From contig OY744466.1 in the NCBI GenBank assembly GCA_963556145.1, positions 62,001 through 126,000 of the forward strand: a stretch of DNA of 64,000 nt, written 5' to 3'. The position numbers and the translations under genes are program-made. Shown here one piece after another: positions 1 through 64,000 of the stretch. Source of the DNA: Hygrocybe punicea (Eukaryota; Basidiomycota; Agaricomycetes; Agaricales; Hygrophoraceae). The notes under the pieces were generated by a model. The model saw nothing but the letters and a program-made list of their open reading frames with translations. It had not been told where the DNA came from and ran no database searches. Position 1 is the first letter of the stretch. Each line of letters opens with the position of its first letter.

Positions 1-1149
1 GACAGTGGCATGAGCACGACACGTCACCGCGTCACAATCGGCCTCATTCATTCACACCCTGGCCCTCTCGTTAACGTTCCGACAACAACAACAACAACAA
101 CAACAACAATGACAATGAGAAAGCAGGATAGAAATCAGCCAGATAGGTGGTGCACCCACCCTCTGGCTGTCAGGTGCGTCATTATTATTATCTCATTAGT
201 TTTTCATGCTGATTGCTTGTTACTTTATTATTTTAGTTCAGTGGTGTTTGCCAAACGATGGCGATGACTCGGACTCAGATGTGACGATGCGACGATGACA
301 CGACACGACAACATGACGCGATGACATGACGGCAACGTCGTCGATGACGATGTGGTGTCACCATTGCAGCAGGTGCTGCGAGCCCCTAGGACCCTGAGGA
401 CCCTTAGATAGTCTTTTCCTTTCCTGTTAGTAGCTTAGTCATCCATCCAGGGTTTTCCTTAGCTTCTCCCTCCCAGCTGCAGCTCCTCCTGAGCCTTTCC
501 CCTTGAGGTCTGGAGAGTCGTTCTCCACTGTGTCGGTCGCATCACCGATAACACGACCACACCACACAATGACGCCACGACGACGATGTCCACACGACAA
601 CAATGTGGTGTCACCGCATCACCATCCAGGGACCACCAGAGGCCATCACCAAACACCCGCGCCACGTCAATTGACGTGTGCCAGGTATTGGTGACCACTT
701 TCTGGGTGTTCCGCAGGCTATGGCATAGAGAACCCACCGCAACCTGTCCTCAAACGGGTGCAGGTGTGGGTTTTACCTGCCTCGGGTACGGGTTCGGTGG
801 GTGCGGGTACGGTGTTAGCCAAGCCAACCCGTCCGAGACCCGTGGTCAACCTTATGCCTTCTCCTCCTGGCTATTTGCTGCCCATTCACCAACCCCATCT
901 CCTATCCACATCCTCTTCCCATCTCCCCCTGCTCACCTGCAATTTCCCCTGCAATTTCCCCCTCTCCTGTCCTGTCCTCCACCTCCACCTCCCTGCCTCT
1001 CCCCTGATAAAGTAGAATACCATGTATTTAGGTAAAAGAATTATTTAATTTGCTATATCTATTTTAAGTAGTTACTCAATGTAAATTATTTAAAATTATG
1101 TAACATATGGATTGTGAATCATTAAACAGGCAGTCCCACCAGCCTGTAG
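1..1149. other. No gene recognised; low-complexity DNA
   Basis: No open frame here resembles a protein I know. The stretch contains an (ACA)n microsatellite at 82-109, a GACGA/CGATG-rich tract at about 270-350, and C/T-rich DNA at 880-1010. The open frames are short, biased by the repeats and run on both strands, so I treat them as spurious. Confidence 0.6.
82..109. repeat. (ACA)n microsatellite
   Basis: Nine uninterrupted ACA units are visible directly in the sequence. Confidence 0.9.
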
Positions 1150-1345
1150 ATCGATATCTCACAAACTTACTGTGGGACATCCCAAAAGCTGACAGGTATG
1201 TCCCACCAAGACTGTGGGATGTCCCATAAGCTGACAGAGATGTCCCAGACAAGCTTGTTGGAGATTCCACAAGCCAGCAGGCATGTCTCAGACATGACTG
1301 TGGGATGTCCCACAAGCTGGCAGGGATGTCCCAACCAAGCTTCTG
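1150..1345. repeat. About 50-bp tandem repeat, four imperfect copies
   Basis: The phrase GTGGGATGTCCCA(C/T)AAGCTG followed by GATGTCCCA recurs about four times. Each unit holds the near-palindrome TGGGA(C/T)(G/A)TCCCA. Similar TGGGACAT/ATGTCCCA words recur at 2030-2130, so the same motif is scattered further downstream. Minus-strand open frames through it simply translate the repeat. Confidence 0.75.
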
Positions 1346-3895
1346 TGAGATGTCTTCTTACTTTAAGCCTAAGTCCACTTTCCTCAAGAAGCACTGCAAT
1401 CTTAACATAGATATATAAATAAAAAATTAGATCTCTCCTCTGCATCTGCATCCCAGTCAGCCATTATATGCACAGCCAATAATGTAATAACCACTGATAT
1501 CCTAATCAAATCCTCTTTATAATACACTTGTCTAATTTTCAGTTCAGCCTCTCCTCTGCATATGTAGCCCTTCTTCTCTTTGTCTATTATACATGCTCTG
1601 CTCACTCACTCCCCTATAAGCTTCAGCTTGCCATATGAATAAGAGATTGGTTTACTAGAAGCACACACCCCTCTTTCCCATCTCATTACCCAACATCTCT
1701 AGCACTTTTTCCCCCCCACTCCTTCCATCTTTATATATGAAAACAACTACTTTATCTTCACTCCTTATAACTGACCCCAAAGGACAATCAGCTCCCTGAC
1801 ACTTGATAGATATCTTCATTATTCTTAGCTATAAGGTGTATTTGATCAACTGTTGTCCTACTTGGATTGCTATGATTTCTTATATTACAATCTTATACTA
1901 TGTTATGTGCCCATGGTACCTATAGTAGCCATGACAAGACCTTGAAATTAACAACTAGACACCATCATCACTCTGAGTTTTCCATTCAAGGATGAGACAT
2001 CTCAAATGCCCCCAGACACCTCCTCTGCCAGGGATGTCCCATGGGACATGGGACAAGACACACCACTCAATGTCATCCTTGGGGATATCCCACATATTGT
2101 CCCAGGGACAATGGAACATCCCAAACTATTGTTTCAGGGACAATGGTTTTATCCCAGGGTGGACCAGTGCTTTTACCAACATGTAGATGGTTCAGTACTA
2201 GGGTAGAGATGTAACTAGTTGTTCAGCATCAGTGGTAGCCTGAAGTGTGGAATTCCAAACATTGTTAGTTGGTTAGATACTGGCCTCATGCAGATCAGGA
2301 ACTACCTCTATGAAATGGTCACCTTGGTAAATTTGATCCTACAGTGGCTCCCCAGTATTACACTACATCATACCTATGGCACCTTTCACTGGCATGCCAT
2401 GGCCAACTTCACCACTCACGGTTGAATTTGAACCACTGCATCATTGTTGGATTTGCAAGGAAAATCTCATTGGTCACATCCAGGACAGATTTCTTAATGT
2501 GCTCATGGAACATTGTCAGGAAATAGATGGCATGATACATTGACTATGGAAGGTACAGAGGATGCAAAACAGCTGCATTTTCATCAACTATCCAAAGTAC
2601 CCTGAGCACAATGACTTGCTAGATATTTCAGGCAAACTATTATGGAAAGATGCTGTGGACAAATTGATGCAGGTTCAAAGGAGAAATTAGCCTGAGTGTC
2701 CATGGCTCACAGAATAGACAGGATGATTGGCCTCCCAATCTGAAATCTCTATGCACGACCTCCATACCACTAATGAATCCTTTATGGGTGTTTGGTTTAA
2801 TGGCTTGGAATTGGTTGAAAAAATGTCACTTTAGCTGCTTGTGACTGGCTGAGTGCCAGGCTTCATTGTTTATGAACTAGGGTTAGGACCCGTCCAGGGA
2901 GGCGATAATCCCGTCCTGGATGGGATCTAAAGTCCTAGAAAGAAAAGACTGTAGGGATGTTTTTGGACATGTTATGTGGAATATATCATGATTCATGGAG
3001 GGGGCTGAGACCTCGCTACGCTCAGCCCCGCCTCCTCGACTATTAGGTGTCAATAATTAATGGTAATAGGTAGTAAAGGAACAATTGTGAATTTTATTTG
3101 GTGTTGGGTGAACATATAATAATCAAGATAGGTACAGAGAATATTTTTGGGTTTTGTATGTGGAATATGTCCTTGAGGATTGTTAGGCAAAATATAATCT
3201 ACAGTAAATTCTGTGTAATGTGAATTCTGCCAAAAATTATATTGATGTGCAATATGTTATGTTGAGACCTGAGATCTTGGCCCCAGTGTATGTTGCATAC
3301 ATTGTAACTGTTGCTGAGACCAACTACATTTTGTGTGATGTAGTCACAGCCTGATCTTAGTCTCACTACTCACAACTGTATGTCTTCTTTGTAAATCTCT
3401 GTCATTGTGTTTACACTGTTGCTTTGTTAGCTCACCGTTTCCAGGTAATATAATTTTCTTGCGCTCCCCTTGCATTCTAACTCACCCCTGTTTTTCTGAT
3501 CTTTCTGTGAATGCTAATATCTTGCTGTCTTACCTAACAAATACACTTTCTTCCTCAGGTTATGCCACTGGTCCCAGGACATGGTCGCATTATCCTACCA
3601 CTCATTGTGCAAGCTCACCAAGACAGTTTTAGCAATTAATTCCACTGGTAGGTGTATATCTCAGTAGTAAATGCTGAAGAAGAAAAGATTTTTTGAATTC
3701 CTATAATTTCATATATGTCTGGAATGTATTATGTTTACTGCTGAGACCTCACCATGCTTGATGTTACAGGTAAATATCACATAGACTCCCACCGGTACAG
3801 TGGAGAATAGTCTGGTTGCCTCCTGAAGACAGGATTCACAGTAGTGAAGTCTTGACACTGCATTGGTTCAGCCATCGTTAAGTAGTTATTAATTA
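1346..3895. other. No gene recognised; one perfect short hairpin
   Basis: No convincing coding frame. A 9-bp perfect stem with an 11-nt loop lies at 3001-3029 (GGGGCTGAG / CTCAGCCCC). A weaker inverted repeat lies at 2888-2925 (CCCGTCCAGG / CCTGGATGGG). The translated frame around 2410-2520 has a few Cys/His residues but is too short and broken to name. Confidence 0.5.
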
Positions 3896-3940
3896 TTTAA
3901 TTATTTAATAAGTTAAATTAAATTAAATTAAATTAAATGT
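3896..3940. repeat. AT-rich microsatellite (TTAAT / AAATT units)
   Basis: Successive TTAATTATT and AAATTAAATT units read directly from the sequence. Confidence 0.85.
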
Positions 3941-4014
3941 CAATATCATACAAAATGAGCTACTACAGAGGGTACAGGCACAGTGTGGTGAGAGACATGA
4001 CACAGGAGAGTGAT

Positions 4015-4350
4015 GGGGGGTAGATGGGTGCTAAAGGAAGAGGCTGGAGGGGGGGAAAGGAGGGAGGTGGAGGAGATAGCCAGAACAGGCCAGGAAGGGA
4101 AGGGAAGCAGGGGTGGGGGTGGGGAATGGGTGAATGGGTGGAGGGAGTGCAGGACAGTGATAGGAAAGTGAATGGGGGCTAAAGGAAGGGGCTAGAGAGG
4201 GGAAAAAGGCAGGGAGGTGGAGGGAGGGGCCAGAACAGGCCAGGGAGGGGAGGGAAGCAGAGGGGGGGTGGGGGATGGGTGGAGGGAGTGCAGGGGGGTT
4301 GAGGGGAGGTAGGGGTGAGCTGGATGGGGTGATGGGAGGGCAGAGAGTGG
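4015..4350. repeat. Purine-rich (plus strand) duplicated block
   Basis: Almost pure G/A on the plus strand, with many runs of three or more G. Two roughly 150-bp halves share the order GGCTAAAGGAAG, GGGGCTAGAG or GAGGCTGGAG, CCAGAACAGGCCAGG, GGGAAGCAG and GGTGGAGGGAGTGCAGG, so it is a tandem duplication. The 115-aa minus-strand frame through it is Pro/Ser/Leu low complexity and unlikely to be a gene. Confidence 0.75.
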
Positions 4351-6298
4351 GGGGTGAAGCCTGGGTGATCACTCCCATATCAGTCCCCCTCCAATACAGT
4401 CAATTAAACTGAAAACTCACCTGAAACAGCAGGGGGTGGGTGCACCACAACCCCTGCTGCCCTCAGAACTCCCCCATGGTGCTAAAAAGCAGCCAGAATG
4501 CACCTCTCTTGCTGGGGGCACTGGTGGCACTGTTGCTGTCCATTGGTCAACTTGGGGGGGCCAAAAAGTTGCCTGGAGGGGGGTAGGAGACAGTAGAGAG
4601 GGATGGGAAAGTTGTGGGGCAGCAGGAGCAGCAGGAAGCCGGCAGGAGAGTCGGGAATGGAGAGGATAGGATGTTGATGAGCAGAAGGATTTGAGTTTGG
4701 CTGAGTGTGAACGCTCTGGCTGTGGATTTCGAACTGAGTCCGAATTTCAGCCACAACTCTGGACCACCTTCACTTTCCTGACATTCTGCAGGCTCACACA
4801 CACCACACGGGGACTCCTTTTGGTGGGACAAAATGTTGCATATATAGTGTAGAATATGCATGTAATTTACCGAAAATTCGCGTGCCCTATTCCAGCCACG
4901 GCATTACAAACAGTGCCCAATCTGCCATAAATCCCCCACCTGCCAGCTCGAATCCAACCGGACCCCCCCAAAAAATTTACAGGTCCCCCCACAACCCCTG
5001 CCATCCCCCACACCCAACTCTGCGGCCATCCGACCAATGTGTCACCATCCCAACCCCCCCCACTCTGCCTGGGAACAAAACTTGAACTCAGCTTATTGGT
5101 CAGCATTCGCCTAATTCGTCAGGTCACGCGTCCAAGCTCTGATTAACTACAGATATGTCCCTGATGTGGACTTCTTACATTCAGAATCATCGAAGGGTGA
5201 AGATCACTGATGTGCCTCTGCTCTTCCCTATTTCATTGCAACATCAGAACTTGAACAGTATGTGATGCCTGGTAAAATTATATGATGTCTGTGCCTGGAG
5301 AGCAGGCCTGACTTGCACAGTGCAATTCTATGATTTGGATGAAGACCACAGTATTCAGTCAACCAAACACTCTGGGAATTTGTCTTTGTCATGCAGTCAA
5401 GAATAGGACCTATAGGGGGGGTTACACTCTGATGAGAAAAAGTGGGGTTTCCACCAGGTATATGGTGCAGTCATGACACTGTGCCTTCCATTTTAACCAA
5501 GTAATAACTGAATGCTAACTGAAATGTCTTTCCAGATATACAGCATCAACCACTATGGCAACAATTCCTGTTTCAGTGAACACTGGTATTTTGCTGCAGT
5601 TATCTAAGTCAACCCAAAGTAAGCCCAAGGCACTATGCCTCAATTGGATTCACCTTTCACCTGAAAGGGAACCTTGTGTTTGTCCTCCCACAATTCAAGC
5701 TGTGCCAACTGAAAAGTAGTCCCACTGGATTGAGGATACAAATGAAACTGCTGTATCTGCATTGGGTCTCAAAAGTGAGTGCTTTTGAATTAGCATGTGT
5801 TTTATATCCACTAATCCTATGCCACAATGGATATCAAGTCAGTGCCCTTGCTAAAAGATGTCGAAGTAGCCTACTATGATGGCAAAAACCTTCAGAATCA
5901 GTATGTCATGGACATACCAGGACCTGTTCATGGAAGATGTACTAGGAGTTTTTGTGATATGGTCAAAGTGTTTTTCCCTGAATGCAACAAGGTATTCAGG
6001 CTCAACACCATGGCCATGGATGTCAGAAAATGGTTTATTTGGTTTACAAGATGATGAGTGAATGACAAGTTTGTTTGGTTTGGAAGATGGAACAGTAGAT
6101 GAGAGGAGAAGCAGAGGATCATTTATGACCCATGAGTAGGGACATGAACAAAATCAAACCCACAAAGCAACAAATGACTAGTGATTGGCACAGGTAACCT
6201 GTGGGTATTGGCACTGTACCCATACCCATACCTGCAGCTACCTGTACCTGTGATCCCACGGGTATACCTGTCATTTTGAGCCCTGGATCATCAAAAAC
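4351..6298. other. No gene recognised
   Basis: Only short frames are open. C-rich tracts lie around 4960-5070. The frame at 5827-6054 is 75 codons with no recognisable motif. No splice pattern could be built that joins the short frames. Confidence 0.5.
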
Positions 6299-6374
6299 GG
6301 TCCAGTATTGGGTGAGTTATGATAAAAACAATCAGTCCTCATTGTTTTGATCATAACTCAACCAATACTGGACC
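6299..6374. mobile_element. Fold-back (hairpin) element, degenerate relative of 8256-8536
   Basis: Arms 6299-6332 and 6341-6374 are inverted copies separated by an 8-nt loop. The sequence just upstream (GGTATACCTG, ATTTTGAGCCCTGGATCATC) matches the arms of the larger hairpin at 8256-8536 (GGATACCTG, ATTTTAAGCCCCGGATCATC), so the two belong to one family. Confidence 0.7.
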
Positions 6375-6930
6375 CTAAGTGAAGATGAAAATGGATGAGG
6401 TTCAAAAGAGCAATAACTATGGTAATGTTATTCCTGGTTAGTTCTCTTAGGTTCTAACCTAATGTGATATAATTCATTATCTAGGGAGTTTTACTAGTGC
6501 ATCTAAGATAAAAATGCAGAAAGAAATTCATAAGCATGGGGCAAAAGAACAGAAGGAGGAAGAGGAAGAAGAAGAGAAGGAGAAGAAGAAGAAGAAGAAG
6601 CAGGAGCAGGAGAAGTGGGAGCAGGAGCAGGAGCAGGAGGGGGGAGATGAACACGAGGTATGATAAATTTGACTAAGGGAGAGCTGTTAGTAACAGCCAA
6701 ATATACAGAGAAACAAACTTGGGTTATGACAAGAGAATTGCTAATGCTAATAATAGAGGGACAAGTTGGAGTTATTTGGCCCACCAGGAGAAGGAGGCGG
6801 AGGAGTAGAAGGGGAAGTTTGCACAACAAACCTATTAAGAAGATATGCTGGAAGAAAAGAAATGTATAAGAGTCACTGAATACAGAAAGATAAGATTGAT
6901 TGTAGGACAAGGTGATGTTGCCTAAGTGAC
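6375..6930. other. No gene recognised; GA-rich tract
   Basis: A polypurine GAA/GGA/GCAGGA tract lies at about 6545-6655. The 135-aa minus-strand frame over it is low-complexity Pro/Ser and not a credible gene. Confidence 0.55.
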
Positions 6931-7096
6931 TTAAGATCCTTCTAGTTTTCAGGAGAAGTTTTAATTTGCTGAATGAAAAAAAAGGTAGGGCAAAACATTT
7001 GAAGGCATGCCTTGGCGGCAGCCTTCAAATGTTTTGCCCTACCTTTTTTTTCATTCAGCAAATTAAAACTTTTCCTGAAAACTAGAAAGATCTTAA
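6931..7096. mobile_element. Fold-back MITE-like element, 76-bp arms
   Basis: The left arm (6931-7006) and right arm (7021-7096) are almost perfect inverted copies with a 14-nt loop. The outer ends are TTAAGATC and GATCTTAA. There is no coding capacity. Such structures are typical of non-autonomous fold-back elements; the family cannot be named by eye. Confidence 0.85.
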
Positions 7097-7914
7097 CCCT
7101 AAGCTGTGTTCTGGGCATTGTCATGGGGATTGGGTTGCAAGAAGAGGTTAGGGTTTAAATATAGGGTTAGGGTTCAACCTCCATGCCTCAAGAGTGGCTT
7201 GACAGAATTTCAAAATTTCAATACCACAACTGTTATGAATTATTTCATGAATGACAATGAATGTCTCAGAATTTTTGGCAGTAGTGTTTTGATATAAATA
7301 TCAGTAAATAGAGCGATAATGTATAGACGAAGGATGCACCCATGAGCACAATTACACAGACTATCATGAATGATCACATTTTTCAGATACTCTTTGTTCT
7401 TCATCCCACCACTCGCATTACAAGTACAGCTGCTGCAATGAATGATCTTGCATTTGTCAATGTTACACTTTCACTGTCTTGCACCATGATGGTTATATTC
7501 ACAATATCAAGTGCACAAGATGTGATATGCTGTTTGCATGCAAGAATGGGTTTGTATAATTTAAAGATGTATGGAATATTAGTGCTAAATAATACCCTCC
7601 AATTCCAGGTTTATGTTGCTATGTGAATGCACCACTGGTGGTGTGACGAACCCAACAGTGCAATATGCCGATTCAATGTTAAATACATGTTTGGCCAGAG
7701 TTCGCCCATGCCATGCTCAACTTACTGGAGTCAAATATAACATGGAAAAAATTCAAACCCACCAAGTGTGTATTTGGTGGTGTTGACATGTGAGTATCCA
7801 ATATGTGAGCATGTCAAATGTTTTGTCAGGTATCTTTTTTTTGTTTGAGTGAATTCAAATTTCTTCTATAGTGTTAATCAATATAGTGTTCCCGGGCATT
7901 GAATGAACCATCCA
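7097..7914. other. No gene recognised
   Basis: Contains a short GGGTTAGGGTT stretch near 7165-7175, a single telomere-like word only. The 94-aa frame at 7342-7626 has no recognisable motif. Confidence 0.5.
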
Positions 7915-8255
7915 GCATTGTGTGTAGTAAGGAAACGAGGAAGTATAAATTGATCATGAGTGGCACATTGAGCATGCTCAACTTCTTCCATGTTCATTGT
8001 AGCCGGTACATTGGACATGCTCAATATATCTCAAGTACCTCCAGTTGAGCATAGTGAGAGTGCAAAGCACCTATGAGATACATACATGACATTGGTGATG
8101 AAGAATATATGCATGGAGTGAGCATGCTCAGTGTGTGCACTTGGTGCATGATTGCATGATGAGACAACATATGCATAGATCAAGCATGCTCGTGAAAAGT
8201 TGGGATGCTCAATCCATACCTATACAGTCTATCATCTCTTCCTATGATCAGAGAC

Positions 8256-8536
8256 CAAGTCCGCGGATCGAGCAAGCTCGATCCGCGCAACCCTCTAAGC
8301 ACACCCATTGGATACCTGCAGGTTTACTCATCATTTTAAGCCCCGGATCATCCAAAACGGTCAAGTATTGAGCTAGATATGCTCAAAACATGAAATGGAA
8401 TTGTTTTGAGCATATCTAGCTCAATACTTGACCGTTTTGGATGATCCGGGGCTTAAAATGATGAGTAAACCTGTAGGTATCCAATGGGTGTGCTTTGAGG
8501 GTTGCCCTGATCGAGCTTGCTCGATCCGCGGACTTG
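8256..8536. mobile_element. Large fold-back element, 134-bp arms, 13-nt loop
   Basis: Arms 8256-8389 and 8403-8536 are nearly perfect inverted copies. The outermost part (CAAGTCCGCGGATCGAGC) is itself part of the palindromic repeat. The related copy at 53341-53386 has only the outer 38-bp palindrome, so the inner part reads as an insertion or an expanded palindrome. Confidence 0.85.
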
Positions 8537-8779
8537 TGTATCACCATCACTGATGTTGGACATTATGCCTAACAGTGTATCGATGCGCGGACGGAGTGAG
8601 CTCAATGCGTGGACCATGTTTGCTCAATGTGCAGAGCAAGTGTGCTCGATGCGCAGACACATTGTAGAAATTGACATTGATTGCTAGTCTGACACTAGCC
8701 TAGCCCAACTTATTTAGCAAACGGTAATGCTGGATCTGTCTTTGCATCATCGGTTGGAATGTCCGACGTGTGTGGTATA

Positions 8780-9190
8780 TGCAGAGCGAGCATACTCAAT
8801 CCTGGCATCAGGCATATCTAGTCCAAGAATCAAATATATCTAGTGCGCGGATCGAGTGTGCTCGATCCGCGCATCGAGCATATCTGGTCTGTCAATTGAG
8901 TATCTCTAGTGCGCAGATTGAGCACACTCGATCCACGCATCGAGGATATATGGTCCGCGGATTAAGTATCTCTAGTGCGCGGATTGAGTATCTCTAGTAT
9001 GCAGATTGAGTATGCTTGCTTCGCGGACCAAGTATGCTCGCTTCACGGATCAAGTATACTCGTTGCGCGGATCGAGTGTGCTCGATCCGCGCACTAGAGA
9101 TACTCGATTCGCGGACCATATATATGCTTGATGCATGGATCGAGTGTGCTCGATCCGTGTGCTCGATCCGTGGACTAAGTGTGTTCATTG
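8780..9190. repeat. Array of imperfect GATCGAGCA palindromes
   Basis: Units of the form GCGCGGATCGAG(C/T)(A/G)(T/C)(A/G)CTCGATCCGCGCA alternate with TCGAGCATATCTGGTC and ATTGAGTATCTCTAGTG, about every 50-60 bp. Open frames on both strands translate the repeat and are not genes. Confidence 0.8.
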
Positions 9191-9540
9191 TGCGGTGCAT
9201 TTGTGCTCCATCTACACTTACATAGGTGACTCTTCATGTAACCGTTTCACTACTACTTTAGCTTCATGCGATTCGATACATAAATGCCAGATCTGCTGAG
9301 TCTTGACGATCTCCTCTCACGTTATCAAGCACAACGAGCCTGCTCAGTCCGCGGCTCATACAATTCAATAGACTCACAAGCACGCCAACAAGGCATCCTC
9401 AACATACGCACCATATGCCATACCATTTCGATCCATGGCAGGCATCTGGATACACACTGGTTGGGGGTAGAAATCTACATCAATGGCTAGTCCGCCACTA
9501 GCCTACCCCAACTTATTTAGGAAACAGTATATATAATGAC

Positions 9541-10916
9541 TGAAACCCATCTCAAATTTTGCAAATCAAAGGAAGCAACAGAAAAGCAAAATTGAGCGGT
9601 CAAAAAATGTAACTCCTGGCTACAATTAAGCCTGGAAACCATCAGAACAATAGCCTCAATATTCATGGCAACAGGCTATGTTTAATTGCACTCCTCCTAT
9701 CAACAATACTCCTATGCTCACCAATTTGCATACAATGCAGCACATGTGCTAGCATCACTAAAGCGAAAAATAAGAGCTATGGCAACATGCCTCATGACCC
9801 CTAGATGTCCTAGAAACAATCAATAAGCATAGCTCTCAAAGAATTCACACACCCTCACAACCAGGGCTGTGCTAGTGGATATCAGAGAACTGCCACAGAA
9901 TACCCCTAAGAACAGCACCAAAAATGCGAAATTCTAGAGCTATAGTAACCATCCAATGCACACAGAACAGCCCAGACAAAGGGGCAGTGATAGCAACAAA
10001 GAGGCAGTGATAGCAACAATATCCAATTACAGCCTCCCCCCTTGTAATATTCCTACTCCTATCCAATAACTGGGTAACAAAGAGCATCAAAAATGCGAAA
10101 TTGTGGGGCTAGAATGCACACAGAACAGCCCAGACAAAGGGGCAATGATAGTAACCAAGAGGTAGTAATAGCAACAATATCCAATTACCACCTTCCCCCC
10201 TTAATGTTTCCACTCCTATCCAATGTCTGTGCAACAAACAGCAACCAAAATCGAAATGAAGCGGCCAGAACACAGTCTGGAAGCAATAGAACCCATATGG
10301 GCATCATTGGACTTGATATGAATCCATGCAACCAACTTTGATAGGGCCTGGTAGCTAATGAGCAGATACTGCTATTGGCCAGCCAAAGTCTTGGTCCCCC
10401 TTCCATTTCTGGAGAGAACCCTGTCTCCCCAGCCTATAAAAGAGCTCAGAAAAGCCTCGTCTAAACAGATCACCACTCACTCTGCTCTACTCCCTGTGGG
10501 AACTGAAGAAGCACCTCTGCAGAAACAAGGACCAGCCACTTGTTTTCCCCTCTTGGGGTGAGTGTTTAAAACTGTTCCTTTGAATCCCCACCCTTTCTGC
10601 AGTACCCCTTGTATTTTTTCTCTGTGTTTCAAAGCTGTAACACTTGGCCCAAGGCCTTGTCAGCTTGGTTCTATGACAGAACCCCCACTACTGATGTGAC
10701 TGTTCCAGTGAACTTATGTAGACTCTCTGTTCACTTTGGGAGAAATATCCCCCAGTCCAGCTGTCTTGAAGCTGTTTCTGAGACCTCCTGGTTCTCACCA
10801 TTTCAATCTAACCTAACGGCTGCCAGCGGAACGAGACGCTTGTGGTAACAGTTGCTTGAGAATCCGACTACAAAGTACTATAGATAGGTTGATTTGTGAG
10901 CCACGCGAGGTGAAGT
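9541..10916. other. Non-coding; direct repeat and TATA-containing region, possible solo LTR
   Basis: A roughly 170-bp direct repeat (about 9915-10085 and 10088-10250) shares AATGCGAAATT, CACACAGAACAGCCCAGACA and CAACAATATCCAATTA. A good TATA box sits at 10435-10440, followed by CT-rich DNA. This resembles the promoter part of an LTR, but I could not define TG..CA ends with a target duplication. No plus-strand gene follows, so it is either a solo LTR or an orphan promoter. Confidence 0.3.
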
Positions 10917-11401
10917 CTACCTAATACTCACATCCATTTTATTCCTCCTGACAGTTAAACACGACGGGCAGATAAAAGCCTTCTTCTCGTTCACCGTGGA
11001 ACCCAGGATGCAACCAGTTTGCTGGTTTCCTTTCGATACGCACACACCGTCTCCACAGACGGTGCAGTATTTCAGCTGTCCGTAGTCGCGGCACATGCTG
11101 CAGTACTGATGCTGGTCATAATAGATCGATGTCAGTTGACGTAACGCCTAGCCTTGGTAACCCGTACCTCGTGTGGACCGTACCGAGGTCCTTCAATTAG
11201 AAGTTGCGGCTCACTCGCAACTTCCTCTACAACTTGAGTAGTCGAGGGGCCATCATCAGCTGGGATCACTGGACCGACCGTTCCTACAGCACTTAGACCG
11301 TGGAGTTTACTCAAAGCAGTCAGCTTAACCTGGAGGGCGTTGAGCTGGGCTTTGGAGCTGCCTCCTTTGGACTTCTTCGCGTTTTGTTGAGTCCTTGCCA
11401 T
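10917..11401 (-). CDS. Histone H3-tail-mimic zinc-finger protein
   Basis: The product starts MARTQQNAKKSKGG, which matches the histone H3 N-terminus at A1, R2, T3, Q5, A7, K9, S10, G12 and G13, with R8 changed to K and K4 to Q. I chose the ATG at 11401 because the preceding in-frame codons translate a short tandem DNA repeat (about 11425-11465) that looks like 5'UTR. A 57-nt GT-AG intron is predicted at 11112-11168 region (donor GTACGG, branch CTGAC), joining 78 codons to an eight-cysteine exon: CSMC, YCTVC, GVC, TGC and CPSC, a PHD/RING-like spacing. The predicted length is about 140 aa, unless the GTGAGT at about 10931 is a further donor. It lies just downstream of the TET/JBP-like gene on the same strand. 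Seen: the tail match and the cysteines. Inferred: that it competes with or imitates H3 for chromatin readers or modifiers. Confidence 0.65.
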
Positions 11402-11654
11402 CGAAGTAATAGGTTGAGACGTCTGAGTGCGAAATCTCTGAGTACGAAATCTCTGAGTGCGAAATCTCCGATAATGGTTAGTATTAGTAAGCGCTAGGTT
11501 CGAAGGGACACAGCAGTTTTTGCAGAGTTGAGCCAAATAAACCAGCTAAATTGATGGCGAGGGTGTTATCTGTACAAGACGGCACTACACTATGTAATCG
11601 GAGTAAGACATGTATTGAGGTGGATATTAATGTTGCTTGGATGAAAACTCCCTT

Positions 11655-12862
11655 CTACTCTCCCTTTTGCCTGCGTGCAAACCCCTGGCTGAGCATGGGT
11701 TGGTAGTGGCTGATATGTGGGTATGTGGGCCGGTGAGTATCGTATCGCTCGTGGACATCATCCCTCATGAAGTATGCCACGCAAATTCTCTCCCCCCTCG
11801 TCCACCTTTGGACCCTGTGAGACAGAAGTCTTCCAGCAATCAGAACCACCGTTCCTGGATCGTATTTAAGCCTAAGCCCAACATCTGGGACATCCAAGAA
11901 GGCACCACTATGTGTTCCGGCAGATACCAGGGCGTCAAAACATGTGGGCCCTCCACCAGGATCTCGGTGTCGTTTGGTTTCCCGATTGACAATGACGGCC
12001 ATTGCGGAGTATGAGGATGTCCAATGTGAAATATGAGGGTGTTTCGCCTGATCCTGGATTCGGTTCATCGCCTGCATGCCTGCACGTCGCAATTGAGGTG
12101 TCGTGACGGCCAATATGGCTTCTAGCAGTTGGTTAAGAGACTTCATCTTTTGCAAGAATGGTAAAACGGTAGGGTCGATGATGGTTAGGGACGGGTTGCT
12201 CTGGTGTTGGAGGGTCTGCATGAAAAATGCTTTGTTTTAGCCCTTAGTAAGCTCGTAACCTTGGTGTTGACTTTACTGAGTGTGCTTGAGCAAACCACTC
12301 GGGTGACATATCCACCACCCCTGTTTGGAATTCAGCGTTGACGAGAGGCGGGTGAAACGCTGAGGTCCTCCAGGCAATTTTGGCAGTGTGGCCTTGTTGT
12401 TGTTGCCGTGATAATTTGGCCTGGATGTTTGCCATGGCTTTGGTTAATAGTGGTGAGAGAATCTTAATGGCTTCATGGATCTCGGTCTGTGCTGTGGTCA
12501 GAGCGGCCTGAGCACGTTGGTTGAACTCACCTTGAGTTGATCACCCAAAATGTCTGGCAGATACCAGAGGAGAATCCGACCGTATTTGTCCGTGAGGACA
12601 GCAGGCGAGTCTACTTCACCCAACGCTTCTTGTTGATAGAAAGCATTCAGATTTCGGTCCATCGACATCTCATCCCCAGCTTCATTGACTACACCCATCT
12701 TGACTTTATCCGCCCACCTGTCAACATCAAACTGGATGCTAACTAACCGCCCACATGAATGTTATTAATAAGCACACGCCTGGTTGTTGGCCACTCACTG
12801 TTGTTGAGCAGGGCCTGTGCAACAATATTGGTGACCTTGTTGTATTGTTGTTCTGTATTCAT
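11655..12862 (-). CDS. TET/JBP-type 2-oxoglutarate/Fe(II) dioxygenase
   Basis: The last exon (12215-11655) carries the double-stranded beta-helix dioxygenase signature: the HxD iron site in RHRDPGGG, then a PG turn (YDPGTVV), the distal iron-binding His in LLSHRV, and the 2-oxoglutarate-binding Arg in GERICVAYF. This matches the basidiomycete TET/JBP family, which oxidises 5-methylcytosine or thymine in DNA. A 61-nt intron (12216-12276) precedes it; the upstream exon ends AQAHS. Further upstream the frame changes near 12528: either a very short intron or a 1-nt deletion, so the 5' half is uncertain and the gene may be damaged. The start at 12862 is the first plausible ATG. It lies head-to-head with the plus-strand genes beginning at 14.9 kb and tail-side to the H3-mimic gene. 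Fungal TET/JBP genes are known to travel with KDZ transposons. Confidence 0.75.
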
Positions 12863-13158
12863 TGCGTTGGGCAATCTGAGTGACTGGTGGACTAGTTTCT
12901 GTCTGGGGTGGAATTCAAAGCCTAAGCATGTCTGTAGGGTTTTTTAGATGAGGTTAGTTGTATACCTCAACCTGATCCTCTCCACATCAGAGGATTTAGG
13001 TGGTGTCACGCCTGGTTGGTCATAAAAGCTTGTGGCATCCGACAACACATGTGACAGCATGGCAGTCATAAGCGTCTCTGTGGGATCTGTGGCCATGATG
13101 AGGGTAAAAGATAAGGTTACAAGTATTATGTAACCTTGGATTTAGCCTCCGACGAGCT
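12863..13158. other. Upstream region of the dioxygenase gene
   Basis: No gene. Positions about 13021-13135 resemble 14526-14625 (shared GACAGCATGGC(A/G)GTCAT and AAGTATTATGTAA), a diverged direct repeat on either side of the small element at 13159-14176. Confidence 0.5.
13151..13158. repeat. Left 8-bp target-site duplication (GACGAGCT)
   Basis: Identical to 14177-14184 and directly adjacent to the terminal inverted repeats. Confidence 0.85.
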
Positions 13159-14176
13159 AGGACCCATGAATATAAGTGGCAATGCCTCCGCGGAATCCGG
13201 ACCAAAATCGTGAAAAAAGGTACCCTATGCCTGATTTTTTCCGGACCAAAAGTCCCAAATTCTGAAAAATGCCACATTATTTATCCGGCCAAATTTTCGT
13301 AAGAGTGTCAAGGTCTCATCCATTTCCTAAGCCAAATTTTCGTAAGAGGTCTCATCCATTTCCGGACCAGTTTTGCATCCCATGTGATTTTCTGGCACAA
13401 CTCCGCCTGTCTTTCTTTCATGTCAAGTCAGAAATGTCGATCTAAGTAGGGAGTGCAATGCTACCAGTTTACATGTTGAAAGTTACCCCAGTCCCTCTAA
13501 CGAGCTCTCTAACGTTGCTAGCATCTATTGTGAGATGGACACAATCCACGACGACTTGGCTGCAGACCTATGGCAGAGCTCTGACTGGATCTGTAACAAT
13601 AAGAAGTACCCCACCAACAACACTCCCTCTTTCATTCTGGCAGCATGCGCTGAAGTCCTGGAAATACCTACGTCACACACAGGACTCATTCCATATCCAA
13701 GACTCTCTGTCACCGAGTTATTAAAATTGATTATTCCCAGCCAATCCTCTGCATAGATACGGCTGTTACCTGGATCTCACAGTCTGCAGCTCTGAGTACT
13801 GATCAGCGCCACCTCGAGCTTGATGATTCTTTCTCAATTTTCACAAGATACAAGAAATACATACCACAGCTCCTAGCAGCCGTCAAGCATCTTCAAGTCT
13901 TGCGTAGAAATCCAAGGTCTAGGAAGGGGGAATTGACTGAAAAAGAAGCGGACATGGAGGTACTATCCAGCGACGAACTAGCTTAGAGTATGTGCCTACG
14001 CAGCAATCCGGACTTTTTTTATATTTTGGAAGGCCTCCGCCAGAGTCCGGCCCCAAATCTGAAAATTGGTCGCATGCCTGAGTTTATCCGGACCTTTTCG
14101 AGCAAATTTGAATTTTTTTTGCCGGACCTAAAGGGGGTCTGCTGCGGAGGCATTGTGACTTATATTCATGGGTCCT
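13159..14176. mobile_element. 1018-bp non-autonomous TIR element with 8-bp TSD
   Basis: Terminal inverted repeats at 13159-13191 and 14144-14176 match at 31 of 33 positions and begin AGGACCCATGAATATAAGT. They are flanked by an exact GACGAGCT duplication. Subterminal regions contain repeated (T)CCGGACC and GCCTCCGC words in both orientations. An 8-bp duplication fits hAT-like or KDZ/Zisupton-like elements; the TIR start does not decide which. There is no transposase, only a short coding remnant. Confidence 0.85.
13535..13986 (+). pseudogene. Coding remnant inside the small TIR element
   Basis: Two coding-like stretches in different frames: one from 13535 (DDLAADLWQSSDW..) to about 13690, and one from about 13711 to the TAG at 13984-13986 (..SFSIFTRYKKYIPQLL.. 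to DELA). They may be joined by an intron or separated by a frameshift. I do not recognise the protein. It may be a captured gene fragment or a decayed element protein. Confidence 0.45.
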
Positions 14177-14184
14177 GACGAGCT
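14177..14184. repeat. Right 8-bp target-site duplication (GACGAGCT)
   Basis: Identical to 13151-13158. Confidence 0.85.
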
Positions 14185-14347
14185 CCCTTCTAAAACCTAA
14201 CCCCCACTGATCTTCACCTTCACCTGACTGAAACTATCATAGTGTGCTCCCAAAACAATGTCCAGCCAGATTAGTGGTGCTTTAGGGGCAGGGAAGCATA
14301 TCAGGAGAGCCATGGCATGGTTGGGGAATGTATGGAAGTCTTAGCCT

Positions 14348-14540
14348 CCGTTTGTATTTTACATCCAGCTCATATATCACTGGAATGGTAGATATCTGAC
14401 GTCTGATCGGTGCGATGGACATTATTATGATATTACAACAAATTGCAAGAGAGTTGAATATGGTTAATCCCACCAGACCAATCCAGACCATAAAGTTTAG
14501 GATTCTAACTGGGTTACCACAAGTGCATTTAAAAGCTAGT
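14348..14540. repeat. Upstream repeat shared with 16380-16575, copy 1
   Basis: Collinear with 16380-16575: GTTTGTATTTTAC, CACTGGAATGGTAG, GACATTATTATGATATT, GCAAGAG(A)GTTGAAT, CCCACCAGACC and AAAGTTTAGGATTCTAACTGG all recur in order. It lies upstream of the 431-aa gene as the other copy lies upstream of the next gene. Confidence 0.85.
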
Positions 14541-14898
14541 GCCGTCCAACAACACCTGTGACAGCATGGCGGTCATGAGCGTCTTATGATAAGGGTTATA
14601 AGTATTATGTAAACTGAATCTAAGCAAAAATTTAATAGATTCCTTGTGTTGGTCACTATCGCTGAATTGAACTTACTTAAATATGCCTCCAGTGGCCCAG
14701 GCCCAGCCCTTATCGACTAACTGTCATGCCATCAAGTTCTAATCTAACACCACAAAGCATTGACACGGCAGTGAGCTCACGCAGTCGACCTGCCAGTCGG
14801 TCAGCCAACACATCGAGTCTCACCGAAGCTGCAGATTCAACTCACCAACTTCCAGAATAGCGAAAAGTCGCAGTATTTACGACACATGGTGTGTTGCC
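14541..14898. other. Intergenic; possible extra 5' exon
   Basis: An ATG at 14727 opens a 44-codon Ser/Arg-rich frame that stops at the TAG near 14860. It could be an upstream exon or an upstream ORF of the gene that follows, but I found no good splice pair. Confidence 0.35.
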
Positions 14899-16305
14899 AT
14901 GATGGTGGAAGAGCAACCAAGCGCCATGGATGTGACTGAGGTTGGCGATGCAAGATTACGCTCTGCCTTGCAAGCCATGGGGTCAAGGCGGCCAGAGCTA
15001 ACCAAGTGGGCTGTACGTCCAAGTTCCATTACATTCAACGGGTCAAAGGAATATAGCCACCTTGATTTTTCAGGCGAGGCGTTTTCATAATGATGTAAAT
15101 TCCGTGCGGCATGGCTGGCTAGAGGACCCAGAGCTCACGCAAGTGTCACTCGTGAATGTTGGCCGTGAGTGTGTCAACTTTGGATCCTGTTGGGAGTCCT
15201 TGGTCAGGGGTTGGACTGCTGCCAAAGCTATGTCGGATACTGAAAGTGAACCAACCTGGAGGGCTGAGGTGTGGCAGATGGTGTTCATGGCAGCCAACAT
15301 GTCTGATCGCAAATCGGCTGATTGGGTCAATGAGTGAGTGATGCTAGCAGGTGAACTCACCCGGATCGTGACCGTCATGACAGCACTGAACAAATGAAGC
15401 TCCCAAACGGTGTTTTCGGCCTAGGAACCGAGAATTTCCCCCCGTCACTTCGAGGTGCTTACCAACAGCCTGACTTTGTGTTTCGAGAAAATCTGTCAAC
15501 ACAAGACCCTGCAGAGAAAGAACTACTATCACGTCCAGAGGCGACAGTGGGCACACAAAGGGCCTTCTTTGCAGTTCTATTGGCAGAGGGCAAACCGGCA
15601 CAGGGTAAATGGGTTGGATTTGCTAAGCGGCAGGGAAGCATGGGTGCAGCTGCCTGCTGCTATCATCTTATATCTTTGGGTTCAAGCAATCCTTGGGTTG
15701 TGTTCGCCGGTATGAATGGTAGCAAGGTGAGATGGTATGCCATGAATGGGACCGATGTTGGTGGGGGGAATTGGAAGTTGACATATCGACTATTGGAAAA
15801 TATGGACCTCGACTTGAGGAGGTTTGGGGATTGCCTGTCTGTGTTCGCTCTGGGTGAAGCCATGAGGGTTAGCGGGGATGACGCCCTAGACAACTTCAAA
15901 GACAGATTGAAGTCTGCCCTTGCTAGAGAATCTGGGATCGCTCGATGGTGGTTAGATGACCCAAGGAGTACTGGGTTATCTGGGAGTCAATCGCATGGGG
16001 GCAGCGCAGCAGGTGCCGGCCAAGGGGAACAATCCAAAAAACGGAGAAGGCAAGACCCAGACACAACGTCCCAGACCACGACCACGTCATCCCAAAGTAG
16101 CACGCACACACAAACTGGCTCTCAAGGCTTAGCATCTGGCAAGCGCCAGGCTATATTGGAGTGGCTAGGCTCTGGGACGGACATGGGAGAGACGGTTAGA
16201 ACCGGTGTTACTGCCGAACCCAAGCTTGCAGCACCTGAGTCACTGCCTAAGGGCCGATGGGGCAGCGGGTTCAAATGGCTGCATTCTATACTGCGACGGT
16301 TTTAA
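14899..16305 (+). CDS. Unknown 431-aa protein (element gene 1)
   Basis: Three exons join cleanly: 14899-15012, 15074-15333 and 15384-16305, with introns of 61 and 50 nt (donors GTACGT and GTGAGT, both ending in CAG) and preserved frame. The first two thirds look globular and Trp-rich (for example WESLVRGW, WRAEVWQMVF, WVVFAGM, VRWYAMNGTDVGGGNW). About residue 315 onward is Ser/Thr/Gln-rich with a basic KKRRR cluster that could be a nuclear signal. I do not recognise the family. It is the first of four same-strand genes and is head-to-head with the dioxygenase gene. The ATG was chosen because it is the first in frame with exon 2. Confidence 0.6.
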
Positions 16306-16379
16306 AAATACTATAACCCTTCTCAAACCCATACAACAACTTCCAGTTGTTGTATGACCTTTATATGTTGACTTCTTGT

Positions 16380-16575
16380 CTGTTTGTATTTTACACACTG
16401 GAATGGTAGTTGTTATATGACATCTCATCCATGTGATGAACATTATTATGATATTGTATTATACTTCATTGTCATGCTGTTACTTTTGCAAGAGTTGAAT
16501 GTGGATGATCCCACCAGACCTAACCAGAACTTAAAGTTTAGGATTCTAACTGGGAAACCGAAGGTGCATTCACAA
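16380..16575. repeat. Upstream repeat shared with 14348-14540, copy 2
   Basis: Sits between element genes 1 and 2, directly before the start of gene 2. See 14348-14540 for the shared words. A duplicated promoter-proximal segment is one explanation. Confidence 0.85.
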
Positions 16576-16593
16576 TCTTGAACTTTGCGTCAC

Positions 16594-19500
16594 ATGACAA
16601 ATACCCCTCTTATGCGCTCTCACCAACAATTCCTTCTGAAATGGCCTCGGTCAGTGCCTAGAAAGGCTGAATGTGATGCTGCCCTCAGGTTCCGCGAGGG
16701 CAATGGCATTCTCAAACCAACATCTGCTTCTAACTCTATCCCAATTTATGTCACCACCGCTTGGGTTACTGAAACCGGTAGAATGTCGGACAAGTCATCC
16801 ACTGCGCTTCCTGGACATTACCGGCGTTTCTGGGATCAGCTAAACTTTATTATCATTTATTATCAAGAGGCTTATAGGTGGCTCAGCCAATGGCTTGAAG
16901 ACAAATCCCGAGGTTATCAGCTGTTACGCAAGGCAGTAGAAACTCACGTCAAATGGATCGTCTATTCTACCAAAGTTCAAGACTTAGTCAAACAGGTACT
17001 AAAGGACGAGGCAGTGACAACTTGGACTGGTGAAACACGTATACCTATTTTTGATGAGTGGATTGTAAAGGACCAGTGGGATTTGCATCGCGCCACTAAA
17101 AAGGCACTGGTGTCTTCAACAAGCTTGAATCATTTCAAGTTGGATCCATTCAAGGATGGAAAAGAATTTGGCAAGTGACGTTTGACTTGTCAAAATAATT
17201 CCTAACCAATGTGGCAGATTATAAGAACGTATTTCCGGAGATGTTGGCTCCCTCCAACCCAGCTGAGAACTTTAACTGCGCACGATTGGGCATTCAGCAC
17301 TTTGACTTCGATAAATATATGATGGGCCTATTAACAGATATCGGGATTATACCCAAGGGGTTAGGAGGACCATCTAAATCTACGGTTGAAACCCATCATG
17401 AAATGATTGGTCAAGATGTTCTCTGTGATGCTGGCTCACTTGTGGTTAAAGAGAATCTCTCGTGCCTGGTATGCTATAAACCATTACATTTAGGTGTTTT
17501 CCATGAATGATTTTGCTCAGGCCCTGTTAGAGTCAGCTTGTCCTGATTTAGGCTTCAGAGGTGACGGTGAAGGCTTAAACAGCCAGGTCAAATTGGTCTC
17601 ATCTTATCTTCCTCACCATCCTAACTCGATTTCAACCAGGGGTCCACCTTACACCAACAAGTCAATCATAATGGCAATCAGCCTAACCAAAACATTTCTC
17701 AGTCACCGGTATGACCTCCAAGTTTGGTTTGGGTGGTTATGTTTTTAATGATGTATCCTCTGACAGTCAGACTTGTCATCAGAGAACCCACTTAATATAC
17801 AGGACCACAGTGATTATTGGCCAGGATCATCTCAACAGACAGATTGCTGTGAAAATCTAGTCAGCTCAGTCAGTTTTTTCTTTCTGGGGTTCAATCCCTT
17901 CGTAACCAATTATGCCAACAGAATGCCAACCCCGATCAGAGTATATCTGCTGGTCAGTGTGACAGATTCTCTAACCTAATGTATTGTTCTCTCATCAAGC
18001 ATGTGTAGTTTCACCTTTATCACCGGTTCAACCTAAACCCCAATCTAAACCCAAGACATCATCTGGAACATTAATTCCTCACATAGATCTTAGAGAGAAG
18101 ATGAGAGGAAGGACAAATACAATTTTTAAGAAAACAGATTTGTATGTGACATTTGCATTCAAGTCGATGGGGTTATTTAACTTCATTTCAAGAATCATTA
18201 TTCCCAACCCAGGCACCGCCATTATTAACACACTACCCAGAATTCAAGATAATATTCTGGTAAGTAGTTTGAATTTTGTACATCACACTCAAGGCAAGTC
18301 TTATGAGAAATAGTATCATAGTTCCGATGGGGATTCCGCGGTTCATTGCAATTCTGAGATGATTGATGCCACCAATTGCACAGATTCTTTGAACTGGTAT
18401 GTTGAACAATTAGTAATGCTTCCTTATCCTCATTGGTCGTTACAGTCTGGACTCACCATTGACCGAGCTTGAAATAGTCATTCATAATTCTGCGACGTCG
18501 GCAGATGATTATGATTTGTAAGCTTGGCTATTGTGTTGAAGCTTCCTCTTGCATAATGCAATTTTTGCAGTGATGAGCCTAATAACCCTAACCAACCAAA
18601 TGATGACTTGGAAGATTTGTGGTCATACGATGATGATCGTAACCCTTTAAGGTAAGTTTACATGCAGAATTTGGACTCTGGTGTGCTTACTTGTGTTGTT
18701 TGCTTTTTATGATTTTATCAGTAAGGATTATTTGGTCAAAGGGCCAATTTCAGGTGTTATAAATACATTTCACATATGGGATAACTAATCTAAATATGTC
18801 TTGCTGGGCTGAATCCAGATGTTGCAGAAAGGTTGGAGGTCGAGGTAACCAGCCAGAGGATGGTGTATGAAGACAGGTATGTGGATCTTTGATCGCTCTT
18901 AAACTAATTCCAAAACATGCCTCAGGACTCCTCCGTATGTGCCTCAAGATTTATCAGAGTGTGTTATATTTTTCACTTGGAGCATAAACATTTCATCATT
19001 GGTTTGGTCTGTAATTTCAGGGATTCCTCACCAGCCGTTGCAGTGGGGAGGGTTAGTGCATCTTCCTCGGAAGAAGAAACTTTAATGGCCAGTTTTCAAA
19101 GAAAAGAAGCTCATGTGGTGTCTTCCTCTGATGAGGAAGATACCTTGTTTGCCAAGTGGAAGAAACAGCACAAATCTGCCCCAATCGGAACCCCTAAATC
19201 TGGTGGGAAGAAGAAGACTTACACCTTGAAAACTGCCATCGTAGTCAGTCCCAGGAAGGGAGATCGCGCTAAATCTGCTGGAATTGACACGAGCAAAACA
19301 TCCACCCATCAACAACAAGAAGCTTCAATTGTTTTCCTGGATGGTTTGGCCCATTCATTGGAAAGATTGGCAAACTTGACTAAAGATAATGGATCTCGTG
19401 GTGTAAGCCCTCATTTGTTCAATTCCTCTTGTGAATTATTTTTATCAGGTTGGATTGTTTCTAGAAGACAATGGATGAGTTACTGTCATTTTTTGAGACT

Positions 19501-19750
19501 TGGAATGCATTGTGGGCTAGCCATGAACGCGACTGTTTGGATAAAATCAAGTCCATCAGGGCTGATTCCAAAACAAAGGTAATGAATCTTCTTTTCATCT
19601 GCATCACTGCTGAAACTCCTTGGATAGAAATCCGTCGGCAAAGCCTTTTTGAAGAAAATAGTGCCTTGGTTGAAGGAACATGGTAATGATGATCAGAAAT
19701 TGATGCAAGGGGTAATCTCTATGGCCTTGGCATTTACAGGCAACATGTAG
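16594..19750 (+). CDS. Many-exon unknown protein (element gene 2)
   Basis: At least twelve short introns can be traced. The first appears to be GC-AG (donor GCAAGT at 17171, acceptor before 17218), since a GT donor there gives a stop. The N-terminal 190 residues are Trp/Tyr/Lys-rich. The middle exons are Ser/Pro/Gln/Asn-rich and probably disordered. The exon from 19021 is acidic then basic (SSSEEET.., SSDEEDT.., KSGGKKK). The C-terminal exons (about 19470-19750) look helical, possibly coiled coil, and end ..GNM at the TAG 19748-19750. No family recognised. The tandem-duplication breakpoint (18603) falls inside one of its exons, so the second copy lacks the 5' half. Confidence 0.55.
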
Positions 19751-20225
19751 ATAATGGTTAGACCTGGATATGTGTTAGAATCGTATTGTTTGCTCTCATA
19801 TATACTCAGGCTTGGATGTTGCTAGCTTATATTTTCTGGCAACTAAACTCAGACTGGGTTTGGTCGGGTTTTTTTCTAATAGTGTTCTGACCACTTTTAC
19901 TCACCACATCGCTGCATGACTATAATCTTACCACAAAGGAAGAGGTTAAGCTAAAAAGCTAAAAAGCCAGCTAACTCCCAAAACCCTAACTTGAAATGTA
20001 ACTGGATTGCTGCATGACTGGCCATAATACAAGTAAGACACATATCCCCATAAGCTAACCAAAGACCAGCTAACTCCCAAAATCCTAACCAACCTGGCAA
20101 TTGTTTGCTCACATGATTTCGTTTGGCTGACTAACCCAGCTCACTCTCACTCTCTTCACCTCATGTCAGCTCTATGCGGTTTTGGTATTTGACGCTCATC
20201 TGATGCAACTCTCCATGATTATTAG
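19751..20225. other. Intergenic between element genes 2 and 3
   Basis: No gene. Contains two diverged copies of a roughly 95-bp segment (about 19912-20000 and 20008-20095), each starting GCTGCATGACT and ending CCAGCTAACTCCCAAAA(C/T)CCTAAC. Confidence 0.6.
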
Positions 20226-21471
20226 ATGGCTTCATCCCGGAACTTGATCAGACAAGAACTCAAACCCAATAATTCCAAGTTTGGAAAATTGGCCACCTAC
20301 GAGTCTCTGAAAAGTAGGTTGATTGTCTGAACTTACCTGGGCATTGACCCTTGGACTTTCTTTGTCTATAGTCATGGGTAACTCGGAGGATGGTTTGGTG
20401 GAATTCTTTCGTGGGGACCAGTAAGGTCTTGCTTTTGCTTCTTCCTCATCTAACCTCTCTTTGCGGTTAGTGTCATGGTTGTCCCTCATGAAGAAGACTT
20501 GGGTGAATTGGATAATGATGGTTTTTTGGCCAACCCCGATAATTATTATCATGCAACCATTGTGGACATTCGAGGAAACTTGGACAAATCAGGATCGGTC
20601 TGTTTTCATTCTCTAAAACTTTCAACTGTCCAATCTTGGAGTAGATTTGGATCAAGATAAGTTGGTTTTATACTGCGGACCATATTAGGTCTGTCTTCCC
20701 CACAGAGAGTGCTCATCTGTGAGTGGTTATTGCATTGTACCCTTCTCAAATAGTGCTTCATGGGTAGCAGGCCATTGGACAAAATGGGTTCAAATGAGTT
20801 GGTGGCTTCCAATCACGAGGACATTATTGATGCTGCTTGTATTGAATGTAAGTCTTTGACTTCTCTCAAACATCAACCAGCAAGTTGAGCTTGTCGGACA
20901 GCGCCCTCTTCCTTGCTACACTTCGATGACACTTTGTGTCTACATTCCGACATCCCAACTGATTCCTATTATTCACGTTGGACTCTCAACGTCAAATCCA
21001 TGACATTCACAGTGCGGTTAAATCATCTTCTCCTGATATTTCTGTGCTGATTTGACTTATTTTCAGAAGCTCAAAATGTCCTGTGTCATAGGCTGTCATG
21101 GTTTGTATGCGCCAGAAAGTGACATTCAGCGTTGGTGTTCCACTTGTCAGACATGGTTTCACACAGAGTGTATGGAGGTCCAACAGGAGGAACCTACATT
21201 CGAAATAACAGGCCTAAAATCTCCGCCTGCCGGTGTTGATGAAGATCTCCTAACCATTGCAATTAAACCAATAGAGCGGGGACTTCTTTCAATTCATGGG
21301 TTGGTTGGCAATGGCGAACAGCAATTGTTTTCCAGATGGTTGTTATCCGAGGCCAATAAAGGGGAGAAGAACTGTTCTCTGCAAAATCTCAGCAAAAAGT
21401 ATGTGAGGAGAGTTATGGGTGATAATCCTGTGTATTATGAATGTCCTTATTGCACACGTAGTTGGATTTAG
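20226..21471 (+). CDS. BAH-PHD chromatin-reader-like protein (element gene 3)
   Basis: Seven exons with introns of 47-80 nt give a protein of roughly 330 aa. The middle part has BAH landmarks in order: a basic/acidic VMVVPHEED segment, YYHATIVDIRG, then ISWFYTADHI, and NELVASNHEDIIDAACIE, as in BAH domains that bind chromatin proteins or modified histones. The C-terminal exon has a PHD-like pattern: CVIGC, WCSTC, FHTEC and a final YECPYC. It is followed 86 bp later by the Ulp1-type gene on the same strand. A diverged homologue with the same domain order lies at 50812-52062. Inferred role: recognising histone H3 state at target or donor chromatin. Exon borders between the BAH and PHD parts are by eye. 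Confidence 0.7.
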
Positions 21472-21556
21472 TCATTTCCCTGCTCACCTTACGTGATGCC
21501 TCGTGTAGGTTGCGGGTTGTGCCTGTATTACATATTGTATCTTGCTTTCCGTCATC

Positions 21557-24500
21557 ATGTCTGACTCTTCGACTTCATCGGATTCCAAATTTTCTGATGA
21601 CCTGCTCTCCGTAGCAAAAGAATTTCAAGGAAAGCTGGACTTGATCGCTTCTCGAGTCTCCTCCTCATCATCTTCTTCTGATCCTATGGACTCATTGTCT
21701 GTCAATCCCACATGGAAATCCATCCTGACCTCCTCTCAGGCCTCTCAGTTGACTTCTAAGCAACTGCAATCAGCGTTTGATGTTTTAGCTGGGTTGCCTT
21801 CTCAAAATTTCGCCTCCTCTTCCTCCAATGAATCCACACACTCGGACACTTCCGATGGTTATCAGCCGTCTGGTGACATTGTGCCTTTGCAACTTGAAGA
21901 CTGGAATATCAATCCCTCCACATCTAATGCTGGTGAATCTCAGAATGAACATGGGCCTGATAACAATGATCAGCATGACAAAGGTGGGCTTCAACAATCC
22001 CATAGCTTAGCTTTCAGCCTCATTTATCTTTATCTTTATTTCAAGACCTGATTCTTTGTAATCCTATGGTGTGGAGTGTTCCTCTGTTGGAGATTCAAAC
22101 TTTGTGCATTGGAAAGTGGTTGGATCAAACCATAATCAACTTTTATCTCCTTCACCATTGGCTCCACAACCGAGATGATGCCCTCTTTTACCTGGTGAAC
22201 TTGGAATTGACTCTGAATTCGAGAATTATGCCAAATCAGATGCAATTGGATTCTTATGAATCTTATACTGGTCGACTTCGCCCATTTCCTCCACGTCCTG
22301 TGATCGCAGTTATAGGTCATTCTCATCATTTTTTTGTCGCCATCTTCGATTACACTGCAATGATGGCCTATGTTCTGGGTTCGAGAATCTCTCACTCAGG
22401 TTATTATCATATCGACTTTCCCTGGCATGATTGGAATGGTCCACGGTTGTGGAATTTCTTGGCCGCTCTTCATGGTTGGCAAGCTGGAGACATAAATGAA
22501 GTCGAGGTGGTAGCCAGACAATGGCGTCAGGTCTGTCTTGTGCTCAAAATTCAGTTGATCTTTCTTTACACTTCTCTTTTCAGAATGGATTGGATTGTGG
22601 TCCGATAACTGTCTCGGTGATTTTAGCTCTCTTGTCCAGAGGGTTGGAATTCGATGATTCCGGTCACATTCTCTGTCCCTCCATTCCTTGCGCTCATCTC
22701 CAGAGGCAGCATATGTTTGAGGTTATAGTGGAACAAACATTTATTTGCTTCACCACCTGGAAAGCCATGAAAGAGTCCCATCCCATTGCTTGGGTTACTG
22801 AACCCATCCAAGCTTCCGTGGATATGCTGGAATCTGGTCAAGAATGGCTGACCAAAATCAGCAGAATGTCAAAACAATTTAAGAAGGCCCAATCTCATTG
22901 CCCAGATTGCAAACGAAGTAGAACCATTATGGCGGCCAAGATCAAATCCTCGTCTAACCCACATTCAAGTTCCAATGATAGCCAGAGTGGCAATGAGCCG
23001 GAGAGTGAGGACCAGGAGAGCAGTGAGTAACATTCTTGTGTTTCTGATGAGTATTCCTTTTACCTTGGCACTATCTGCAGGACAACAAAAATTCCCTGCT
23101 CATCTCAAGAATAATACATTCATGAAAGGGGCTCGAAACAGAGCATTCTTGGTGCCTCGTAGGTTGAAAGCCACCGACAACACAATTCCCTTGCCACCCC
23201 AACGTTTCATCCCTCTTCCTTCTAATTCCAATTTTGATGAGTATTTCCTGGGGCCTACCTTGGAAGACAATGCAATGTATCCAAAATATCTTGACAATTT
23301 CCCAACCAATCCTTTTGCCATGCCCACCATCCGTTCATCATGGGAACATTACAAAGACTATGGTTACAGGTTGGAACCCAGTTTCGCCCTCATGTTCAAT
23401 AATGTCGACCCCATCCTCGTCCAAGAACATCTCCTGCCTGTCGGGTCATCACTCACAGGGGAAAGCACCTCCGATCACATCACCGGTGATTATTCTCTGG
23501 CAAGACGTGGTCACGAGGACATCAATGTCGATGTTAACGATATCGTGACTATGGGAATGGAAGACATGTTGTCTCATGCTGGTAGAGAAAACTCCATAGA
23601 GAGTTTCAATGCCTTTGTTTGCGGTCGATCTTCTTATGGCCATTATATCCACCTATCTCTCGAGGAAGACAAAGTTCATTTGGAGGAAGATGAAATAACC
23701 TCGTGTTTCGACATCGATAGCATGATCTGGGTCACTCACAAACTCCATTTTCTTCAAGCCATCAAGATGTTCGTGTTGCCATACGAAAGGAGGGAAGCTC
23801 CTATCCACAGAAACAATCACGTTTATGTGGACATCCTTCTTCCTCGTTCAGAGCTCGACAAGGACAGCGGTGGTCGATCAGAGTGGCTATCCAAGTCATT
23901 TCCTTTGTCTGGAATACCTCACACCCACTTTGCTCATCTTGGAGATGGTGCAGGAAGCGTGAACATATATGTTTTCTTTCCACGGATGATTCACCGGGAC
24001 GAGTTCAGGGGCTTTCGAGTCAACCGGATTCCTTTCGAAGTGCAATCTTTGTGGTTTACAGAGGTCGTCCTCCCTTCCATCATTGCCTCCACAGTTCCTG
24101 GCTGTTTGGAGTACACAGATTTCACTCTGGATGAGTGGAGATGGAAGGCTTCAGTAAATCATAGATTCGTCGACACCAAGACCACTCCTGTTCGTGCTTC
24201 TGCCCTTGATGATTTGCAGTATTGCATGAAGAAAATCATTATGGAAAATCCTGACAATCTCGATCTCTTCGGTTCCTTCTTCTTCGTTTGCGACTTTCGA
24301 AGCTCCAAAAACCTTACCGTGGAGGATGACCCCTATCAAGCTTTGATGAGGGAGTACCCCGGAATGGATTGGGACTATGCTATGGATCGATCCAATGGAC
24401 AGCTCTTCCTCGACTTTGGGATTTCTTTCCATCCAAATCCCAAAGATGCAACCCCTTTGGTCGGTCTTTGGAAGCTGCCCGTTGTGCAAGGTTCATATCA

Positions 24501-26251
24501 AGCCGCTGGGATGAAGCAGAGCACCATCCATAACACCAACACTCTGGCACAGTACGGTGGCATGCAGGCTGAAATGCAACAGGAGAGGATGAAGGCAGTC
24601 CAGTTTACTTTTCGTTCTTCCTATGGCCTGTACTTTGAGGCCATTCGCCGTCCAGGGTCTAACTCCTACTTTTGCGAGGACCGTGAGGCTTACTTTGCCT
24701 CCCCCACTTTCCTCGACTGTTGCAAAAGATATGGTGGCATGTTCAAGGGTGCCAAAAGAAAGTCATTCGGGGTTAGAGAAGAAATTCGTGGAAGTGGACT
24801 GGCCATCAAGACGGCTTTGATGTCCGCAAAAAGAAAGGCTAGTTTGCTGTGTGTCTCTGGTGGTTTTCTTCTACATCTGACTTGCAGTATTTTGTGATCC
24901 AGGCATTGGATTACTTGCGGTCAGATCCCGTGTTGTGGGTTAAATCCGATCTTTGGTTCACCTTTGTGGGAAGGAGAATGTTGGAGCTCAAAAACTTCCA
25001 ACTCAAGTTGTCGAAATCACGTCCCTCCAACTATGGAATCATCACTAGTCTGATCATGCATCTGATCCGGAACATCATCACAGCTATCTTAATGCTGCTC
25101 TCATTGACCTCAATTTCGGTCCCTGCATAGAAAGATTTGGAATGTTCTTTCTGCATGATATAGACATTTCCAACAACATCTTTCTTCCAGGATTGGAGCA
25201 AAACGACGACGATGAGGTGGCCAAGGTGATGAAGCTGGACAAGAGGGCACGCAAAAAGGCTAGGACAATCAATTTCATCAATTCTGAACCAAATGCTCAG
25301 TATCCCATCGGTGACTCGCCTCCCTGGAAGTTGGTGGTTCAAGCTGTTCAAGACTCACCGGAGACGATGTTGAAGGCTTGGGAATGGAGTGCCATGTATG
25401 ACCAGCACGCTCAGGCAAATGACCTATTTATCAGAATGACGGTCGATCTCTGGCTTACCGTGGTGGACGATGCCATGTATGGCCTACCTCCCAAGCCCAC
25501 CACCCTTCAAGAAGCCATGGAATGTTGGACGGTACAAGCCATACAGGCATCTTTTCGTAACTGCACGTTCTTGGCTTCAAGCTACAATCTTCGAGGGGCA
25601 AAGACCGGACAAAAACACTCTTCGTTTCGCTCGATGCTCTCCATCTTTTTCCCCGCTCCCGATGCTGGTTTCAATGCCAACTCTGTTTGGCAGCCATTGA
25701 TGGATAAGGGTTATATTGGGGAATATCATCATCTGTGCAAGACACTTTCCGAGCGTCGGCTCCTGGAGATTAACACGGGGCTTAGCATCATCTTTGCTCA
25801 CCTTCAGTGTCTTCCTGTCAGCAAACGATGCCAGGAAGGTGGAAGAAGATGTGGAACGATATGGAAGACACGCAATGGTTACATCGAGCTGGTCACCAAC
25901 TCAAGATACTACAAGCTGGCCAGGATTGGGAATGTCACCAGAGAGAAGAAACCGGTGAGAACGAGGGTAAAGGCATCCACAGCTGTGATAGCTGCGAAAT
26001 TGGATCAAGAGCATCGCGGAATCCCATACAAAGTAAGCAGACGTGAATACAGGGATCGTCAAAAGTCCTGGAAGAAGGCAAATTTCCGCAAGCCTCCAGC
26101 AAGAAGACAAGAGGTCCAATCTGAGGAGAGCAGTGTCAGTGAAAGCAACGGTGATTCCACTGATGACAGCGACGATGGTGGCAGTGGGAGTTCAGAGATT
26201 GAGAAGAGTGGTGATACATGTTCAGAGAATGATGAGACAGGTGAAGAGTAG
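21557..26251 (+). CDS. Giant Ulp1-type cysteine-protease fusion protein (element gene 4)
   Basis: Exon 1 (21557-21983) is Ser-rich. The next exons (22046-22530, 22584-23022) form a Ulp1/C48-like protease: KWLDQTIINFYL, a His in SHHFFVAIFD, WNGPRLWNF, and the Cys in QNGLDCGP split by an intron. The position where Ulp1 enzymes have Asp reads VLGS here. A 58-nt intron then joins it in frame to a long exon (23081 to about 24855) with conserved CFDIDSMIWVT, HNHVYVDILLP and GDGAGSVNIYVFFPR. Two or more introns at about 24.86-25.03 kb lead to the last exon, ending in an acidic Ser-rich tail. The predicted length is about 1400 aa. Ulp1-type enzymes remove SUMO-like tags and occur in many eukaryotic transposons; the large C-terminal part is unknown to me. 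A homologue at 47859-50567 shows the same fusion, supporting one gene rather than two. Confidence 0.7.
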
Positions 26252-26289
26252 TAGTGTCTAGACATTGAGCAGCATGAAAATACTTGTCC

Positions 26290-27501
26290 TAGAGGCTATT
26301 GAACCATTAGATATCAATGGAATCATCTCCAAGACGGTTTTATGAATGTATTGAGTTACCCCCTGTTATAGCACAGGTTCTTGGCCAGCTAGGAACCTCA
26401 AATCACTTGACCTAGGGGTTATTTCACCATGGGTTCTCAATGGAGTCATCTCCGGGTCCATTTTGTGCATGCATTCTTGAGATATATGAATGTGCTCCTC
26501 CTACCCCCTGACAGAGCACATGCTCTGGGCCAGCTAGCAACCCGAGATCACTTGTCCAGGGGGCTAGTTGATCATCAGATTTCATTGAAATGATCTCCCG
26601 GATACTTTGGTGAATGCATTCTTGAGATACACCAATGTGCTCCTCATACCCCCTAGCATAGCACATGCTCCTGGCCAGCTAGTGACCTAAAATCCCATGT
26701 CCAGGGGGTAAGTTGATCCCCAGATCGCAATGGAATCATCTCCCAGACCATTTTATGAATGCATTCTTGAGATATAGGAATGTGCTCCTCCTACCCCCCT
26801 GGCATAGCACAGGTTCCTGGAGAGCTAGCAGCCTCAAATCACTTGTTCTGGGGGCTATTTGATCACCACATTCCATTGAAACAATCTCCCGGACACTTTG
26901 GTGAATGCATTCTTGAGATATACCCATGTGCTCCTCATACCCCCCTGACATAACACATGTTCCTGGCCAGCTAGCAACCCCAAATGACTTGTCCTGGGGG
27001 TTATTTGATCACCACATTCCATTGAAATGATCTCCCACACCCTTTTATGAATGCATTCTTGAGATACAGCAATGTGCTCCTCATACCCCCCTGGCATAGC
27101 ACAGGTTGCTGGCCAGCTAGCAACCTCAAATCACTTGTTCTAGGGGATATTTTATCATGGGAGTTCAATGGAGTCATCTCCCAGACCCTTTTATGAATGC
27201 ATTCTTGAGATATGCCCATGTGCTCCTCATACCCCCCTTGTACAGCACATGTTCCTGGCCAGCTAGGAATCTGAAATCACTTGTTCTGGGGGTTATTTAA
27301 CCATGGGATTGCAATGGAGTCATCTCCCGGACCCCTTTATGAATTCATTCTTGAGATATGCCCATGTGCTCCTCATACCCCCCTTGTATAGCACGTGTTC
27401 CAGGGCAGCTAGTAACCTCAAATCACTTGTTCTGGGGGCTATTTGATCACCACATTCCATTGAAATGATCTCCCGGACCATTTTGTGAATGCATTCTTGA
27501 G
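26290..27501. repeat. 146-bp minisatellite after gene 4 (copy A)
   Basis: GCATTCTTGAGATA recurs at 26471, 26616, 26761, 26907, 27053, 27199, 27345 and 27491, giving a period of 145-146 bp. Each unit also holds TGTGCTCCTCATACCCCC, GCACA(G/T)GTTCCTGGCCAGCTAG, CAAATCACTTGTTC and a CATTGAAATGATCTCCCGG-type block. Open frames through it are by-products of the repeat. Confidence 0.9.
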
Positions 27502-27701
27502 NNNNNNNNNNNNNNNNNNNNNNNNNNNNNNNNNNNNNNNNNNNNNNNNNNNNNNNNNNNNNNNNNNNNNNNNNNNNNNNNNNNNNNNNNNNNNNNNNNN
27601 NNNNNNNNNNNNNNNNNNNNNNNNNNNNNNNNNNNNNNNNNNNNNNNNNNNNNNNNNNNNNNNNNNNNNNNNNNNNNNNNNNNNNNNNNNNNNNNNNNNN
27701 N
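27502..27701. other. Assembly gap (200 N)
   Basis: Exactly 200 N, a conventional placeholder size. Sequence after the gap repeats sequence before it, so no real DNA need be missing. Confidence 0.98.
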
Positions 27702-28508
27702 AAATCCCATGTCCAGGGGGTAAGTTGATCCCCAGATCGCAATGGAATCATCTCCAGACCATTTTATGAATGCATTCTTGAGATATAGGAATGTGCTCCT
27801 CCTACCCCCCTGGCATAGCACAGGTTCCTGGAGAGCTAGCAGCCTCAAATCACTTGTCTGGGGGCTATTTGATCACCACATTCCATTGAAACAATCTCCC
27901 GGACACTTTGGTGAATGCATTCTTGAGATATACCATGTGCTCCTCATACCCCCCTGACATAACACATGTTCCTGGCCAGCTAGCAACCCCAAATGACTTG
28001 TCCTGGGGTTATTTGATCACCACATCCATTGAAATGATCTCCCACACCCTTTTATGAATGCATTCTTGAGATACAGCAATGTGCTCCTCATACCCCCCTG
28101 GCATAGCACAGGTTGCTGGCCAGCTAGCAACCTCAAATCACTTGTTCTAGGGGATATTTTATCATGGGAGTTCAATGGAGTCATCTCCCAGACCCTTTTA
28201 TGAATGCATTCTTGAGATATGCCCATGTGCTCCTCATACCCCCCTTGTACAGCACATGTTCCTGGCCAGCTAGGAATCTGAAATCACTTGTTCTGGGGGT
28301 TATTTAACCATGGGATTGCAATGGAGTCATCTCCCGGACCCCTTTATGAATTCATTCTTGAGATATGCCCATGTGCTCCTCATACCCCCCTTGTATAGCA
28401 CGTGTTCCAGGGCAGCTAGTAACCTCAAATCACTTGTTCTGGGGGCTATTTGATCACCACATTCCATTGAAATGATCTCCCGGACCATTTTGTGAATGCA
28501 TTCTTGAG
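27702..28508. repeat. Rerun of 26690-27501, probably unmerged contig overlap
   Basis: 807 bp matching the 812 bp before the gap, with only five single-base losses (for example CTCCCAGACC to CTCCAGACC, and GTTCTGGGGG to GTCTGGGGG). Errors of this type fit lower-quality contig ends. Confidence 0.85.
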
Positions 28509-28692
28509 ATATGCCGATGTGCTCCTCATACCACCTTCTACCCCTTGTTTGTGCCATAGCTCCAAAACCGGTCCGCCAATGTTGTTCAAAATTTGCACAG
28601 GACATCTCATGGGTTATATGATGACTCTAAACCATCCCACCAAGTCAGATTTTGGTGCAAATTTTCCAATGCATTGCTACCAGGCATATATA
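28509..28692 (+). mobile_element. Right terminus of the large element, copy A
   Basis: Unique sequence after the minisatellite: GCTCCAAAACCGGTCCGCCA, then an 11-bp inverted repeat (28588-28598 and 28655-28665, AAAATTTGCAC / GTGCAAATTTT), a palindrome CAATGCATTG, and the end CAGGCATATATA at 28681-28692. The same end occurs at 37775 and 47858, each time joined to different DNA, so it is a true element border. Confidence 0.85.
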
Positions 28693-29840
28693 ATGACTTG
28701 GAAGATTTGTGGTCATACGATGATGATCGTAACCCTTTAAGGTAAGTTTACATGCAGAATTTGGACTCTGGTGTGCTTACTTGTGTTGTTTGCTTTTTAT
28801 GATTTTATCAGTAAGGATTATTTGGTCAAAGGGCCAATTTCAGGTGTTATAAATACATTTCACATATGGGATAACTAATCTAAATATGTCTTGCTGGGCT
28901 GAATCCAGATGTTGCAGAAAGGTTGGAGGTCGAGGTAACCAGCCAGAGGATGGTGTATGAAGACAGGTATGTGGATCTTTGATCGCTCTTAAACTAATTC
29001 CAAAACATGCCTCAGGACTCCTCCGTATGTGCCTCAAGATTTATCAGAGTGTGTTATATTTTTCACTTGGAGCATAAACATTTCATCATTGGTTTGGTCT
29101 GTAATTTCAGGGATTCCTCACCAGCCGTTGCAGTGGGGAGGGTTAGTGCATCTTCCTCGGAAGAAGAAACTTTAATGGCCAGTTTTCAAAGAAAAGAAGC
29201 TCATGTGGTGTCTTCCTCTGATGAGGAAGATACCTTGTTTGCCAAGTGGAAGAAACAGCACAAATCTGCCCCAATCGGAACCCCTAAATCTGGTGGGAAG
29301 AAGAAGACTTACACCTTGAAAACTGCCATCGTAGTCAGTCCCAGGAAGGGAGATCGCGCTAAATCTGCTGGAATTGACACGAGCAAAACATCCACCCATC
29401 AACAACAAGAAGCTTCAATTGTTTTCCTGGATGGTTTGGCCCATTCATTGGAAAGATTGGCAAACTTGACTAAAGATAATGGATCTCGTGGTGTAAGCCC
29501 TCATTTGTTCAATTCCTCTTGTGAATTATTTTTATCAGGTTGGATTGTTTCTAGAAGACAATGGATGAGTTACTGTCATTTTTTGAGACTTGGAATGCAT
29601 TGTGGGCTAGCCATGAACGCGACTGTTTGGATAAAATCAAGTCCATCAGGGCTGATTCCAAAACAAAGGTAATGAATCTTCTTTTCATCTGCATCACTGC
29701 TGAAACTCCTTGGATAGAAATCCGTCGGCAAAGCCTTTTTGAAGAAAATAGTGCCTTGGTTGAAGGAACATGGTAATGATGATCAGAAATTGATGCAAGG
29801 GGTAATCTCTATGGCCTTGGCATTTACAGGCAACATGTAG
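28693..29840 (+). pseudogene. 5'-truncated copy of element gene 2
   Basis: Carries only the exons downstream of the breakpoint, from the codons for DLEDLWSYDDD onward. It lacks the 16594-18602 part, including the start codon and the Trp-rich N-terminal region. It would need a new promoter and start to be expressed. If the tandem copy is an assembly artefact, this entry does not exist in the genome. Confidence 0.75.
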
Positions 29841-30315
29841 ATAATGGTTAGACCTGGATATGTGTTAGAATCGTATTGTTTGCTCTCATATATACTCAGG
29901 CCTGGATGTTGCTAGCTTATATTTTCTGGCAACTAAACTCAGACTGGGTTTGGTCGGGTTTTTTTCTAATAGTGTTCTGACCACTTTTACTCACCACATC
30001 GCTGCATGACTATAATCTTACCACAAAGGAAGAGGTTAAGCTAAAAAGCTAAAAAGCCAGCTAACTCCCAAAACCCTAACTTGAAATGTAACTGGATTGC
30101 TGCATGACTGGCCATAATACAAGTAAGACACATATCCCCATAAGCTAACCAAAGACCAGCTAACTCCCAAAATCCTAACCAACCTGGCAATTGTTTGCTC
30201 ACATGATTTCGTTTGGCTGACTAACCCAGCTCACTCTCACTCTCTTCACCTCATGTCAGCTCTATGCGGTTTTGGTATTTGACGCTCATCTGATGCAACT
30301 CTCCATGATTATTAG

Positions 30316-31561
30316 ATGGCTTCATCCCGGAACTTGATCAGACAAGAACTCAAACCCAATAATTCCAAGTTTGGAAAATTGGCCACCTACGAGTCTCTGA
30401 AAAGTAGGTTGATTGTCTGAACTTACCTGGGCATTGACCCTTGGACTTTCTTTGTCTATAGTCATGGGTAACTCGGAGGATGGTTTGGTGGAATTCTTTC
30501 GTGGGGACCAGTAAGGTCTTGCTTTTGCTTCTTCCTCATCTAACCTCTCTTTGCGGTTAGTGTCATGGTTGTCCCTCATGAAGAAGACTTGGGTGAATTG
30601 GATAATGATGGTTTTTTGGCCAACCCCGATAATTATTATCATGCAACCATTGTGGACATTCGAGGAAACTTGGACAAATCAGGATCGGTCTGTTTTCATT
30701 CTCTAAAACTTTCAACTGTCCAATCTTGGAGTAGATTTGGATCAAGATAAGTTGGTTTTATACTGCGGACCATATTAGGTCTGTCTTCCCCACAGAGAGT
30801 GCTCATCTGTGAGTGGTTATTGCATTGTACCCTTCTCAAATAGTGCTTCATGGGTAGCAGGCCATTGGACAAAATGGGTTCAAATGAGTTGGTGGCTTCC
30901 AATCACGAGGACATTATTGATGCTGCTTGTATTGAATGTAAGTCTTTGACTTCTCTCAAACATCAACCAGCAAGTTGAGCTTGTCGGACAGCGCCCTCTT
31001 CCTTGCTACACTTCGATGACACTTTGTGTCTACATTCCGACATCCCAACTGATTCCTATTATTCACGTTGGACTCTCAACGTCAAATCCATGACATTCAC
31101 AGTGCGGTTAAATCATCTTCTCCTGATATTTCTGTGCTGATTTGACTTATTTTCAGAAGCTCAAAATGTCCTGTGTCATAGGCTGTCATGGTTTGTATGC
31201 GCCAGAAAGTGACATTCAGCGTTGGTGTTCCACTTGTCAGACATGGTTTCACACAGAGTGTATGGAGGTCCAACAGGAGGAACCTACATTCGAAATAACA
31301 GGCCTAAAATCTCCGCCTGCCGGTGTTGATGAAGATCTCCTAACCATTGCAATTAAACCAATAGAGCGGGGACTTCTTTCAATTCATGGGTTGGTTGGCA
31401 ATGGCGAACAGCAATTGTTTTCCAGATGGTTGTTATCCGAGGCCAATAAAGGGGAGAAGAACTGTTCTCTGCAAAATCTCAGCAAAAAGTATGTGAGGAG
31501 AGTTATGGGTGATAATCCTGTGTATTATGAATGTCCTTATTGCACACGTAGTTGGATTTAG
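30316..31561 (+). CDS. BAH-PHD chromatin-reader-like protein, copy B
   Basis: Sequence-identical to 20226-21471 in the coding part, with the same exons, BAH landmarks and PHD-like cysteines. See that entry for reasoning. Whether two real copies exist depends on the tandem duplication being genuine. Confidence 0.65.
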
Positions 31562-31646
31562 TCATTTCCCTGCTCACCTTACGTGATGCCTCGTGTAGGT
31601 TGCGGGTTGTGCCTGTATTACATATTGTATCTTGCTTTCCGTCATC

Positions 31647-34600
31647 ATGTCTGACTCTTCGACTTCATCGGATTCCAAATTTTCTGATGACCTGCTCTCC
31701 GTAGCAAAAGAATTTCAAGGAAAGCTGGACTTGATCGCTTCTCGAGTCTCCTCCTCATCATCTTCTTCTGATCCTATGGACTCATTGTCTGTCAATCCCA
31801 CATGGAAATCCATCCTGACCTCCTCTCAGGCCTCTCAGTTGACTTCTAAGCAACTGCAATCAGCGTTTGATGTTTTAGCTGGGTTGCCTTCTCAAAATTT
31901 CGCCTCCTCTTCCTCCAATGAATCCACACACTCGGACACTTCCGATGGTTATCAGCCGTCTGGTGACATTGTGCCTTTGCAACTTGAAGACTGGAATATC
32001 AATCCCTCCACATCTAATGCTGGTGAATCTCAGAATGAACATGGGCCTGATAACAATGATCAGCATGACAAAGGTGGGCTTCAACAATCCCATAGCTTAG
32101 CTTTCAGCCTCATTTATCTTTATCTTTATTTCAAGACCTGATTCTTTGTAATCCTATGGTGTGGAGTGTTCCTCTGTTGGAGATTCAAACTTTGTGCATT
32201 GGAAAGTGGTTGGATCAAACCATAATCAACTTTTATCTCCTTCACCATTGGCTCCACAACCGAGATGATGCCCTCTTTTACCTGGTGAACTTGGAATTGA
32301 CTCTGAATTCGAGAATTATGCCAAATCAGATGCAATTGGATTCTTATGAATCTTATACTGGTCGACTTCGCCCATTTCCTCCACGTCCTGTGATCGCAGT
32401 TATAGGTCATTCTCATCATTTTTTTGTCGCCATCTTCGATTACACTGCAATGATGGCCTATGTTCTGGGTTCGAGAATCTCTCACTCAGGTTATTATCAT
32501 ATCGACTTTCCCTGGCATGATTGGAATGGTCCACGGTTGTGGAATTTCTTGGCCGCTCTTCATGGTTGGCAAGCTGGAGACATAAATGAAGTCGAGGTGG
32601 TAGCCAGACAATGGCGTCAGGTCTGTCTTGTGCTCAAAATTCAGTTGATCTTTCTTTACACTTCTCTTTTCAGAATGGATTGGATTGTGGTCCGATAACT
32701 GTCTCGGTGATTTTAGCTCTCTTGTCCAGAGGGTTGGAATTCGATGATTCCGGTCACATTCTCTGTCCCTCCATTCCTTGCGCTCATCTCCAGAGGCAGC
32801 ATATGTTTGAGGTTATAGTGGAACAAACATTTATTTGCTTCACCACCTGGAAAGCCATGAAAGAGTCCCATCCCATTGCTTGGGTTACTGAACCCATCCA
32901 AGCTTCCGTGGATATGCTGGAATCTGGTCAAGAATGGCTGACCAAAATCAGCAGAATGTCAAAACAATTTAAGAAGGCCCAATCTCATTGCCCAGATTGC
33001 AAACGAAGTAGAACCATTATGGCGGCCAAGATCAAATCCTCGTCTAACCCACATTCAAGTTCCAATGATAGCCAGAGTGGCAATGAGCCGGAGAGTGAGG
33101 ACCAGGAGAGCAGTGAGTAACATTCTTGTGTTTCTGATGAGTATTCCTTTTACCTTGGCACTATCTGCAGGACAACAAAAATTCCCTGCTCATCTCAAGA
33201 ATAATACATTCATGAAAGGGGCTCGAAACAGAGCATTCTTGGTGCCTCGTAGGTTGAAAGCCACCGACAACACAATTCCCTTGCCACCCCAACGTTTCAT
33301 CCCTCTTCCTTCTAATTCCAATTTTGATGAGTATTTCCTGGGGCCTACCTTGGAAGACAATGCAATGTATCCAAAATATCTTGACAATTTCCCAACCAAT
33401 CCTTTTGCCATGCCCACCATCCGTTCATCATGGGAACATTACAAAGACTATGGTTACAGGTTGGAACCCAGTTTCGCCCTCATGTTCAATAATGTCGACC
33501 CCATCCTCGTCCAAGAACATCTCCTGCCTGTCGGGTCATCACTCACAGGGGAAAGCACCTCCGATCACATCACCGGTGATTATTCTCTGGCAAGACGTGG
33601 TCACGAGGACATCAATGTCGATGTTAACGATATCGTGACTATGGGAATGGAAGACATGTTGTCTCATGCTGGTAGAGAAAACTCCATAGAGAGTTTCAAT
33701 GCCTTTGTTTGCGGTCGATCTTCTTATGGCCATTATATCCACCTATCTCTCGAGGAAGACAAAGTTCATTTGGAGGAAGATGAAATAACCTCGTGTTTCG
33801 ACATCGATAGCATGATCTGGGTCACTCACAAACTCCATTTTCTTCAAGCCATCAAGATGTTCGTGTTGCCATACGAAAGGAGGGAAGCTCCTATCCACAG
33901 AAACAATCACGTTTATGTGGACATCCTTCTTCCTCGTTCAGAGCTCGACAAGGACAGCGGTGGTCGATCAGAGTGGCTATCCAAGTCATTTCCTTTGTCT
34001 GGAATACCTCACACCCACTTTGCTCATCTTGGAGATGGTGCAGGAAGCGTGAACATATATGTTTTCTTTCCACGGATGATTCACCGGGACGAGTTCAGGG
34101 GCTTTCGAGTCAACCGGATTCCTTTCGAAGTGCAATCTTTGTGGTTTACAGAGGTCGTCCTCCCTTCCATCATTGCCTCCACAGTTCCTGGCTGTTTGGA
34201 GTACACAGATTTCACTCTGGATGAGTGGAGATGGAAGGCTTCAGTAAATCATAGATTCGTCGACACCAAGACCACTCCTGTTCGTGCTTCTGCCCTTGAT
34301 GATTTGCAGTATTGCATGAAGAAAATCATTATGGAAAATCCTGACAATCTCGATCTCTTCGGTTCCTTCTTCTTCGTTTGCGACTTTCGAAGCTCCAAAA
34401 ACCTTACCGTGGAGGATGACCCCTATCAAGCTTTGATGAGGGAGTACCCCGGAATGGATTGGGACTATGCTATGGATCGATCCAATGGACAGCTCTTCCT
34501 CGACTTTGGGATTTCTTTCCATCCAAATCCCAAAGATGCAACCCCTTTGGTCGGTCTTTGGAAGCTGCCCGTTGTGCAAGGTTCATATCAAGCCGCTGGG

Positions 34601-36341
34601 ATGAAGCAGAGCACCATCCATAACACCAACACTCTGGCACAGTACGGTGGCATGCAGGCTGAAATGCAACAGGAGAGGATGAAGGCAGTCCAGTTTACTT
34701 TTCGTTCTTCCTATGGCCTGTACTTTGAGGCCATTCGCCGTCCAGGGTCTAACTCCTACTTTTGCGAGGACCGTGAGGCTTACTTTGCCTCCCCCACTTT
34801 CCTCGACTGTTGCAAAAGATATGGTGGCATGTTCAAGGGTGCCAAAAGAAAGTCATTCGGGGTTAGAGAAGAAATTCGTGGAAGTGGACTGGCCATCAAG
34901 ACGGCTTTGATGTCCGCAAAAAGAAAGGCTAGTTTGCTGTGTGTCTCTGGTGGTTTTCTTCTACATCTGACTTGCAGTATTTTGTGATCCAGGCATTGGA
35001 TTACTTGCGGTCAGATCCCGTGTTGTGGGTTAAATCCGATCTTTGGTTCACCTTTGTGGGAAGGAGAATGTTGGAGCTCAAAAACTTCCAACTCAAGTTG
35101 TCGAAATCACGTCCCTCCAACTATGGAATCATCACTAGTCTGATCATGCATCTGATCCGGAACATCATCACAGCTATCTTAATGCTGCTCTCATTGACCT
35201 CAATTTCGGTCCCTGCATAGAAAGATTTGGAATGTTCTTTCTGCATGATATAGACATTTCCAACAACATCTTTCTTCCAGGATTGGAGCAAAACGACGAC
35301 GATGAGGTGGCCAAGGTGATGAAGCTGGACAAGAGGGCACGCAAAAAGGCTAGGACAATCAATTTCATCAATTCTGAACCAAATGCTCAGTATCCCATCG
35401 GTGACTCGCCTCCCTGGAAGTTGGTGGTTCAAGCTGTTCAAGACTCACCGGAGACGATGTTGAAGGCTTGGGAATGGAGTGCCATGTATGACCAGCACGC
35501 TCAGGCAAATGACCTATTTATCAGAATGACGGTCGATCTCTGGCTTACCGTGGTGGACGATGCCATGTATGGCCTACCTCCCAAGCCCACCACCCTTCAA
35601 GAAGCCATGGAATGTTGGACGGTACAAGCCATACAGGCATCTTTTCGTAACTGCACGTTCTTGGCTTCAAGCTACAATCTTCGAGGGGCAAAGACCGGAC
35701 AAAAACACTCTTCGTTTCGCTCGATGCTCTCCATCTTTTTCCCCGCTCCCGATGCTGGTTTCAATGCCAACTCTGTTTGGCAGCCATTGATGGATAAGGG
35801 TTATATTGGGGAATATCATCATCTGTGCAAGACACTTTCCGAGCGTCGGCTCCTGGAGATTAACACGGGGCTTAGCATCATCTTTGCTCACCTTCAGTGT
35901 CTTCCTGTCAGCAAACGATGCCAGGAAGGTGGAAGAAGATGTGGAACGATATGGAAGACACGCAATGGTTACATCGAGCTGGTCACCAACTCAAGATACT
36001 ACAAGCTGGCCAGGATTGGGAATGTCACCAGAGAGAAGAAACCGGTGAGAACGAGGGTAAAGGCATCCACAGCTGTGATAGCTGCGAAATTGGATCAAGA
36101 GCATCGCGGAATCCCATACAAAGTAAGCAGACGTGAATACAGGGATCGTCAAAAGTCCTGGAAGAAGGCAAATTTCCGCAAGCCTCCAGCAAGAAGACAA
36201 GAGGTCCAATCTGAGGAGAGCAGTGTCAGTGAAAGCAACGGTGATTCCACTGATGACAGCGACGATGGTGGCAGTGGGAGTTCAGAGATTGAGAAGAGTG
36301 GTGATACATGTTCAGAGAATGATGAGACAGGTGAAGAGTAG
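31647..36341 (+). CDS. Giant Ulp1-type protease fusion protein, copy B
   Basis: Identical in sequence to 21557-26251, with the same introns. Its presence as a second complete gene rests on the tandem unit being real. Confidence 0.65.
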
Positions 36342-36379
36342 TAGTGTCTAGACATTGAGCAGCATGAAAATACTTGTCC

Positions 36380-37591
36380 TAGAGGCTATTGAACCATTAG
36401 ATATCAATGGAATCATCTCCAAGACGGTTTTATGAATGTATTGAGTTACCCCCTGTTATAGCACAGGTTCTTGGCCAGCTAGGAACCTCAAATCACTTGA
36501 CCTAGGGGTTATTTCACCATGGGTTCTCAATGGAGTCATCTCCGGGTCCATTTTGTGCATGCATTCTTGAGATATATGAATGTGCTCCTCCTACCCCCTG
36601 ACAGAGCACATGCTCTGGGCCAGCTAGCAACCCGAGATCACTTGTCCAGGGGGCTAGTTGATCATCAGATTTCATTGAAATGATCTCCCGGATACTTTGG
36701 TGAATGCATTCTTGAGATACACCAATGTGCTCCTCATACCCCCTAGCATAGCACATGCTCCTGGCCAGCTAGTGACCTAAAATCCCATGTCCAGGGGGTA
36801 AGTTGATCCCCAGATCGCAATGGAATCATCTCCCAGACCATTTTATGAATGCATTCTTGAGATATAGGAATGTGCTCCTCCTACCCCCCTGGCATAGCAC
36901 AGGTTCCTGGAGAGCTAGCAGCCTCAAATCACTTGTTCTGGGGGCTATTTGATCACCACATTCCATTGAAACAATCTCCCGGACACTTTGGTGAATGCAT
37001 TCTTGAGATATACCCATGTGCTCCTCATACCCCCCTGACATAACACATGTTCCTGGCCAGCTAGCAACCCCAAATGACTTGTCCTGGGGGTTATTTGATC
37101 ACCACATTCCATTGAAATGATCTCCCACACCCTTTTATGAATGCATTCTTGAGATACAGCAATGTGCTCCTCATACCCCCCTGGCATAGCACAGGTTGCT
37201 GGCCAGCTAGCAACCTCAAATCACTTGTTCTAGGGGATATTTTATCATGGGAGTTCAATGGAGTCATCTCCCAGACCCTTTTATGAATGCATTCTTGAGA
37301 TATGCCCATGTGCTCCTCATACCCCCCTTGTACAGCACATGTTCCTGGCCAGCTAGGAATCTGAAATCACTTGTTCTGGGGGTTATTTAACCATGGGATT
37401 GCAATGGAGTCATCTCCCGGACCCCTTTATGAATTCATTCTTGAGATATGCCCATGTGCTCCTCATACCCCCCTTGTATAGCACGTGTTCCAGGGCAGCT
37501 AGTAACCTCAAATCACTTGTTCTGGGGGCTATTTGATCACCACATTCCATTGAAATGATCTCCCGGACCATTTTGTGAATGCATTCTTGAG
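36380..37591. repeat. 146-bp minisatellite (copy B)
   Basis: Same array as 26290-27501, but read continuously through to the terminus with no gap. It therefore gives the true junction between the array and the right end. Confidence 0.9.
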
Positions 37592-37775
37592 ATATGCCGA
37601 TGTGCTCCTCATACCACCTTCTACCCCTTGTTTGTGCCATAGCTCCAAAACCGGTCCGCCAATGTTGTTCAAAATTTGCACAGGACATCTCATGGGTTAT
37701 ATGATGACTCTAAACCATCCCACCAAGTCAGATTTTGGTGCAAATTTTCCAATGCATTGCTACCAGGCATATATA
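37592..37775 (+). mobile_element. Right terminus of the large element, copy B
   Basis: Same 184-bp end as 28509-28692, with the inverted repeat and CAGGCATATATA at 37764-37775, here followed by AAGTTGAATAGG, which is unrelated to the other two junctions. Confidence 0.85.
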
Positions 37776-39217
37776 AAGTTGAATAGGAGCGGCGGTGGCG
37801 GTAGAAGAAGAGAAAGGAGCTGGAGTAAATTCCATTGCGCTTATTTTCCGGTAAGGGTGTCTTTTTCTTATTTTGTTGAGTTTATATATATATATCTTGC
37901 TCTCTTGCATAAACTAGAGATTTCGGCTGTGGTTGCATGTGTGTTGGCGACTCGCTCGAGAGTTAAGACACAAGTCAAGAGAAAAAAAAGAGAGAGAAAC
38001 ATGTTCTCAACCATTTTCAGAATACCTAGCCGCGACTTTCAACCATTTGTAGACAAAACCTTAGAATAGCTTTGAAATGACAGAAAAATTTGTTGGACTG
38101 ATGCCAATTGATGAATTCCTTGACGAGGACATGACGTCTGGGTGGGCGATTTCGCATGTAAACGTGATCAATGGGAATGGGGAAAATGCTTCGGGGACGG
38201 GCTTCTGGTCGGGAGTCAGAGATGGCGTTGCAAGGCAGCGAACGGCGGGAGTTGGAATGGAGGGTTGAAAGGTCGCGGGGTGAGTGCAGTTGGCAGCGGT
38301 AGTGAGTATCATATGGGTTGCCCTCCACCTCTCGTCGCATCTTCCTGCCATTTCGACACCTCTCCCAGTTTATCTCTGTGTCGCTTTTCTTGTTTCCCTC
38401 CGTCTCCACTTGTACGTCGTTCCCTGTCTTCGTCTTTGCATTTTTGACCTCATCCGACCTCCCACACACGGAGGCTCGTGTTTCAACGTTGTTTGACCTC
38501 GGCATCTTCGGAGTAGCGATCTCCGCGTCCATACGCAGTCGCTCTCGCCTTCTTCCTCCACACATTCTTCTAAAAGATGTCATTCTTCCTCTCCACCCCC
38601 AGGCCGCCGTTCTTCGTCCACACGTTCTTCCAAAAGATGTCGTTCTTCCTCTCCACGCCGTCGTTCTTCCTCCATGCACTCTTCCAAAAGACACCGTTCT
38701 TCTTCTAGGCGCAACCGCTCTTGTTCACCTTGCTGTCGTCCTTCCTGTCACTACTTTAGGTGGGGAAATGTTTAGCGTTCTATTCGACTAGTGCAGAATG
38801 GAACGTACATCATTTTCGTGAGCCTGGGACCTTGCTTCTTTCAATTGCATCCAAGACCTTCCCTTCGAGTTCAGACGTCGACAAGTCCAAGACCGAATTG
38901 CCGAGCGTGCCCTGGGGCATTTTATCTTCGTCTTCTCCAGCATTGGGAATGTTATTGCTCTCCAAGGGTGGCTGTCCGCCTGTGGTGGGAGGAGGATAGA
39001 CGTGGGATGGGTGAACCGGGATGTTCCCTCAAGTGCGAATCGCTGGCTGAGCTGGGACATGCCCGAGATATCAGCTTTGACGATAGTTGAAAGCTCCATC
39101 GGCAGAGGCGAGAGAGAGCTGACTGCAAGATGCAAAACATCGTTGTGTCAGTTGGTGTGGGTTGGGGAGGGAGTACGGGAGAGAAAGAAACGTAAAAATA
39201 GAACAAAAAAAAACTGT
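37776..39217. other. No intact gene; Ser/Arg-rich repeated stretch
   Basis: Between about 38535 and 38775 a plus-strand frame encodes Ser/Arg/Lys/His-rich sequence built on three imperfect 33-60 bp repeats (CACTCTTCCAAAAGA-type units), resembling an RS-like region but without a start. A short frame at 38077-38268 was considered and not named. No other gene is supported. Confidence 0.4.
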
Positions 39218-40808
39218 GAGCTCAGTGTCCCCAGAGACGTAAAGTAACCGCGTCATAAGGCGCAGAATGCGAAAAGAGTTGAACGTGAGACGTGTGGCCC
39301 ACCAAAGGATCTAAGCAGCGCACCGCCGTGGCTTTTAGCATGGTATTACATGATATGGTACCAAAAAAAGGGGGCTTGGCTTTCGACATACATCAATAAC
39401 CCAGCCTGCGAAGTCGCCAATCTCGCCACTCACTTCCCAGACTGCAACACACAGATCGACAAAATTCTCAACCTTGACGTTCCGTTCACCAGCTCGTGGG
39501 AAGCGAGTGCTGACTGTGAGGATCGCACGATATTCTTGCACTACCGAACGGGCAGTGTGCACCCAAGGCAGCGGTCGTCTCAGTTCTTGCGGCGGCAATG
39601 GCGGCGACAAAGCGGATGTTGGCAAGGTGGTAGGGAGTGAGGATGACTTTGCGCGTAAGATAAGCGCCTGGAGATGAATGATGGAGATGACGGATCGATG
39701 CTGAGTTCTGAAAGTCGCGGGCCAGTGACCGCTGCAAGACATGTAGTGCGATAGCCAAGGCCACACGGAATCCTCCTGTCCCTCTTTGATATCGCATGTC
39801 CGTGCAGTGAGAACGACGGCCCTCCAGATCAACCTCTAAATCCACCGCCAAAGCTCGCGAAATCGCGTCAAGGAAGGGAAGTCAATTTTGCCCACCCCTG
39901 AAGAAGAAATCGGAGGGACAGTGGATGGCAAGACGGCCGAGATCTCGGATTCAGCGATAGTGAGCAGGGGTAGCGCCGTGCGATAGGATGCCAGAGCCTT
40001 TTGGGGTTCCGTTGGAGAAAGAATTTCGTGGGCCATACCTGAGGAATGGTTGTCTAAATATATAACTACTCTGGCAGGAAAAAAAAATCATTACCCTGTA
40101 AACATAGACTCTGGATGGTGTCTGACATAGCCCAGGCTCTTCTGTCTCTGATTTCAGCAATCGATGTCAATGTATCTGGAGTAAAGCTACCTGCCCACGA
40201 CGAAGAAGAGTCAGTACCACCACCGGGCACCAGTACTGATAGGTTCGAACGTGTTGACGCAGGTGTGGGTATGTGACTCTGGACGTCGGGGAGATCGGGA
40301 ATTTTTGAGATATGTGATAGGCATTCAGAGGGGCGACCAAGGGCGTAGGCATAGTACGCCAACGCGAAGTTCAATGTCTTCAATAAGATAGGAGAGGTAG
40401 TCCGTTAAATTGGTCATTTGCAAGAGCAGAGTGAGTGCGCACGTCAAAATTAGAACACGCCAGTTTCCTCAATGCCTCGTATCCGGCGGTGGCTTCCTCC
40501 ATCCGTTCCTCCAGTAAAACGCACTCGTTCCCGAGAGAAAGAGAGCCGTATGGAGTGTCCTCGACGCCATCTTGGTACTCGTCACTCGAATTCGCACCGA
40601 GCAGCAAAGCCAACGCCTGTGTCTGCGACGCGATTTCGGCCACATCTGCGGCGAAGCCCTTGCAATGCTTGTTGAGCTTACGGAGCAACTCTGACCAAGA
40701 TAAGACGACTCCGTAGGGTGTTTTGGCGGGAAATGATGCAGCCCATTGGCCTCCAGTGAGCGCAGATCTGAGCTGGGTCCAGTAATGGGCGTCTTTGGTC
40801 TGTGTCAC
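39218..40808 (-). pseudogene. Broken Ypp1/TTC7-type gene, N-terminal part
   Basis: Exon 1 begins MTQTKDAHYWTQLRSALTGG and contains PAKTPYG and WSELLRKLNKHC. A GTGCGC donor joins it to an exon with LAYYAYALGRPSECL, and a further intron to one with PATFRTQHRS, EYRAILTVSTRFPRAGERNVKVE and, last, MTRLLYVSGDTEL. I recognise the N-terminal half of the basidiomycete Ypp1 (TTC7-like) protein, a TPR-type scaffold of the plasma-membrane PI4-kinase (Stt4/Efr3) complex. It is broken in two ways: an in-frame TAG at 39836-39838 where the family has a codon between WRW and RL, and loss of everything after the GDTEL segment at 39218, more than half of the normal protein. Probably an inactivated duplicate; the functional gene should be elsewhere. 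Confidence 0.7.
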
Positions 40809-41059
40809 TGGGATTCTGGGTTCAAAATATGGTCAGTATTTTGGATTCCCAACGAGCTCGAGAAGCCCTACCCGTGTTCTGTCTCCACAGGATTGTTGGA
40901 GTGTTAATTTATTATTATTATTATAACTAAAAGTGTAAGACGGCGACGGACAGTAAGATTACAGCGTTTCACAGGCATTGCGGCAAAGCGTTGCATGCGT
41001 GCAGCGACGCGTTGCAAGCGTTGCATTGTTTCTTCGTCAATTCCTAACTAACTGCCGCC
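40809..41059. other. Upstream of the broken Ypp1 gene; no feature beyond GTTGCA words
   Basis: Contains several GCGTTGCA/GTTGCAAGCG words (40975-41030) resembling the 21-bp array at 45321-45465. No gene. Confidence 0.4.
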
Positions 41060-41930
41060 TGTTTAGACCACCCCACGACATCTTTCAACCCCCCGCACTT
41101 CGTTTGGACTGAAATACACAACCCGGTGCTGCCCAATCGCCCTTTCTCTCACTTTGACGCCCTCACCTCCCCCACCCAGTTGCTGCTGCTTCCACCCGCC
41201 GTTTTCGACCACCCACGACATCTTTCAACCCCCCGCACTTCGTTTGGACTGAAATCTACAGGCCAGTGCCACCCCATCGCCCTTTCTGTCACTTTGCCCC
41301 CCTCACCTCCCCCACTTTTTTTTCCCCAGTTCCGGCTGCTTCCACCCACCGTTTTCGACCACCTACGACATCTTTCAACGCCCCGCACCTCGTTTGGACT
41401 GAAATCTACAGGCCAGTGCCACCCCATCGCCCTTTCTGTCACTTTGCTCCCCTCACCTCCCCCACTTCTTTTTCCCCAGTTCCGGCTGCTTCCATCTGCC
41501 GTTTGCGACCACCCACCACTTATTTCAACCCCCCGCACCTCGTTAGAACCAAATTTAACAAGAAGAGGATGCCCAATCTCCCGCGCCATCACTTTCCCCC
41601 CCTTGACCTCCCCCGACTTTTTCGTCGGTTCCTACTGCTTCCACCTGCTGGTTTCGACAACCCACGGCACCCTCCAACCCCCCGCACCTTGTTCGGCATC
41701 AACACAACAGGCCAGGGTGTCCCAGTCGCCTGTTCTCTCACTTTGCCCCACCCACCGCCCCTACAATTTTTTCATCGGTCCCTGCTGCTTCCACCCGCCG
41801 GTTCCGACTGCCCACGGCACCCCCCATAACCCTGCACCCCATTTGGCACCCGAACGTCTGGCCGGTGCTGCCCAACCACCCGCGCAATCACTCAGCCTGC
41901 CACCCCCAACCTTGTTTGGTGCCTCGACCC
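41060..41930. repeat. About 149-bp tandem repeat, six units
   Basis: The block CGACCACCCACGACATCTTT..CCCCCCGCAC recurs at about 41068, 41209, 41358, 41508, 41656 and 41806, with divergence increasing to the right. Long open frames on both strands (280 aa plus, 147 aa minus) only translate the repeat. Confidence 0.85.
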
Positions 41931-41959
41931 CAGCTGCATACGTTAACCCAGCTCAAACA

Positions 41960-42320
41960 CGTACCTGAAAGCCCCCACGGCCCTCCTGCGACCCCCTCCC
42001 ACCTCCCTCGGTCCACCGTTCCCGACCAAACTCGACCGTTCGGCCAAGATAGGTATTGTCTCTTTTTTGTCTGAATTTGATGCCTCAACTATGCAACCCC
42101 AGCCCAAACATGTCCCCCAATGCCCCCACGGCCCTCCTGCGACTCCCTCCCACCTCCTGCTGCCGAAATTTCGCGCCCAAACTCGAACGTGCGGCTAAAA
42201 TGGGTATTGTTTCTTTTTGACTGAATTTGACGCCTCTAGCCGAAATTTCTACGCTGCCCCGGCTCAACCACGTCCCCCAAGCCCCACGGCCCTCCTGCAA
42301 CCCTCTCCCACCAACGAAGT
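41960..42320. repeat. About 160-bp tandem repeat, three units
   Basis: CCCCCACGGCCCTCCTGCGAC.., CCAAACTCGA.CGT.CGGC and TGGGTATTGT/TAGGTATTGT..CTGAATTTGA recur three times, the last unit partial. Confidence 0.75.
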
Positions 42321-42399
42321 TACTGAAGCATTGGGCCAAAATAGGTAGTCACGTGCATTAGTTTATTTGTATATATTGGGTGTAAGTTGATTGTGCTTT

Positions 42400-43900
42400 T
42401 GAACCCGAACCACCATCTCCCTGTGAAAGTGACCTCTGCACACAGCAGAGTGCCAGCAAAACGGAAAGTTTTGTCACTTTGCAGGTTGCCAGACCTCAGC
42501 CCCTGCCTTGCAGGTGGTCAATCCAGAACGGAAAGTCCTTGGTTGGTCTGGTGGGATGTTCTTGGTCCAGTAGTTTGTTCTTGGTTAGCCCAGTAAGCCT
42601 GGTAGGTTGCTTGTTCTTTCTGTCTCTTTGCCTAATAACACCCCCCTGCATGGTGACCTCTGCTGTGAGCAGAGTGCCAGCAAAACGGAAAGTTTTGTCA
42701 CCATGCAGGGTTGCTGGACCTCAGCCCCTGCCTCGCAGGTGGTCATTCCAGAACGGAAAGTTCTTGGTTGGTCCGGTGGGCTGTTCTTGGTTGACCCGAT
42801 CTGTTGTTCTTCTTTGGTTAGCCCAGTAAGCCTGGTAGGTTGCTGGGTCTTTTCATCTGTTTGCCTAATAACACCCCCCTGCATGGTGACCTCTGCTGTG
42901 AGCAGAGTGCCAGCAAAACGGAAAGTTTTGTCACCATGCAGGGTTGCCGGACCTCAGCCCCTGCCTCGCAGGTGGTCAATCCAGAACGGAAAGTTCTTGG
43001 TTGGTCCGGTGGGCTGTTCTTGGTTGGCCCGATGCATTGTTTGTTTTTGGTTAGCCCAGTAAGCCTGGTAGGTTGCTTGTTCTTTCTGTCTCTTTGCCTA
43101 ATAACACCCCCCTGCATGGTGACCTCTGCTGTGAGCAGAGTGCCAGCAAAACGGAAAGTTTTGTCACCATGCAGGGTTGCTGGACCTCAGCCCCTGCCTC
43201 GCAGGTGGTCATTCCAGAACGGAAAGTTCTTGGTTGGTCCGGTGGGCTGTTCTTGGTTGACCCGATCTGTTGTTCTTCTTTGGTTAGCCCAGTAAGCCTG
43301 GTAGGTTGCTGGGTCTTTTCATCTGTTTGCCTAATAACACCCCCCTGCATGGTGACCTCTGCTGTGAGCAGAGTGCCAGCAAAACGGAAAGTTTTGTCAC
43401 CATGCAGGGTTGCCGGACCTCAGCCCCTGCCTCGCAGGTGGTCAATCCAGAACGGAAAGTTCTTGGTTGGTCCGGTGGGCTGTTCTTGGTTGGCCCGATG
43501 CATTGTTTGTTTTTGGTTAGCCCAGTAAGCCTGGTAGGTTGCTTGTTCTTTCTGTCTCTTTGCCTAATAACACCCCCCTGCATGGTGACCTCTGCTGTGA
43601 GCAGAGTGCCAGCAAAACGGAAAGTTTTGTCACCATGCAGGGTTGCTGGACCTCAGCCCCTGCCTCGCAGGTGGTCAATCCAGAATGGAAAGTTCTGGTT
43701 GGTCCAGTGGGTTGTTCTTGGTTAGCCCAGTAAGCCTAACAACACCCCCTTCGTGGTGACCTCTGCTGTGAGCAGAGTGCCAGCGAAACAAAAAGTTTCG
43801 TCACCATGCAGGGTTGCCGGACCTTAGCCCCTGCCTTGCAGGTGGTCAGTGTAGAATGGTTAGTTCTCCCTCATGTAGCGACCTCTGCTGTAATCAGAGT
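42400..43900. repeat. 233-bp satellite with 466-bp higher-order period
   Basis: The unit contains CCTGCATGGTGACCTCTGCTGTGAGCAGAGTGCCAGCAAAACGGAAAG-type sequence and GTTAGCCCAGTAAGCCTGG. Starts spaced exactly 233 bp alternate between two variants (units at 42607 and 43073 match each other, as do those at 42840 and 43306). The array decays at the right end (43730-43900). Frames on both strands are repeat by-products. Confidence 0.9.
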
Positions 43901-44763
43901 GCCAGCGAAACACACACCGGAGATGAATGAGGTTATTTTGCGATCAAATAATACACAGATATCCAGTCACTATGAGTTGTCATCTCACTTGTGACCATAG
44001 AAGAGAGAATTTTCATACACATTGCATGCCGCTTTCGTGTGTATCCAATCTGTGTAACAATCGCAATGTGGTTGGTTCACTGACATCACCACCATGAGCT
44101 ACCAGTAGTGCTGCTTGTATTTCACTCAGGAACAGATCAGCCTGCCAGCTGCCACGGGTGCGTTCAATAAGAGGAAGTGATGAGCATGACGCTGTGTTGA
44201 TTTAGCAATATCAGAACTCACTGCCACATCCATATCATCAAGTGTTCAAGGCTGACCAGGTACCAAAGCACTTTGACTATGATTCTTGTTATTCCAGTTC
44301 CTTTTTGTGTTAGTATGTAGTCTACACAGCAATAGGTTCATTTAGGAGCTGTTCTTATATCCAGAGTTAAGCCATTTCCTATGCAACACCCAAGGTATCA
44401 GAGTAACAACAATACTCATATTCTGATACAATGTACTATTTTTTCTGCTGGATCAAAATTTTCTTTGTCTCACGAAGCTTTTTCTTAGCCTCATTGATTT
44501 CTCCTTGTAACAATGCTTCCTCCCCGTCGTTTGGTATATTCCCCAATAGGTGGTCCCAAAAACCGAGCTCTGCCTCTATCTCCTTCATAACACTGACTTC
44601 CTGTTCTACTGACGACCCATAAGCCAGACTTCAACAGCACCATTCCAAGTCAGAGTTTAAACATTCAAATGGTCAAGCATGGTCTGAGTCTTGTGTTTCT
44701 TCTCACATGAGTGGCCTGAGGAAATTAGTCTCAACTCTATCTGAAGCAAAAATTGAGGGTTTA
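43901..44763. other. No gene recognised
   Basis: Unique-looking DNA. The only frame over 60 codons (44431-44622) has no recognisable feature. Confidence 0.5.
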
Positions 44764-45108
44764 CTAGCCTTCCTCAATCTTCTCGGTGTCAACAACCTTA
44801 CCACGTTTCCTGCGTGATCTTACTGTGGAGGGTGCTATCCACATGACTGGATCTAGCTGAAGAATCCTAGTTCCACCAATTGTGGGATGGTAGACACGCT
44901 TTGAAGGGTCAACCTCCTTCCAATCTTCTACAGACCGAACGTAGAGCTGCTGTTCAGCACCTCACAACCGGTATATGTCGCCTGTTGAACCAATATCATT
45001 TCCAGGTTTTTGATTGCCAGTGAAAATATTGAAATCTATAATTTCTTTCCGAACCCAGAACTTTGATTTGTAGGAAGAAGGTGCAGGGTGTTCAGAGTTG
45101 GAGTTCAT
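44764..45108 (-). pseudogene. Short gene remnant with an in-frame stop
   Basis: From an ATG at 45108 a 115-codon frame reads through to TAG at 44764-44766, except for one TGA at 44962-44964 (after GDIYRL). The text (SKFWVRKEI, GSTGDIYRL, LYVRSVEDW, RSRRKRGKV) looks coding on both sides of the stop, so a single nonsense change is the simplest reading. It resembles short proteins scattered in mushroom repeats, but I cannot name a family. Confidence 0.45.
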
Positions 45109-45320
45109 GGTGTTGCTAGTGTGATTTTAGCAAGGTAACAAAATGATCATGTGCATTTTATTTTTTGATTCCCTGGCTCAGGGCTGTTGTGAAACTTATT
45201 ATCTTAGGTAAATTACACAAAAAAGGTATACACAAAAAAAGTATAGACAAACATTATTAAAGATTTTATCATAGATTGGTCGCATTGAACATCAAGCTTC
45301 ACATAAAATGATAAGTTTAG
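45109..45320. other. No gene; AT-rich
   Basis: Short AT-rich spacer with small A-runs. No feature seen. Confidence 0.5.
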
Positions 45321-45465
45321 AGTTGCAACGCCCGTTGCATGCTTTGCAACGCCCGTTGCATGCTTTGCAACGCCCGTTGCATGCCTTGCAAAGCCCGTTG
45401 CATGCCTTGCAACACCCGTTGCATGATTTGCAACACCCATTGCATGATTTGCAATGCTTGTTGCA
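45321..45465. repeat. 21-bp tandem array with palindromic TTGCAACGCCCGTTGCA core
   Basis: About seven units of GCAACGCCCGTTGCATGCTTT with increasing change to the right (GCCC to ACCC, TGCTTT to TGATTT). Each unit carries an inverted TGCAA / TTGCA pair. Confidence 0.9.
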
Positions 45466-45679
45466 GAGATGGTTAGCAGTTGGAGAATCAGTCTGAAAAT
45501 GCCTGGCTGGTCTGGTGGAGCATCGTTGCCTGACTGTAGATGTCCCCTCCCTTCCTTATTCTTGAATAACTGTAAATTACACAATGCCTGGATGCTCTCA
45601 TCAATTCTTAAGGACTCCATTAGTTCAATGTGGTCCTTTGATTTCACTTCCAGTTGTACTGCTATGACCAGTCACAAGT

Positions 45680-45715
45680 GTGACATCACGTCTGGGCACC
45701 CAGACGTGACGTCAC
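45680..45715. repeat. 17-bp-arm palindrome at the left edge of copy 3
   Basis: GTGACATCACGTCTGGG and CCCAGACGTGACGTCAC are inverted copies (16 of 17) around a 2-nt loop. The right arm contains TGACGTCA, the consensus CRE/ATF site. It lies 29 bp before the start of the 5'-truncated element copy. Confidence 0.75.
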
Positions 45716-45743
45716 AAGTGTGATGTCACAGCTGGTGATCATT

Positions 45744-46694
45744 GTGACTCGCCTCCCTGGAAGTTGGTTGTTCAAGCCATTCAAGACTCACTGGAGACGA
45801 TGTTGAAGGCTTGGGAATGGAGTGCCATGTATGACCAGCACGCCCAGGCCAATGATCTATTTATCAGAATGACAGTCGATCTCTGGCTTACCGTGGTGGA
45901 CGATGCATGTATGGTCTACCTCCCAAGCCCACCACCCTTCAACAAGCCATGGAATGTTGGACGGTACAAGCCATCCAGGCATCTTTTCGTAATTGCATGT
46001 TCGTGGCTTCAAGAATCTTCAAGGTGCAAAGACGGGACAAAAACAGTCTTCTTTTTGCTCCATGCTCTCCATCTTTTTCCCAGCTCCCCATGCTGGTTTC
46101 AATGCCAACTCTGTTTGGCAGCCATTGATGGATAAGGGTTACATTGGGGAATATCATCATCTGTGCAAGACCCTCTCTGAGCGTTGTCTCCTCGAGATTA
46201 AGACGGGGCTTGGCATCATCTTTGCTCACCTTCAGTGTCTTCCTGTCAGCAAATGATGCCAGGAAGGTGGAAGGAGATGCGGAACGATATGGAAAACACG
46301 CAACGGTTACATTGAGCTGGTGACCAACTCCAGATACTACAAGCTGGTGAGGATTGGGAATGCCACCAGAGAGAAGAAACTAGTGAGAAGGAGGGTAAAG
46401 GCTTCCACAGCTGTGATAGCTGCCAAATTGGATCAAGAGCATCGTGGAATCCCATACAAAGTAAGCAGACGTGAATACAGGGATCGTCAAAAGTCCTGGA
46501 AGAAGGCAAATTTCCGTAAGCCTCCAGCAAGAAGACAGGAGGTCCAATCTGAGGAGAGCAGTGTCGGTGAAAGCAATGGTGATTCCACTGATGACAGTGA
46601 TGATATGGAACAGGATGATGGTGGCAGTGGGAGTTCAGAGAGTGAGAAGAGTGGTGATACATGTTCAGAGAATGATGAGACAGGTTCAGAGTAG
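45744..46694 (+). pseudogene. C-terminal fragment of the giant protein gene, frameshifted
   Basis: Corresponds to 25311-26251. One base is missing at the DDAMYG region (GATGCATG here against GATGCCATG in copy A), with further changes near 46000 and a stop at 46254-46256, so the frame is broken. The Ser/Asp-rich C-terminal tail is kept and slightly longer (adds MEQD). Confidence 0.8.
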
Positions 46695-46734
46695 TAGTGT
46701 CTAGACAGTCAGCAGCATGAAAATACTTGTCCTA

Positions 46735-47674
46735 GAGGGTATTGAACCATTAGATATCAATGGAATCATCTTCAAGACGGTTTTATGAATGTATTGTTGA
46801 GATATAGCAATGTCCTCCTTGTACCCCCTGTTATAGCACAGGTTCTTGGCCAGCTAGGAACCTCAAATCACTTTTCCTAGAGGTTATTTCACCATGGGAT
46901 CTCAATGGAGTCATCTCCGGGTCCATTTTGTGCATGCATTCTTGAGATATAGCAATGTGCTCCTCATACCCCCCTGCCATAGCACAGGTTCCTGGCCAGC
47001 TAGCAACCTCAAATCATTTGTTCTAGGCTATTTGATCACCACATTCTGTACAAATGATCTCCTGGATACTTTGGTGAATGCATTCTTGAGATACACCAAT
47101 GTGCTCGTCATACCCCTCTGGCATAGCACAGGTTCCTGGCTGGCTAGTGACACCAAATCACTTGTACTAGGGGTTATTTGACCATGGGATTGCAATGGAA
47201 TCATCTCCCAGACCCTTTTATGAATGTATTCTTGAGATACCGCCATGTGCTCCTCATACCCCCCTAGTATAGCACATGTTCCTGGCCAGCTAGGAACCTC
47301 TAATCACCTGTTCTGGGGGTTATTTCACCATGGGATTGCAATGGAGTCATTTCCCGGACCCTTTTATGAATGTATTCTTGAGATACAGGCATGTGCTCCT
47401 CATACCCCCCTTGTACAGCACATGTTCCTGGCCAGCTAGGAATCTGAAATCACTTGTTCTGGGGGTTATTTAACCATGGGAATGCAATGGAGCCATCTCC
47501 CGGACCCTTTTATGAATTCATTCTTGAGATATGCCCATGTGCTCCTCATACCCCCCTTGTATAGCACATGTTCCAGGGCAGCTAGTAACCTCAAATCACT
47601 TGTTCTAGGGGCTATTTGATCACCACATTCCATTGAAATGATCTTCCAGACCATTTTGTGAATGCATTCTTGAG
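46735..47674. repeat. 146-bp minisatellite (copy 3, shorter and diverged)
   Basis: The same units as in copies A and B (GCATTCTTGAGATA, TGTGCTCCTCATACCCCC, GGCCAGCTAG), about six in number. Confidence 0.85.
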
Positions 47675-47858
47675 ATATGCCAATGTGCTCCCCATACCCC
47701 CTTCTACCCCTTGTTTGCACTATAGCTCCAAAACCGGTCCGCCAATTTTGTTCAAAATTTGCACAGGACATCTCATGGGTTATATGATGACTCTAAACCA
47801 TCCCACCAAGTCAGATTTTGGTGCAAATTTTCCAATGCATTGCTACCAGGCATATATA

Positions 47859-50567
47859 ATGGAAACGTTGGAGACTTTCCAGATTCCACCTTGAATTTCC
47901 CCTTGGCAGATGCCTTGAACCTCATCTGCTCACTGCTGAGAGCCATGTATGGATAGAACGCATCATCCATCGCCAAAAGCATTGCTGGGCTGACCACCTT
48001 GTTCCAAAACTGTCCCTGAATATCCCAAGGCACCATGCTCATCCATCGTCCTGTGTATTCATGCCGATGTGAGATGCGAGGAAATACCAGATACAAGTTC
48101 ATCAAGCCGGATCCATCTCCCAACTTGCCAAAGGCAACATGTGGCAGCCTGCTGAGGCGGAAAGTTTTGGTTTCGAATTCCGTTCTTGGGCCCAGAGACT
48201 CCTTATCTTCTTGAGACTGAGGCAAGAGTAGTTCCACGTAAACATGGTTGTGCTTGGAAATTGGAGCCTTGTGACGGATTTGCGGCAAAGTAAAGATGTT
48301 GATCGCGTGTTTGAACTCAGGCTCCGTTGTCACCCAAATCAAGCTGTCGATGTCCCAGGACACAACAATTTCCTCCGGCTTGACAGCATCTCTCCCCAAG
48401 TCCAACCGCACGTGTAAGCCCTCTGAAGTTAGACCCGTCAGGAAGACATCCAGGTTCCCTGCATGCTGAGCCTCCTCAATCATCTCAGCTGCACCCATGA
48501 TGCAGCTGTCATCACACTCCATATCGTCCTCGTGGTCATTCAGAGGTGGTGTGGCAAGGCCAACAGGCATCAAATGTTCCTTGACCAGAACAGGAGGGCG
48601 ATTGAAAAACCGATGAGAATATGATGGCAATAACCGCCAACCATAGTCTTTGTACATGGTCCATGGACTTTTGACAATCCGATTTGCAAGGTACACCAAA
48701 GACTGCGAGGCAAGCTGAATGATGGTGTCTGGAATGGAATCCAGTGTCTCCAGTGTCGGTCCACCCTCGTAGTCATCAAATTCATCACTGAATCGTGGCC
48801 ATAGGTTGCGAAGGCTCTGAAGAGGTGGAAGTTCTGGTGGATTTGCTGGTCGAGGGAACCATCCTAATCGAGCAATGGTCCAGTCCTGCACATGTTTTCC
48901 CTTGTTTACAACAGCAGGTGGTGGACTCTATGTAATAATACAATTTGTAAGCATTGTCTCACTGCTGAGGTGGTGGCTACTGACCTTGGAGTTATGACCA
49001 TCAGATCCACTGTCAGAGTCCTGGGTTTCATTGATGGTCTTCTTTCTCTGGTCTCCTCCTCGCACCGACAACCCATGAAGCTGGGGCTTGGCTGGCCAGC
49101 TCGCATGGTTCCTGGTTAACAGCTGTCTGCATAGAGCACATCGCTTCATTGCCCTCTGAAGGTTTTCCACTACCTCCCTCACTCTCCTTCCTGTATGGTT
49201 CTCCAGCTCATCCACCACTGCTTCCTCTGGTGCAGGAAAATTGTGATGTGCCGCATCCAAGCCGAGATAGTCGTGGTAGGCGGCAACTGCATGAACGTGG
49301 ACTTCATTTGCGATACGAATCCTCATGCTGTGGCAACATGCTAGGTTGGGCTTCTGCCACAGGCCTTCTTGGGTGCGAAAGCCACGAGTCCAGATCTCTT
49401 CAAGCACCTGACCTGTCGTGGGTCCACAGTCACGGCCATTCTGCAACCAGTTCACCTTGGAAACTGTCATCTCCGTGCACTCCCAACCATGAAGCTTCGC
49501 TAGCTTCTCCCAGATCTGTGGCCCACCCCATGCATCCCAGTCTGTGGCAACCAGCTCTGAGCCGTATGCCATGTAATTCATCCCCAGAACATGGACCCTT
49601 TGCTCTTCTGGTTGCCAGTATACCACACAGTAGTGATTACCTCCTCGGTACTCCCCTTTCTCATTCAGACTTCGCCCCGTGTTTAACATCCCAACAAGTG
49701 GAGCCAGCTCACATGGTTCTTCCAGTGGCAAGTGGTAGGTTTCACGGAATTGCCGAATTTCAACATCCGTTATGGTTTCCAGCATCCACCAGTTGAATGA
49801 AATGTATCGTCCCACCGGGCATCCGAGCTCAAGCCAAAGGTGAGACAACCAGAAGTCCAGCAGTAACCCATCTAGCCATGTGCGATCTTTGAGTGTCGAC
49901 AACTGAAGCAGAGCTCCACCCCATTTAAGGGGATGTAGCAACTCCAATGCTGAATAATGAACACATTGTGATAAGATGATTGAGGTTTTCAGAGTGGATG
50001 ACTGACCAAGAACTGATGGACCTACAACCTCCTGATCAGGTGGGTCATTCCCTTCTGCAGCTGGTACAGCTGGTGCAGGTTCATATGAACTGTTGGACCC
50101 AGTCCCATCTTCACTCTCAGGGATTGACTGTGAAGCCTCATCAGATGAAACATAAATGGGGACAGGTGGTGTTGACTGCGATGGAACTGCAGGGTGTTGA
50201 CTAGGGGAGTTGCACCCAGATGCAACAGATACATCTTCTGGTGTTGATGGCTGAAGGTTTCAGTTTGAGCATGGAAAATCTGAAACAAGATCAAGCTACC
50301 AACAGGACTGTCAAACCATCGTGCTTGACCTTCATCTTCACATGTCTATGATAATGAGAAAATGAGCGAGAGCAATCACCAGACAATTCTGAAACAATAC
50401 TCCACCGGAAATGTAACCCCTACAAAGGTCGACTGTAAGCTTGCCATGTTCATTTGTAAACTTGCCAAGTTGGCCTCCAACTCATTTGTTTCGGGCTGGG
50501 ATTCTTCATCCAGCAACTGTTCAAGGGTTGCAAGACTATTTTGAAGTTCGGTGAGATCTGTTAACAT
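47859..50567 (-). pseudogene. Giant Ulp1-type protease gene, diverged family, 3'-truncated
   Basis: Homologue of 21557-26251 on the opposite strand. The start region (ATG at 50567) encodes TDLTELQNSLATLEQLLDEE, probably coiled coil. A Ser/Pro-rich part and the protease follow: WLDGLLLDFWL, His in NHYCVVYW, VLGM where Asp is usual, WGGPQIWEKL, and Cys in QNGRDCGP. After a CALC..L cluster, a 59-nt intron (about 48931-48989) joins CWDIDSLIWVT-type, HNHVYVELLLP and GDGSGLMNLYLVFPR segments. Homology stops at 47859, where the terminus of the third element copy begins; the last codons read into that element. About the last third of the protein is missing. No internal stop was seen before the break. 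Confidence 0.7.
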
Positions 50568-50811
50568 GGTACTCGAGCTGTCTGTGGTTTTAATTTGTTG
50601 TGTCAATTGTCAATTGGAAGGCTATATATTGGCTGGGCCATGAGGCTCAGGCACCAGATTAGGGCATGAGGCTAAGCATGAGATTAGGGCATGAGGCTAG
50701 GCACCATCATCACCTGTCCATTCAATTTCATATTTGATCAGACTGGTGCCTGAATTTGATATTGGTGAAAATCCCCTATAAAAGACCCATCTATCCGGGA
50801 TATAATTATCA

Positions 50812-52062
50812 ATGGCCTCCCAAAGCAACCTTGCGGTTTTCCACCAAAGACGTCTGGCTCCTGCTGGAAAGCCTCCAACACATGCTCAGTATGCTAAGAT
50901 GAAAACTTGGGCCTCATATCGTGGCAAGTTGAGATTCACATTTATTTGGAAAACCTTACATGACAATGTTTCAACCTTAGTTGTAGATGAAGGTGATGAG
51001 ACAGTGAACTTTGTTCGAAAAGACACGTAAGAACGTCATGCGCAATGGTTATACATTGATCTGAGCTCATCCTTTCCCCAAGTGTGGCAATCATCCCACC
51101 AGAGACAGAGTATGCTACTCTTCCTCCTCGACGGCCGGATGGACATCTTCATCCAGATTGCTATTGGTATGGGACCATTGAGGATCTCAGAGCCTCACCT
51201 GAGGGTGATGATGGTGAACCCCCTGAGCTGTGGGCAAAGGTGTCCTGGTTTTACACCCAACAGCACATTCAGGATGTGAAGTTAAGTAAAAGGCTGAAAA
51301 GGAAGCTGCTTGCCTTGCTGTAAGATTTATTCATCTGCCATCATAGTCTTGGATTGAATCATCCATTCTCTTCAGTCCATTTGAGCAGATGAGCTCTACT
51401 GAGCTCATCAAGAGCAATCATGATCAAATCATTCCTGCTCTAAGTATTGAATGTGAGCTTACCTTGATGGTTGTATTTCTTCACATTGAACACATGGATT
51501 ATCCTTGCCAGCCCCCATGAAAATTCCTTACTTTGATGACAGGCGATCCAACAGTCGGGAAGTTGGTGTTGGTGCATGGTTTTGGCGGTTTGAGGTCAAC
51601 TTCCTAAACAAGAATCTTGAGGTGATGGTGAGTGGCTAAACATGGCAGTGAAAGCTGTTATTAACTGAAGGACTTGCTGCTCAGAGGATTCAGAAAGGCT
51701 GTTGCAAGAGAGTCTACAGTCCAAGCAAGGATCTCCAACGTTTTTGCGTTTACTGTGAAGAATGGCTTCATGAGGGATGCCTCACAGGGCCCATTGAAGT
51801 GACACTTCGGGAGCTGAATGATTTGGATAAGTTGACACAGAGCGTGCCAATTTTCAGGGGTTCAAATGGCCAAGGTCGGGATCAGCAGAAGGACTGGCAT
51901 GTGGCTGGTACTGGACGAAAGATTGAGAAGGCTCGTGACTGGGCTGATAAAGAGGTGGCTCCAAATGATTGGAGACAGTTGCTGGGTGCAGAGTTTGTGG
52001 ATGAGATGATCCAGACACAGTGGGACTGTTATGAATGTCCTACATGTCTTAACCAGATGTGA
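50812..52062 (+). CDS. BAH-PHD chromatin-reader-like protein, diverged family
   Basis: Homologue of 20226-21471. It starts MASQSNLAVFHQRRLAP, and exons join at GTAAG..AG introns. BAH landmarks are CYWYGTIEDLR, AKVSWFYTQQHI, and ELIKSNHDQIIPALSIE; a further segment (PYFDDRRS, GAWFWRFEVNF) matches the LHFDD segment of the other copy. The PHD-like part is GCCKR, FCVYC, HEGC and YECPTC, ending at the TGA before 52063. Transcribed away from the Ulp1-type gene, with 245 bp between their starts, so they may share a promoter. No break seen; possibly functional. Confidence 0.7.
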
Positions 52063-52440
52063 ACTATTGCCAGTACACTTGTAATTCATTCATGATCAAC
52101 ACCATTGTGATGAAATTTAGATTTACAAATATCTCATACAGACAATCATGACCAGTGGAGTGGAATTAGGCACTGTTGAAGACTCCATGGCCACAAGTAC
52201 ACTTTAGATGGTGACCAGAGTTGAATACATGTATCAATAAAAGAGTCTATAGAGGCACATAAAGTGCAGAATGACCACAGTACAGTTATGAGAATTGAGG
52301 CCAGAAGGAGTCTCATAACCCATATCAGACAAGTAAACATGACCAAACAACTTGATTATGAATCATAATTGATGCCATCATCACATGATAATTAGAAGCC
52401 AAACTCGGACTAATTTCCCACATTAACACAGATTCCCCCC
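52063..52440. other. Downstream region of the BAH-PHD gene
   Basis: No gene. AT-rich with no repeat noted. Confidence 0.5.
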
Positions 52441-52575
52441 CAACTTGCATGGACTCTTTCTCCATAACTGGTCCGCCGATTTCTTAGAAAATTGGTACAG
52501 AGCACCTCAGTAGTGTACCCAATGGATTGCCAACTTAAATCTGCAACAATTTCATGTCCCAGACTTGTATATATA
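52441..52575 (+). mobile_element. Probable right terminus of the diverged element family
   Basis: AACTGGTCCGCCGAT..TTAGAAAATTGGTACAGAGCACCTCA..TGTACCCAATGG lines up with the AACCGGTCCGCCAAT..TTCAAAATTTGCACAGGACATCTCA part of the other terminus. It has its own inverted pair (ATTGGTAC / GTACCCAAT) and ends in CTTGTATATATA. So both families share a related right end. Confidence 0.5.
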
Positions 52576-52592
52576 TACATAGAAGACCGGTA

Positions 52593-52890
52593 TAATGTGG
52601 TTCGGTGCTGACTAAGCAGGTCACCGTCTTGCACATGGCCAGGGTGACTCCAGGGTGACCGGGTGGCTGCAGGGTGAACCGGTGCGTGTACCTGTTTGCT
52701 TGGCTGGAGAATCTTGACCGTGGACCCCGAAAACCCCCCGGCGAATGTTGTTCGGTGCTGACCAAGCAAGTTCCCGTCTCAGAAATGGCCAGGGTGACCG
52801 CAGGGTGACCGCGTCGTGACTGGGGTGAACCGCTGCGCGTGCATGTTTGCTTGGCTGGCGAGAATCGACCGTGGACCCTGAAAACCCCCA
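52593..52890. repeat. 150-bp tandem duplication
   Basis: TTCGGTGCTGAC(T/C)AAGCA starts at 52601 and 52751. Shared words include ATGGCCAGGGTGAC, GTTTGCTTGGCTGG and GACCGTGGACCC.GAAAACCCC. Confidence 0.85.
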
Positions 52891-52984
52891 GCCACCATAA
52901 CCCCGACGTTCCCACGCCTCCAGGTTCCTTATAAATCGTGGTTCTCTGCCAGGGTAACCAGGGTGGCCATTCCTGTGTTGCATG

Positions 52985-54437
52985 GAATCGGAATCGTGGT
53001 AGTATAAATTGATCAAGAGTGGCACATTAACTTGTTCCATGTTCATAGTAGCCAGTACATTGAGCATGCTCAATATGTGACACCCTGCTGAATTCATTTA
53101 TATATCAATCACCTCCAGTTGAGCATGCCGGGAGTGCAAAGCACCTATGAGATAAATACATGACATTTGGTGATGAACAATCTATACACAGATTGAGCAT
53201 GCTTGGCGTGTGGACATGGTGCATGATTGCATGATGAGACAACATATCCATAGATCAAGCAAGCTCATTAAAAGTTTGGATGCTCAATCCATACCTGGAC
53301 CAGGAGGTCTAGTCTATCATCTCATCCTATGATCATAGACCAAGTCCGCGGATCGAGCACGCTCGATCCGCGGACTTGTGTATGACCGTCACTGATGTTA
53401 GCCAACAGATGTGCTTAGAGGGTTGCGTGGATTGAGTGTGCTCAATGCGTGGACTTGTGTATGACCATCACTGGTGTTGGCCAACAGATGTGTTTATATG
53501 GTGCCACAAATCGAGCATGCTCGATGCGCAGACTTGTGTATCACGATGCGCCCCATAGTCTACATATTGTCAATACATTGCAGCCATGTAGATAGACACC
53601 TTTTGGGGGTATAAATGTACATTGCAGCCATGTAGATAGACACCTTTTGGCGGTATAAATGTACATTGATGTTTGATCCCACACTAGCCTAGCCCAACTT
53701 ATTTAGAGAACAGTACATATAATACTCGATCCTGGCATCGGGCATATCTGGTGTGCGGATCGAGCACACTCAATCCGCGCATCGGGCATATCTGGTACAA
53801 GAATCGAATATCTCTAGTGCGCGGATTGAGCACACTCGATCCGCGCATCAAGCATATCTGGTCTGTCAATTGAGTATCTCTAGTGCACGGATCAAGTATG
53901 CTCGCTTCACGGACCAAGTATACTCGCACCAGGTTACTCAATTAATGGACCAGATATACTCGATGCACGGATCGAGCACACTCGATCCGTGCACTAGAGA
54001 TACTCAATTCATGGCCCAGATATGCTCGTTGCGCGGATCGAGTGTGCTCGGTCCGTGTGCTCGATTCGCAGACTAAGTGTGTTCATTGTGCGGTGCATTT
54101 GTGCTCCATCTACACTTACATAGGTGACTCTTCATGTAACTGTTTCACCACTACTTTAGCTTCATGCGATTCGATACATAAATGCCAGATCGGCTGAGTC
54201 TTGACGATCTCCTCTCACGTTATCACGTGCAACGAGCCTGCTCGGTCCACAGCGCATACAATTCAATAGACTCACAAGCACGCCAACAAGGCATCCTCAA
54301 GAGACGCATCATATGCCATATCATTTTGATCCATTGCAGGCATCTGGATACACACTGGTTGGGGGTAGAAATCTACATCAATGGCTAGTCTGCCACTAGC
54401 CTACCCCAACTTATTTAGAAAACAGTATATATAATGA
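52985..54437. mobile_element. Dispersed palindrome-rich repeat, copy 2
   Basis: Copy of 7915-9540. It lacks the 281-bp hairpin but has the outer palindrome at 53341-53386. It contains an internal 60-bp duplication (TACATTGCAGCCATGTAGATAGACACCTTTTGG twice, near 53580 and 53630) and ends in CCCAACTTATTTAGAAAACAGTATATATAATGA. Confidence 0.65.
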
Positions 54438-55071
54438 GGTCAACTGGTTTACTAACTCTTCGGTTGAGTGGATCTGAGAAAATAGGGTTGGCCAAGACCT
54501 TTTGGTTGACCAACTGGCCCTCTGTATCATTGATAATCAGAGGAGTCAGTTTGATATTGATAAAAGGGTGAACTCTTGTATTTGGAAATGGCATAAGCCT
54601 GCAGCTTGGCTGGTAAGCTGGCGGAAACAAGTTCATCCAGCCTTCGAAAAGACATCAGTGTGGTGTTGTTGGTACAATAGACACCCTTGTACTCACGGAG
54701 GCTCAAAGGTGAGGATGGGCTCGAAAGCTGTTTCCGAAACCTCCTCTTCCTCTTCCCCTTCCTCAGGATTGCCCTCATGGACAACATGCAAGACCAGCTC
54801 GCATTCTGGCAAGGGTTCCAAAGAAGGCGGCGCTTACAAGACCATAAGATTGTTTAAAAAACATTGTGATTGCGAATAAAAAGCCCTATATATGACATAT
54901 ATCTTACCTATCCAGAAATTTCAGTATTTGCCAAAAAGAGACATTGGAATTACGTACAAAAGGAGTCTAAAACTGTTGAACTTGCCAACGGCTCCACTGC
55001 ATTCCGGATGAAGTCATAATGCATGGAGTGTCCCATATAATGATGAGAATCGGATACCTGGCCAGAACACC
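54438..55071. other. No gene model supported
   Basis: Short frames on both strands (54502-54879 plus, 54527-54787 minus) overlap, and I cannot decide between them. One plus-strand stretch (54778-54858) reads MDNMQDQLAFWQGFQ, possibly the last exon of an unresolved gene. Confidence 0.4.
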
Positions 55072-55503
55072 CTACACCATTGGATCTAGAACACTCTTCC
55101 CTGTGCTCAACTCCACAATACTCTGCTCAGCATGGACCACACTCTCCTCGACTGCTTGTAATTTCTTCCTCAAGAAGGACATCAACACCAAAGTAAAGTA
55201 TAGTTGTGTTCGAACGAATTGCTCTTCCGCTTTGCACATTTCGCGACGCGCATGAGCAAGATTATTCGTTATTGCGGACACAGCAGGGTCTGCCATAGCC
55301 TTGTCCAGAGTGAGTGATTGTACTATGAATATCAACAAGGAGATACTCACGTCCAGCTGTGATGCTGGATTGCTGATGGCATCGGCACAAGAAAGCTCGT
55401 GTATCCAAGATTCAATGCGATTGCTTGTTGAATGGTATTGCGAAGCACGGAGTGATTCTTGTATCGACATGAAGGGTATTCCAGACTTTTGTATATGACC
55501 CAT
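55072..55503 (-). CDS. Unknown helical protein, two exons
   Basis: The frame from the ATG at 55503 (MGHIQKSGIPFMSIQESL) reads to SQLD. A GTGAGT..AAG intron (about 55303-55350) can be removed to join MADPAVSAITNNLAHARREMCKAEEQFV and FLRKKLQAVEESVVHAEQSIVEL. The second part is strongly helical, possibly coiled coil. The end is uncertain because another GT donor lies near the stop. No family recognised. It lies just outside the left inverted repeat of the 55.5-61.1 kb element. Confidence 0.4.
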   Translation of the reverse strand: MGHIQKSGIPFMSIQESLRASQYHSTSNRIESWIHELSCADAISNPASQLDVSISLLIFIVQSLTLDKAMADPAVSAITNNLAHARREMCKAEEQFVRTQLYFTLVLMSFLRKKLQAVEESVVHAEQSIVELSTGKSVLDPMV

Positions 55504-55626
55504 TTTCTTCTGGGATCACAATTCACGTGACGTGTTCCATGCAAGGGTTTTCCCGATGAGGAAAACCCTTCGTATGACCAAATTTCCCAAAATCCTCTTG
55601 CCCAAGATCACGTGGCATCAACTATC

Positions 55627-58600
55627 ATGGACGCGATATCCAACGACTTTTCACGCTTGTCTGTTGGCGATGTACATGCCCCCACCGAACCTTCCACTCC
55701 TTCACGCTTGTCTGTTGGCGATCTACATGCCTCCGCCGAACCTTCCACCACTCCTGCCCTTAGAAAGGTATCGCAGGAGCGCGATGGCTTCACCGATGAC
55801 GATCACAAGCTACTCGATGCAAAGATCGAGAAAGCATTTAGCGCATTCCGGGAATTCAATAAGGAACCTGATTTGCCTACACTCCTCTCACAAATTACTA
55901 TGGACAAGAGGCTCACTACGCTCACAAATGACGAAGCGGAGGAACTGCTTGATCGTGAGCCGTCCATCGCAGAGATATTAAGGAACGCTTGGCAAGCAAA
56001 GTCGTTCAAGGCAGTACGACGAATAGGTGTGTTTGCCGTACCATAACTTGCTAACGTTGAGCTCCTAGGCTCAACACTACACAGACCTTCTCTGGCCGGA
56101 TGCTCCCAGTGTCTCTCGTAGGAGTCTGCCACCCACCGCAGACAGAGAGGTCACAAGTGAGCATTGACATACTTTTGAACATTCCTTGATGATAAGATTA
56201 TTCTGGTCTAGAACAAGGTATTGGAATCCCTCTTCGGAGAAGTCGAGTTGCCTAACATATCTGTGCGATGCAGTGCTCGGCAGAGCGTGGGATAACCTCT
56301 ATATCGGCGATCTTCACGTCCTGATGCTCAACAACATTTGTGCCTTGAATAAAGCGGAACTCTACGGAAATCAAATTTCCATCATACAGAGCTCCGGCTA
56401 TGGCAAGTCACGTATGGTGCACGAACAAGCAAAATTAGTTTTCACTATTCCATTCAACCTTCGACCCGCCCTTGATGATCGAGGTGAGTTGTTCATTGAC
56501 TCAATTTCGTCTTGCGAGTCTTAATCTTCCAATAGATCTCGCCTTTCCACCGGCTGACGATACCATCCGTAACTGTCTCACTCGCGTTCTTGACCTGAAC
56601 GGGGTCACCAATATGTACCTTCGATTTTTCATATCCTTGTTTGAAGGTATTCGAAGCAAACTGGAGAAACATAAACCAACGTTTGCGAATTCCCGTATGT
56701 TCGCGGCTTGGTGGTCGACACAACTAGTTGAGATTCGTCAGGAACTTTATTCTCGTGTGGCCAACGACACTGGGAAAGACATGTTTACAAAGGTGCGTGA
56801 AGAAGCATGTCATAGAAACGGGTCTCATCATCGGTGCAGACCGATAACCCCCGTCAATCTACTAGTAGAGATCAAAATATATATGAGGTCGAGCAAACTG
56901 CCCTGGAAAATCGAGCCAGGGGTGAATTGGGAAGACTTTTGAGGCAGCTGCGAGCGTCGTATAGCGGAAAACCCGAATACGCAATTGAAATGGTCATATA
57001 TTTCGACGAAGCTCATTCATTGACACCACACAAACCACAAAACGAAACCCAGAAGACGTTATATGATGTCTTATGCTCCGTCATAAATGTTTTTTTGAAG
57101 TTCCCTGTGTTTGCCATATTCCTCTCCACAAATAGTGATTTGGCCGAATTTGCCACGCCTCGAAACCTCGCCAGGTCGGCTCGCATCCGCGAAGGTCAAG
57201 CAATGATTCATGCTCCGATTACCGAGACGCCCTTTGACTGCTACCCTGATATGCTGATCAGGCCGGAAACAATGTCTCTCGCAGAGACTACCAGCGTAGA
57301 GTACTTAGCTCGATTTGGGAGGCCGTTGTGAGTGTAACTGTACCTTCCTTCCCAAAGTTTTTCCTTCTGTCTGACTCCCATGTAGGTTTTGGACAATGAT
57401 ACAGGCTGCCGGATTGAAAAAAGATTCTGTTTGCCTTCAGGTTATGGAACTCGCGCAGGCGAAGCTTTTGGGCACGCACGATATCAAAATCCAGTTTCCT
57501 GCGGTGTCACCCAAGGCGAAATTGGCTGTGGTGGACTGCATTTTGATGCTAGATTTCGAAGTCCGGCGAGAAAATGTTCAATTGACTGAGGCCTCCTTGG
57601 TTGCAAGCCATATGCGGACTGCCTTTTCCGTTCCGAAAGACCTTGTGTACCTGCGATCGGGGTATCCGTCGGAGCCTATCATAGCAGAAGCTGCTTGCAG
57701 ACAACTTGCGTCCTGGACCGAGCAAAAGCCGAACGCGTTCCTCGAGATTGTCAACGAGAATATCACATCCGGGCTGCTGAATTATGGCGAGATGGGTGAA
57801 CTCGCAGGGCGTGCACTCATATGGGATGCCTACCGGCGCGCCGTACGACATGAGCACCTTACTGCTCAGGACAGTATCAACTATAGCGCTGGATGTCTCT
57901 TGACCACCTTCATAGAAATGCTGTTTGCCGAACCCCACGCGACGATCATCCTTGATTCCCGACCCGACAATCGTAACCGAGGCCCAAACGTTGATCTCCA
58001 ACCTCAGAAACTTCGGGAGGCCTTTCAGGGTGCGAAAATACGCTTCACACACTTCGGGAAAATGGCGGATGACAGTGGTACGACGACGTACTCCGCCTGG
58101 GCAGCGTTCATGAGGAGCATGGTTATTACATGCCGCAGTGGGCAACCAACGCTTGATTGTGTGATTCCCATACTTCTTTGGGACAAAAAACTCTGCGAGT
58201 GGGTTATGTCGGGTATTCTTGTGCAATTTAAGCGGCGCAAGCACGGAGGAAACTACTTCATCGACGAGAAAGACGTTGGCTTCTTCCCCAAGGCAAACTG
58301 CTCAGGCTGTCCAAATCATAAGCCCGAACCTCACCCGGATTCACGTCCCTACATCACTCTAATTATGGAGGTTGGTGTGCAAACCTCAATACCGGAAAAT
58401 GCAGTCACGAAAACCAAAAGCTCATCCTCGCAGAGGAAGCCTGCTACTACGCAAAATATCGCATCCAAAAAACCTGCTCACAGCCCAGCGGCACAACTCA
58501 CGACGCCTGTGAAAAGATTCACTCAAACTATAATCAGTACCCCGTCTAAAGTTGTCATCCCGAAATCAGGTACTCATCATCACCCTCGTCCTGACCATCC

Positions 58601-58895
58601 ACGTTACAGCATCAAAGCCTATGGTTGTTCCCCGACTGTGTACCGAGGAATCCTCGAAGAGCAAAGGGCAAGTTTTGCGCTTTTACTGCGCTCTCGTGAT
58701 TTTCTGGGAGAACACGCTCGGGGAGATGATGCTTCCATCGCCGCTCTCCGAAAAATGAAACCGTTCTGGAGTCGAGGCGCAAATTGCTATCATTGGATTG
58801 ATTGTCCTGAACTCAGCGGTGTACAAGTCCAGTCTGAGGCTCAGGAAGGAGTCTTCCTGTCAGACGTGGAAGACGAGGAAGATGGTTTTTCTTAG
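55627..58895 (+). CDS. P-loop NTPase with PD-(D/E)xK-like nuclease domain (CR/transposon type)
   Basis: The N-terminal exon holds a 17-residue duplicated SRLSVGD(V/L)HA..EPST segment. The NTPase follows, with Walker A SSGYGKSRM (about 56388-56415), Walker B VIYFDEAHSL (about 56993-57022) and a sensor-like FLSTNSDLAEFA. The large last exon (57397-58895) contains GELAGRALIWDAYRRA, then THFGKMADDS, an Asp in LDCVIPILL and a GILVQFK motif, the order expected for a REase-superfamily nuclease (E..D..QxK). A basic Ser/Thr/Pro linker and an acidic tail end it. Introns of 45-62 nt keep the frame; one 6-nt exon near 56210 is uncertain. No stop or frameshift was found, so the gene looks intact. Similar NTPase-nuclease proteins are known as transposon proteins and as relatives of Crinkler effectors. 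With TIRs around it, a transposition role is the more likely reading here. Confidence 0.7.
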
Positions 58896-59069
58896 CGAAG
58901 CCGAAAGAGGGCACCTTATCTTGGGCAACCATCAAAAACTTGTATTTTTAGTTTGATTAAGGCAGCGAACGTCGAAATAAATAATTTATTGCAATTTTCA
59001 TAAATAATGACACCTAGTAACGTTGTCAGCTATAGATACGAGGGCATGAGACAGGAGGAATAGACGAAC

Positions 59070-61052
59070 CTAGATCGTGTCGAAGTGGAGGTTGGCGCCT
59101 GGGAACTCGGGCTTGATGACGCTGTCCCAGAGCCAGAACATTGGGGTGCAGTAAGTGACGTCGGACGATTCGGTAGGACCAGCCCACTGGTAAGTTGGAG
59201 ACCGAACTCGTTATCGGCACCGGCGACTTCGGCCCCAGAGTCCCCGCCTTTGGAGAAAGAACCGGAGTCGTTATCGTACGGATAGACAGCTGCTTCGATG
59301 GAGTCGAAGCTGCCGAGGATGCCATAGTGGCGCACGTGAGACTCGAACCCGTTAAGACGACCAATCGTCGTGCGGGTAGTGTGACCGTTCTTGATGACGT
59401 ATCGCACTGGATCACCGTTCAAGTCCTGACTGTTGGGCTGCTTGATCTGAGCGGCGGTGAGAATGCGTTGGAGCTTGTAAAGACGATCGTCGGGGTAGTC
59501 GAACTCGGAAGGCGCGTCATCTCGAGGGTACATTCTCGACATGAACTCGCCGGCCTCGATTTTGGTGCCTAGAATATGAACAGTTAGATTGTGCACCTTT
59601 AGTTAGGCCAGGTCAGCACGCTCCTAAATCAATCACATCCCCTTTGAAATTCGCCGCAAACTTCCTGTCGTCGAGCTTGATGACGCAGACATCTTTGGTG
59701 TAGCCGTAGGGGGCATTGCTGCCAGTGATTGGAGGGGCCCAGACGACGTGGCCAATGACCCGGTTGTTCACATCCGACCACTCGTCCTTCTTCATCGTGG
59801 TAAAGAACGCCTTGAGGGCCTCGATCGCCTCGATCGTGCTCTCGATGTTGGCTTCGGTGGCCGCCAGACCAGGATCGGCCTTCTTCCTCTGTGCCGTAGC
59901 GCGCTTCTTCAGGAAGGTGACGGTGTTGTTCAGGTTGCCGATTTTGGCCTTGATGGATGCCAGGAAGTCCTCAAAGGCTCGGGTGCCCATCAGGACGACC
60001 TTTTTCTTGCGCGCAGCGGCTGGGTAGGTGTAGTTAGAACTGCGCTCATATTTGGCGAGAAAACGAACGTACAGACGTGTTTGTAAGGTTTGTTGCCTTC
60101 CTCCGCGGGGAACAGAACATGGCGTGCCGTGACGCCGTAGAGGTCGTTACTGATTCAGAAGTAGAATCCCAGGGTCCCCTGCCTGTGCATAGTCTTCAGG
60201 CCTGCGATGGGCAGGCTGAGGGACGTGGTGACGCAATCCATGACGTCCTTGAGGTGATGGTCATTGTCCACGGGTGCGAACAGCTCAGAGCCGGCGAGCG
60301 GATGGACTACCGATTCGCGATACGCCACTTCGAGGCCGTCAACCTTGTGCTGCTTGAGGAGTTCGAGGATGTCCTGAGAGGAGTTGAACGCGGCCTCGCC
60401 GGTGGTGGTGTCTGGCAGCACTCCAACCCAGATAGTAACGCGAGTGGTAACTGGCTTTCTGCCACCGTCCTCGTTCTGCTCATCCCACCCAAAGCGGGCG
60501 AGTTCGACGGAGGTGTGCTGGATTTGTTGCTTGTCGAGAAGTTTCACAACCTTGGAACGAGTGTCAGTCCGCAGAATGCTACGCTCCGAGAAGATCACGT
60601 ACCTCCTCACGAATCGTGTTCCAAAGGTTGTCCTTGCTAAGTTTGCTGTGATCGTAGACAGGGAGAAGCTGCATAACGCGAAGGTTGTACTCTGGCCCTG
60701 TAGGAGGCGTGAAGACATCCGTAGACGTCCTGTAGACGAGCTTAGGGCCAGGTCGTCTGTTGCCGCTGAGACCAAAGTAATAAAGGAGCCTCTCGAGCTT
60801 TGAGACTTCGTGTACGGAGTCGTAGGTAGTGTCGCTAGAGGAATCGGCGACCTGGAAGATCTTGGCACGCTTGGATTCGCCGGACTCAGAACCGGACGAG
60901 AGACGCTTGTACACCTCATCGCATTCGTCGTCGAAGGCTTGGGAATGGACATGGCCGTACCATTTATCGACTAGAAGGGTATACGAGCAGGTCAGTACAG
61001 AAGAAAGCCAATAAAACGTAAAAGAACTCGCTTGATTCGAAAATTTGATCAT
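59070..61052 (-). pseudogene. Trypsin-like (GDSG) protease-like gene, broken
   Basis: The product has WNTIREE..VVKLLDKQ, then VTIWVGVLP, PLAGSELFAPVDN and GTLGFYF, a catalytic-type His in TARHVLF, a long helical segment (NLNNTVTFLKKRA), YTKDVCVIKLDD, and the serine motif FSKGGDSG at about 59235-59248. The C-terminus is TPMFWLWDSVIKPEFPGANL. It matches a GDSG-containing family I know from mushroom genomes. Two defects: an in-frame TGA at 60155-60157, between GFYF and the His motif, and a one-base frame change near 59186 that separates the GDSG part from the WLWD end. The start within the inverted repeat (61052) is a guess. Its partner gene on the other arm looks intact. Confidence 0.6.
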
Positions 61053-61083
61053 ACGAAGGGTTTTCCTCATCAGGAAAACCCTT

Positions 61084-61699
61084 CATATGCGAAGTGAGGC
61101 TGCGACCGGCCTCGAAAACGATCCGGTCACCCGTGACGGATTTAAGGGGATGGGTCACGTTCGGCCCCAGGGCTCGAACTCGACTGGAGACCCCGGAGAC
61201 CCTACGATCGTGGATCTCGTTGATCTCCCCCACGTTAAACGCGCGTGCACGGGCCCCAACACAGGCACCAACTCGACGACAACGCAAGTCGGGATAACGA
61301 AAGCTCTCCTCCCCCCCCAAAACCAAGCTGGGGGAGCGAGACTGGGAAAAAAGGACTGGCCCACTCACCTGTGAAGCCCAACTAACGCCTCCTATTAGAG
61401 GTGGACAAGGGTCTGTGTCCCTCTCTAAGTTGAGGGGTTTAGGGTGCGGTAGGGCCTCCTCCTATATTTCTCAGGTAGAGTGGGGGTAATATAGAGCGTA
61501 GTTTTGGTCTCTGTTTGTAGTCATTGTGGTTGCCATCAGCAACCATACCTGAGCTCATCGTGTCAGGCGATGAGCTCGACTTTTTCACTAAATCTTGAGA
61601 TATACCGGGCAGCAAATTTAAAGAATGAAATTAATCAAACATAGTAGCACATATATATATATATATGAATTCAAATTGCTTTGTGCTACGTATAACCCA
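61084..61699. other. No gene recognised
   Basis: Short frames only. An (AT)n tract lies at about 61650-61667. Nothing else noted. Confidence 0.5.
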
Positions 61700-63696
61700 C
61701 TAGTCACTGTCATCAGTGGAGTCATTGTCGGATGACTTGACAATCTTCCTCTTCTTCCTGGCCACCATGCTTGACTTGGAGGGCCCGGCCTTCTGCTTCC
61801 CAGTGCGACAAGGCAGTATATTTTCATCATCTTCATCGTCAGACAAATTCTTTCGTTTACGAGACTTTCCCTTGTCTGATCGTTCACAGCGCGGCTTTCC
61901 GATGACCTCTCCGTTCCCTTGACGGTTTTTGATATCGTTCAGGTGCGCTTGAAGTTGATGCTTGTCTAGTTTGGTCCATTTGCACTCCCCACATTTCAAG
62001 GCATCACGGAGCCTGCAAATGTCAGTCATTGTGCCAATATGTGACGGATTGACAAATTTCTCATATGTCCACCCCACCAGTTTGACCTTGTAGCGCTCAA
62101 CAATGGCCGTGTCGTAGTTAGCATAGTTCATGTCAACTTTTTTCGAACCTGTTGCCATACCTGTGTGATGTGGAAGTCAGAGCTCTACAATACAAGTGTT
62201 GGAATACTTACGAAGGCCAGTGAGTATCATCTTGGTGCATTCCTTCCGAACGGATGCCAGAGTATCATGGTCAACAGTATCTGTCACGTACGTCGGCCGA
62301 CAACGACATTATATGACTCAGAGCAACACTTACTTTTTTCCCTTGCACAAGCCCACTGTTCGAACATTCGCGTAATGTCCAATGGATCCAAGTTCAATGT
62401 TTCCCGCATGAAAATGTCGCACTCGGCAGTCCCAAACCAAGCCGGTTTTGCCGCATCATCAACATGGCCACGGCTCAGGAAGAAAAAGGCATATATTCCC
62501 GTGCACTCTGACAGACTATCAAGCTAATGATTCGGATTTATCAGCTGAGTAATACAAGATGAAATACTAATGTCGCCCTAACCTCAGAAGTAATGTTTTC
62601 AACTGTGAAGCGGATATCCTGTGCGGCGGCACGATTCGAGGGTCAACTTCTTTTCAGGTCGCGATACTTCAAAACTTCATCTTTCAGGCGTTTCTGTTCT
62701 TCGGGGGAGAGATTTTTGTAGGCGTCATCTTCATTGGCCATCCTCTTGAGCTCTGCTAACTTCAGTTTTTCACCCGTTGGTAAACCTGGTATTAGTGATT
62801 AGCAAGTAAGTACTATGCTTTAGCGTCAAGAACTCACTCTCGTTCACTTCCATAGCTTTGAAGTGTGCAATCACATTGGGCAGGGTAGGTGCGTGGGTTT
62901 TTTTGTATGTTGTAACAGGATTGATAAGCTTCTTCACGAATTCTGGTTTGATGTTGTGCTCATCAGCAATCTCCTTCACCTTGACATCCAGCGCTTCAAG
63001 GTATTTGTCTACATCCTGCATGAGAAGAGCCCGGCTGGCGCTCTTGCTCTCAGCTGCCAGTTTGCACGATGCCAACTGTGCCTTGGTGAGTTTTCGTTTC
63101 GGCCTGGATCGGGCAGGTATGACATCCCGCGTTGGGTTCCTCATAGCCCAATTGTTGTCCCTTGGTGCGTCCTCATGACTTTGATTTTCTTGTGTCTCGC
63201 TGGTTCCTCCTGGTGCAGTTGCTGGAGTGGGGTCTCCGCTGCTCTCTGCCAGAGCTGGGTCTCCACCATTTGTGGTGCTGACAGCTGGAGCCAGGTCCAC
63301 GCTATTCGTCGTGCTTGCTTGCGTCGTGCTTGCCACTGGAGCTGGATCTCCACTATTCGTTGGGCTCACCACTAGAGTCAGGTCCCCACCAGCCAGGTCT
63401 CCACCATTTGGCGCTTGACCATTCATCATGCCGCCATCTCTGGCGCTCACAGGGCCTGGGTCCACACTATTTGCCGTGCTTGCCGCTGAAGCCAGGCCCC
63501 CACCATTTGCCATGCCCCCTGCTGGATTCAGGTCTCCACCATTCGTCGCTGGGTCTCCGCTGTTTGTTGTGGGTTGGTCTCCGCTGTTTGTTGTGGGTTT
63601 GTCTCCGCCATTCGTCGCTGGAAGGTCTCCACTGCTTGTCACTGGAGCTGGGTCTGTGGTATTAATTGCTGGAGTAGGGTTGCCGCTGTTCATCAC
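61700..63696 (-). pseudogene. HMG-box-like transposon-associated protein with an in-frame stop
   Basis: Five exons: 63696-62838, 62785-62583, 62523-62334, 62280-62212 and 62160-61700, all with GT-AG introns of about 50-60 nt. The N-terminus is a Thr/Asn/Gly/Asp/Pro repeat (units of about 11 residues such as TNSGDPAPV). Then come RPKRKLTKAQ, a helical segment (DVDKYLEALDVKVKEIADEH) and an HMG-box-like part (IAHFKAMEVNES, LPTGEKLKLAELKRM, LSPEEQKRLKDEV). Next are FTVENI, FFLSRGHVDD, MNYANYDTAIVERYKVKLVGW and FVNPSHIGTMTDI, and an acidic/basic tail. The family is widely duplicated in mushroom genomes, and I recognise the sequence style but not a function. One TGA at 62643-62645 interrupts exon 2 (after DLKRS), although coding similarity continues in the same frame. 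It is therefore either a pseudogene or a sequencing error. Confidence 0.65.
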
Positions 63697-64000
63697 AGAT
63701 TTATGGTCTCTGACTGGGTTGTGGTTCGTTGATTTGGGGGGATTACTTAGGCTAGTGAGTATTTATTTATTCTTAGAACACAGCGTCCCTAATTTACACT
63801 GACAAGCGAGACGAACATGTCCATACCATACTTGGCCAAATTTGCCGATTTTCTTTTGGGGTAGGTCTCCGATGCCGTTTGATGTTCACTCAGCAACAAC
63901 CGACGGGAATTTCCAGCATACTTTTCCTTTTTCAAATAACCTTACCAACTGCTACTTCTCTCTCTCCCCACGACAATCGGTTCTGTCCTGCTATGAAAAA
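63697..64000. other. Upstream region, no gene
   Basis: No frame or repeat of note. It could contain the promoter of the minus-strand gene. Confidence 0.5.

Follow-up and report, generated by a model that had tools for sequence, protein, structure and literature searches.

A probable subtelomeric chain of large mobile elements with chromatin-related genes in Hygrocybe punicea

The Terminons/Athena Penelope-like elements of bdelloid rotifers are described as giant, 5′-truncated units that form head-to-tail chains at chromosome ends, carry extra open reading frames and have a telomere-type 3′ end (PMC6431247; PMC5537684). The HeT-A, TART and TAHRE elements of Drosophila line up in one direction as chains, their 3′ ends facing the centromere, and HeT-A itself lacks the enzymes it needs (PMC5537684). 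Telomere-linked retroelements with truncated copies are reported as MoTeR in Magnaporthe and as GilT/GilM in Giardia (PMC8381367; PMC5537684). In Agaricomycetes, TET/JBP genes reside on mobile DNA, the fungal TET+ DNA transposons, and have moved between transposon lineages (Kojima, 2025; PMC12730594). The same paper gives CA..TG termini and 7-bp target-site duplications for Kyakuja; it does not contain the words Ulp1 or PHD, and has ‘telomere’ in the references only. Some Cryptons carry an Ulp1-type (C48) peptidase, and most Cryptons in that account end in short direct repeats (PMC3212892).

The window considered here is a 64,000-nucleotide stretch of the H. punicea genome. Its 5–54 kb region is probably a subtelomeric chain in which large mobile elements of several families follow one another. 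By analogy, the layout is that of the telomere-attaching retroelement chains (HeT-A, Terminons), though the element ORFs that were scanned yielded no reverse transcriptase. Near the chromosome ends, 5′-truncated units follow one another head to tail and in one direction, as in Terminons. An initial annotation had singled out 10917..28692 as a possible giant mobile element; the genes of this block are real, but it does not form a single element bounded sharply on both sides. The features are as follows.

5155–9539, plus strand: family-4 element (3′ part), ending on the right with ...AACAGTATATATAATGA at 9539
10374–10816 (at least this far), plus strand: 3′ piece of a family-2 element, right end ...CAATCTAACCTAA(C), telomere-repeat-like
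10816–28693, plus strand: family-1 copy 1, 5′-truncated at 10816, exact right end ...GGCATATATAA at 28693
10816–11401, minus strand: zinc-finger gene with the H3-tail mimic, truncated at 10816
11658–12236, minus strand: catalytic exon of the TET/JBP dioxygenase gene, with other exons judged by eye to reach about 13100
13159–14177, unstranded: dispersed element of about 1 kb, inserted in the stretch that separates TET from gene 1, with terminal inverted repeats of ~33 bp
15355–16302, plus strand: gene 1, an open frame of 316 aa without a known domain
16582–18600 (end approximate), plus strand: gene 2, 198-aa open frame and further exons, no known domain
20226–21468, plus strand: gene 3, BAH-PHD protein by sub-cut-off Pfam matches
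21557–26248, plus strand: gene 4, giant protein with Ulp1-type motif and a conserved domain of faintly Rep-like fold
26359–28532, plus strand: 146-bp minisatellite near the family-1 right end, interrupted by a 200-N assembly gap at 27502–27701
28690–37777, plus strand: family-1 copy 2, 5′-truncated to a start equivalent to 18600, with the right end of copy 1
45744–47859, plus strand: strongly truncated family-1 copy 3, which shares this right end
47776–52597, plus strand: part of a family-3a element, right end ...GACCGGTATAATG at 52597
52595–53003, plus strand: piece of a 609-bp subtelomeric satellite that adjoins telomere repeats at the start of contig C34 and the end of C7
53346–54437, plus strand: second family-4 right end in the window

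Family-4 pieces at 5155–8652 and 8836–9538 match C36:381140–386711, and the family-4 right end is identical at 9539, 54437, C36:386711, C7 and C39. The sequence at 18600–28690 is followed head-to-tail by the copy at 28690–37777, with 99.98% identity. A false duplication marked by an identity switch at 18600 was considered; the differences are patchy and no switch was seen in a comparison that leaves out 17.8–19.3 kb, and the N gap, which falls inside the first unit, also limits how far false duplication can be ruled out. The sequence of the 1-kb element recurs at dispersed places in a similarity search, which shows its ends to be inverted.

The right terminus of family 1, TATATAA(A), is found at 18 sites (three in the window, 14 in other retrieved loci and one in locus L061) with 18 different continuations, and the last 14 bases vary by at most one substitution. 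The sharp terminus first noted at the end of the block is therefore genuine, and the recurrence of this precise end at many unrelated places supports the mobility of family 1. Left ends are variable. The left edge in the window is a 5′ truncation, copies on C6 and C36 extend farther left, and the known left edges (C8, C36 and C1) all differ, which rules out a single 10.9–28.7 kb element with two sharp ends. A candidate fixed left end, ACGTGGTCGTTGG, was rejected, as it occurs at only four places, two each in C6 and C36, beside a repeated minisatellite.

The proposal that the minus-strand pair (H3 mimic and TET/JBP) travels with genes 1–4 holds in this genome. The first exon of the H3-mimic gene is found at four places (C8, C6, C36:402k and C1); TET, gene 1, gene 3 and gene 4 are present at each, with gene spacings equal to within about 45 bp. 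The gene set thus recurs, but a complete left end or second fixed end was not found among the family-1 copies looked at; the right flanks of these four copies differ. Genes 3–4 are often present without the left pair, mostly because the copies concerned are 5′-truncated. Since the left halves of the four copies are mostly 99–100% identical and the right halves patchy, the left pair may have spread either through movement of the element itself or through break-induced copying that started from homologous right halves.

The cargo is chromatin-related. The TET/JBP catalytic exon matches Pfam Tet_JBP (63 bits, E 2.6e-17) and, as best PDB match, CcTet (E 4e-16); the 2OG-Fe oxygenase core with HxD...H is present, the HxD and distal His being kept. 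TET/JBP is found in two element families, which apparently gained it separately. Gene 3 shows BAH (E 0.0012) followed by PHD (E 0.0056), both below Pfam cut-offs; the reader-like gene of the annotation is confirmed. A second gene-2-like ORF lies farther left in the C6 and C36 copies. A JmjC-like ORF left of the C6 element (L043:1859–2920; weak KDM7/KDM2 matches, best E 0.015, none in Pfam) was rejected as cargo, as the C36 homology ends before reaching it.

The H3-like N-terminus, too, is borne out. It is MARTQQNAKKSKGG, with the start codon at 11401 on the minus strand. The mimics equal H3 at 9 of the 13 positions after Met; the next best among 15,120 ATG-started 14-mers, taken from all DNA retrieved in the analysis with overlapping loci, reaches 5 of 13. 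The gene is severed at 10816 in the window, soon after exon 2, and the full model in C6 has six exons and 491 aa; the full protein gave no homologues at E 0.001 among 8,000 candidates scored. A diverged paralogue at C33 has kept the tail mimic, with codon changes that are mostly synonymous. Because the mimic is conserved in this paralogue, mimicry of host chromatin by a mobile element would be directly testable.

Gene 4 carries RQNGLDCG, with its Ulp1-type motif in exons 22046–22530 and 22584–23022. The motifs HFF, QNGxDCG and WxxAxVxNFYL, which we take to be those of Ulp1 (C48 peptidase), are conserved in the gene-4 family. The giant protein and its motif thus stand as annotated, but Pfam and PDB profile searches were silent on Ulp1/C48, and the assignment is a motif-level one together with the UniRef name of one homologue. 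The last exon, from 24888, is out of frame in the window, where a 19-bp deletion relative to C6 breaks the frame. The giant protein is the core shared by the elements. As to the linkage of genes 3 and 4 in a second family at 47.9–52.6 kb, a gene-4 relative is indeed present there (47776–50259, minus strand, 39%), but the gene-3 relative is a weak PHD-like ORF (51652–52059, plus strand, PHD E 0.085).

The copies are concentrated near contig ends. Among 34 copies of three families, 24 are no more than 120 kb from a contig end, a zone that makes up 3.4% of the 13 large contigs (the threshold was chosen afterwards and copy positions were entered by hand). The fixed right end points inward, away from the nearer contig end, in 30 of the 34; 12 of the 14 contig ends with copies are purely inward, two are mixed and none is purely outward. 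Left out of the 34 are six degenerate family-1 copies (C1:9.44M, C1:0.99M, C3:0.19M, C34:6.66M, C8:0.42M and C6:0.91M), with which 32 of 40 are inward by hand count, as well as short fragments, some outward, family-2 copies on the small contigs C20, C21 and C27, and other subfamilies, among them C36:760k and C34:6.748M. The copies are not independent, since exchange between chromosome ends preserves orientation. Telomerase-type repeats are present at 4 of the 22 contig ends looked at.

Neighbouring elements are joined directly. In a set of 19 family-1 left sides, which does not include C6:277k (counted for orientation), 11 adjoin the right end of another element or the satellite in the same orientation, one is about 190 bp from a right end and seven have no assigned neighbour. 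Right ends were sighted seven times for family 2, five for family 4, three each for family 3a and the satellite, and two for family 5; the satellite, adjoined by telomere repeats as listed above, thus also takes part in joints. The family-2 right end resembles the telomere repeat of the genome (CAATCTAACCTAAC), whereas those of families 1, 3a, 4 and 5, which have the TATATAA/TATAATG terminus in common, do not. Nine measurable joints share 1, 3, 5, 2, 1, 3, 3, 2 and 4 nt (12 were attempted, of which two were unscorable and one had no reference; most have a single reference for the element end). The mean of 2.7 compares with 0.34 for random breakpoints; the sum was reached in none of 100,000 simulations, and a stricter two-sided null reached it once in 100,000. 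The joint at C2:60.6 kb reads CTAACCTAACCTAACC.

The best explanation, to which we give a probability of roughly 0.6, is successive addition of elements to eroded chromosome ends. The 3′ end of an element would pair by a few bases with an exposed chromosomal 3′ overhang and would then be copied outward; its left end would become the new terminus, erode, and later receive another element or telomere repeats. The template would probably be an unspliced transcript, as the element genes keep their introns, and copying might be by a telomerase-like or Penelope-like reverse transcriptase supplied in trans. TET/JBP, the BAH-PHD protein, the Ulp1-motif protein and the H3-tail decoy would act against host silencing at chromosome ends. 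Interior copies, 0.2–0.9 Mb inside C36, C39, C8, C6 and C41, count against such additions.

The 26 window ORFs scanned, which include all nine of 150 or more aa at 10.8–28.7 kb and no shorter exons, gave no Pfam match to a KDZ or DDE transposase, tyrosine recombinase, helicase or reverse transcriptase, in agreement with the annotation as regards KDZ. The C6 element ORFs scanned likewise gave no reverse transcriptase, and neither set gave the Penelope-like enzyme expected of a Terminon-type element. A genome-wide RVT_1 search, in which 150 of 594 candidates were scored, found no trans-acting enzyme. Integrase and RNase H matches (L046, L047) come from LTR elements located within or next to the C1 and C36 copies; the Ty3-type element inside the C36 copy is taken as a later insertion because it is absent from C6. 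No hammerhead ribozyme was found in 15 loci, where RF00163 was silent on controls too, and Rfam and tRNA scans gave nothing of use. Helitron features were not seen (no helicase in the scanned ORFs, a right end of TATATAA and not CTRR), nor was a Crypton tyrosine recombinase matched in these ORFs by Pfam. The Kyakuja termini do not correspond to the family-1 ends, and no target-site duplication of 7–8 bp was seen by eye in the C1 copy flanks.

Perhaps the elements constitute a giant class without reverse transcriptase that lengthens chromosome ends through the Ulp1-motif/Rep-like protein at the TATATAA(TG) terminus, with an anti-silencing kit that includes a decoy selected for its likeness to the histone H3 tail; we consider this doubtful as a whole. 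The conserved gene-4 domain (exon 23081–24852) is well modelled in structure prediction and faintly resembles rolling-circle (Rep_trans) initiators, and Foldseek against viral models found nothing significant. That the domain is a divergent rolling-circle-type nuclease cutting at the fixed right end is unlikely, and so is the transfer of a single strand, incompletely copied, to the end of a chromosome or of an existing element, even though such a Rep-driven DNA element would yield one fixed and one variable end without reverse transcriptase.

Still more improbable is that break-induced replication and subtelomeric exchange alone made the chains from elements without mobility of their own. The near-identical left and patchy right halves at C8, C6, C36 and C1 fit copying from homologous right halves, and some query stretches are matched by parts of both the C1 and the C2 end region; generic end repair, however, would choose random donor positions, whereas the family-1 terminus is exactly the same at 18 sites, and other repeats, too, each supply a constant end to two or more joints. 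Insertion of a 5′-truncating element just after a resident TATATAA(TG), with the downstream element the newer, would place joints at right ends and suits the terminus common to four families, but is very improbable, as it predicts neither the inward orientation nor joints at family 2 and the satellite, which are without the motif.

End addition, the preferred reading, sets these elements beside the known systems as terminal-chain mobile elements of a variant type, with a proposed anti-silencing cargo and a copying enzyme that is not among the proteins found. They share giant 5′-truncated units, end chains and extra ORFs with Terminons/Athena, the telomere-type 3′ end being confined to family 2; they differ in the TATATAA end of family 1, the chromatin cargo and the fungal host. 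No Penelope-type reverse transcriptase was found in the ORFs scanned, nor a hammerhead by a search that was silent on its controls too. As with HeT-A/TART/TAHRE, chains run in one direction with the fixed end inward and, as with HeT-A, the needed enzyme is not in the element ORFs scanned; unlike these elements, no poly(A) end was seen and some contig ends have telomerase-type repeats. MoTeR and GilT/GilM are similar in being telomere-linked with truncated copies; MoTeRs insert in telomere repeats, and we know of no chromatin cargo in either group. TET/JBP on mobile DNA recalls the TET+ transposons, and an Ulp1-type motif protein the C48 Cryptons, but no known transposase and no tyrosine recombinase, respectively, were found here. 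If the reading is correct, element-built chromosome ends, as in flies, rotifers, Giardia and the rice-blast fungus, would extend to giant elements of the mushroom lineage without a visible polymerase, and telomere biology would be tied to escape from silencing by a single mobile unit that combines demethylation of DNA, removal of SUMO, and both the reading and the mimicry of histones.

The giant-protein family may be widespread and unrecognized, since the protein search gave 57 relatives and none has a precomputed Pfam domain. The named relatives are from Agaricomycetes and include Suillus, Boletus, Pisolithus, Rhizopogon, Lyophyllum, Lentinula and Tulasnella.

The genome holding the window (C8:62001-126000) comprises 92 Mb in 42 contigs. 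Self-comparison of the window places right ends of the family-1 element at 28693, 37777 and 47859, and further right ends come from 14 loci spread over eight other contigs; a single locus, L061, contains two of these ends. The terminus TTGCTACCAGGCATATATAA is common to 18 right ends, with at most one substitution within the last 14 bases, and the flanking sequence past it is different in all 18. The same terminus followed by 18 differing continuations therefore shows that family 1 has one mobile terminus. The initial annotation read 10917..28692 as a possible giant mobile element with a chromatin toolkit. In substance this reading stands, but its boundaries do not, as left edges vary.

The TET/JBP identity predicted for the catalytic exon is secure, as is the H3-like N-terminus taken as a sequence pattern. 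The BAH-PHD assignment of gene 3 is based on domain matches weaker than Pfam's cut-offs. The putative Ulp1-type character of the giant gene 4 protein rests on the conserved motifs QNGxDCG, HFF and WxxAxVxNFYL; profile searches with this protein gave no Ulp1 match. Gene 4 is present in all three element families with known gene content, and a protein search finds 57 further matching proteins. Those with a named source belong to Agaricomycetes, so the host is probably a fungus of the mushroom type.

Two intact forms of the H3-tail mimic can be compared with the window copy, which is truncated shortly past exon 2:

C6 copy: H3-mimic gene model of six exons and 491 codons
C33:134710-135387, minus strand: diverged H3-mimic paralogue with N-terminus MARTTQNTKKSTGG

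The neighbours of the C33 paralogue are gene-2-like, TET and gene-1-like sequences. Between the H3-mimic and this paralogue, the first 14 codons comprise five identical, six synonymous and three amino-acid-changing positions, and the linker directly after them is diverged. A third, broken relative at C40:5.616M retains TKQNVKKST. Numbered as in histone H3, residues K9-S10 and G12-G13 are retained, and K4 is substituted in the two intact forms. This conservation is evidence of selection on the H3 imitation and not of what the imitation does. The zinc-finger part of the C33 paralogue (L026:1243-1920, minus strand) weakly resembles the zinc ribbon of FORGETTER1, with an E value (0.0057) that falls short of the cut-off.

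TET matches number 122 genome-wide at E 0.001, most of them outside these elements. In family 2, four of seven places carry a TET, some 14 kb upstream of gene 4. By eye, it is closer to a dispersed TET (locus L001) than to that of family 1, so these elements probably acquired TET at least twice.

The first exon of the H3-mimic gene is found in four copies (C8, C6, C36:402k and C1) that have no common left edge: the C8 copy begins at 10816, that of C1 at the equivalent of 10922 and that of C36 at 386711, and the C6 copy continues further. Other family-1 copies start at many different internal positions. These variable left edges are 5′ truncations. A free-standing giant transposon is not borne out; 11 of 19 family-1 left sides directly adjoin another right end or a satellite. 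The arrangement is better described as several families of giant elements joined into terminal chains, with putative anti-silencing cargo in some of the families.

Joints at family-1 left sides
Window 10816: right end of family 2
Window 28690: right end of family 1
C36:6.053M: right end of family 1
C36:386.7k: right end of family 4
C7: right end of family 4
C1: right end of family 5
C36:6.058M: right end of family 5
C36:766k: right end of family 3a
C40:5.72M: right end of family 3a
C33: 609-bp satellite
C36:781.7k: 609-bp satellite, to within 4 bases

At the C39 copy a family-2 end lies about 190 bp off, itself behind a family-4 end. Seven of the 19 left sides are unassigned (C8 copy 3, C6, C40:27k, C2:8.557M, C41:4.981M, C41:4.784M and C2:8.48M). 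Few joints define the end of family 5 (two) and that of the satellite (three); for families 2 and 4 the numbers are seven and five. Microhomology was measurable at nine of 12 joints tried; one has no reference, and for two the references disagree close to the joint, which left them unscored. The bases shared are 1, 3, 5, 2, 1, 3, 3, 2 and 4. Random breakpoints predict a mean of 0.34, or 0.67 with chance on both sides, and under this stricter null the observed sum was reached in 1 of 100,000 simulations.

It should be pointed out that window positions 18600-37777 hold two head-to-tail copies that are 99.98% identical, and that a 200-N assembly gap (27502-27701) lies inside the first; the window's own tandem duplication may therefore be partly an assembly product. 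The chain argument is independent of it. The four long copies are mostly 99–100% identical in their left halves and patchy in their right halves, so break-induced copying may account for part of their spread. Two more minisatellites lie between chains (window 41055-41846 and 42429-43867, with 150-bp and 233-bp units).

Copies of families 1-3 concentrate towards contig ends: among the 34 counted, 24 are no more than 120 kb from one, a zone that makes up 3.4% of the 13 large contigs. The fixed end is directed away from the nearer contig end in 30 of the 34, or in 32 of 40 when six degenerate copies are included; copies are not independent, because chromosome ends exchange sequence. Counted by contig end, 12 of the 14 that bear copies are purely inward and two are mixed. 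Irregular (CTAACCTAA)n repeats are present at four of 22 contig ends inspected (C2 start, C6 end, C7 end and C34 start), where CTAAC units are mixed with CTAACC (TTAG/TTAGG) and are not plain TTAGGG. The right end of family 2, CAATCTAACCTAAC, is of the same kind. At two of the four contig ends (C7 end and C34 start), the 609-bp satellite of the chains follows the telomere repeat without interruption. An 80-bp satellite (CTTTAAATTGTTGAAAA...) is found at the C6 start and the ends of C1, C3, C8, C40 and C41, where telomere repeats might be expected. Element arrays also occur in the interior of C36 (757-876 kb and 380-419 kb); these arrays may be remnants of what were once chromosome ends, or the contigs may be mis-joined.

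Between TET and gene 1 lies a dispersed element of about 1 kb (window 13159-14177) with terminal inverted repeats of about 33 bp and, by eye, an 8-bp GACGAGCT duplication on both sides. It is present in all four long copies, so its insertion predates their spread. A Ty3-type LTR element with RNase H and protease matches (C36:about 390-399.7 kb; L047:3-4882) lies within the left portion of the C36 copy; C6 lacks it. At C39:5-225 kb, RVT_1 matches fall within what appear to be giant reading frames, the longest of 23,230 codons; these may be N-masked stretches. Left of the C6 element, near the 80-bp satellite, a JmjC-like open reading frame (L043:1859-2920; C6:9859-10920, minus strand) has weak KDM7/KDM2 matches.
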